Positions 1 to 34,889 of a stretch of 34,889 bases of DNA are shown piece by piece. The stretch covers positions 1 through 34,889 of the forward strand of contig NZ_QXJC01000002.1 in NCBI RefSeq assembly GCF_003570885.1, in the 5' to 3' direction. Under the pieces are notes generated by a model. That model worked only from the letters and a program-made list of their open reading frames with translations. It was not told the DNA's origin and searched no databases. The stretch is from Simplicispira hankyongi (GTDB taxonomy: Bacteria > Pseudomonadota > Gammaproteobacteria > Burkholderiales > Burkholderiaceae_C). Every line of letters begins with the position of its first letter. The stretch's first letter is position 1. Made by a program: the position numbers and the translations under genes.

Positions 1-1002
1 CGCCACCTTCTGCGCGCTCTCCGAGACGTACTTGGCCTTCTGGCTCGATACTCCGGCGGCCTGCTTCACCTCTTCCACCGTTGCCGTGGTCTCGCTCACC
101 GCGCTGGCCGTCTCCGCCGCACCGGACGCCACTTGCGTCGTGGTGGCAAGAATCTCGCTGGACGAGGAAGCGAGTACGCCGACGCCTTCATTTAGTTCTC
201 GGGTTGTGCGCCGCAGGCTCTCGACCATAGCGCCGAATGCACGCATCAAGCTGCCGACCTCGTCAGCGCGATTGTTCTTGGGGACCTCGACAGTGAGATC
301 GCTCGCAGCCACCCGTTCGGCGGCGCGCGACAACTCGCGCAACGGCCCTGCGATCACCCGCTCCAGCAATAGTGTCAGCACGAGGCCGATCGCCAAGGCC
401 GCGATCCCGACAAACAAAAAACCGCGAAATGACTGATGGGCCTGTAGATCGGAATTGGCTACGGCCAGACGCGCGCTTTCTTGGGCTGCGTTGCCGAGTT
501 CCTGGGCAATGGTGCGAATTTTTTCCTCCCGCTCCTGCTGCACGCCAACTGTGCGCTGCCCCGCTTCCGCGATCTTGCCGGCGAGGATCAGCGGAATGAC
601 CTCGGAGTCCTTCGTTTGGGCGAATGCCTGCCAGACCGATTTCAGCTCCTCTAGCCGCGATAACTGCTTGGGGTCGTTCTTCGCCCGCGCAAGGAGGTTG
701 AGGATGAGGCGGTCAATCTGTTTCGAGAGTTCCGCGGCTTGCGCCAGCAGCGGATCCTGTTCCGCGCGCTTGCTCAAGAGCTGTGCTTCAAGTATCAAAG
801 CCCGCATCTGGTTTTGATACACGCGCAGGGCCTGTAGTTCGCTCAGGTTAGTGAAGTCTTGTTGGTAGAGTCGATTCTGCGACTCGCGGATGGTGTTGAT
901 GCCTGTGTAGGCACTTGCAATCACTGCAACGATCAGCGCGAAAATCAGCCCGAAGCAAACAAACAGCTTGTTGCGGGTCGTAAGATCCAGAAACCATTTC
1001 AT
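1..1002 (-). CDS. Methyl-accepting chemotaxis protein, 3' part outside window (WspA-like position)
   Basis: The gene runs off the left edge, so only the first 334 residues are visible. The start is the ATG at 1002, with GGAGAAG just upstream. The protein opens with MKWFLDLTTRNKLFV and a membrane helix at about residues 10-30. An alpha-helical periplasmic sensor region (four-helix-bundle style) follows to about 190, then a second membrane helix at about 193-212, a HAMP segment at about 213-265, and the beginning of the MA signalling domain, rich in Ala/Ser/Thr/Glu. The protein is an inner-membrane receptor that controls a CheA kinase through CheW. It is the last visible gene of the minus-strand CheW-CheR-CheW-MCP series, 55 bases after the second CheW gene. 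The ligand cannot be told. The MCP assignment is secure; the Wsp-like class comes from gene order. Confidence 0.9.
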   Translation of the reverse strand, partial: MKWFLDLTTRNKLFVCFGLIFALIVAVIASAYTGINTIRESQNRLYQQDFTNLSELQALRVYQNQMRALILEAQLLSKRAEQDPLLAQAAELSKQIDRLILNLLARAKNDPKQLSRLEELKSVWQAFAQTKDSEVIPLILAGKIAEAGQRTVGVQQEREEKIRTIAQELGNAAQESARLAVANSDLQAHQSFRGFLFVGIAALAIGLVLTLLLERVIAGPLRELSRAAERVAASDLTVEVPKNNRADEVGSLMRAFGAMVESLRRTTRELNEGVGVLASSSSEILATTTQVASGAAETASAVSETTATVEEVKQAAGVSSQKAKYVSESAQKVA

Positions 1003-1057
1003 GTCTGCTTCTCCATGCATGCTTTTCTGCCTGCCACTCTGGATCCAGCCCGAGGCA

Positions 1058-1699
1058 TCATTGGCCGTCCACCTGTTCCTGCACCACGATTTCCTCGTCA
1101 GCAAGCAGCTTCCCAGCATCGAGAACCACCGTGCGCTCCGGGGTGACCCCCTTCAGGTATTTCTCCCGGACGCCGGTGAGCGTGGGTAGCGCGGGCTGGA
1201 TTGCGGCAAGCGCAATGCGGCGCACGCCAAGGATGGCATCCGCGAGGATGCCGAACACCATGCTTCCGGACCCGAGAACGATGACTTTGTTCAGATCGGG
1301 CAAACCGGTTTGCGGGAGGTCGAAGAATTTGCGCACGTCGACGACCGAAACGATCTCGCCATGCAGGTTGACGATGCCAAGCACGAAGGTCGGCGTGCAC
1401 GGTAGCGGAGTGAGGTTTTCCAGCAAAGAAACCTCACGCACATAAGAGGATTCGACAGCGTAGTGCTCATGAGCAAGCAGAAATTCCACCACCTCGATGC
1501 TTTGATCTATGGTTTGCGTTCTGTCGGGCTCCAAGGCGAGTGCTAGCGCTCTCTCATGCAAGATCCGTCCGGTCTCATCGCTCCCGAGCGCCCAGGCCTG
1601 TTCGCTGGCAGCTTGAATCGTGTCCAGGCGGGCGCGCACTTCGACCCAATCAATGGCTGCTCGATGGGTCTTGCGGGACCCTGATGGGTTCGTCCTCAT
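1058..1699 (-). CDS. CheW-like coupling protein with N-terminal extension (WspD-like)
   Basis: This 213-residue protein has a CheW domain over about residues 65-205 (VEFLLAHEHYAVES, GIVNLHGEIVSVVDVRKFF). It is preceded by about 60 residues beginning MRTNPSGSRKTHRAAIDW that are not part of the usual CheW fold. It would link a chemoreceptor to a CheA kinase in the cytoplasm. The length and N-terminal extension match the second, longer CheW of Wsp-type clusters (WspD). The start at 1699 is supported by a perfect GGAGG seven bases upstream, and the gene begins 12 bases after the CheR stop, so the two are cotranscribed. Confidence 0.9.
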   Translation of the reverse strand: MRTNPSGSRKTHRAAIDWVEVRARLDTIQAASEQAWALGSDETGRILHERALALALEPDRTQTIDQSIEVVEFLLAHEHYAVESSYVREVSLLENLTPLPCTPTFVLGIVNLHGEIVSVVDVRKFFDLPQTGLPDLNKVIVLGSGSMVFGILADAILGVRRIALAAIQPALPTLTGVREKYLKGVTPERTVVLDAGKLLADEEIVVQEQVDGQ

Positions 1700-1711
1700 G
1701 CGACAACCTCC

Positions 1712-3154
1712 TTACGTGTGCCCCAGGCTCGCCTGTGCCGAGGTGATGATTTCCACAAACCGAGCAGCGCTCAACCCGTCCGACTCCGGCAACAGGGCAT
1801 CGGCCGGGCACGCCCGTAGCAGAGTCAGTGCATTGACGAAATGCCGTTGCGCTTCTCGCTGACGCCCACCGGACAGGCAAAGGTTGCCCAAGGCGAAATG
1901 GGCCAGCGCGAAATCGGGTTCCAAATAAAGCGCGCGCCCAAGGGCACGTTCGGCGGTCTCGCTTTGCCCTTGCTCCTGACAAATAGCAGCAAGCAGATAG
2001 TAGTGTGCCGGGTTGAGCTTGTCGGCGGCAATCGCCTTTTCGCACCATTCGATCGCTTCGGCGAGCCTACCCTCATCGGCGCAAGCACGGGCTTTGCTTC
2101 TCGGCGTTTCTGGCTCTTCGTGCTTGGGCGAGTCTGCCTCTTCTGCTTGTGTCGCGTGCACGCCACCTTCTGCATGCAGAATTTCGAGCGCGAAGGTCGG
2201 CCAGGCTACCTTCAAAGGCGCAGTTGGACCCGGCGCGTCGGCTGCTGCAGCCTCTCCAGCATGCAACATGCCTTGAGAGTTGATGGCGACGGACAAGGGT
2301 CCGCCGACCGCTGTCTTGCGATACAGGAAGGCGCCTGGAAATTCGACCGTGGTGAATTCGGAAAGATTCACTTGCGCGGTTTCAGCGGGGCTGGTGATCA
2401 GCCAACCCCCATCGACGAGCAAGCCGTGCAGCTTCGCGATGACCATTTTTGCCCTTTGCTGAGCAAAATACATAAGCACGTTGCGGCAGAAGATCACATC
2501 CACCGCATTCATGCTGTTCATGCACGATGGGTAAGCATCGTCGGCGAGATTGAGATAGGAAAAGGTGACCATCCTGCGTATCCGCGGCTGGATTTCGAAG
2601 CTTCCGTCCTGTCGCCGGATGAAATACTGATCCTTAAGCCTGCCGGGCGTGTCGCGAAACGACCATGCACCATATACCCCCTGTGCCGCCTTGCGCAGAA
2701 ACTGCGGGTTAATGTCCGTCGCCAGGATAGTCACATTCCATTTATCGAGATCGGGGATCAACCGATCGAGCAACATCGCGATCGAATAGGGCTCCTCGCC
2801 GCTGCAGCATCCCGCACTCCAAATGCGAATATGCCTTCCGGTTTTTGCACGGGCCCGAAGCAACTCCGGCAGGATCTGCTGCTCAAGAATGTCGAGACTT
2901 CTTTTTTCGCGGAAGAAATAGGTCTCGCCTACCGTCAAGTGGCTCGCAAGCATCTCTATTTGCGCTCGCGTCAGAGGCGCAGCAAGAAGCCACCGGATAT
3001 AGTCTTCAGCTTGCGGGTATCCCGACTTGTGGGATGCAGCGACGATGCCGCGCTCCAGATCACGCCATCGCGCTCTCGGGAAGTAAAGCCCCATCTGCGA
3101 TTCGAGCAAATCGCTCAGGAGCGACAGTAACGAGTCGGGCAAGGAAATCGGCAT
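1712..3154 (-). CDS. CheR-type chemoreceptor methyltransferase with C-terminal TPR repeats (WspC-like)
   Basis: This 480-residue protein has a CheR N-terminal helical domain at about residues 5-65 and a SAM-dependent methyltransferase domain at about 75-275. Visible motifs are GETYFFRE, the SAM loop WSAGCCSGEEPYS, the acidic ATDIN turn and the VIFCRNVLMYF strand. An Ala/Pro/Glu-rich linker follows, then TPR repeats from about 350 to 460 (for example AEAIEWCEKAIAADKLNPAH and ALGRALYLEPDFALAHFALG). It methylates glutamates on chemoreceptors. TPR-bearing CheR proteins are typical of Wsp and other alternative chemosensory systems. It sits 15 bases after the upstream CheW. A 429-residue antisense reading frame over this gene is a high-GC shadow. 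Confidence 0.92.
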   Translation of the reverse strand: MPISLPDSLLSLLSDLLESQMGLYFPRARWRDLERGIVAASHKSGYPQAEDYIRWLLAAPLTRAQIEMLASHLTVGETYFFREKRSLDILEQQILPELLRARAKTGRHIRIWSAGCCSGEEPYSIAMLLDRLIPDLDKWNVTILATDINPQFLRKAAQGVYGAWSFRDTPGRLKDQYFIRRQDGSFEIQPRIRRMVTFSYLNLADDAYPSCMNSMNAVDVIFCRNVLMYFAQQRAKMVIAKLHGLLVDGGWLITSPAETAQVNLSEFTTVEFPGAFLYRKTAVGGPLSVAINSQGMLHAGEAAAADAPGPTAPLKVAWPTFALEILHAEGGVHATQAEEADSPKHEEPETPRSKARACADEGRLAEAIEWCEKAIAADKLNPAHYYLLAAICQEQGQSETAERALGRALYLEPDFALAHFALGNLCLSGGRQREAQRHFVNALTLLRACPADALLPESDGLSAARFVEIITSAQASLGHT

Positions 3155-3169
3155 ATCGATGCACGTCGG

Positions 3170-3619
3170 TCAGTGCTTTTCCAACGCCAAATCCAAAGAC
3201 TGCTCTTCCTCTGGAGAAAAGAACCGATCCAGATCCTGAATCAAAACCAGACCATCGTGCGTCTTGAGCACGCCCTCAATTTGAGGGGTGCCTCCGACAA
3301 TGTCACCGGTGCACACGACAGCATCAGCCGGACGTTCGACTACACCCAAGACGGACTCCGCGATGATGGCGAGTCGCCTGGTGCGTGCACGCACCACAAC
3401 CAGACTGTCGGCCGCTACGACTGCCCGCGGAGCAAGGCCAAGGCGCTTGCGGATGCTAACGATCGCGACCACTTCGCCCTGGATATTGATGACCCCCACG
3501 ACGACTTCAGGCGCCCCTGGCAGCGGCGTAATTTCAACCATGCGCAGGACACGGTCCACCGCGGCCAGCGGCAGAGCGTAAGTCTGCCCGTCAACCCTCA
3601 GTAGAACCAGTTTAATCAT
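3170..3619 (-). CDS. CheW-like coupling protein (WspB-like)
   Basis: This 149-residue, single-domain CheW protein has the motifs VLLRVDGQTYALPL near the start and GVINIQGEVVAIVSIRKRLG in the middle. I chose the ATG at 3619 because the CheW domain begins directly there and a G-rich Shine-Dalgarno (AGGGGG) lies upstream. A longer frame to 3685 adds 22 residues with no family match. It is the first visible gene of the minus-strand chemosensory series and would bridge the receptor and a CheA kinase. No kinase (CheA/WspE), methylesterase (CheB/WspF) or diguanylate cyclase (WspR) is visible; they may lie beyond the left edge after the MCP. Confidence 0.9.
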   Translation of the reverse strand: MIKLVLLRVDGQTYALPLAAVDRVLRMVEITPLPGAPEVVVGVINIQGEVVAIVSIRKRLGLAPRAVVAADSLVVVRARTRRLAIIAESVLGVVERPADAVVCTGDIVGGTPQIEGVLKTHDGLVLIQDLDRFFSPEEEQSLDLALEKH

Positions 3620-3760
3620 GGGAGTCCCCCTTTCCACTAAGGATCTCTCATATGGACGAATAGCGCAACGTGGAGACTGAATCACCCGGGGCGGTTCAAG
3701 GCCGATGCTGCACGCATTGGTCAGACAGAACGGATACCTGCTGCATCACGAAACGACGAC

Positions 3761-3776
3761 CCTGCTGTCTAGCAGG
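3761..3776 (-). terminator. Small hairpin just after the TRIC gene
   Basis: CCTGCT and AGCAGG form a perfect 6-bp stem around a 4-base loop, within 20 bases after the stop of the minus-strand TRIC/UPF0126 gene. There is no clear U-tract, so this is at best a weak terminator. Confidence 0.25.
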
Positions 3777-3778
3777 CC

Positions 3779-4444
3779 CTATTCCGAGCCGTTGCCGTCG
3801 TGTTCGGAAGAGTGCGGCAGGTTCCACTTGTAGTGCAGCGATAGATAACGAAACGCAAAGCACGCCACTAAAGCAACCCAGGTTCTACTGCTCGACAACC
3901 ATCCTAGATGCTCGCCAAACACTTCAATGCTGGCACCCACCAGCGCAGCCGACGCATAGATCTCACGCTGAAGGATCACCGGCACCCGATTGAGCAGCAC
4001 GTCACGCACCACGCCACCGCCCACGGCAGTGACTATGCCCAGCAGAACCGCCACCTCCGCGTTATGGCCAAAGATCATGGCCTTCTGCGCGCCGGTCACG
4101 GCAAAGAGTCCCAGGCCGATGGAGTCGAAGAGAATCACCGGGTGCGCCAGGCGCACGACCAGCGTGTTTGCGGCTATCGTCATCAAGGCTGCCGCCATGG
4201 CAACGGCAAGGTAGCGCCAATCGGTCAGCCCGGCCGGCGGCACAGCGCCGATGCACAGGTCGCGCAGCACGCCCCCGCCGCAAGCGACCGTGAACGCTAT
4301 CGCGACGACGCCGAACCAGTCGAGGCCGCGGTCTCTGGCAGCGACGGCACCGCTGATGGCAAAGGCGAATGTGCCCGCCAGATCGAGCGTTGTGAACAGG
4401 CGGTGGTCGTTCAGGCCGGCAAGTGCCAATTCGTGGACGTTCAT
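3779..4444 (-). CDS. TRIC-type / UPF0126 inner-membrane protein (two-repeat, possible glycine or cation transport)
   Basis: This 221-residue, very hydrophobic protein has about seven membrane helices built as two repeats. Each repeat has a helix start (FAISGAVAARDRG, FAVTGAQKAM) and a glycine-rich turn followed by Arg-Asp (GGGVLRD at about residues 56-62, GGGVVRD at about 143-149). That duplicated signature defines the UPF0126/TRIC-like bacterial family, for which cation-channel and glycine-transport roles have been proposed. The start codon overlaps the stop of the upstream amidohydrolase in an ATGA arrangement, so translation is coupled. The C-terminal tail SSEHDGNGSE is polar. Family membership is clear; the substrate is unknown. 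Confidence 0.85.
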   Translation of the reverse strand: MNVHELALAGLNDHRLFTTLDLAGTFAFAISGAVAARDRGLDWFGVVAIAFTVACGGGVLRDLCIGAVPPAGLTDWRYLAVAMAAALMTIAANTLVVRLAHPVILFDSIGLGLFAVTGAQKAMIFGHNAEVAVLLGIVTAVGGGVVRDVLLNRVPVILQREIYASAALVGASIEVFGEHLGWLSSSRTWVALVACFAFRYLSLHYKWNLPHSSEHDGNGSE

Positions 4445-5724
4445 GTGTTCGTTTCAGGCCGTGGCACCGGGGGGCACAGCCACGCGGCAGCGGCGGTCAG
4501 CATGGCCTGCAAGCCTGTCTCGAGCGTCGGGTGGATCTGCGGCGCGAACTTCGGCGAGTGGTTGCTGGGAATCTTGTTGACGGTTTTTTCCTGCTGGGCC
4601 TTGGCGTACACCGCTGGGTCGGTGCCGCCGACGAACCAGAACACATAGGGCACGCCCCAAGTGCGGCCGAAGATGCTGAAATCTTCACTGGCCGACGCTG
4701 GGCTGAGTGCCAGTGAGGCGTTCTTGCCAAACTGGTGGCCGAACGCCTGCGCCACCTTTTGTGTCGCGACAAGGTCGTTCTCGGTCAGCGGGTAACTGTT
4801 GATGGTGGTGAACTCGGGCGGCCGCTCGGCACCGGAGGCATCGCACTCGGCGCAGCAAATGCGGCGGATCGACTTGAGCATGTACTCACGCGTGTCCTCG
4901 CTGAAGGTGCGCATGTTCAACTTGATGGTGGCATCGTCGGGAATGATGTTTTCCTTGGTGCCAGCCTGCAGCGAGCCGATCGTGAGCACCGCCGGCTCGG
5001 TCGGTGCGATCTCCCGCGAGACGATGGTCTGCAGGCGCAGCGTGGTCGCGGCTGCCATGATGACCGGATCTATCGAGGTTTGCGGCTGTGAACCGTGTGA
5101 GCCGCGCCCGAAGAGCTTGATCTTCAGGCTGTCTCCGGCCGACAGTGTGACGCCGGGACGGTAACTCACGGTGCCGGCGGCACCGACCATCACGTGCTGG
5201 CCGAGGATGATGTCGGGTTTTGGGAAGCGGCCTGCGCCCCAGTCGCGCACCATGGCATTCGCGCCCTCGGCCGTTTCCTCGCCTGGCTGGAACACGACCA
5301 TCAGCGTGCCCTGCCAGGCCGCGCGGTTCGTGGACAGGATGCGCGCGGCGCCGATCATCCAGGTCACGTGCATGTCATGGCCGCACGAATGTGCCACGCC
5401 GACCTCGACACCTTCCGCGTCGCGTACCGTCACGGTGCTGGCATAGGGCAGCCCGGTGTTCTCGGCCATCGGTAGCGCGTCCATATCCGCGCGCAGCATT
5501 ACGGTCGGGCCGGCGCCGTTCTTCATCACGCAGACCACGCCGGTCACGCCGACGTTGCGCGTCACCTCGTAGCCGAGGCCCTGCATCGCGTCGGCGACGA
5601 TCTTCGCGGTGCGGACTTCCTGCATCGACAACTCGGGATGCTGGTGAAGGTCTTTGTAGAGTGCTTCAAGTTCGGCCATCAGGGTGGGTCCGACCGAGCC
5701 GAGAGCTTGGGTGAGGGCATTCAT
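4441..5724 (-). CDS. M20-family amidohydrolase (hippurate / N-acyl-amino-acid hydrolase type)
   Basis: This 427-residue metal-dependent amidohydrolase carries all the family signatures in order: RADMDALPM (78-86), HSCGHD (112-117, a metal-binding Cys/His cluster), FQPGEE (145-150, catalytic Glu), GQH (175-177), GRGSHGSQPQ (207-216, dimerisation-domain His) and a C-terminal metal-ligand His at about 389 in NHSPKFAP. Relatives split N-acyl amino acids, hippurate or auxin conjugates in the cytoplasm; the exact substrate cannot be read here. The gene overlaps the TRIC gene by four bases and lies 93 bases after the DHA2 transporter, so the three may form one minus-strand unit for uptake or export and cleavage of one compound. 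Confidence 0.9.
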   Translation of the reverse strand: MNALTQALGSVGPTLMAELEALYKDLHQHPELSMQEVRTAKIVADAMQGLGYEVTRNVGVTGVVCVMKNGAGPTVMLRADMDALPMAENTGLPYASTVTVRDAEGVEVGVAHSCGHDMHVTWMIGAARILSTNRAAWQGTLMVVFQPGEETAEGANAMVRDWGAGRFPKPDIILGQHVMVGAAGTVSYRPGVTLSAGDSLKIKLFGRGSHGSQPQTSIDPVIMAAATTLRLQTIVSREIAPTEPAVLTIGSLQAGTKENIIPDDATIKLNMRTFSEDTREYMLKSIRRICCAECDASGAERPPEFTTINSYPLTENDLVATQKVAQAFGHQFGKNASLALSPASASEDFSIFGRTWGVPYVFWFVGGTDPAVYAKAQQEKTVNKIPSNHSPKFAPQIHPTLETGLQAMLTAAAAWLCPPVPRPETNT

Positions 5725-5817
5725 GGCAACTCCAGAAGTGATGAAGCAAGGTTGAAAGATATCCGGTAGACAGCGTGCTTGAGGGAATCGTCGGCGCTTG
5801 ACATGACAGTTGGGGAT

Positions 5818-7284
5818 TCAGGCCTGCGCCTTCGTCCCCTTAGGCACCGTGAGCATGATGGAGACAATGGCCATCACGACCATCAGCACGTTGAAGCCCA
5901 GTGCAACGATGGCGGCTTCCCGCACGGCCAGGTTGTCCTGGCGGCCACTGAAGGTGATCACCCCTTCCAGCCAGTGCATGCCCGCTCTGTCGCCGCTGAG
6001 CGCAGTGAAAAGGGCGGCGGAGATCGCCACGCCGAAGGCAGCGCCGAGCGACGAAGCCATCTTGTAAATGCCCGAACCCGAGCCCGCCTGGGCCGCCGGA
6101 AGGTTCGACAGCGCCGCATCGGTCGACGGCGTCGCATAGAACGCCAGACCGACACCGAACAGGGCATAGCCGACGCTCGCGAGGATCTTGTAGTCCGACA
6201 GCAGCAGATTGGCAGGCGACACCAACAGAATCGCCAGGCCCGTGATCAGACAGCCCCAGACCATCGGCTTGCGCGGCCCGAAGTGCTGCAGCAGCTTCTC
6301 GCCCACGCGAATGAAGGCGATGATGGCAATCGCGTAGCCCAGCGTCAGAAAGCCGGCCTGTTGGGCGTTCATACCGCCACCGATCTGCACCAGTTGCAGC
6401 GACACGATCAGCGTGCCAGCGGTACCGTTGACCAGGAAGTTGGAAATCGTCGCGCCGGTGTAGGTCGCGTTCTTGAACAGGCTGAAATCAAAGAACGCAT
6501 TTGGCGCCTTGTCTTCGAAGCGGAAAAACAGCCAGCCGAAGACCACTGTTACCGCCAGCAGACCCAGGCCGACCGGACTGGTCCACCCCAGCTTGTTGCC
6601 CTGGGTCACCAGCACCTGCAGTGCCACCATGGTGACCATGAAAGCCAGCACGCCAGACAGGTCGAAGCTGTACCCACCCTTGGTGTCGGCCCTGTTCTCG
6701 GGTGCGCCGTGCATCATCCACAGGCCGAGCACGCTGACGGCGATGGCCACCCAGAAGATCGAGCGCCAACCGAAGTGCTGCGACATCAAGCCGCCGAACA
6801 GCGCGCACAGGCCTGAACCGCCCCACGAACCGATCGACCACATGCTGATGGCACGCTGGCGCTCGGAGCCCTCCCAAAATGCTTTCACCAGCGCCAGACT
6901 GGCAGGCATGATGCAGGCAGCCGACAGGCCTTGCAGCGCACGGCCCAACAGCATGACGGGCGCAGCCAGCTGCCCCTGCGGCGTGATGGCCACCAGCAGC
7001 GAGCCGGCAATGCTCAGGTAAAAGCCGATGCGTGTGATCTTCAGCCGGCCGATACGATCGGCCAAGCCGCCCATCACCACGATGAAGATGCCCGAGAACA
7101 GCGAGGTGATGGCTACCGCGACGTTCATCGTGCTCGCATCCATGCCCAGGTCGCGGCCCATGTCGGGTGCAATGTTGAGTGTCGTCTGGGCAAACAGCCA
7201 GAACGCGATGACGCCCATGATGATGCCGAACAGCAGCCGGTCGTTGCCCTTGTACGCCACCTTGGATTGAACGCTGGGATTCAT
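5818..7284 (-). CDS. MFS transporter, DHA2 (14-helix drug:H+ antiporter) family
   Basis: This protein is 488 residues long from the ATG at 7284. That start (MNPSVQSK) has a GGAG six bases upstream, whereas the in-frame ATG at 7296 has no convincing ribosome binding site. Motifs include the loop 2-3 signature GGLADRIGRLKI, LGRALQGLSAACIMPASLAL, and a Gly-rich helix-5 segment (GSWGGSGLCALFGG) resembling the antiporter motif C. The length and about 14 hydrophobic segments match DHA2 exporters (SmvA/QacA/EmrB type). It should export a small amphipathic compound using the proton gradient. The M20 amidohydrolase follows at 93 bases. The substrate is unknown. Confidence 0.87.
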   Translation of the reverse strand: MNPSVQSKVAYKGNDRLLFGIIMGVIAFWLFAQTTLNIAPDMGRDLGMDASTMNVAVAITSLFSGIFIVVMGGLADRIGRLKITRIGFYLSIAGSLLVAITPQGQLAAPVMLLGRALQGLSAACIMPASLALVKAFWEGSERQRAISMWSIGSWGGSGLCALFGGLMSQHFGWRSIFWVAIAVSVLGLWMMHGAPENRADTKGGYSFDLSGVLAFMVTMVALQVLVTQGNKLGWTSPVGLGLLAVTVVFGWLFFRFEDKAPNAFFDFSLFKNATYTGATISNFLVNGTAGTLIVSLQLVQIGGGMNAQQAGFLTLGYAIAIIAFIRVGEKLLQHFGPRKPMVWGCLITGLAILLVSPANLLLSDYKILASVGYALFGVGLAFYATPSTDAALSNLPAAQAGSGSGIYKMASSLGAAFGVAISAALFTALSGDRAGMHWLEGVITFSGRQDNLAVREAAIVALGFNVLMVVMAIVSIMLTVPKGTKAQA

Positions 7285-7767
7285 CTCGTTCTCCATTGCG
7301 CCTACGCAACCGGGTTTGTCTCGGCGGCTGCGTCACCGGCAAGTACCTTCTGATCGACCACTGCCGCCGGCATCGGCCGTCAAGGCCGACGAATCACAAT
7401 ACGCCTCTTGGCATTTCTGAGCAATACGTTTCCAATCGTTCTGCCCGTTGATCTGATGTTGCCCCTATTCTGGGAAATTAAAGTCGTAAACACAGGCCCA
7501 GCATCCATGCGGGTTTCCAGGCTATCGATACTTGAGGCGTGCCGACTAAAGTCGTAAACATCCAGAGTTCCCGGATTCCGCTCGACTCGCAAGCCTTCAA
7601 GCCAGCCGATAGCTCCCCTTTTGCCGCTCGCGAACCGCTCCTGCAGCGATCACTCACATCGCCGCAACCCCGCCGAGCGAGCTGCTCCGTCATCTCAAAC
7701 AGCTGCACTCGGCATCTCAGCGAGACCTTCCGCCTACTGGAGCGCAGCTAAGAGCCGCATGATTCAA
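7285..7767. other. Intergenic stretch between the DHA2 transporter and LysR genes
   Basis: About 480 bases show no convincing gene on either strand; the short open frames here have no recognisable family. The stretch should contain the promoter of the minus-strand transporter and the 3' flank of the LysR gene. The only structure I see is a 14-base direct repeat, listed separately. Confidence 0.5.
7479..7560. repeat. Pair of 14-base direct repeats (possible operator)
   Basis: TAAAGTCGTAAACA occurs at 7479-7492 and again at 7547-7560, 68 bases apart. At the second copy the sequence also forms a small dyad, CGACT-AA-AGTCG (7543-7554). The copies lie about 200-275 bases upstream of the DHA2 transporter start, so they could bind a regulator of that gene. 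Repeat identity is directly visible; function is inference. Confidence 0.4.
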
Positions 7768-8658
7768 CTAGACACTTTTGAGGCGATCAATCAACCACCG
7801 GCCTGCAGGGCCAGGAGGTGAAGCTGCCAAGTGATACGCGGATGTCGCGATCCGCACGCCAGCACGGGGCATCTCGTCGACGTCGAGGATGACAAGGCGC
7901 CCCTCTGAGACATCTTGATCCACCATGTGCAGCGGCATGCTTCCCCAGCCCAAACTTTGTTTCAGAAAGGCGTGCTTGGTCGATAGATCGGCGAGCCGCC
8001 AGTTGAAAGGGGAAACCACGCCGTAGTCCCGGCCCGCCAGCAACTTCGAGCGATCGGTCAGCACTAACTGGATGTGCTTTCCCAGCTCTTCGCGCGGTAT
8101 CCGACCTTCGAACGCGACCAGCGGGTGGTCAGCAGCAGCGACCATCACCAGCGATATCTCGCCCAGACGCTCGCTCACGAGCGACGGAAATGACACGGGC
8201 AGAGAGCCGAGGATGCCCAGGCTGCAACGGCCATCGAGCACTGGCTCGTAACCGGCGCCTAGTCCTTCCACGAACAGTCTCAGCGGCGTGATGGGAAACC
8301 GCTCCGCGAATTCCTTAGCCGCTTGGCTAATGGCAATGGCGGGAAAGAACACGTCCACTACCACGGACAGCTCGGCTTCCATGCCGGAGGTCATCAGTTT
8401 GGCCCTTGCCTTGAGCTTGTCTACGCCCGAGACGATGTGGCGTGCATCGGCCAGGAGCAGTACCCCCTCTGCCGTGAGCTTCGGAAATCGGCCGCTGCGG
8501 TCGAACAGTGTCACGCCGATCTGCGCCTCCAGGCCAGCGACCCAACCGCTCACGGCGGATTGAACGCGGTTGAGCTTGCGCGCGGCGGCGGAAAAGCTGC
8601 CTTCATCGACCGCGGCCACGAAGGTACGCAACTGGTCCAGAGAAATGCCATCAAGCAT
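7768..8658 (-). CDS. LysR-family transcriptional regulator, divergent from azoR
   Basis: This 296-residue protein has the LysR layout. A winged helix-turn-helix covers about residues 5-65 (LDQLRTFVAAVDEGSFSAAA, RVQSAVSGWVAGLEAQIG, LFDRSGR), and a periplasmic-binding-like effector domain runs from about 90 to 290. It is transcribed away from azoR with 169 bases between the two starts, the usual arrangement in which a LysR protein controls the divergent gene. The dyad at 8753-8781 lies in that space. The inducer is unknown but is probably the quinone or azo compound that AzoR handles (inference). Confidence 0.9.
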   Translation of the reverse strand: MLDGISLDQLRTFVAAVDEGSFSAAARKLNRVQSAVSGWVAGLEAQIGVTLFDRSGRFPKLTAEGVLLLADARHIVSGVDKLKARAKLMTSGMEAELSVVVDVFFPAIAISQAAKEFAERFPITPLRLFVEGLGAGYEPVLDGRCSLGILGSLPVSFPSLVSERLGEISLVMVAAADHPLVAFEGRIPREELGKHIQLVLTDRSKLLAGRDYGVVSPFNWRLADLSTKHAFLKQSLGWGSMPLHMVDQDVSEGRLVILDVDEMPRAGVRIATSAYHLAASPPGPAGRWLIDRLKSV

Positions 8659-8752
8659 GAGCCACTTCCATCCATCCCAAATATAGATGTTTCAGTTCTC
8701 AATATACCGTCTTTTCTAGATAACTGTTTGCTTGCACCATTCGTATCCAGCT

Positions 8753-8781
8753 GATTCATCCGGCTGATGCGCAGATGAATC
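8753..8781. promoter_or_regulatory. Inverted repeat upstream of azoR, candidate LysR site
   Basis: GATTCATC (8753-8760) and GATGAATC (8774-8781) are perfect inverted copies separated by 13 bases, inside the divergent LysR/azoR promoter region and 47 bases before the azoR start. The size and spacing fit a T-N11-A type LysR recognition site. Binding by the adjacent LysR is inferred from position. Confidence 0.45.
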
Positions 8782-8827
8782 CCACCCCCCATGCGCCCCA
8801 ATAGGCGTTCACCGAAAGGATTTCCCC

Positions 8828-9436
8828 ATGCAACTTCTCCACCTTGATTCCAGCGTTCTTGGCGCTGCGTCCGTCAGCCGCCAGCTTTCTGCGGAAATTG
8901 TTGCGCGGCAACGCGTCTTGCACCCTGGCTTACAGGTCGTCTACCGCGATCTTGCGGCTGACCCGGCTCTGCACCTCACAGGAACGCATATGGCCGCCTG
9001 GCAGGGTGCACAGGTCGAAGACGAGGTCATCACCGCCGACTTGGTCAAGGGCAACGCCTACTTGTCGGAACTCCTCGCCGCGGACATTGTGGTGATTGGT
9101 GCGCCGATGTACAACCTGTCCATCCCGACACCACTCAAGTCCTGGATCGACCGCATCGCAATTGCGGGGAAGACTTTCCACTACACGTCCATCGGCCCCG
9201 AAGGCTTGCTGGTCGGCAAGAAAGCGTTCGTCGCATCATCCCGTGGTGGGATCTACGCCCAGGGATCCCCGCGTGCGGCCATCGAGCACCAGGAGAGCTA
9301 TTTGCTGGCTTTACTGGCGTTCTTGGGCATGACAGATACCACCGTGGTACGCGCCGAAGGCCTCGCCATGGGTGCCGACGTCAAGGATGCCGCCGTCGGG
9401 CAGGCCTTGCAGGACATCGCCGCCTTCGCGGCCTGA
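8828..9436 (+). CDS. azoR: FMN-dependent NADH-azoreductase
   Basis: This 202-residue flavodoxin-fold protein has essentially the length of E. coli AzoR. The N-terminal LLHLDSSVLG with SVSRQL binds the FMN phosphate. PMYNLSIPTPLKSWID (93-108) and SSRGGIY (137-143) are the characteristic FMN-contact loops. It reduces azo dyes and quinones with NADH and can protect against thiol or quinone stress in the cytoplasm. AAAGGA before the ATG at 8828 is a good ribosome binding site. A LysR gene diverges upstream. A decayed reductase-like gene follows 27 bases downstream, so azoR may once have led a longer operon. Confidence 0.92.
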   Translation: MQLLHLDSSVLGAASVSRQLSAEIVARQRVLHPGLQVVYRDLAADPALHLTGTHMAAWQGAQVEDEVITADLVKGNAYLSELLAADIVVIGAPMYNLSIPTPLKSWIDRIAIAGKTFHYTSIGPEGLLVGKKAFVASSRGGIYAQGSPRAAIEHQESYLLALLAFLGMTDTTVVRAEGLAMGADVKDAAVGQALQDIAAFAA

Positions 9437-9463
9437 CCATCCATTGACTTCCAAGAGAAGTTC

Positions 9464-9735
9464 ATGACCTATTCCATCATCGGTGCTGGCAGCGTTGGCT
9501 CCGCCGTGGCCCATTACTTCGCCCGAGTCGACATTCCCGTGCGCATTGCCACTTCGCGTGGCCCGCATTGGCTGGCGGCGACTCGAAGTCCGTACGTCAC
9601 GCCCGTCTCCATTGGAGATGCCATTGGCGCTGCCACATCACGCTGGCGATCCGTTTTAAGGTTGCCACAACTGCATCTTGGCCCGCGAGCAAGCAGATCC
9701 TTGCTTCCGCGCAACTCCAACGAAGGACATATGAC
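9464..9735 (+). pseudogene. Decayed F420-dependent-NADP-reductase-like gene
   Basis: The first 32 codons read as a normal member of the family seen four more times in this window: MTYSIIGAGSVGSAVAHYF with a GxGxxG turn and Ser-Arg at residues 31-32. The match then falters (a PVSIGDAIGA segment resembles the next conserved stretch), and the continuation LAIRFK...ASWPASK is found only in another frame, at about 9630-9705. The central and C-terminal two thirds are missing. The next SDR begins where the remnant ends. This is a gene broken by an internal deletion and frameshift, not a 91-residue functional protein. Confidence 0.7.
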
Positions 9736-10470
9736 ATGAACCGACTGAATGGGAAGACCGCGGTGATCACCGGTGGCGCTACCGGCATCGGCCGCGCCGC
9801 GGCAAAGCGCTTCATTGAGGAGGGCGCTTTCGTCTTCATCTTCGGCCGTCGGCAGGAGGCGCTCGACGCCGCTGTGGCCGACCTGGGGCCTAATGCCCGC
9901 GCGGTGAAAGGCTCGGTCTCCGATCTGGTTGCCCTTGACAGACTCTACGCGGCGGTGAAGGCTGAGCGCGGCACCCTCGACATCGTCTTTGCGAATGCCG
10001 GAGCGGGAGGGCCCCTCCCGCTCGGCAAGCTTACCGCTGAGCACATTGACGAGACGTTCGAGACCAATGTGAAAGGGACCATCTTCACAGTTCAGAAGGC
10101 GCTCCCGCTGATGGGCGATGGCGGTTCGATAATTTTGACTGGATCGAGCGCCGGCACCACAGGCGCCCCAGCATTCAGCGTCTACAGCGCGAGTAAGGCA
10201 GCAGTGCGTAACCTCGCGCGGACCTGGGCGGAAGACCTTAAGGGCACCGGCATCCGGGTCAACGTGCTGTCGCCGGGACCAACGGCGACCGAACTTGCAA
10301 AGGAAGCGCTAGGAGAGGAAGGCATGAAAGTATTCGCCGCGATGAATCCGCTACAGCGAATGGCCGACCCAGCAGAGATCGGGGCAGCAGCTGCCTTCCT
10401 CGCCTCGTCGGACAGCAGCTTCATGACCGCCAGCGAGATTGCCGTCGACGGCGGCCTCGCGCAAATTTAA
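9736..10470 (+). CDS. Classical SDR-family oxidoreductase
   Basis: This is a 244-residue short-chain dehydrogenase starting at the ATG at 9736, with AAGGA upstream; a longer in-frame extension to 9568 reads through the decayed gene and is not used. Visible motifs are TGGATGIG (12-19, dinucleotide binding), FGRR (36-39, the arginines favour NADP), NAGAG (87-91), the catalytic Ser in TGSSAG (about 137) and YSASK (150-154). Products of this type reduce carbonyls or oxidise alcohols in the cytoplasm; the substrate is unknown. It lies 72 bases before reductase-like protein A, with a strong stem-loop between them. Confidence 0.9.
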   Translation: MNRLNGKTAVITGGATGIGRAAAKRFIEEGAFVFIFGRRQEALDAAVADLGPNARAVKGSVSDLVALDRLYAAVKAERGTLDIVFANAGAGGPLPLGKLTAEHIDETFETNVKGTIFTVQKALPLMGDGGSIILTGSSAGTTGAPAFSVYSASKAAVRNLARTWAEDLKGTGIRVNVLSPGPTATELAKEALGEEGMKVFAAMNPLQRMADPAEIGAAAAFLASSDSSFMTASEIAVDGGLAQI

Positions 10471-10476
10471 CGCACT

Positions 10477-10522
10477 ACGCCCGACCGGGCGCTCCATTCG
10501 AATGCGGAGCGTCGTCGGGCGT
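10477..10522 (+). repeat. Large imperfect stem-loop between SDR and reductase-like A
   Basis: ACGCCCGAC (10477-10485) pairs with GTCGGGCGT (10514-10522), and inside it CGCTCC (10490-10495) pairs with GGAGCG (10506-10511), with a small internal bulge and ATTCGAAT at the tip. No U-tract follows. It could attenuate transcription, stabilise the 3' end of the SDR message, or be a REP-like element. The pairing is seen in the sequence; the role is not. Confidence 0.5.
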
Positions 10523-10542
10523 ACTAAACCCAAGGAGAACAT

Positions 10543-11142
10543 ATGAGCTACGCAATCATTGGCTTCGGCAATATTGGCCAGGCACTAGCAAAGGCGTTTG
10601 CCCGCAAGGGAATCGAAGTATCTGTTGCAACCACTCGCGACCCAGAAAGCTTTGCCTCCGCTGCGGCTGCGATCGGACCTACGATCATTCCCAAAAAACT
10701 AGCGGAAGCCGTCAAAGCGGACATCGTCTTTTTGGCCGTCCGTTTCGAGTCGCACGAGGACGTCGCGAAGGCTCTACCGAGCTGGAAGAACAAGACCGTA
10801 GTCGATGTGACCAACGCCTACGGCGTGCCCCCTGAGCAACTGCAAGGACAACCTTCTTCCAGAGCAGTCGCGCAGGCGTTCACTGGTGGAAAACTGGTGA
10901 AGGGTTTCAACCATCTGGGCGCTGCCGTCCTTGCCCAGGAGCCGACCGTACATGGTGGTAGGAGAGTCGTGTTCCTCGCGAGCGACGATGACGGCGCAGC
11001 AGCGCAGATTGGTGCGCTTGCGGAAAATCTCGGCTTCTCCCCGATCAAACTTGGCGGGCTTTCCGAAGGCGGACTACTTGTGCAGGCGCGCGGGAATAGC
11101 TGGGGTCAATTGATCTTCAAGGACTTGGTCAAGTTCGACTGA
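10543..11142 (+). CDS. F420-dependent-NADP-reductase-like protein A (PF03807-type, NADP-binding)
   Basis: This 199-residue protein is a single Rossmann domain plus a short C-terminal helical part. The N-terminus MSYAIIGFGNIG has GFGNIG at 7-12, and Thr-Arg at 31-32 occupies the position that reads the NADP 2'-phosphate in archaeal F420:NADP oxidoreductase (family knowledge). VVDVTNAYG and LVKGFNHLGAAVLAQEP are the conserved inner motifs shared with protein D (26232-26834). AAGGAG precedes the ATG at 10543. It is much shorter than 6-phosphogluconate or ketopantoate reductases. The true cofactor pair is unknown; an NADP-dependent flavin, quinone or deazaflavin reductase is possible. Confidence 0.85.
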   Translation: MSYAIIGFGNIGQALAKAFARKGIEVSVATTRDPESFASAAAAIGPTIIPKKLAEAVKADIVFLAVRFESHEDVAKALPSWKNKTVVDVTNAYGVPPEQLQGQPSSRAVAQAFTGGKLVKGFNHLGAAVLAQEPTVHGGRRVVFLASDDDGAAAQIGALAENLGFSPIKLGGLSEGGLLVQARGNSWGQLIFKDLVKFD

Positions 11143-11172
11143 TCCCTGGCGACCATCCGATGCCGATGTGAC

Positions 11173-11751
11173 TCAACGCGTGGCCTTCTTGACGCCGTTG
11201 CCAGGCCGATTTGTGAGGATGGCGCTCGCGACAATGTGAAAGAGATGATCGGCCCGTGGCGCGAATGAGGGTAGGTCAACGAGCCAGCCGAGCGCCGACA
11301 TCAGGCCGAACAGGTCGTCCCCATTCATATCATTGCGCGCCGTACCTTCGGCCTGAGCACGGAGCAGAAGTCGAGCGCTCGCTGAGTGCACCGCTGCGCA
11401 TGAAGCATAAAGAGCGGAGTCCGGGTTCGTGTGGGCGGCCGCCATCAGAGCGACAACGCCCCTATAGCTTTGCGTGAATACCACCCATTCACGAAACCAG
11501 GACAAGAGAGCTTCGCCAGGTGCAGTCGACGCTTCGAGTTCACCTGCTCTCTGTGTCAGTGCGTCCAGGTTCGTACGCACCAATGCATCGAACAAGGCTT
11601 CTCGCGTCGGGAAATGGCGAAGCAGTGTGGCCAGACCTACGTCGGCCCGGCGGGCGATATCTCGCATTGACGCGTCGACACCATGCTCTGCGACGACGCC
11701 GCGGGCGACCGAAAGTAGGTGGCTGTAATTTCTTTTGGCGTCAGCTCGCAT
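11173..11751 (-). CDS. TetR/AcrR-family repressor
   Basis: This 192-residue protein has a TetR DNA-binding domain at about residues 8-58 (DASMRDIARRADVGLATLLR, then HFPTREALFDALV) and an all-helical ligand/dimerisation domain resembling the SbtR-type C-terminus (GDDLFGLMSALGWLVDL). It converges with reductase-like A, 30 bases away, and diverges from reductase-like B. Its start is only 16 bases from a perfect 14-bp-arm inverted repeat covering a consensus promoter, which is very likely its own operator. The ligand is unknown, presumably an electrophile or aromatic handled by the neighbouring reductases. Confidence 0.92.
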   Translation of the reverse strand: MRADAKRNYSHLLSVARGVVAEHGVDASMRDIARRADVGLATLLRHFPTREALFDALVRTNLDALTQRAGELEASTAPGEALLSWFREWVVFTQSYRGVVALMAAAHTNPDSALYASCAAVHSASARLLLRAQAEGTARNDMNGDDLFGLMSALGWLVDLPSFAPRADHLFHIVASAILTNRPGNGVKKATR

Positions 11752-11758
11752 AGGGTTT

Positions 11759-11787
11759 TTGACAAACGAACCATTGATCCATATAAT
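11759..11787 (+). promoter_or_regulatory. Consensus sigma70 promoter for reductase-like B operon
   Basis: TTGACA at 11759-11764 and TATAAT at 11782-11787 are separated by 17 bases, an exact consensus match. It points into the reductase-like B, extended SDR, reductase-like C series, leaving a 5' leader of about 105 bases before the ATG at 11901. The -35 lies 8 bases upstream of the tetR start codon. Confidence 0.8.
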
Positions 11788-11802
11788 CGGATCAATGGTT
11801 CG
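11767..11802. promoter_or_regulatory. TetR operator: perfect 14-bp inverted repeat
   Basis: CGAACCATTGATCC (11767-11780) and GGATCAATGGTTCG (11789-11802) are exact inverted copies with an 8-base spacer. The repeat covers the promoter spacer, the -10 and the likely transcription start, so a bound dimer would block RNA polymerase. It lies 16 bases from the TetR gene start, so autorepression is also expected. Confidence 0.8.
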
Positions 11803-11835
11803 ATTGCTTCCAATCGAAATATGGATCGATGATCC
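11799..11835. promoter_or_regulatory. Two further short dyads in the leader
   Basis: TTCGATTG and CAATCGAA (11799-11806, 11811-11818, 4-base spacer) overlap the right edge of the TetR operator, and GGATC-GAT-GATCC (11823-11835) follows. They may be secondary regulator sites or mRNA structure in the leader. Only the symmetry is seen. Confidence 0.4.
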
Positions 11836-11900
11836 GCATGATACAGCGGCTTTGCGCCAATAGGAACAGAGGCACTGTCCGACAACAGAAAAGACACAGC

Positions 11901-12536
11901 ATGAGCAATATCAGCATTATCGGATCAGGCGGGATCGCCGCAGCGATAGGCGGCCTTGCCGTCAAGGCCGGACACACAGTCGAGGTGATGAGTCGCGACG
12001 CCGCGAACGCGCGGCTGCTGGCCGAGCAGCTCGGAGCTGGCGCAACGACAGGGATGTACGGCGCCGTGCCGGCCGGAGACATCGTCATCCTGGCGGTTCC
12101 CTACTCCGCCGTGCTCGATGTGGTGGAGCAGTACGGCATGGGGCTGGCAGGCAAAGTCCTCGTCGACGTCACCAACCCCATCAACTCTGACTTCACCGAC
12201 TTCGTGACTCCAAAGAACAGCTTCGGCGCGCAGGAGATTGCCAAGGCCGCGCCATCGAACGCTGATGTCGTCAAGGCATTCAACACCCTGTTTTCCCATG
12301 TCCTGGCGGCGGGTCCAGTCGATGGCCGTCCCTTGGACGTGTTCATCGCAGGGGACGACGCGCCGGCAAAGGCGCGCGTCTCGGCATTCATCGAGAGCCT
12401 CGGATTGCGTCCGATGGATACCGGACAGCTATCCATGGCGCTGACGCTTGAGCACGCCTGCCTGCTGTCGCTGGGGCTCCTCGCCCACTCTGTCAAACAC
12501 ACCAACTTCTCGATCGGCGTCAGCCTCCTCGGCTGA
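11901..12536 (+). CDS. F420-dependent-NADP-reductase-like protein B
   Basis: This 211-residue protein starts at the ATG at 11901, where the Rossmann strand begins (MSNISIIGSGGIAAAIGG); the longer frame to 11829 adds sequence unlike the family. Ser-Arg at 31-32 suggests NADP. Conserved inner motifs are VPAGDIVILAVPYSA, VDVTNPI, VVKAFNTLFSHVLA and DVFIAGDDA. It closely resembles protein C (13729-14349), and B and C form a subfamily distinct from A and D. It is the first gene downstream of the TetR-controlled promoter. The weak AGAAAAG before the start suggests modest translation. Substrate and electron acceptor are unknown. Confidence 0.86.
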   Translation: MSNISIIGSGGIAAAIGGLAVKAGHTVEVMSRDAANARLLAEQLGAGATTGMYGAVPAGDIVILAVPYSAVLDVVEQYGMGLAGKVLVDVTNPINSDFTDFVTPKNSFGAQEIAKAAPSNADVVKAFNTLFSHVLAAGPVDGRPLDVFIAGDDAPAKARVSAFIESLGLRPMDTGQLSMALTLEHACLLSLGLLAHSVKHTNFSIGVSLLG

Positions 12537-12585
12537 GGAAACGCACCATCCCTCTCGCATCCCATCACCCACAAGGAGCACTATC

Positions 12586-13527
12586 ATGCACATATTCGTT
12601 ACCGGCGGGACCGGCCATTCCGGTCCCTATATCATTTCCAACCTCATCGCAGCCGGCCACGAGGTTACTGCGCTTGCCCGCTCGGACAAGTCTGCAGAGG
12701 CAGTGTCAGCGCTTGGCGCCAAGGCGCGCCGCGGCGACCTCGATGATCTCGACGGGCTAAAAGCGGCGGCCGCAGCCTCCGACGGCGTCATCCACGTCGC
12801 GCATCGGCAGGATCTGCTTCCCACCGGAGGCCTCGACGCGGTGGCTGCCGCGGAGCAAAAGATCATGCTCGCATACGGTGAGGCTCTGAAGGGGACCGGA
12901 AAGCCGCTGGTCACCTCGGGGAGTATCGGCTCGCCGGGTTGGGAACATCTCGGCCGCCCAGCCACTGAGGAGGATCCCACTCTCTCTGGCGGCGAGAAGT
13001 TCAAGGGCACCTTGCGAGTTCGTAACGTCGTAGAAACGGCCGTACTGGGTCTCGCCAAGCAGGGCGTGCGGTCCTCGGTCGTGCGGATTCCTACCATCAT
13101 CCACAGCACGACCGATAACACCGGCTTCCTCCCGATACTGATCGGACTTGCAAAGGAGAAGGGTGTCGTCGGCTATCCCGGCGATGGCAAGAACAATTGG
13201 TCGGCCGTGCACGCCCGTGACCTCGCCGTCGTGTTCCGTCTGGCGCTGGAGAAGAGCCCCGCCGGCAGGAATTGGCATGCGGTTGCCGACGAGGCTATTC
13301 CGTTCCGCGATATCGCCGAAGCCATCGGCAACCGCTTGAACCTGCCAGCCGTGCCGATTCCCGCAGATGAGCTGATGCTGCCGGGCTTTTTCGGGTTCCT
13401 CGCGAATCTGGTCAAGCTGGACGTCGCCGCGTCCAGCGCCATCACCCGCCAGATTCTCGGCTGGGATCCCACTCAGCCCGGCATGCTCGCCGATTTGGAC
13501 AACGGCCATTACTTCCCTGCCGGCTGA
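12586..13527 (+). CDS. Extended/atypical SDR-family NAD(P)-binding protein
   Basis: This 313-residue protein starts at the ATG at 12586, with AAGGAG nine bases upstream. The N-terminus MHIFVTGGTGHSG is the TGxxGxxG nucleotide-binding loop of extended and atypical SDRs. ALARSDKSAE carries an Arg suited to NADP. The usual YxxxK catalytic pair is not evident: the corresponding helix reads GTLRVRNVVETAVLG. It therefore belongs to the atypical NAD-dependent epimerase-like group whose members often lack it. It lies between two reductase-like paralogues in one plus-strand operon under the TetR-controlled promoter. The substrate is unknown. Confidence 0.85.
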   Translation: MHIFVTGGTGHSGPYIISNLIAAGHEVTALARSDKSAEAVSALGAKARRGDLDDLDGLKAAAAASDGVIHVAHRQDLLPTGGLDAVAAAEQKIMLAYGEALKGTGKPLVTSGSIGSPGWEHLGRPATEEDPTLSGGEKFKGTLRVRNVVETAVLGLAKQGVRSSVVRIPTIIHSTTDNTGFLPILIGLAKEKGVVGYPGDGKNNWSAVHARDLAVVFRLALEKSPAGRNWHAVADEAIPFRDIAEAIGNRLNLPAVPIPADELMLPGFFGFLANLVKLDVAASSAITRQILGWDPTQPGMLADLDNGHYFPAG

Positions 13528-13544
13528 TGAGCTGACGGCAGGGA
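13514..13544 (+). terminator. Hairpin overlapping the end of the extended SDR gene
   Basis: TCCCTGCCG (13514-13522) pairs perfectly with CGGCAGGGA (13536-13544) around a 13-base loop containing the stop codon. No U-run follows, so it is a possible attenuator rather than a clear intrinsic terminator between the SDR and reductase-like C. Confidence 0.35.
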
Positions 13545-13728
13545 GCCCAGTCGCAACGACCCCGGCGGATAACCATGTCGCGTTGCCGTGGTCCGTTCGA
13601 CCAAAGACTCTGTCGACCCGGCATGGGTTGAGGGATTACCCACATGGCTCGGCACACAGGAAATTTCAACTGGGGGATGCTCAGTATAGAGACTGCCAGC
13701 AATACCCCAACGCACTAGGAAAACACAC

Positions 13729-14349
13729 ATGAGTACCATCAGCATCATTGGTTCAGGAACCATGGCCACGGCTATCGCCGGCCGTGCCGCCAAGGCTGGA
13801 CACACTGTCGAGGTAGTCAGCCGCGACACCGCAAAGGCGCAGGCTCTGACAGACAAGTTCGCAGCCGGAGCGGTCACAGGGATGTACGGCACCGCGCCGG
13901 CGGGCGACATCGTCATCCTGGCCGTGCCATACACTGGTGCGGCTGCGGTGGTGGCCGACTTTGGCGACGCGCTCGACGGCAAGGTGATCATCGACATCAC
14001 CAACCCGGTTGCTCCAGACCTTTCGGGCCTCGTTACCCCCCACGGTAGTTCTGGTGCGCAGGAGACCGCCAAGGGCCTCCCCGCCGGCGCGCATGTCGTG
14101 AAGGCGTTCAACACCATCTTCGGCCACGTCCTTGCCAAGGATGGACACCTCGACGCGTTCATCGCAGCCGATGATGCGGAGGCCAAGGCACGCGTCGCAA
14201 CTTTCCTCAAGAGTCTCGGGCTGCGTCCGTTGGATGTCGGCGGCCTGCACATGGCAGCGACACTCGAGGCGCTCGGTCTGATGATGATTGGCTTGGCCAA
14301 GAACGGGGCCAGCACCTGGGACATCGCCCTGAACGTTGAGATCGGCTGA
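13729..14349 (+). CDS. F420-dependent-NADP-reductase-like protein C
   Basis: This 206-residue paralogue of protein B has the same order of motifs: MSTISIIGSGTMATAIAG, Ser-Arg at 31-32, TAPAGDIVILAVPYTGAA, IDITNPV, VVKAFNTIFGHVLA, DAFIAADDA and a C-terminal MAATLEALGLMMIGLAKNG helix. The 201-base gap from the SDR contains no obvious gene and could hold an extra promoter. It is followed after 89 bases by an NTF2-like protein. It is probably a cytoplasmic NADP-dependent oxidoreductase; the partner substrate is unknown. A 387-residue antisense frame here is a shadow. Confidence 0.86.
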   Translation: MSTISIIGSGTMATAIAGRAAKAGHTVEVVSRDTAKAQALTDKFAAGAVTGMYGTAPAGDIVILAVPYTGAAAVVADFGDALDGKVIIDITNPVAPDLSGLVTPHGSSGAQETAKGLPAGAHVVKAFNTIFGHVLAKDGHLDAFIAADDAEAKARVATFLKSLGLRPLDVGGLHMAATLEALGLMMIGLAKNGASTWDIALNVEIG

Positions 14350-14438
14350 ATCACAGACACCCCGTCCTCACCGGCAGGTCTACAAAGTATCCGATGAGAT
14401 CGGGCACGATCCGATATAAGGAAAACGGAGAGATTTCG

Positions 14439-14855
14439 ATGAGCGCACAAGAGAATGTCGAGGTTGTGAAGGATTTCTTTGCAGCGACTGGCCGCGGTGA
14501 TAGCCAAGGCCTGCTGGCGCTGTGTACCGAAGACATCGAGTGGATCATTCCGGGCGAGGACTGGCCCCTGGCCGGTACGCACCGCGGGCACGCCGGATTG
14601 CGGGACTTTCTGCAAAAGGCATCCGAAACGGTGGAGACTCATTTCCGCGGTCTCCCCGAGTTTGTGACGCAAGGTGACCGGGTACTGATAGTCGGCTCCG
14701 CTTGGGGCAGGATCAAAGCCACGGATAAGACGTTCGAGGACGATTGGGTGTTCGCCATCACCGTCCGAGATGGCAAAGTGACGAACATCCGGGAGAACAT
14801 CGACACGCAGGCGCTAGCGCGGGCCTCGCAGATGGACGTGGCCGGGCCGGTGTAG
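14439..14855 (+). CDS. NTF2-like / SnoaL-fold protein
   Basis: This 138-residue cone-shaped alpha+beta-fold protein begins MSAQENVEVVKDFFAATGRG, followed by the typical LLALCTEDIEWIIPG and HRGHAGLRDFLQ segments of the nuclear-transport-factor-2-like family. I chose the ATG at 14439 because GGAGAG sits six bases upstream and the family fold begins there; a longer frame adds 15 residues. Members act as small isomerases, hydrolases or ligand binders. No catalytic residue assignment is possible. It ends the plus-strand oxidoreductase series and is followed by an insertion-sequence remnant. Confidence 0.85.
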   Translation: MSAQENVEVVKDFFAATGRGDSQGLLALCTEDIEWIIPGEDWPLAGTHRGHAGLRDFLQKASETVETHFRGLPEFVTQGDRVLIVGSAWGRIKATDKTFEDDWVFAITVRDGKVTNIRENIDTQALARASQMDVAGPV

Positions 14856-14925
14856 CGCTCGTCATTTTCGGCCCTTGTGCCAGGATAGACAGCGCATCAG
14901 TCGGGATTTCCAATCGCACGCCGCG

Positions 14926-15117
14926 CGCTTTTCAAACCCTAATCCGGAGGAGAGGCTCAATACCGACTTGAAACAAGCCATGGGAAACTGTGTTCCCGTG
15001 CGTACCAAGGCCCGGCTGCGCGATGCAGCCAATGAGCACATGACCATGCTGGAGAAGTCCCTCGAGCGTGTCATGAGTTTCTTCCAAGACCAACGAGTCA
15101 AATACGCTGCGGGTTAA
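14926..15117 (+). pseudogene. 3' remnant of an IS630-type transposase
   Basis: The last about 63 codons of an open frame ending at 15117 match the C-terminal end of IS630-family transposases. NPEERLNTDLKQAMG includes the final acidic residue of the DDE triad in the NP-E-E turn. It is followed by VPVRTKAKL-like and AANEHMTMLEKS segments and the ending FFQDQRVKYAAG. The rest of the transposase and the left end of the element are absent, with the match beginning abruptly near 14926. This marks an old insertion between the oxidoreductase region and the efflux block. Confidence 0.75.
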
Positions 15118-15235
15118 GACTTCATGGGGCCGGATCAATAGTAGATACAGCAAGGGCCCATTAGCGCCAGCTTCACGTTGTACAGCAGCGTGTCGCGCGG
15201 GAACGGCGTCAGAATCTGGTTTGTACGACCCATAC

Positions 15236-15269
15236 CGAAGCTGACTCGTCGGTAGGTGGGTCAGCTTCG
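15236..15269. terminator. Stem-loop downstream of the outer membrane factor gene
   Basis: CGAAGCTGAC (15236-15245) and GTCAGCTTCG (15260-15269) form a perfect 10-bp stem with a 14-base loop, about 30 bases past the stop of the minus-strand efflux operon. No strong U-tract is seen on the minus strand. The rest of 15118-15297 shows nothing recognisable. Confidence 0.45.
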
Positions 15270-15297
15270 ACTTTGGGGTGAATTTTCGCGCAGCCGT

Positions 15298-16767
15298 CTA
15301 ATTCCTGCGATGTCCCGTCAGTGCATAGGAGGTTGGAATAGCTGGTAAAGGACCCCAGTCGCCACCCAATGAGCGAATCAACCCCACGGTTGCGTCGTAC
15401 TGGCTGGCTCGCACCTGTAGCGCCTGGCGACGATTGCTAAGTTCGCTGCGCCGCGCGTCGAGCAAATCGAGCTGGCTCACATAGCCGTTGCGGTAGCGCG
15501 TGTCCGACATGGCGGTGGCGCTTTGTGCGGAGCGAACCGCGCGGGCTTGCGCTTCTGCTTGATCGTGCAGCAGGCGCAGGCTGGAGAGTTGGTCTTCGAC
15601 TTCGCGAAATGCCACCAACACCTGACCGCGGTAGCTGGCGCCCGCAGCGTCAAGCTGGGCGCGGGCGCCTTGTACAGCGGCGTCGCGCCGGCCACCGTCA
15701 AAGATGGGTAGCGACAGCAGCGCACTGACACCCCATGCGCGAGAGGACCATTTCAGCAAGTCACCGATGTCCGTGGACGCATAGCCGCCGTTGGCGGTGA
15801 GCGCAATGTCGGGGAACCACGCGGTACGTACGACGCCCAAGCGGGCCTGGGCCGCCATCAAACTGCTTTGCGCTGCCGACACATCCGGGCGGCGGGTCAG
15901 CACGGTGGCGGGCACGCCGGCCGGGATGGTGGGTAGCGCGGTGGTCCAGGTGGTCACTGGCACGCTGAAGCTCGATGCGGCATCGCCCACCAACGCTGCC
16001 AGGGCATGCTCGAGCGCAGCGCGGCGGCGGTCCAGCGCAAAGGCGTCGGCTTCGGTGGATGCGACTTCGGTGCGTACGCGCTCCACATCTAACTCCGCAA
16101 TGTCGCCCGCCTGGAAGCGGCGCTCAGTCAGGCGCAAGGTGTCCTGGTAGGCATCGACAGTGCCGCGCACCAGGGCGATTTCCGCGTCTAGCGCGCGCAG
16201 TGCCAAGTAGGTTTGCGCGGTATCTGTTTGCACGGCGAGACGGGTGCTTTGCAGCAAGGCATCGCGCGCCTGCGCATCCAGGGCTGCGGCGGTGCTGGCA
16301 CCTGCCAGCCGGCCAAACAGGTCCAGTTCATACGACACGCTGGCGCCCGCCGTGTGCAGCGCGGCGGGGCTTGTGCCGCCAACCGTGTTGGCGCCTGCCT
16401 GCCGGCTGCTGGATGCATTCAGCCCCACTTGCGGCAGTCGGTCCGCATCGGCTTGGCGCAGCAATGCGTGGGCTTGCGCCAATCGGGCCGCTGCTTCCTG
16501 AATGCTGGTGTTGTGCTCGCCGGCGCGTTCCACGAGCGCGGTGAGGCTGGGGTCTCCAAACACCAGCCACCAGGCGCCGCGGGCTTGGGCTTCGGCAGGG
16601 GCGGCTGCTACCCAGCGCGGTGCGCCAGGCGCTTGCTCCTTGAATTGACTCGGCGGCGTGAGCGGTTCGGGCGCCTGGGTAGGCGCGCTGGCGCAGCCGG
16701 CAATGGCCAGCGCTGCAACCAGAGGAAGCAACGCGCTGCGCAATGGAAATATGAAACGGTGTGTCAT
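15298..16767 (-). CDS. RND efflux outer membrane factor lipoprotein (OprM/OprN/OprC type)
   Basis: This 489-residue lipoprotein starts at the ATG at 16767: a basic N-terminus, a hydrophobic stretch and the lipobox AIAGC with the acylated Cys at 25. A longer frame to 16899 would bury the signal peptide. Two repeated outer-membrane-factor helical domains follow (WWLVFGDPSLTALVERA, LPQVGLNAS, then VLTRRPDVSAAQSSL and AWFPDIALTANGGY). It forms the trimeric channel that lets the pump discharge outside the cell. It begins 37 bases after the RND gene and ends the operon. Confidence 0.92.
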   Translation of the reverse strand: MTHRFIFPLRSALLPLVAALAIAGCASAPTQAPEPLTPPSQFKEQAPGAPRWVAAAPAEAQARGAWWLVFGDPSLTALVERAGEHNTSIQEAAARLAQAHALLRQADADRLPQVGLNASSSRQAGANTVGGTSPAALHTAGASVSYELDLFGRLAGASTAAALDAQARDALLQSTRLAVQTDTAQTYLALRALDAEIALVRGTVDAYQDTLRLTERRFQAGDIAELDVERVRTEVASTEADAFALDRRRAALEHALAALVGDAASSFSVPVTTWTTALPTIPAGVPATVLTRRPDVSAAQSSLMAAQARLGVVRTAWFPDIALTANGGYASTDIGDLLKWSSRAWGVSALLSLPIFDGGRRDAAVQGARAQLDAAGASYRGQVLVAFREVEDQLSSLRLLHDQAEAQARAVRSAQSATAMSDTRYRNGYVSQLDLLDARRSELSNRRQALQVRASQYDATVGLIRSLGGDWGPLPAIPTSYALTGHRRN

Positions 16768-16804
16768 GGTCGATAGTCCGTACGTGTGGATGTCTGTGGG
16801 ACAG

Positions 16805-19800
16805 TTATTCGTGCGCTTTGCGCGCGGCTGCTGGCGCAAGGTGGGCGCCGCCGCCAGCACCGCGCGGGGTAGAGACGATTTCTTCCGCCAGTGCAACATC
16901 GCCGTGGTGTTGCAGGGGCCGGTTGCCCGCCAGGCGGCGCATCAGCACATAGAAAACAGGCGTGAGGAACAGACCGAATGCGGTCACGCCGATCATTCCT
17001 GAGAACACGGCCACGCCCATGGCGCGGCGCATTTCCGAGCCTGCGCCAGTGGCGAGCACCAGCGGCAGGACGCCCATCACAAAAGCCAGTGAGGTCATCA
17101 AAATCGGGCGCAGCCGCAAGCGGCTGGCCTCAATGGCGGCGGCGACGGGCGTGCGGCCAGCAAACTCCAGCTCGCGGGCAAACTCCACAATCAAGATCGC
17201 GTTTTTGGCGGACAGTCCCACCAGCACGATGAGTCCGATCTGCGTGAACACGTTGTTGTCGCCATGCGAAAGCCACACGCCGGTCATGGCGGCGAGCAAG
17301 CCCATGGGAACGATCAGGATGATGGCGACCGGAAGCGTCAGGCTTTCGTACTGCGCGGCCAGTACCAAAAACACCAGCAAGATGGCCAAGGGGAACACCA
17401 GCGAGGCAGAGTTGCCCGCCAAAATTTCCTGGTACGTCAGCTCGGTCCATTCAAAGCTGATGCCTTTGGGCAAGGTCTCGGCGGCGATGCGCTCAATGGC
17501 AGCGCGCGCTTGCCCGCTGGAGTAGCCCGGCGCTGCGCCGCCGTTGATGTCGGCCGCGAGGTAGCCGTTGTAGCGCATGGCGCGTTCGGGCCCAAAGCTG
17601 GAGTCCACCTTCATCAAGGCCGACAGCGGCACCATCTCGCCCGTGGTGGAGCGCACTTTCAACAAGCCAATGTCTTCAGCGCGTGCGCGGTATGGCGCAT
17701 CGGCTTGCACACGCACGCTGTAGGTGCGGCCAAACTGGTTGAAGTCGTTGGCGTACAGGCTGCCCAGATAGATCTGCATGGTGTCGAAAATATCGGTCAC
17801 CGACACGCCCAGCTGGCGCGCCTTGGTGCGGTCAATGTCGGCATACAGCTGCGGCACGTTGACTTGCCAGCTTGTGAACATGCCTGCCAACTCGGGCGTT
17901 TGGTAGGCCTTGCCCATGAAGGCTTTGACAGCGGCGTCCATCTGCTCGTAGCCCAGCGAAGCGCGGTCTTCCAGTTGCAGCTTGAAGCCGCCCGTGGTGC
18001 CCAGGCCGGATACTGGCGGCGGAGGAAACATCACGATGAAGGCGTCTTGAATGCCGGCAAACTGCTGGTTGAGCTGGCCTGCAATCGCACCGCCACTTTG
18101 GTCGGCGCGTTCACGCGCGGAAAACGGCTTGAGCGTTGCGAACACGATGCCCGAGTTGGAGCTATTGGTGAACCCGTTGATAGAGAGGCCTGGGAAAGCA
18201 ATGGCGTCTTCCACATTAGGGTTCTTCTTCATGATGTCGCCCATGCGGTGAATGACGTCTTCAGTGCGGTCCAACGTGGCGCCATCAGGCAGCTGCGCGA
18301 AGCCGATCAGGTACTGCTTGTCCTGGCCCGGCACAAAACCGCCAGGAATCACCTTGAACAAGCCAAAGGTTGCGCCCACCAGCACCAGGTAAATCACCAG
18401 CATCAGGGTTTTGCGCGAGATCACGCCTTTCACCCCGCCGCTATAGGCCTCGGAGCCCCGGTGGAACACCTTGTTGAAGCCGCGAAACAGCCAGCCAAAG
18501 GTACGATCCATGCCACGCGTTAACACGTCCTTGGGCGCATCGTGGCCGCGCAGCAGCAGGGCGGCCAGCGCAGGTGACAGCGTGAGCGAGTTGATCGCCG
18601 AGATCACGGTAGAGATGGCGATGGTCACCGCAAACTGGCGGTAAAACTGGCCGGTCAACCCACTGATAAATGCCAGCGGCACAAACACCGCCACCAGCAC
18701 CAAGGCGATGGCGATGATGGGGCCCGATACTTCGCGCATGGCGCGGTACGTGGCATCACGCGGCGAGAGACCGGCTTCGATGTTGCGCTCTACGTTTTCG
18801 ACCACCACGATGGCGTCGTCCACCACAATGCCGATGGCCAAGACCAGCCCAAACAGGCTGAGCGCATTGATCGAGAAACCAAGGCCGTGCAGCACGGCAA
18901 ACGTGCCAATCACCGACACCGGCACCGCCAGCAGCGGGATGATGGATGCGCGCCAGGTTTGCAAGAACAAAATCACCACCAGTACCACCAACAAGATGGC
19001 TTCGAGCAGCGTATGCACGACCGATTCAATGGATGCGCGCACAAACTGCGTGGGGTCGTACGCAATGCGGAACTCCACACCTTCAGGCATATTTTTTTGC
19101 AGCGCGGCCATGGTGCTGCGCACTTCAGACGAAACATCGAGCGCGTTGGAGCCCGGTGCCTGGAACACGCCCATGCCCACAGCGGGGTCGTTGTTCAGCA
19201 GTGAGCGCAGTGAATAGTCGGCCGAACCCAGCTCCAGGCGCCCAATGTCGCGCAGGCGGGTAATAGCGCCATCGGGTGCGCTTTTGACGATGATGTCGCC
19301 AAACTCTTCCACCGTTTTCAGGCGGCCTTGCGCATTAATGGACAACTGCATGTCGACGCCTGGCAAGCCGGGCGAGGCGCCCACTACGCCTGCGGCGGCC
19401 TGTACGTTTTGCCCGCGGATGGCGGCCACCACATCGCTGGCCGAGAGACCACGCTGCGCGACCTTTTGCGGATCGAGCCACACCCGCATGGAGTAGTCGC
19501 CGCCACCAAAAATCTGCACTTGGCCAACGCCCTGAATGCGCGCCAAACTGTCTTTAACGTTCAGCAGGGCGTAGTTACGCAAATACGTCATGTCGTAGCG
19601 GTTGTTGGGCGACACCAGGTGGACAACCATGGTCAGGTCGGGCGAACTCTTGATGGTGGTGATGCCCAAGCGGCGCACTTCTTCTGGCAAACGCGGCTCG
19701 GCCTGCGATACGCGGTTTTGCACCAGCTGCTGGGCCTTGTCAGGGTCGGTGCCGAGCTTGAAGGTGACAGTTAGTGTCATCACACCATCGGTAGTGGCTT

Positions 19801-20047
19801 GGCTGCCCATGTACAGCATGCCTTCCACGCCGTTGATGGCTTCTTCCAGAGGCGTGGCCACGGTGGCGGCAATCACTTTGGGGTTGGCGCCGGGATACTG
19901 GGCGCGTACCACCACTTGCGGCGGCACCACATCGGGGTACTCGGAGATAGGCAGGGCGCGGATGGAGACAAGCCCTGCGATCAAAATCAAGAACGACAGA
20001 ACGCCTGCAAAAATCGGGCGATCAATAAAAAATTTAGAGATATTCAT
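16805..20047 (-). CDS. RND multidrug efflux transporter, HAE1 family (MexF/BpeF/CeoB type)
   Basis: This 1080-residue inner-membrane pump has the usual 12 helices and two large periplasmic loops. The N-terminus MNISKFFIDRPIFAGVLSFL, the segment LPISEYPDVVPPQVVVRAQY, the proton-relay aspartate pair in GIVVDDAIVVVEN, and LGLVLAIG-type helix 4 are all present. The sequence resembles MexF/BpeF more than AcrB or MexB (for example SSPDLTMVVHLVSPNNRYDM). Substrates of that group include chloramphenicol, trimethoprim and fluoroquinolones (family knowledge). It lies between the adaptor gene, 131 bases upstream, and the outer membrane factor. Confidence 0.95.
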   Translation of the reverse strand: MNISKFFIDRPIFAGVLSFLILIAGLVSIRALPISEYPDVVPPQVVVRAQYPGANPKVIAATVATPLEEAINGVEGMLYMGSQATTDGVMTLTVTFKLGTDPDKAQQLVQNRVSQAEPRLPEEVRRLGITTIKSSPDLTMVVHLVSPNNRYDMTYLRNYALLNVKDSLARIQGVGQVQIFGGGDYSMRVWLDPQKVAQRGLSASDVVAAIRGQNVQAAAGVVGASPGLPGVDMQLSINAQGRLKTVEEFGDIIVKSAPDGAITRLRDIGRLELGSADYSLRSLLNNDPAVGMGVFQAPGSNALDVSSEVRSTMAALQKNMPEGVEFRIAYDPTQFVRASIESVVHTLLEAILLVVLVVILFLQTWRASIIPLLAVPVSVIGTFAVLHGLGFSINALSLFGLVLAIGIVVDDAIVVVENVERNIEAGLSPRDATYRAMREVSGPIIAIALVLVAVFVPLAFISGLTGQFYRQFAVTIAISTVISAINSLTLSPALAALLLRGHDAPKDVLTRGMDRTFGWLFRGFNKVFHRGSEAYSGGVKGVISRKTLMLVIYLVLVGATFGLFKVIPGGFVPGQDKQYLIGFAQLPDGATLDRTEDVIHRMGDIMKKNPNVEDAIAFPGLSINGFTNSSNSGIVFATLKPFSARERADQSGGAIAGQLNQQFAGIQDAFIVMFPPPPVSGLGTTGGFKLQLEDRASLGYEQMDAAVKAFMGKAYQTPELAGMFTSWQVNVPQLYADIDRTKARQLGVSVTDIFDTMQIYLGSLYANDFNQFGRTYSVRVQADAPYRARAEDIGLLKVRSTTGEMVPLSALMKVDSSFGPERAMRYNGYLAADINGGAAPGYSSGQARAAIERIAAETLPKGISFEWTELTYQEILAGNSASLVFPLAILLVFLVLAAQYESLTLPVAIILIVPMGLLAAMTGVWLSHGDNNVFTQIGLIVLVGLSAKNAILIVEFARELEFAGRTPVAAAIEASRLRLRPILMTSLAFVMGVLPLVLATGAGSEMRRAMGVAVFSGMIGVTAFGLFLTPVFYVLMRRLAGNRPLQHHGDVALAEEIVSTPRGAGGGAHLAPAAARKAHE

Positions 20048-20178
20048 GGTGTGCTCCTGCGGCTGCGCGGGCGCAGCCCTCCCCCAGGACGGCGGGTGTC
20101 AAGCCGTCCGGCGGTGTGGAAATCAATAGCGATTTGTGGGATCGCGCGTCTACGGTGCGCAGGCGCGCGCCAGCAGTT

Positions 20179-21420
20179 CTACGACTGTTTGGCCTCGCCC
20201 TTGGGGCTTGTGGCTGAGCCCAAGGCCTGCGCATTCATCGGTGTGTCCTGCGGCGCTACCAGTGCGCCGGGACGGATGTGTTGCAAGCCATTCACTACCA
20301 CCCGTTCGCCAAGCTTCAAGCCGCTGGTGACAATCCGCAGGCCGTTCACGTTGGCTCCGAGCATGACTTCGCGGTATTGGGCTTTGTTGTCGTCACCTAC
20401 GACCATGACAAACTTCTTGCTCTGGTCCGTGCCTACGGCGCGCTCGTTCACCAGCAGCGCAGTGCTGGCGTGGGCCTGGCCCATGCGGATGCGGGCAAAC
20501 TGGCCGGGCATGAGCGCGCCATCGGCATTGTCGAACGAGGCGCGCACGCGCACCGTGCCGCTTTTGGCGTCGACTTGGTTGTCGATGAGTTGCAGCGTCC
20601 CCTTGTAGGGCGTGCCATCCGATGCGACGGTCCCCATCTGCACCGGGATCTTGCTGATCAGCATGCGGGCGCTTGCGCCGCCTGCGATGTCTTTCAATGC
20701 TTTGGTGACAACCCGCTCGTCCGCATCGAAACTGGCGTACATCGGACTGACGGATACCAGGGTGGTCAGCACCGGTGCCCCTGGCCCAGCAGCCACTAAA
20801 TTGCCCACGGTGATTTCCAGTCGACCGATGCGGCCCTCCACCGGTGCGCGCACTTGCGTGTAACTCAGGTTGAGTCGGGCGGTTTGCAGTTGCGCTTCCT
20901 CGGCGCGCAAGTTGGCGTCGGCTTCGCTTTTCGCATTCAAGCTTTCGTCCAGTTCGCGCTGAGCAATGGCCTTCGATTCCCACAGACGCTGGGCGCGTTC
21001 ATAGGCGCTATGAGCCTGAGTTTTGCGGGCTTGCGCGGCTGCTACCTGCGCTGCTGTGCGATCCACTTCGGCAGCGTAGGGCGCGGGGTCGATGGTGAGT
21101 AGCAACGCGCCCTTTTGAACCAGCGCGCCTTCACGAAAATGGACGGACTGCACCGCACCTGCTACCCGCGAGCGAATATCAACGCGCTGCACGGCTTCGA
21201 GATGCCCCGAAAACTCATCCCATGCGTTGAATTCACTCTGCGTCACTACGGCGACTGACACGGGTACGGCCTGGAGCGCGCTAACAATTTTCGGCGCATC
21301 TGCTTGGGAAGTTGATTGAACACCAAAGAACGCCGCAGTCACAGCGATCACGGCGGTGATGGTGGCCAACGCAATGGCGCTGGCGCGGCGGGGTTGGGTG
21401 GGGGTGGATTTGTCGGTCAT
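20179..21420 (-). CDS. RND efflux periplasmic adaptor (MexE/BpeE/CeoA type)
   Basis: This 413-residue membrane fusion protein has an N-terminal hydrophobic anchor at about residues 15-35. A lipoyl half-motif (VDIRSRVAGAVQSVHFREG) comes next, then a coiled-coil hairpin at about 110-190 rich in Ala/Glu/Gln, the second lipoyl half (LSYTQVRAPVEGRIGRLE), and beta-barrel and membrane-proximal domains (GTLQLIDNQVDAKSGTVRVR). It connects the RND pump to the outer membrane channel in the periplasm. It follows the lipase-like gene by 165 bases on the same strand. The C-terminal tail is polar and variable. Confidence 0.93.
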   Translation of the reverse strand: MTDKSTPTQPRRASAIALATITAVIAVTAAFFGVQSTSQADAPKIVSALQAVPVSVAVVTQSEFNAWDEFSGHLEAVQRVDIRSRVAGAVQSVHFREGALVQKGALLLTIDPAPYAAEVDRTAAQVAAAQARKTQAHSAYERAQRLWESKAIAQRELDESLNAKSEADANLRAEEAQLQTARLNLSYTQVRAPVEGRIGRLEITVGNLVAAGPGAPVLTTLVSVSPMYASFDADERVVTKALKDIAGGASARMLISKIPVQMGTVASDGTPYKGTLQLIDNQVDAKSGTVRVRASFDNADGALMPGQFARIRMGQAHASTALLVNERAVGTDQSKKFVMVVGDDNKAQYREVMLGANVNGLRIVTSGLKLGERVVVNGLQHIRPGALVAPQDTPMNAQALGSATSPKGEAKQS

Positions 21421-21585
21421 GGTATTTCCTCAAGAGATTCGAAACTGCCTTTTTTGAGACGAATGCACCCCGTCCGATGCGCAGCCGGAATGCATGGCAA
21501 AAGGGGGGGGCGGCCGCTATGGGTTAACAGCTCGCGGCTGAAAGTACGCAGACATACGGCTGCGTCGCAAATTGGCACTGACCCG

Positions 21586-22470
21586 TTAGGTGGGCGGAGG
21601 TGCTAGCGGCGGATTCGTTTCGCCAAAGAAATTGCTAAATTGCTGGCGAACGATTGCTGCGCCGGGACACTCGCTTGGGGACGCCGGCGACTGCATCAGG
21701 GTGTCGGGCCAACCTTGGGGCGCCCCGACCACGGTGATGGTCACCTGAATCCCGGCATCGGTCAGTTTGCGCGCATACGCCAGCGCTTCATCGCGCATAG
21801 GGTCATCTTGGCAGGTGAGTACAAGTGTGCGCGGCAGTTGCGCCAAGCGCAGGGTAGACGCCGGCACGGCATAGGGGTGCATCGTGTCTTGCGGGCAGCG
21901 CAGATAGCCTTGCCAGCCATCGGCCCATTTGCAGCCAGTAGCGTCACCCGTAGCGTCACGCAAAGAGGCCGTGCCCACGCAGGGATCGAGCATGGGTGAT
22001 ATCAAAATTTGCCCGGCCAGTGGTGGATGGCCGCGGTCGCGTGCCACCAGGGCAACTGCGGCGGCAATGTTGCCGCCGGCCTCTTCGCCCGCCAAGTACA
22101 AGCGTGCATCGCGGCCCGCGAGCTTGGCGCGGTGCTTGTACATCCAATCCAAGACATCTGCGCCAGTATCCACCGCATGCGGGAACGGACTGGCGGGCGC
22201 CAGCGGATAGGCCAGTGACACCACGATGGCGCCGCATTGCGCCAGCATGCGCGACACCATGGCGCCGTCGTCGAGGTCGCCATCGACAAAAGCCCCACCA
22301 TGAAAGTGCAGCACAAGGGGTGAAGCTACTCCGGCCTTTTTTTGCCCATAAGTCCGCACCTGCACGGCTCCACGCTGTGGCAGTGTGATGGTGGCGTCCG
22401 CTTCCACGACCGGCGTGGTGGCGGACGCCGTGCCGTGCAGGGAGGATGGGGAAAGCGGGTTGTGAGACAT
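21586..22470 (-). CDS. LlpE-like alpha/beta-hydrolase-fold protein with lost catalytic residues
   Basis: This 294-residue protein has the fold of hormone-sensitive-lipase-type hydrolases: the oxyanion motif HFHGGAF (55-61), a post-strand YPLAPASPFPHAV, and the acid-loop segment DDPMRDEALAYARKL (222-236). However, the nucleophile elbow reads GEEAGG (128-133) instead of GDSAGG, so the serine is a glutamate, and the usual His-Gly-Phe near the end reads PQGW (251-254), so the histidine is a glutamine. It is therefore probably not a hydrolase. Its place ahead of adaptor, pump and channel genes matches llpE of the Burkholderia ceo/bpe efflux operons. It may bind rather than cut a ligand (inference). 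Confidence 0.85.
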   Translation of the reverse strand: MSHNPLSPSSLHGTASATTPVVEADATITLPQRGAVQVRTYGQKKAGVASPLVLHFHGGAFVDGDLDDGAMVSRMLAQCGAIVVSLAYPLAPASPFPHAVDTGADVLDWMYKHRAKLAGRDARLYLAGEEAGGNIAAAVALVARDRGHPPLAGQILISPMLDPCVGTASLRDATGDATGCKWADGWQGYLRCPQDTMHPYAVPASTLRLAQLPRTLVLTCQDDPMRDEALAYARKLTDAGIQVTITVVGAPQGWPDTLMQSPASPSECPGAAIVRQQFSNFFGETNPPLAPPPT

Positions 22471-22818
22471 AGGGTGTTAATTGGGCACCATCGGGCGCAA
22501 TAGTTGCAGATCCAAGTGGACTGTAACTCGGTTGGCTGCTCTGAAAAACACCAGTTATTTCAGTTGAGAGTTCCTCTTACGGAAACAATCGAGGATTTTT
22601 GAGGAGGTTGGGTTGAGCTTTGGGACACAGAAGATGGCTCACGTCAACGCGCATCGCAGAACCCATTCGCTGAGTAATGCGCAACACAGCCGAAATGGAT
22701 TTCACTACGATCCTCCAAAATTCATGCCTGATTCTGCAAATCAATTTTTACGCGGTAACTCTACGGGGACAATCAGGCACACCGCCGGCCAGCGTGCGGC
22801 AAAGCAAAAGCAGCCTCT
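22471..22818. other. Divergent intergenic region between efflux operon and AraC gene
   Basis: About 350 bases, visibly more AT-rich than the neighbouring genes, hold no convincing gene; the one plus-strand open frame starting at 22613 has no recognisable family. The region must carry the promoters for the minus-strand LlpE-like/RND operon and the plus-strand AraC gene. I see no clean dyad that would define an operator. Confidence 0.5.
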
Positions 22819-23739
22819 ATGTCGATCCAGAATTTCACAGCCCTTAGCCCCATTTATCAAGAGATTGCCGCTATCGTGTCACGCTACGCCGCTGCTGCCG
22901 AAGACCCGGGTGCGACACCGCTGATCGACGGATTGCATTTGGGTTGCGCGTCGCATCCGTCCAAGCACCATACGGCGATTTGGCCCTGCATGGCAATGGT
23001 GGTTCAGGGTTCCAAAAGTGTGACGTTGGGGGACGAGGTGTACGAGTACACACCGGGGTCTTATTTGGTGGTTTCGCTCGATTTGCCGGTGACCTCAAAG
23101 GTGGTGCGCGCAAGTACCGACATTCCTTATCTCGGCGTAGGCATGGCTATCAAAGGCGAGCGGTTGGCCGAGTTGTTTAGTCGAGTGCACATCCCTCGGT
23201 CGGCAATGGTGGCGTCGGACCGCGACAGAGGTGTCGCAGTGCACCCAGTTGAGCCACCGCTTCTAGACGCCATGCTGCGCATGGTGAGGCTGCTGGATCA
23301 CCCTGATGACATCCCCGCGATGGCGCCGCTCATAGAGCAAGAAATTTTGTACCGACTGCTCAAAGGCCCTTACGGACCTAGGCTCGTGCGTATTGCTGAA
23401 GCGGACACCCCGAGCAACAAAATCGCTAAAGCCGTTACATGGCTACGTGACCATTTCGACCAACCTCTACGGATCGACGCACTAGCAGTATATGCCGGCA
23501 TGAGCGTATCGTCTCTGCATCACCATTTCAGCGCAGTGACGGCAATGACACCGCTGCAATACCAAAAGCGGTTGCGCTTAAACGAGGCACGTCGCCTCTT
23601 GCTGGTCGAGCATCTTGATGTGGGCGCAGCTGGCTATCGCGTGGGCTACCAAAGCCCCTCGCAGTTCAGTCGCGAATATGCCCGGCACTATGGCCTGCCG
23701 CCAGCGCGCGACGTAAATCAGATACGTGAACCTGCTTGA
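22819..23739 (+). CDS. AraC-family regulator (AraC_N type), divergent from efflux operon
   Basis: This 306-residue protein has an N-terminal cupin-like domain of the AraC_N type at about residues 30-180 (IWPCMAMVVQGSKSVTLGDE, YTPGSYLVVSLDLPV) and a C-terminal double helix-turn-helix at about 205-300 (LRIDALAVYAGMSVSSLHHH, MTPLQYQKRLRLNEAR, GYRVGYQSPSQFSREYARHY). Members sense small molecules and activate neighbouring genes. It is divergent from the LlpE-like/RND operon and 93 bases ahead of a LysR gene, so either or both could control the pump. Direct evidence for the effector is absent. Confidence 0.9.
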   Translation: MSIQNFTALSPIYQEIAAIVSRYAAAAEDPGATPLIDGLHLGCASHPSKHHTAIWPCMAMVVQGSKSVTLGDEVYEYTPGSYLVVSLDLPVTSKVVRASTDIPYLGVGMAIKGERLAELFSRVHIPRSAMVASDRDRGVAVHPVEPPLLDAMLRMVRLLDHPDDIPAMAPLIEQEILYRLLKGPYGPRLVRIAEADTPSNKIAKAVTWLRDHFDQPLRIDALAVYAGMSVSSLHHHFSAVTAMTPLQYQKRLRLNEARRLLLVEHLDVGAAGYRVGYQSPSQFSREYARHYGLPPARDVNQIREPA

Positions 23740-23832
23740 GGTGACGTTGCGCGTTCCATTCATGGCGCGCCCCAATTTTTGCAATAAGGCATTGCAGCGG
23801 CCTATATCGACTCAATTGAGCAAGGACAGAGG

Positions 23833-24801
23833 ATGGACCAAATTCAGTCTATGCGCGCGTTTATTCGGGTGGTGGAGGCAGGCACCTTCACCAAGGCTGC
23901 TGATTCCCTCAGCCTTCCCAAAGGCACAGTCACCAAGCAAATCCAGTCTCTTGAATCGCGTCTGCGCCTTAAGCTGCTAAACCGCACTACACGGCGCGTC
24001 ACCGTCACTACAGACGGAGCTGCGTACTATGAGCGGGCGGCACGTCTGATTAACGATTTGGACGACATGGAGTCGAGTATGACCAACTCCCAGGCTGCAC
24101 CGCAGGGCCGATTGCGAGTGGATGTGGGCTCCTCGGTGGCGCGACTTGTCATCATTCCTGCTCTTCACACTTTTTACGAACGCTTTCCTGATATCCAATT
24201 GCATCTGGGCGTAAGCGATCGTCCCGCCGACCTTATGACCGAGAACATCGACTGCGTCATTCGCGCGGGTGAATTGAGTGACCAATCGTTGGTGGCCCGA
24301 CGCATTGGCAATGTAGGCTTTGCGACGGTAGCGACCCCTCAATATTTGGAGCGCTTCGGCATACCCAGACATCCTTCTGAGATTGAAGCGATGCACTATA
24401 TGGTGGGCTATTTCTCGCCACGTACGAACCGCATCATCACGCAGGATTTTTTAAAGGGAAGCGAACACATCGACTTCATCGGGCGCAACCGCATTTGTGT
24501 GAATGAAAGCAACGCACACATAGCAGCCACGCTTGCGGGACTGGGGGTTGCCCAGGCTGTCAGGTTCCTGGCAGATCCCCATCTGCGAAATAACGAGTTG
24601 ATCGAACTTCTGCCTGAATGGGAGCGGCCCCCATTGCCCATCTATGTTGTGTACCCGCCCAACCGGCACTTGAGCGCTAAAGTGCGAGCGTTTGTGGACT
24701 GGGCTGCCGAACTATTTTCAGGTCTTCCACATTTGCAAGTAGAACGCCCGATGTCTGACGTGGCGCGAGCAGATTCTCGTGCCTCAGGTGTTCTTACATG
24801 A
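23833..24801 (+). CDS. LysR-family regulator (CrgA-like), next to efflux operon
   Basis: This 322-residue protein has a LysR DNA-binding domain at about residues 1-60 (MDQIQSMRAFIRVVEAGTFT, GTVTKQIQSLESRLRLKLLN, RTTRRVTVT) and an effector domain whose motifs (GRLRVDVGSSVARLVIIP, DCVIRAGELSDQSLVARRIG) place it with CrgA-type regulators. AAGGACAGAGG precedes the ATG at 23833. In Burkholderia, related pumps are controlled by LysR proteins encoded beside llpE (CeoR/BpeT). Here the LysR gene lies beyond an intervening AraC gene, so the same role is likely but not certain. Confidence 0.9.
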   Translation: MDQIQSMRAFIRVVEAGTFTKAADSLSLPKGTVTKQIQSLESRLRLKLLNRTTRRVTVTTDGAAYYERAARLINDLDDMESSMTNSQAAPQGRLRVDVGSSVARLVIIPALHTFYERFPDIQLHLGVSDRPADLMTENIDCVIRAGELSDQSLVARRIGNVGFATVATPQYLERFGIPRHPSEIEAMHYMVGYFSPRTNRIITQDFLKGSEHIDFIGRNRICVNESNAHIAATLAGLGVAQAVRFLADPHLRNNELIELLPEWERPPLPIYVVYPPNRHLSAKVRAFVDWAAELFSGLPHLQVERPMSDVARADSRASGVLT

Positions 24802-25431
24802 GTGCGTCCAAGCTGGAAGGGGCGTATGTGCGTGAAATTTCAGGAAGCAGACTGCGGTTTTTCCGAGGAGTTGTGCGAGTGGGCATACCTTCTGGGCCTT
24901 TTGGTTTTTGCTGATATGGTTCTTATCGGCAAATCGACCTGTTCGCTCTTGTTTCCATCGTGCCGCGCCCGTCATGGTCTGGTCTGTGTTTTTCCATCAC
25001 AGACGTGATCGTTTACTTCCCTGGAAAGAAAGTTCTCTTCAGGTTCGTTAGTGTGAACCGCCCCTGGGCGGTTCACTTCTTGCACGGCCTAGTACGGTTT
25101 GTGCGACGCAGGTCAACACTTAGGTCATCCTTGCCCCAATCAGGAGGCAAAGCATCCCGATGCAAGTGCTTCTGGTCGAGCTAAGGTAGCCCGAGTATTG
25201 GTTGGCAGACTGGGTTTTCTCCCTGCATTTCGAGAGCAGCCCTCCGCAATTGCACGCATCGGATCTCCTCGTTCAATGTCGAAATTGGATTTTCCCAGCA
25301 GGAGCGCCATCGGATCAAGCTTGGGCGACGCCATGGTCGCCTACTACTACCCGCACGCGGCAGCCCACACGTCCAGGTTTATGTGGGCGTCAATCATTGG
25401 GCGATCCAAGACTTGCGGCCGCGCGGCAAGC
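24802..25431. other. 630-base gap with no recognisable gene
   Basis: The gap lies between the plus-strand LysR gene and the minus-strand SDR stop. Open frames of up to about 200 residues exist but show no family motif, and their codon pattern is mixed. A perfect hairpin at 25053-25076 probably ends transcription. The right half (about 25140-25431) has the base composition of coding DNA and may be a remnant I cannot identify. Confidence 0.45.
25053..25076 (+). terminator. Perfect 11-bp hairpin
   Basis: GTGAACCGCCC (25053-25063) and GGGCGGTTCAC (25066-25076) are exact inverted copies with a 2-base centre, followed by TTCTT. The stem is strong and T-rich sequence follows on the plus strand, so an intrinsic terminator serving the LysR transcript is plausible, although it lies 250 bases past the stop. 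An insertion-sequence end is an alternative. Confidence 0.45.
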
Positions 25432-26226
25432 TCAAGTGATCGAGCGAATGACGCCGCCATCAACCCGCAACGCGGCACCGCTGGTGCCGGCTGCCTGCGT
25501 GGAGCAGATATAGATCACCATATTCGCGACTTCCTCAGTCGTGGTAAACCGATTGATGAGCGTCGTCGGCCGCATGGTCTTCAGGAAGTTCTGTTCCGCC
25601 TCGCCCTGGGTGATGCCTTGTTCTTGGGCAGTCGCTTTCATCCAGTTGCCCAGGATCTCGGAGCGCGTCGGGCCAGGCAAGACCGCGTTGACGGTGACCC
25701 CGGTGCCGCCGACCAGTTCGGCAAGGCCGCGTGAGACGGCAAGCTGCGCCGTCTTCGTCATTCCATAGTCGATCATTTCCTTCGGAATCGCGACCGCTGA
25801 TTCACTGCTGATGAATACGACGCGTCCCCAGCCGCGCTTGACCATGCCAGGGATGTAGTGCCGCGCGGCGCGCACTCCGCTCATGACATTGAGTTGGAAC
25901 AGATCAAGCCACTCGCTGTCCTTTTGCTCGAAAAAGCCACTCACATGGGCCGTACCAGCGTTGTTGACGAGGATGTCCGCATCCTTCACTGCGGCCTCAA
26001 GCGCTGCTGATCCCTCTGCCGTCGAGACGTCGGCGACCACGCCCTGGAAGTCAGCATCGGGCAAAAGCTCACGCAGTTCCCTCAGTGCGGTGGCGACGCG
26101 CTCTTCGCCGCGCCCGTTGATGACGACCGATGCACCTGCGCGCGCGAGCCCCTCGGCGATGGCGCGACCAATACCTGCAGTCGATCCGGTAACGATGGCC
26201 TTGCGGCCTTGGAATTCGATCTTCAT
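25432..26226 (-). CDS. Classical SDR-family oxidoreductase, coupled to reductase-like D
   Basis: This 264-residue protein starts at the ATG at 26226, with TGSTAGIG (13-20), INGRGEER (Arg suited to NADP), NNAGTAH, the catalytic Ser in ISSESA and YGMTK as the Tyr-Lys pair. It is a cytoplasmic NADP-dependent alcohol or carbonyl oxidoreductase of unknown substrate. An in-frame TTG at 26235 overlaps the stop of the upstream reductase gene (TTGA) and could be the real start; either way translation is coupled. The SDR/F420-reductase-like pairing repeats that seen at 9736-11142. Confidence 0.9.
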   Translation of the reverse strand: MKIEFQGRKAIVTGSTAGIGRAIAEGLARAGASVVINGRGEERVATALRELRELLPDADFQGVVADVSTAEGSAALEAAVKDADILVNNAGTAHVSGFFEQKDSEWLDLFQLNVMSGVRAARHYIPGMVKRGWGRVVFISSESAVAIPKEMIDYGMTKTAQLAVSRGLAELVGGTGVTVNAVLPGPTRSEILGNWMKATAQEQGITQGEAEQNFLKTMRPTTLINRFTTTEEVANMVIYICSTQAAGTSGAALRVDGGVIRSIT

Positions 26227-26231
26227 ATTAG

Positions 26232-26834
26232 TCAAGCCGCCTTTTTGAATAGGTCCTGGAAAATCAGGGGAGCCCAGCGCGTGTCGCGTGCCTGCACGAG
26301 TTGGCCGCCTTCCGCGAGCTTTCCGAGGCTGACCGGCGCGTAACCGAGCTGCTCGACCAGAGTCGCGACTGTTGTCATCGCGCCTTCGTGGTCGCCCGAC
26401 AAGAAGATCACTCGACGCCCGCCATCCGTGGATGGCTCCTGTGCGAGCACGCCCGCCGGGAGATGGTTAAACGCCTTGACGAGATGGGCGCCGGGGAAGG
26501 CCTTCGCCACCGCTGCCGAGGAAGGCAGGTTGTCAAGATCGGGCAACGGGACACCATATGCATTGGTGACGTCGATAACGATCTTGCCCTGCCAGGACGC
26601 AACCGCCTTTGCCACATCACGGTGGGCCCAGAATGGGACGGCCAACAGGACGACTTCGGCTGACAAGGCGTCTTCCAGTGACTTCGCCACAATGCCCGGG
26701 CCGATGACCCAGGCCGTCGGCTCGATCGCTTTCGCGGGTCGGGTGCTCGCGACGGCGACCTCGAAACCTGACCTAGAAAACGAACGCGCGAGCGCTTGTC
26801 CCACCGTTCCAAATCCGACAATTGCGTAACTCAT
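26232..26834 (-). CDS. F420-dependent-NADP-reductase-like protein D
   Basis: This 200-residue paralogue of protein A has MSYAIVGFGTVGQALARSF with GFGTVG at 7-12, Thr-Arg at 31-32 (NADP preference), VIDVTNAYGVPLPDL, LVKAFNHLPAGVLAQEP and the ending VQARDTRWAPLIFQDLF. Protein A shares each of these segments almost word for word. AAGGAG precedes the ATG at 26834. It is cotranscribed with the SDR just downstream. A 227-base gap separates it from the MFS gene upstream on the same strand. Function is as uncertain as for A: an NADP-dependent reductase of a flavin, deazaflavin or quinone-like partner. Confidence 0.87.
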   Translation of the reverse strand: MSYAIVGFGTVGQALARSFSRSGFEVAVASTRPAKAIEPTAWVIGPGIVAKSLEDALSAEVVLLAVPFWAHRDVAKAVASWQGKIVIDVTNAYGVPLPDLDNLPSSAAVAKAFPGAHLVKAFNHLPAGVLAQEPSTDGGRRVIFLSGDHEGAMTTVATLVEQLGYAPVSLGKLAEGGQLVQARDTRWAPLIFQDLFKKAA

Positions 26835-27061
26835 GGTTTTTCTCCTTGATATAAGAGCGGCACGTCACCGCCCGACTTTGAAACTGGCTCTACCGGGGGC
26901 TTGGCCATCCTTGGATCCACAGAGTGCGATCACGCAGCCCTCCAATGGTGGGAGTCGTTCGTCATGGCACCGGCCCCGAAGCGCTGTACCTCCGGGTGCG
27001 TAAGAACGCTTGGTCATCGCTCGCTATGCAAAATGCAGGTTGTGTGCGTGGAGGTGAGTGC

Positions 27062-28315
27062 TCAGGTGCGAATCGGGCGCGGCCCGAAGCGCAAGGTCAG
27101 TGCGGTGGCGAGTGTCAGGGCAACGAGCGCAAAGGCCGGTCCGCCAAGTGCCCCAACGCCGTCCACCATGAGACCGCCACCAATGGCGCCTGTCGCAATG
27201 GCGATCTGCGCGACGGCGACGAGCAGACCCCCAGCGCTTTCGGCATGGTCCGATGCCGCCCGAACGATCCAGGTTTGAAAGCCGACCGGGAAGGCGCCGA
27301 ACGCGAATCCCCAAAGGGTCACAGCCACGGCCGTGACGACGGCCGAGGTGCCGGCAATCAGCAGGACGGCCGCGAGCACGGCAATCAACGTGCCCCCAAA
27401 CACGATCGCATTGCGCTCACTCCGCCCGGCCAGCCAACCGCCGAAGATATTGCCAAAGAAGCCCCCGATCCCATAGCCAAGCAACACGCCCGAGACCGCT
27501 GAGACGGACAGATGGGTCACTTGTTCCATCAGTGGCCTGACATAGGTAAAACCCGCAAAGTGACCCGAAAACGCAAGCAGCATTGCCAACAATGCCACTC
27601 GCATTGAGGGGCGTCGAAGCAGTTCACTCATCACGCGCAAATTCGGGTTGCCGCGAGGCGCAAGCGCAGGCAGAGTAAAAATTTGGCTGATCAGGGTCGC
27701 GACGCTCACAACACTGGCAGCTAGGAAGGCGCTTCGCCAACCCCACACCCCGCCCATCCATGCCCCCACCGGCGCGGCGCAAACTGTAGCTACCGACATG
27801 CCAGTCAGGATCACTGACATGGCGCGGGCGAACTGGTCCTCTGGCACGAGGCGAAGTGCAAGCGCTGCCGACATCGACCAGAAGCCTCCCAGAGAGATGC
27901 CAAGAATGACGCGTGCCGCCAACAACATCGGAAAGTTTGCGGCCGTTGCCGCCAGTACGTTGGAAAGCACGAGCAGTGCGCTAAGCGCCAGCATGACGTG
28001 CTTGCGATCCAGTCGTCGTGTCAAGATTGGCATCGATAGCGCCGCGATGGCGCCGACAAGCGCCGTCGCGGTGACAGCCTGGCCGGCCGCGCCGTCAGTG
28101 ATGCGAAGGTTGGTTGACATCGCTGTGAGCAGGCTGGCCGGCAGGAACTCCGCCATCACGAGTCCAAACACGCCCATTGACAGCGAGAAAATCGCAGGCC
28201 AGTGGCTGGTCGGCCGCACTGCAGCGATGACTGCTTGCGCCGGCGAAACGGCTTCAGTTGCCGCAGCGACAGCGACGTTATCGGGTGACGTTATGGTGCG
28301 GAACGGCGTGGACAT
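27062..28315 (-). CDS. MFS exporter, DHA1 family (NepI/AraJ-like)
   Basis: This 417-residue transporter has about 12 hydrophobic segments after a 35-residue polar N-terminus. Motifs include GVFGLVMAEFLPASLLT in helix 1, the loop 2-3 signature PILTRRLDRKHVML, RVILGISLGGFWSMSAALAL, and GAPVGAWMGG-type helix 5 residues (APVGAWMGGVWGWRSAF). This pattern fits the NepI purine-ribonucleoside exporter and related sugar or drug exporters. It is divergent from an AraC gene with only 73 bases between starts, so the AraC protein probably controls it. The substrate is not determinable. Confidence 0.87.
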   Translation of the reverse strand: MSTPFRTITSPDNVAVAAATEAVSPAQAVIAAVRPTSHWPAIFSLSMGVFGLVMAEFLPASLLTAMSTNLRITDGAAGQAVTATALVGAIAALSMPILTRRLDRKHVMLALSALLVLSNVLAATAANFPMLLAARVILGISLGGFWSMSAALALRLVPEDQFARAMSVILTGMSVATVCAAPVGAWMGGVWGWRSAFLAASVVSVATLISQIFTLPALAPRGNPNLRVMSELLRRPSMRVALLAMLLAFSGHFAGFTYVRPLMEQVTHLSVSAVSGVLLGYGIGGFFGNIFGGWLAGRSERNAIVFGGTLIAVLAAVLLIAGTSAVVTAVAVTLWGFAFGAFPVGFQTWIVRAASDHAESAGGLLVAVAQIAIATGAIGGGLMVDGVGALGGPAFALVALTLATALTLRFGPRPIRT

Positions 28316-28388
28316 CGGTAAAACCTTTTATGCGCAAGCCTTGATCCTAGGTATATGCTTTCGGCGTTTCAATGTCAGGAAATCCGAA

Positions 28389-29402
28389 ATGCATGACTAT
28401 CTGTCCGACGTTGGGGAGCCGGCAGAACCGAGTCGTCGTGATCTGTTGACGCATATCCTTTTGGGCCTACGTCTTGACGGCGTGGAGTACGGTCGCTGTA
28501 TCCTGCGTGCTCCATGGGCAGTTGCATTCCCTTCGCAGTCCGAGGCGCGATTTCACTTCATCGGCAGCGGCGGTTGCTGGCTTTGCACCTCTACGACCGA
28601 GTGGGTGCGGCTCAGCGCAGGTGATGCGGTCCTGCTTCCGCACGGCGGTTTCCACATCCTGGCAAGCGAACCTGATGTGCCTACCGTCGACATCGATTCG
28701 CTGTCGCATATCGCCGTGTCGGAGAACACTTACCTGGTGGGTGGCGAGAGGCGAGCGTCCGGTGGCGCCGCTGATGAAGAGACGCAAGGCGACGCGATCT
28801 TCTGCGGCTCCCTTCGATTTAACCTGGACCCGCTACACCCTCTCATGGCGATGATGCCCACCGTCATGCGGGTGGATGAACTGGACCTCAGGGACGCGAC
28901 GGTCCCCTCGCTGCTTGATGCGATGGAGCGCGAAGTCGCGTTGGATCGTCCTGGCGCACTTGGCATCCTGGCGCGCCTTGCTGACGCGTTGGCCGCTTCC
29001 ATCATTCGGGCCTGGGTCGAATGCCGATCCAACGACGCGACCGGATGGATCGCCGCGGTGCGTTGCCCCAGGATCGGCAAAGTCATCGCCGCGATCCATG
29101 CGGACCCTGAACGCACATGGAGCGTCCCGCAAATGGCCAACGTCATGGGTTCGTCAAGATCGATTTTTGCTGAAGCCTTCACTCGGACCATGGGCGAAAG
29201 CCCAGCACGATACGTTGCCAAGCTCAAGATGTTTCTGGCTCGGCGTTGGATATCAAACGACGGGATGCGTGTAGCCAGTGCGGCGGTTCGGCTCGGATAC
29301 GATTCCGAGGCATCTTTCAGTCGTGCATTCAAGCGCGTAATCGGCTACCCGCCGAGCGCCGCTCGCAGCGCTCGTGCAGCAGGAAGTGCGGAGCGACCTT
29401 AG
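28389..29402 (+). CDS. AraC-family regulator with cupin domain, divergent from MFS exporter
   Basis: This 337-residue protein starts at the ATG at 28389, with AGGAAA upstream. The long open frame extends far upstream, to 27648, but there it is antisense to the exporter. An N-terminal cupin domain covers about residues 15-190 (VEYGRCILRAPWAVAFPS, LSAGDAVLLPHGGFHILAS), and the C-terminal AraC helix-turn-helix pair covers about 225-325 (WSVPQMANVMGSSRSIFAEA, GESPARYVAKLKMFLARRWI, AVRLGYDSEASFSRAFKRV). This cupin/AraC type commonly controls an adjacent exporter or oxidoreductase. Several basic residues end the protein. Confidence 0.9.
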   Translation: MHDYLSDVGEPAEPSRRDLLTHILLGLRLDGVEYGRCILRAPWAVAFPSQSEARFHFIGSGGCWLCTSTTEWVRLSAGDAVLLPHGGFHILASEPDVPTVDIDSLSHIAVSENTYLVGGERRASGGAADEETQGDAIFCGSLRFNLDPLHPLMAMMPTVMRVDELDLRDATVPSLLDAMEREVALDRPGALGILARLADALAASIIRAWVECRSNDATGWIAAVRCPRIGKVIAAIHADPERTWSVPQMANVMGSSRSIFAEAFTRTMGESPARYVAKLKMFLARRWISNDGMRVASAAVRLGYDSEASFSRAFKRVIGYPPSAARSARAAGSAERP

Positions 29403-29649
29403 CCCAGTCTGCGGCGATGCCACTCGGGACTCACCGACCTTGCCGTGCGGATTGGCCGCACTGTCGGATCTCCAGTGCACGTCGCAGGCAACTTACCGGC
29501 ACGCGCGTTACCGAAGATCAGTTGGCAGGTTTGCGCGGCAGCTTTATGCCCCCAGAGCAGGTGCTGGCGGCTTACAAAGCTGAAGAAAGTTTCGTCGGGC
29601 AACCAGAACAGCAGTTGGGGTTCTGGAAAGAGGCCGTCCGTTTCTGGCA

Positions 29650-29840
29650 TCGCAGTAGGCTAGGCCGATGGCGTTCACTTCGCAAGGTGCCTCACCCTGC
29701 GCCCTCAGGCTCGCAATATCGCGATAGAGCGTCCGCACACTCACCATCGTCTCATCGGCCAACTTCTCTGCACTCACGGGTCGGCGGTGGCGGCGGAGCA
29801 CCTGCAAGAGCTTCAGCAATCGTTCCGAGCGCGGCATCAT
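29650..29840 (-). pseudogene. Truncated YafY/WYL-type helix-turn-helix regulator
   Basis: The frame starting at 29840 encodes the first about 60 residues of a WYL-domain regulator: MMPRSERLLKLLQVLRRHRR, then PVSAEKLADETMVSVRTLYR and DIASLRAQG. This is the DeoR/HTH_11 DNA-binding domain. After about residue 60 the expected G-Y-V-L linker and WYL effector domain are absent and the frame runs on in unrelated sequence to 29544. Only the DNA-binding half survives, so it is most likely inactive. Confidence 0.7.
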
Positions 29841-29847
29841 ACGGATT

Positions 29848-29975
29848 GATGTGGAACCGTCGAGCGCGCTCGGTGCTCATCGAGCAGGCGTGGAGCTGGC
29901 TGCGAGCTGACGCAATGGTTCAACCGACGCGTCGCTGCCTCGGGAAAGCGAATGCGGCAGGTTGGCAGGAGGCGA
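29848..29975 (+). pseudogene. 3' remnant of an IS110-type transposase
   Basis: NRRARSVLIEQAWSWLR in one frame, followed after a small deletion by TQWFNRRVAASGKRMRQVG in another, reproduces the C-terminal segment of IS110-family transposases (N-R-x-R...LIE-AWxWLR...L-T-x-WFN-R). The upstream catalytic part and the final helix are missing. The element is a fossil with at least one frameshift. Confidence 0.6.
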
Positions 29976-30085
29976 TGTGAGCAAACTATCAATAATAGGC
30001 GGTGCCACGTCCGACCTAGCGAGTCTCGGGGCCACGACCGTTCCAAAGGCACTGCGCGATCAACTCGGACCGCCGAGCACCCTCT

Positions 30086-31018
30086 TCAGTGTTCCGTTTT
30101 TGATAGCTGGAGTTCAGCAAAGCGCCCAGCGATAAAGTCCACAAGCGCACGAACGCGATTGGGGACGAAGCGCCCACTAGGTAAGAGAGCATGCAACGGA
30201 TACGGATCTGTCTCCCACTCGGTCAGTAGCCGCACCAGATTGCCGCTTTGCAGATCACGCCGTTGTTCGATCTCCGTCATGAAGATGATTCCGGCTCCCG
30301 CAACTGCCCATTCGCGTGCCAGCGAGGCGTCATTCAAGACCCGGTCGCCACTGACCCTTACCGTGGTCCATTGGCCGTTCTGGCCGAAGCGCCACGAGGT
30401 GAACGTGCGCCCGCCGCGAATGAATGAGATGCAGTTGTGGTCTACCAAATCTGTTGGCGTACGTGGCTTGCCGTAATGACTCAAATAGTCGGGAGAAGCG
30501 CTGACGACGGGGTGCACAAGCGAAAGTGGACGGGCCACGAAGCGAGAGTCGCTCAACTCGCCGTACCGAATAGCCAGGTCCACCTCGTCTCGTAGCACGT
30601 CGAGCACGCGGTCGCCAACATTGAGCGCCAGTTTCACCCCAGGGTGAAGGTGCAAGAACCCATCAAACATTGGCATTAGCACGGTCCGGGCAAGGTCCGA
30701 CGGTGCCGAGACACGCACGGTACCCACCAGTGCGCCGCGTTCGGCATCGAGTTGGGATTCCCCCTCTGCAAGCAGCTCGAACGCGCGCTGAGCGTACTCC
30801 AGAAGGATTTGTCCTGGCGGCGTAAGCCGCATTGCCCGTGTGGAGCGTTCGAAGAGCCGCGTGCCCAGCTGAGTCTCTAACCGCTTGAGCGTTGCGCTGG
30901 CCGCTGCTGGCGTGATGCCGAGTGCCCGAGCAGCGGCAGTCAATGACCCTCCGCTGACCGTGTGCAGCAGCACCTTGAGGTCACTCACATTTTCAATTCT
31001 GGTTTGAAAGTGAAACAT
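30086..31018 (-). CDS. LysR-family regulator (CrgA-like), divergent from MDR quinone reductase
   Basis: This 310-residue protein has a DNA-binding domain at about residues 10-70 (VLLHTVSGGSLTAAARALGI, PAAASATLKRLETQLGTRLF, ERSTRAMRLTPPG) and an effector domain of the CrgA group (GTVRVSAPSDLARTVLMP, DLAIRYGELSDSRFVARPLS). It is divergent from the zinc-less alcohol dehydrogenase gene, with 85 bases between the two starts, and probably regulates it. The ribosome binding site of the ATG at 31018 is weak; an in-frame GTG about 10 codons later is a possible alternative start. Confidence 0.9.
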   Translation of the reverse strand: MFHFQTRIENVSDLKVLLHTVSGGSLTAAARALGITPAAASATLKRLETQLGTRLFERSTRAMRLTPPGQILLEYAQRAFELLAEGESQLDAERGALVGTVRVSAPSDLARTVLMPMFDGFLHLHPGVKLALNVGDRVLDVLRDEVDLAIRYGELSDSRFVARPLSLVHPVVSASPDYLSHYGKPRTPTDLVDHNCISFIRGGRTFTSWRFGQNGQWTTVRVSGDRVLNDASLAREWAVAGAGIIFMTEIEQRRDLQSGNLVRLLTEWETDPYPLHALLPSGRFVPNRVRALVDFIAGRFAELQLSKTEH

Positions 31019-31103
31019 CTGAAGGCTATCTTATCAAACGGGCGAACCATACCTACATTACCTTTCATCGCCATCACGCAAACCTTAAAAGGAAAAAATT
31101 TCC

Positions 31104-32114
31104 ATGAAAGCTGTTGGTTATCACAAGAATTTGCCCATCAACGCGCCCAAGGCGCTTGAGGACGTAGAAATGCCTGCGCCGGTGCCTGGTGCACGTGATC
31201 TGCTGGTGCGCGTGCACGCGGTTTCGGTTAATCCGGTAGACACCAAGGTGCGTGCCGGTAGCGCGCCGGCCGCTGGCGAAGTCAAGGTGCTCGGCTGGGA
31301 CGCGGTCGGCGTGGTGGAGGCCGTCGGCGCACAGGCCCTCGGCTTTGCGGTCGGTGACCGCGTCTGGTACGCCGGCTCGATCAAGCGTCCGGGCGCCAAC
31401 AGCGAGCTGCATGCGGTGGACGCGCGCATCGTCTCCAAGGCGCCCAAGTCGCTTTCGGATGCGCAAGCTGCGGCACTGCCGCTGACGGCCATCACGGCGT
31501 GGGAGCTGCTGTTCGATCGGCTGCGCATTGCCCAAGGCGGTGGCGAAGGCCAGACGCTGATGGTCGTGGGCGGCGCCGGCGGCGTGGGCTCGATCCTGAT
31601 CCAGCTGGCCCGGCAGCTGACCAAGCTGCGCGTGATCGCCACGGCGTCGCGTCCGAAGTCGCGTGAATGGTGCCTGGAGCTGGGGGCACACGCGGTCATC
31701 GATCACTCCAAGCTGCTGTCGCAGGCGCTGCGCTCGGCCGGCATTGACCAAGTCGACTATGTGGCCTCGCTCACACAGACCGGCGGGCACTACCAAGAGA
31801 TCATCCAAAGCCTGAAGCCGCAGGGCGCGCTGGCCGTCATCGACGACATGGAAGGACTGGATCCGATGGCGCTCAAGAGCAAGTCGCTGTCGCTGCATTG
31901 GGAGCTGATGTTCACGCGCTCGATGTTCGAGACGCCTGACATGCAAGAGCAGAGCGTTCTGCTGGGGCGCGTCGCTGACCTGGTCGACTCCGGCCGCATC
32001 AAGACGACCGCCAACGCCGTCTTCGGCCGCATCAACGCGGAAAACCTGACCCGCGCGCATGCGCTGATCGAGAGCGGCAAGGCCGTGGGCAAGATCGTGC
32101 TCGAAGGCTTTTGA
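31104..32114 (+). CDS. MDR-superfamily NADPH:quinone reductase-like protein (zinc-less)
   Basis: This 336-residue medium-chain dehydrogenase has a GroES-like domain (MKAVGYHKNL, SVNPVDTKVR at 41-50) and a Rossmann domain with GGAGGVGS at 156-163. The cysteine and histidine zinc ligands of alcohol dehydrogenases are absent, as in zeta-crystallin-type quinone reductases. It would reduce quinones or alpha,beta-unsaturated carbonyls with NADPH in the cytoplasm. AAAAGGA precedes the ATG. It is the first of three plus-strand genes, followed 80 bases later by a GlcG/HbpS protein. The 356-residue antisense frame is a shadow. Confidence 0.9.
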   Translation: MKAVGYHKNLPINAPKALEDVEMPAPVPGARDLLVRVHAVSVNPVDTKVRAGSAPAAGEVKVLGWDAVGVVEAVGAQALGFAVGDRVWYAGSIKRPGANSELHAVDARIVSKAPKSLSDAQAAALPLTAITAWELLFDRLRIAQGGGEGQTLMVVGGAGGVGSILIQLARQLTKLRVIATASRPKSREWCLELGAHAVIDHSKLLSQALRSAGIDQVDYVASLTQTGGHYQEIIQSLKPQGALAVIDDMEGLDPMALKSKSLSLHWELMFTRSMFETPDMQEQSVLLGRVADLVDSGRIKTTANAVFGRINAENLTRAHALIESGKAVGKIVLEGF

Positions 32115-32194
32115 TTTTCGAGCGTACCTATCACCCAGGCGCACATGTTCAATCCTCTCACCCCTCCGTCAACTTCATCTCAAGGAAACTCATC

Positions 32195-32638
32195 ATGGCT
32201 CAAAGCAACGCTACCCAAGTCCAAACAAAGGCTTCCATCACGCGCGACAGCGCGCTGGCGCTGGCCATCGCTGCGCGCGACGCAGCCACCAAGATCGGCC
32301 TGAATCTGGCCATTGCGGTCACCGACGAAGGCGGCCACCTGATCGCATTCGAGCGCGCCGACGCCACGCCGTTCCTGGCCGCCGAAGTGGCCGTCAACAA
32401 GGCTTGGACTGCCGCATCCTTCGGCCTGGACACCATGATCTGGAACCAGGTCGTCGCTCAGCCGGCCACGGCTCCGCTGGCCAACCATCCGCGCGTCATG
32501 CCGGTAGGCGGCGGTGTTCCCATCGTGGCGGGTGGTCGTGTGATCGGTGGCATCGGCATCTCTGGTGGCACCGCCCAACAAGACCACGACGTGGCTGCCG
32601 CCGCGCTCAAGGCCGCTGGCTTCGAGGTCGCCAAGTGA
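32195..32638 (+). CDS. GlcG/HbpS-family (DUF336) protein
   Basis: This 147-residue protein starts at the ATG at 32195, with AAGGAAA upstream. The family core is obvious: LALAIAARDAATKIGLNLAI, VTDEGGHLIAFERAD, AEVAVNKAWTAASFG, MPVGGGVPIV, and the C-terminal GGIGISGGTAQQDHDVAAAA. Members bind heme or small oxidised ligands and are often encoded beside oxidoreductases. No signal peptide is seen, so a cytoplasmic location is expected. Its stop overlaps the GTG start of the next ORF by four bases. Confidence 0.9.
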   Translation: MAQSNATQVQTKASITRDSALALAIAARDAATKIGLNLAIAVTDEGGHLIAFERADATPFLAAEVAVNKAWTAASFGLDTMIWNQVVAQPATAPLANHPRVMPVGGGVPIVAGGRVIGGIGISGGTAQQDHDVAAAALKAAGFEVAK

Positions 32639-32895
32639 ACGCGACACTCTCTCGGCGCAACACCGGCGTCGTGTTGGCTGCTGTTGCACTGGCAGCCTCG
32701 ACAGCGGTCCGGGCGGCCGCTGATGTCGATGTCGCTTCTGCCGCAGTTGACCTCTACGCGCGAATGACTGCACGGGATCGGCAGATTCAACCGGTCGTTT
32801 GCTCCGGCTACATGACAGTCAGCCAAGGAGCCACAATTTGGCTACAGGGGAGACTCGAATCGGCCAGCAGCGTTCTGTTGTCGAAAGCCCTATGA
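32635..32895 (+). CDS. Short secreted protein, probably truncated
   Basis: An 86-residue frame begins at GTG 32635, overlapping the GlcG stop as GTGA. It starts with a basic segment and a hydrophobic stretch ending at Ala residues (TGVVLAAVALAASTAVRAAA), a good signal peptide with cleavage after AxA. The mature part DVDVASAAVDLYARMTARDR looks like the start of an NTF2-like helix. From about residue 50 on the sequence loses family-like character, suggesting that a larger secreted protein was cut by a deletion. Identity is uncertain. Confidence 0.5.
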   Translation: MNATLSRRNTGVVLAAVALAASTAVRAAADVDVASAAVDLYARMTARDRQIQPVVCSGYMTVSQGATIWLQGRLESASSVLLSKAL

Positions 32896-32935
32896 ACGCC
32901 GGGTCAAAAGCAATTCATACGTGTCAGCCAAGCCA

Positions 32936-33688
32936 TCAGCCCTGCGTGAGCGCCACCGCATCCGCACCCGCCGGTATGCGAATGGGAGCGGCGGGGTCCG
33001 TAACCGCGCGCCAAACCGCCTCGGCAACATCATTCGCATAGGTAACTGGCGTAGCGGTGTCGCGCATGGCCGCGAATACGGCTTGCGTGAAATCGGCATA
33101 GGCCTCGTGAGCACTGCCCGCCATTCGCGGCCATGCGTTGTCGCCAAAGCTGGTGCTCGGCGCACGTCCCGGCAACACCAGCTTGGCACGCACATTGAAA
33201 GGCGCCAGTTCCAGCGCTAGGGATTCGGTGAACGCATTGACCGCAGCCTTGCTGCTGGTATAGACCGACAACAGCGGCAGTGACTTTAGCGTTACGCTCG
33301 ATGTAACGTTCACCACCACGCCCGAGCGCTTTTGTCGGAACTGTGGCAACACGGCTTGGGTCATCGCCATGGTGCCAAACGTGTTGGTCTCGAAGACCTC
33401 GCGGACACTGGACAGCGATACATCTTCGAACGGGGCCAGCAGGCCCACACCGGCATTGTTGACCAGGGCATCAATCGGTCCGGCCTCTTCAACGCAACAG
33501 CGGATGCTGTCTGCATCGGTCACGTCCAACGCCAGCAGGCGCAGGCGCTCAGAAGGCGGTAATAGGTCTTCGCGCGGTGTGCGCATGGTGGCGACCACGT
33601 GCCAGCCTTCGTCAAGAAAGAGTTGGGCGGTCTCCAGGCCAAAGCCCGACGAACAACCGGTAATGAGAACAGTGGAAATGGAATACAT
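32936..33688 (-). CDS. Classical SDR-family oxidoreductase, divergent from AraC regulator
   Basis: This 250-residue protein starts at the ATG at 33688, with GGAGTTG upstream; a longer frame to 33952 runs into the promoter and antisense to the AraC gene. Motifs are TGCSSGFG (10-17), MRTPRED with Arg for NADP, NNAGVG, the catalytic Ser in VTSSVT and YTSSK. It belongs to the 17-beta-hydroxysteroid/retinol-dehydrogenase-like classical SDRs, but the substrate is unknown. The 95-base region shared with the AraC gene has two GGAC half-sites 21 bases apart. Confidence 0.9.
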   Translation of the reverse strand: MYSISTVLITGCSSGFGLETAQLFLDEGWHVVATMRTPREDLLPPSERLRLLALDVTDADSIRCCVEEAGPIDALVNNAGVGLLAPFEDVSLSSVREVFETNTFGTMAMTQAVLPQFRQKRSGVVVNVTSSVTLKSLPLLSVYTSSKAAVNAFTESLALELAPFNVRAKLVLPGRAPSTSFGDNAWPRMAGSAHEAYADFTQAVFAAMRDTATPVTYANDVAEAVWRAVTDPAAPIRIPAGADAVALTQG

Positions 33689-33715
33689 AAACAACTCCTT
33701 GGTTTTGCAAGCTTT

Positions 33716-33740
33716 GGACGATACCTGCCGCAATCCGGAC
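33716..33740. promoter_or_regulatory. Direct GGAC half-sites, candidate AraC binding site
   Basis: GGAC at 33716-33719 and again at 33737-33740 lie 21 bases apart, two helical turns, as expected for direct AraC-family half-sites, within the SDR/AraC divergent promoter region. A further inverted copy (GTCC) lies near 33777. The assignment is inferred from spacing and position. Confidence 0.4.
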
Positions 33741-33783
33741 TTACTATGCTTAGATATCAAGATTTTTGTTCCAATAGTCCAAC

Positions 33784-34713
33784 ATGGTTGACCCACTCGC
33801 CGAAATCGTTTCGTTACTGCAGCCAGGCGCACCCTTTTCCAAGATGGTGGTAGCGTCGTCACCGTGGGCCGTGCGCCGCACGGAAATGGGCCGTCCGTTC
33901 TATTTCGCAGTGCTGGACGGCAGCTGCCATTTGACAATAGACGGACCGGCACAAAGCGACACCATCACCCTGAATGCGGGCGACTTCGCGCTCATTCCGG
34001 CGGCTCGCAGTTTTGCAACCTCCAGCCTGGACCGGCTGCCACCTCGCGCGGGCGAAGTGGTCACCACGCCCATTGCGGCCATGGAAGGTGGTGCGCGCGT
34101 GGGCGACCCACAAGGCGTGGTGGACGTGCGCATGCTGGTTGGCAATTGCGTGATGGGCTCGCCAGACGCGGCCTTGCTACTGCCACTGCTACCGCAGTGG
34201 GTGCATGCACGCGGCGAGCCCCGCTTGTCCACACTTGTCCAACTGCTTGGCGACGAAACCCGCACCGACCGGCCCGCGCGTGACATCGTGATGACGCGCC
34301 TGCTGGAGGTGCTTTTGATAGAAGCCCTGCGTTCCAGCGCCTGCACGGCGGCATCACCAGGCTTGGTGCGGGGTTTGTCTGACCCTAAATTGGTGCTTGC
34401 GCTGCGCCTCATGCATGCGCAGCCCTCAGCCCCCTGGAGCGTTGCGCAACTGGCACGCGAAGCTGCCATGTCACGGTCCGCTTTTTTCGACCGCTTCAGC
34501 CGAGCTGTCGGCGTCACGCCCATGAACTATCTGCAAGCTTGGCGCATGGCCATGGCCAAGCAATTGCTGCGACAACGGGAGGTAGCTATCGCCGAAATCG
34601 CAGAGCGCGTTGGCTACAGCTCAGTCAGCGCCTTCGGCGTTGCCTTCACACGCTATGTGGGCATCCCGCCTGGACGCTATGCCAAGGGTGAGGTGGCTGA
34701 GGAACAGGGCTGA
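33784..34713 (+). CDS. AraC-family regulator with cupin domain, divergent from SDR
   Basis: This 309-residue protein has an N-terminal cupin domain at about residues 5-180 (RRTEMGRPFYFAVLDGSCHL, LNAGDFALIPAARSFATS, VDVRMLVGNCVMGSPDAALL), and a C-terminal AraC helix-turn-helix pair at about 215-300 (WSVAQLAREAAMSRSAFFDR, GVTPMNYLQAWRMAMAKQLL, AERVGYSSVSAFGVAFTRYV). The effector is unknown. It is divergent from the SDR gene, which it probably activates. Confidence 0.92.
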   Translation: MVDPLAEIVSLLQPGAPFSKMVVASSPWAVRRTEMGRPFYFAVLDGSCHLTIDGPAQSDTITLNAGDFALIPAARSFATSSLDRLPPRAGEVVTTPIAAMEGGARVGDPQGVVDVRMLVGNCVMGSPDAALLLPLLPQWVHARGEPRLSTLVQLLGDETRTDRPARDIVMTRLLEVLLIEALRSSACTAASPGLVRGLSDPKLVLALRLMHAQPSAPWSVAQLAREAAMSRSAFFDRFSRAVGVTPMNYLQAWRMAMAKQLLRQREVAIAEIAERVGYSSVSAFGVAFTRYVGIPPGRYAKGEVAEEQG

Positions 34714-34800
34714 CTGGCGCACGATGGCAAAGTTCACGTGCTACGTCTACACGGGGTTGAACTGGACCACCCGAAAGCTGCCGGTGGTGAACACCCGCTA

Positions 34801-34889
34801 GTGTGGTGTCTCAAAAGTAAGCATCAAATAATTGAGCCTGCAGCCCGTGCGACAGATGCCAGGATGGTGTCGGCGCTTTTGTGCCACAC
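34801..34889 (-). mobile_element. End of an IS630-type insertion sequence, cut by window edge
   Basis: The sequence changes after a TA dinucleotide at 34799-34800, the target duplicated by IS630/Tc1-type elements. GTGTGGTGTCTCAAAAG at 34801-34817 looks like the terminal inverted repeat. A transposase C-terminus reads toward it on the minus strand. The other end is not in the window. Confidence 0.55.
34824..34889 (-). CDS. IS630-type transposase, C-terminal 21 residues (partial)
   Basis: Reading in from the right edge on the minus strand, the last residues are VWHKSADTILASVARAAGSI followed by one Ile and a TGA at 34824-34826. The W-x-K-[ST]-A-D-x-I-L pattern matches the C-terminal end of IS630-family transposases. 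The rest of the gene lies outside the window. Confidence 0.5.
   Translation of the reverse strand: MWHKSADTILASVARAAGSII

Follow-up and report, generated by a model that had tools for sequence, protein, structure and literature searches.

The window, by which we mean the whole 34,889-nucleotide stretch of Simplicispira hankyongi DNA, contains four intact genes for small PF03807 proteins: A (10543–11142, plus strand, 83.5 bits), B (11901–12536, plus strand, 56.7 bits), C (13729–14349, plus strand, 64.0 bits) and D (26232–26834, minus strand, 66.6 bits). A fifth copy, A′, is truncated and lies on the plus strand from 9464 to approximately 9640; its open reading frame (9464–9739) continues in unrelated sequence, and its PF03807 match is confined to residues 4–50 (23.1 bits, E 1.2e-4). 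With a cut-off of 21.6 bits, the profile search bears out the preliminary description, which had counted three intact copies, a fourth one further on and one decayed copy, and it keeps A, B, C and D inside the family (56.7–83.5 bits). The strand of D is corrected to minus. The four intact proteins are single-domain Rossmann proteins of 199–211 aa. Residues 31–32 read [ST]-R in all five copies, as had been noted, and the proposed subclasses A/D and B/C were found again, with 57% identity between A and D, 56% between B and C, and 26–36% across subclasses.

These genes are interleaved or paired with short-chain dehydrogenase (SDR) genes in the way first described. SDR1 (9736–10470, plus strand) precedes A, Epi (12586–13527, plus strand) lies between B and C, and SDR2 (25432–26235, minus strand, PF13561) is directly behind D, with a 4-base overlap with the end of that gene. 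A LysR-type regulator (7768–8658, minus strand, PF00126/PF03466) is divergent from a gene for a flavodoxin-fold protein of the azoreductase or NAD(P)H quinone reductase type (8828–9436, plus strand, PF02525, E 6.1e-47), whose best NCBIfam match is azoreductase, at 98 bits, below the cut-off of 188. Divergent from B is a TetR/AcrR regulator (11173–11751, minus strand, TetR_C_43), and C is followed by a SnoaL-like NTF2-fold protein (14439–14855, plus strand, PF12680; 3fgy, E 1.4e-57), whose start was picked from the 3fgy match, the reading frame opening at 14394. RND, MFS and AraC genes are also present in the window; they were not seen to recur among the 81 loci described below. Searches of the whole window for tRNA genes and for Rfam families at gathering score found nothing. 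A role in anti-phage defence was rejected, as A–D, Epi and SDR1 gave no PADLOC match.

Comparison with congeners showed 93% identity to one of them (G008) over 3699–7382 and 96% over 7379–7453. To the right of 7453 no match was found to 39 kb of the same genome or to 20 kb of a second one (G009) at E 1e-10, which leaves the stretch from 7453, the last matching base, to the contig end at 34889 unmatched in the congener regions compared. The reductase gene set was apparently acquired from elsewhere. GC content along the window has no clear step at the edge of this block, and does not support acquisition. The left, “native” part of the window is patchy too, its M20 gene being present in 3 of 26 congeners. 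Occurrence of the reductase genes is likewise patchy: no genome but this one proved to carry C, whether in the genus (26) or in the family sample (397), in a survey of even samples (370 class and 397 family genomes) where the best 7–8 candidates per genome were scored with strict E-values.

PF03807 matches occur at 18 places in the whole genome, namely the five window copies, 12 in frames of 316–657 aa, and a weak, partial one (23.6 bits) in a 216-aa frame. Since the matches outside the window are long frames and one weak partial, all clear small members are in the window. In the tree, A, B, C and D each had closer relatives elsewhere than one another, so that local duplication, implied when these genes were called an expanded family, was rejected. 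B and C separate cleanly only outside Actinobacteria: rows of that phylum assigned to either type cluster with each other. Two C rows from Proteobacteria could not be placed.

As for A′, its first ∼56 residues are 41–53% identical to A-type proteins (best 11 hits listed). Downstream of it, alignment with 16 HxlR2 upstream regions showed that the SDR1-proximal half of the SDR1 promoter is retained (9653–9735, plus strand), while neither its HxlR2-proximal half nor the HxlR2 gene is present here. DNA similarity of the window to SDR1-A cassettes starts at the 9650–9659 bin or later. The supposed decayed copy is a fifth PF03807 copy indeed, but its end looks like a break at a cassette junction and not like erosion in place.

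We collected loci from other genomes around relatives of C, 80 of 456 confirmed ones being kept, which makes 81 loci with the window. Epi was directly upstream of C in 70 of 75 cases, and SDR1 directly upstream of A (at least 65% identity) in 26 of 28. Over the 81 loci, Epi was counted in 74, SDR1 in 38, HxlR in 36, A in 33 and SnoaL in 32; other regulator families were TetR (24, window included), HxlR2 (16) and LysR (13). Unlabelled ORF families, judged by eye to be antisense or alternative frames, were excluded from these counts, and four of them were searched. The SDR1-A and B-Epi-C operons recur from Rhizobiales to Acidobacteria, often with SnoaL, and the cassettes are found singly and in varying orders. 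Genes of the D and SDR2 types also stand together in two further loci (L027 and L085). Pairing of PF03807 genes with SDR and TetR or LysR genes, which it had been suggested to look for, therefore recurs far beyond this strain. Epi is up to 94% identical across families, and part of the cassette spread is, to judge from the sequences, recent transfer. Because similarity to C was what brought the loci together, and recent transfer accounts for some of the spread, the counts are not independent; clustering is argued from recurrence in other genomes.

The regulators divergent from these operons are of several types. Facing B we found HxlR in 19 of 47 cases and TetR in 17, and facing SDR1, HxlR2 in 15 of 38, LysR in 11 and TetR in 4. 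Neither TetR nor HxlR was in view in 21 of 80 loci, partly because of contig ends. TetR, HxlR and LysR types are swapped as divergent regulators of the same operons. In the relatives, an N-terminal cysteine is invariant in HxlR (36/36) and in HxlR2 (16/16).

Three near-copies of a predicted TetR operator lie ahead of B in the TetR promoter of the window, at 11768–11780 and 11789–11801 (two mismatches each to GGATCANTGATCC, the second 21 bp after the first) and at 11823–11835 (one mismatch). The consensus GGATCANTGATCC, which was built from the same promoters later counted, had 23 exact occurrences in the loci and none in either of two random controls; with at most one mismatch it had 58, against 4 and 4. 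Among these 58 sites, 51 were before TetR, B, SDR1 or Epi and 7 elsewhere; of the 24 loci with TetR, 22 had the motif ahead of that gene. At two mismatches the count was barely above control (105 versus 68 and 56). Within the window, sites with up to three mismatches were not in excess (9 in total versus 13 by chance), so the case there rests on the three best copies sharing one promoter. A second motif, AACCATTGATCC, had 6 matches in the window for 2.2 expected. Two are exact, both in the TetR promoter; the other four, with two mismatches each, were treated as chance. A dyad, ACTTG-N7-CAAGT, is conserved in 32 of 36 HxlR promoters. It is not kept in the window, where 10 matches, all with three mismatches, were found for 17 expected.

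SDR1 is a classical SDR with a NADP-type GRR motif. Its YxxxK active site is present, as YSASK in all 34 orthologues that share 75% identity or more, and it matches solved structures closely (4fgs, E 4.5e-80; 4bms, E 4.8e-76). Epi is an extended or atypical SDR of the epimerase/NmrA type (PF01370/PF05368), whose predicted fold is nearest to Gox2253 (3wj7). The YxxxK site is absent from it, both in an alignment of 25 rows and against 3wj7. In its place stands T/S142-x3-Arg146 with Glu150, the arginine and the glutamate being invariant in the 25 rows; Tyr139 close by is replaced by Phe in the window and has Leu at +4. Six ORFs fell outside the pattern used for the motif counts. C, the one protein of A–D that was modelled, gave a mean pLDDT of 88.5, and its nearest folds in Foldseek were 5n2i, 2raf, STEAPs and 4huj.

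The preliminary description had likened A–D to F420:NADP oxidoreductases and left their redox partner as a question. The NpdG equivalog TIGR01915 scored A, B, C and D at 31.0, 67.4, 81.6 and 36.7 bits, 68–119 bits under its cut-off of 149.8, when genuine NpdG proteins in 3 of 4 actinobacterial carriers reached 230–236 bits. The A/D clade (100/99) and the FNO clade of three rows (100/99) were apart in the tree, and B/C, together with two ungrouped rows, was separated from FNO at 96/88, this tree being unrooted and weak in its deep forks. The host's own genome gave no cofD match in a profile search, and cofH scored 20.5 bits against a cut-off of 374.1. cofD was above cut-off in 4 of 50 carrier genomes, all Actinobacteria, and in none of 46 non-actinobacterial ones; the test covered 50 of the 80 loci, some in metagenome bins, with genome completeness not stated. 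Finally, A–D-type proteins have KAFN or KGFN where genuine NpdG read AAFHH or AAFNH, a position which we take to be linked to F420 contacts. Given the NpdG scores, the tree and the missing cofD of the host and of the non-actinobacterial carriers tested, dependence on F420 was rejected. As carriers appear unable to make F420, A–D probably use another partner, and the question is narrowed to this extent: the partner is not self-made F420 here or in the 46 non-actinobacterial carriers tested. Public records name these proteins NADPH-dependent F420 reductase in bacteria lacking cofD, which by these tests is a misnomer in the non-actinobacterial carriers examined. Gene absence holds per genome, since F420 genes do occur in some S. 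meliloti strains, according to an excerpt of PMC8407117. One “NADPH-dependent F420 reductase” is listed among changed genes in PMC8436566, its neighbourhood not being given in the portion consulted.

We propose, with a probability of roughly 0.5, that these genes form a horizontally moving, inducible NADPH-dependent reduction module of interchangeable cassettes, which would detoxify reactive carbonyl, quinone or thiol-reactive compounds. The cassettes are regulator/SDR1-A and regulator/B-Epi-C, with looser LysR/azoreductase-A′ and D-SDR2 sets and SnoaL often added. The gene sets and their recurrence, the conserved operators, the missing F420 synthesis genes of the tested carriers and the patchy occurrence are observations; substrate, acceptor and inducer are inferred. 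A reactive aldehyde, ketone, quinone or thiol-reactive electrophile would release TetR from the operators at 11768–11835, and elsewhere an HxlR regulator with its invariant cysteine would replace TetR. The derepressed cell would then make several NADPH enzymes. SDR1 would reduce carbonyls by the usual Tyr-Lys mechanism, and the azoreductase-type protein would reduce quinones via FMN. In A–D the [ST]-R site would hold NADPH, whose hydride would go not to F420 but to another small acceptor, which could be a flavin or quinone, on the STEAP model, or else the electrophile. Epi may bind NADPH without the usual Tyr-Lys pair, and SnoaL may isomerise or sequester the product. SnoaL-like proteins occur in polyketide pathways too.

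Some published work fits such a role. Azoreductases reduce quinones (PMC4051601, abstract), and the conserved cysteine of DUF24 regulators has been linked to electrophiles and oxidants (PMC7835342, excerpt), HxlR proper being more specific to aldehydes in the passages available of the DUF24 literature cited. The TetR type is uninformative on the ligand, and the window is without a DUF24 regulator. In an excerpt on Collimonas (PMC12542777), three consecutively numbered genes, for a regulator, an F420_oxidored protein and YkvO, have a log2 fold change of 5.3–6.7; they are matched here by annotation only, and they rose when biotite was lacking, not in response to an electrophile. B. subtilis ykvO, an expression hint by name, went up almost 1000 fold with an organogold compound (excerpt of PMC8518660). 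Open-access searches gave no paper describing the unit among the matches listed, and within these the unit of NADPH reductases and SDRs is undescribed, as had been supposed.

Other explanations were weighed. The cassettes might degrade or modify a specific plant, fungal or soil metabolite, such as a ketone, an enone or a polyketide-like compound, with regulators tuned to it, rather than serve detoxification. LysR facing SDR1 in 11 of 38 cases would suit this, as would the many carriers that are soil or plant genera by name, and SnoaL-like, NmrA/epimerase-like and SDR proteins are common in metabolite pathways. However, ORF families shared by 6 or more of the 81 loci included no gene recognised as catabolic or for transport, the unlabelled families among them having been judged by eye apart from four that were searched, and single cassettes in differing orders, with core enzymes of reductase types, fit it poorly; we hold it to be rather unlikely. 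That Epi and A–D are NADP(H) sensors or hydride relays, having no outside substrate, seems improbable. Epi without YxxxK, with NmrA among its Pfam matches, and the small single-domain Rossmann build of A–D could be understood in this manner, but the C model, the one made for the four, matches full-length FNO and STEAP reductase domains, and four intact copies in one window would be odd for a sensor.

It is very improbable that A–D are real F420:NADP oxidoreductases fed with F420 from neighbours or with a Fo-like deazaflavin. T. fusca FNO (5n2i) is the best Foldseek match of C, the NADP-type [ST]-R is kept, four actinobacterial carriers have cofD, and the S. meliloti strains mentioned above point the same way as far as the excerpt goes; the shortfall in NpdG score, the distance from the three genuine NpdG in the tree and the lack of cofD over cut-off in the host and in 46 of 46 non-actinobacterial carriers (completeness not stated) nevertheless count against it. 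Least credible of all is mere chance proximity in a gene-rich accessory region, as the non-recurring RND, MFS and AraC genes could suggest: dozens of loci from several phyla have these families side by side, in several gene orders and with swapped regulators, a recurrence seen for SDR1-A and B-Epi-C.

If the detoxification module is real, rhizobia, Burkholderia relatives, pseudomonads and further groups would share a mobile tolerance module, from which new NADPH reductases could be drawn. With three unrelated sensor types guarding these operons, the compounds sensed would be expected to overlap, which gives a handle on function, and the definition of two operators is good enough to build reporter assays on. 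More tentatively, one may imagine that soil and plant bacteria share a widespread, so far undescribed tolerance system of modular build, where families of small STEAP-like, F420-independent NADPH reductases team with SDRs in operons that cross phyla and swap sensors among HxlR, TetR and LysR types. The F420 reductase label would then conceal a new enzyme class, that of stand-alone NADPH:flavin/quinone or NADPH:electrophile reductases, to which A–D would belong.

Among known systems, NpdG/FNO (TIGR01915; 5n2i, 1jax) shares with A–D the PF03807 Rossmann fold, the length and [ST]-R, and the predicted C structure aligns to 5n2i with a TM score of 0.83–0.86 (by query). It differs in that A–D score 31–82 bits versus 149.8, fall outside the FNO clade and reside in a host without cofD. 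The STEAP NADPH domain (2vns, 2yjz, 6hcy, 7tai, 9pgw) has the same fold, with phmmer E-values of 1.4e-15 to 3.9e-6, a KAFN motif shared in the STEAP4 alignment and, for the C model, a Foldseek probability of 1.00 with TM 0.72–0.77 by query; the membrane haem domain of STEAPs is, however, absent from A–D, which are whole proteins of 199–211 aa. The closest solved relative of A is S. meliloti SMa0349 (4huj, E 1.4e-31), hypothetical or uncharacterised in records, and no paper was found for its tag in an open-access search. SDR1 resembles 4fgs and the RasADH-type SDRs 4bms and 4i5d (E 1.4e-75 to 4.5e-80), with the same YSASK and GRR. The DUF24 regulons of Bacillus (YodB, CatR, HypR, HxlR) recall the relatives' loci, in which an HxlR-family regulator with an N-terminal Cys is divergent from reductase operons, and an azoreductase is a member there as well, according to the excerpts. 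Their other enzymes differ, the regulators of the window are TetR and LysR, and the Lys at Cys+2 that HxlR requires for formaldehyde, in the excerpted account, is missing from both the HxlR and HxlR2 consensus sequences.

All five small PF03807 proteins announced in the preliminary description were recovered: A (10543-11142), B (11901-12536) and C (13729-14349) on the plus strand, D (26232-26834), which had to be corrected to the minus strand, and a truncated fifth copy, A′, whose ORF (9464-9739) retains only ~56 residues of an A-type protein. [ST]-R is present at residues 31-32 of each, as described, and the proposed subclasses A/D and B/C hold, with 57% (A-D) and 56% (B-C) identity versus 26-36% between pairs; in an unrooted tree of 59 proteins, A/D formed a single group (support 100/99) and B/C were placed together. 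The claimed pairing with SDR genes is apparent from the gene orders SDR1-A, B-Epi-C and D-SDR2 (SDR1, 9736-10470, plus strand; Epi, an epimerase/NmrA-type SDR, 12586-13527, plus; SDR2, 25432-26235, minus). An azoreductase-type gene with a divergent LysR stands ahead of these genes, and a SnoaL-like gene (14439-14855, plus) behind C. We call module the SDR1-A and B-Epi-C operons with their regulators, plus the LysR/azoreductase/A′ and D-SDR2 sets, and cassette one such set. Another SDR-type ORF (32936-33952; 338-aa frame, adh_short starting at residue 94) adjoins an AraC/cupin regulator (33784-34713).

Of 456 confirmed relatives in a scan with C, 80 loci were retained; they come from Rhizobiales, Burkholderiales, Pseudomonas, enterobacteria, Acidobacteria, Actinobacteria and other groups. 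Their ORFs, clustered together with the window (81 loci), gave the families Epi (74), SDR1 (38), HxlR (36), A (33), SnoaL (32), TetR (24), HxlR2 (16), a LysR of a type other than the window's (13) and a second SnoaL (11), HxlR and HxlR2 being DUF24-type regulators of the relatives. Epi lies directly upstream of C in 70 of 75 cases, SDR1 directly upstream of A (at least 65% identity) in 26 of 28, and B directly upstream of Epi in 43 of 81; since the loci are related via C, partly via recent transfer, these counts are not independent events. The two operons occur in either order, separately or inverted, and as both gene order and regulators change, we argue for linked function more than mere inheritance. 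The SDR and TetR/LysR pairing that was to be looked for beyond this strain recurs among the 81 loci. Several carriers (L018, L022, L024, L030, L071) have Epi in tandem duplicate.

A function of A-D as F420:NADP oxidoreductases (NpdG), raised by the preliminary description, was rejected: the NpdG model scored 31.0, 67.4, 81.6 and 36.7 bits for A, B, C and D, versus a cut-off of 149.8. Over-cut-off matches were found in 3 of 11 genomes searched, all among the 4 Actinobacteria, and these three proteins form a clade of their own in the 59-protein tree. In the proposed check for F420 synthesis genes, the window's own genome had no cofD match and, for cofH, just 20.5 bits versus a cut-off of 374.1; cofD exceeded its cut-off in 3 of 14 control genomes and in 4 of 50 carrier genomes (50 of the 80 loci), namely the Actinobacteria L090-L093. 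Weak partial cofD matches occurred in 3 more of the 50, and the E. coli control gave such a signal too. These four cofD-bearing carriers have relatives of C and Epi, some also of B and SDR1, in differing orders. In this genome and the 46 non-actinobacterial carriers tested, the module is independent of self-made F420.

The C model (mean pLDDT 88.5) matched T. fusca FNO (5n2i), L. plantarum 2raf, STEAP domains and S. meliloti 4huj. Its Ser31, Arg32 and Lys36 align with Ser, Arg and Arg of 5n2i, positions which we take to be 2′-phosphate ligands. In sequence alignments, B and C share KAFN with STEAP4, 2raf and 4huj, and A has KGFN, whereas genuine NpdG copies have AAFHH or AAFNH. SDR1 is a classical SDR, with YSASK conserved in all 34 orthologues of at least 75% identity. 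The fold of Epi is that of an extended SDR, closest to Gox2253 (3wj7), and Tyr-x3-Lys was absent from it by alignment with relatives and 3wj7 and by motif counts. SnoaL is closest to 3fgy.

Regulators vary among loci: TetR only in 21 of 80, HxlR or HxlR2 only in 36, both in 2 and neither in 21. Divergent from B are HxlR (19/47) or TetR (17/47); from SDR1, HxlR2 (15/38), LysR (11/38) or TetR (4/38); and from Epi lacking B, HxlR (16/31) or TetR (1/31). The predicted TetR operator, GGATCA-N-TGATCC, often in 2-3 copies, precedes TetR in 22 of 24 loci, and also SDR1 in 4 and Epi in 2. Its consensus was taken from the same promoters in which copies were then counted: 1.22 Mb contained 23 exact copies and each of two random controls none; allowing up to one mismatch gave 58 (4 in either control), of which 51 precede TetR, B, SDR1 or Epi, and allowing up to two gave 105 (68 and 56 in the controls). 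In the window, near-copies lie at 11768, 11789 and 11823, the first two within an inverted repeat of 18-base arms and spaced 21 bp, as in many relatives. ACTTG-N7-CAAGT was found in 32 of 36 HxlR promoters. An N-terminal cysteine is invariant in HxlR (36/36) and HxlR2 (16/16), and a Pfam search confirmed the HxlR family for all four members searched. According to two sources, Bacillus HypR, YodB and CatR detect quinones, diamide and HOCl via such a cysteine, HxlR proper being more specific for aldehydes (PMC6943732; PMC7835342), with a formaldehyde mechanism that requires a lysine two residues past the cysteine (PMC7835342); both consensus sequences here, in contrast, lack that lysine.

Of 38 DNA alignments with other bacteria's SDR1-A cassettes, 11 begin in the 9650-9659 bin and 27 further right, within the intergenic promoter. 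Aligned with 16 HxlR2 upstream regions, the window retains the SDR1-side half of this promoter and lacks the HxlR2-side half and the HxlR2 gene. We read the A′ junction as a putative fusion of a LysR/azoreductase/A′ cassette to an SDR1-A cassette. L045, L061 and L075 likewise group a LysR with an azoreductase and a gene of A or D type (30-50% identity). D- and SDR2-type genes adjoin in L027 (8-1987), with a 75% relative of LysR1 of the window next to them, and in L085 (1892-3865), hinting at a fourth cassette. SDR2-type genes also stand behind C in L026 and L034.

Was the region simply acquired? In the contig's left part, 3699-7382 shares 93% identity with a congener and 75 further bp match up to 7453; to the right, nothing matched in the regions compared from two congeners, 39 kb in one and 20 kb in the other. 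At strict E-values, the window's own genome was the one genome with C among 26 of the genus and, where scoring covered the best 7-8 candidates per genome, among 397 sampled family members and 370 sampled class members; the same held for A among the 370. Module-like DNA, 76-86% identical among the 20 matches listed of 34 records, none reaching 80% query coverage, sits on plasmids of Sinorhizobium, Caballeronia, Paraburkholderia, Rhizobium and others, and A-type proteins occur in 240 plasmid records, 201 below 60% identity. Two points count against a simple acquisition: the M20 gene in the left part that matches is found in only 3 of 26 congeners and carried at 84.5% by a Cupriavidus plasmid, and no clear GC step marks the unmatched stretch. 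The 75 bp (7379-7453, 96% identity) are located 668 bp further along in the congener's sequence; the left joint thus involves an indel, and 1-3698 (CheW, CheR-TPR genes) is also without match in the compared congener region; the contig therefore looks like a mosaic on both sides of 3699-7382. An exact 14-base direct repeat, TAAAGTCGTAAACA (7479-7492 and 7547-7560), just within the unmatched stretch's left edge, could mark a past insertion. Directly beyond the module lies an RND efflux operon (OEP, AcrB-type, HlyD; 15298-21420, minus), whose pump gene, unlike the module, is closest to Comamonadaceae plasmid copies (~82%).

The module is real and recurrent, and its proteins are misnamed by annotation; genes, recurrence and predicted operators are established at the sequence level. 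Their shared theme is NADPH-type reductases under sensors, one sensor class being known for reactive electrophiles. A-D would use a flavin or quinone as acceptor, and the module would serve detoxification, of which a SnoaL step may be part. Two published expression reports fit this role, without proving it, for genes likened to SDR1 and A by annotation name. A Collimonas list of genes up without biotite has in second to fourth place three genes with consecutive numbers, annotated as regulator, F420_oxidored and YkvO (log2FC 5.3-6.7; PMC12542777). In B. subtilis, an organogold compound, the response to which had some similarity to disulfide stress, reportedly raised ykvO almost 1000-fold, more significantly than any other gene (PMC8518660). 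No published description of the gene module was found in the open-access literature searched, and its interest would grow if A-D turned out to form a new class of reductases. The module resembles known electrophile and quinone regulons, yet is built of other enzymes.
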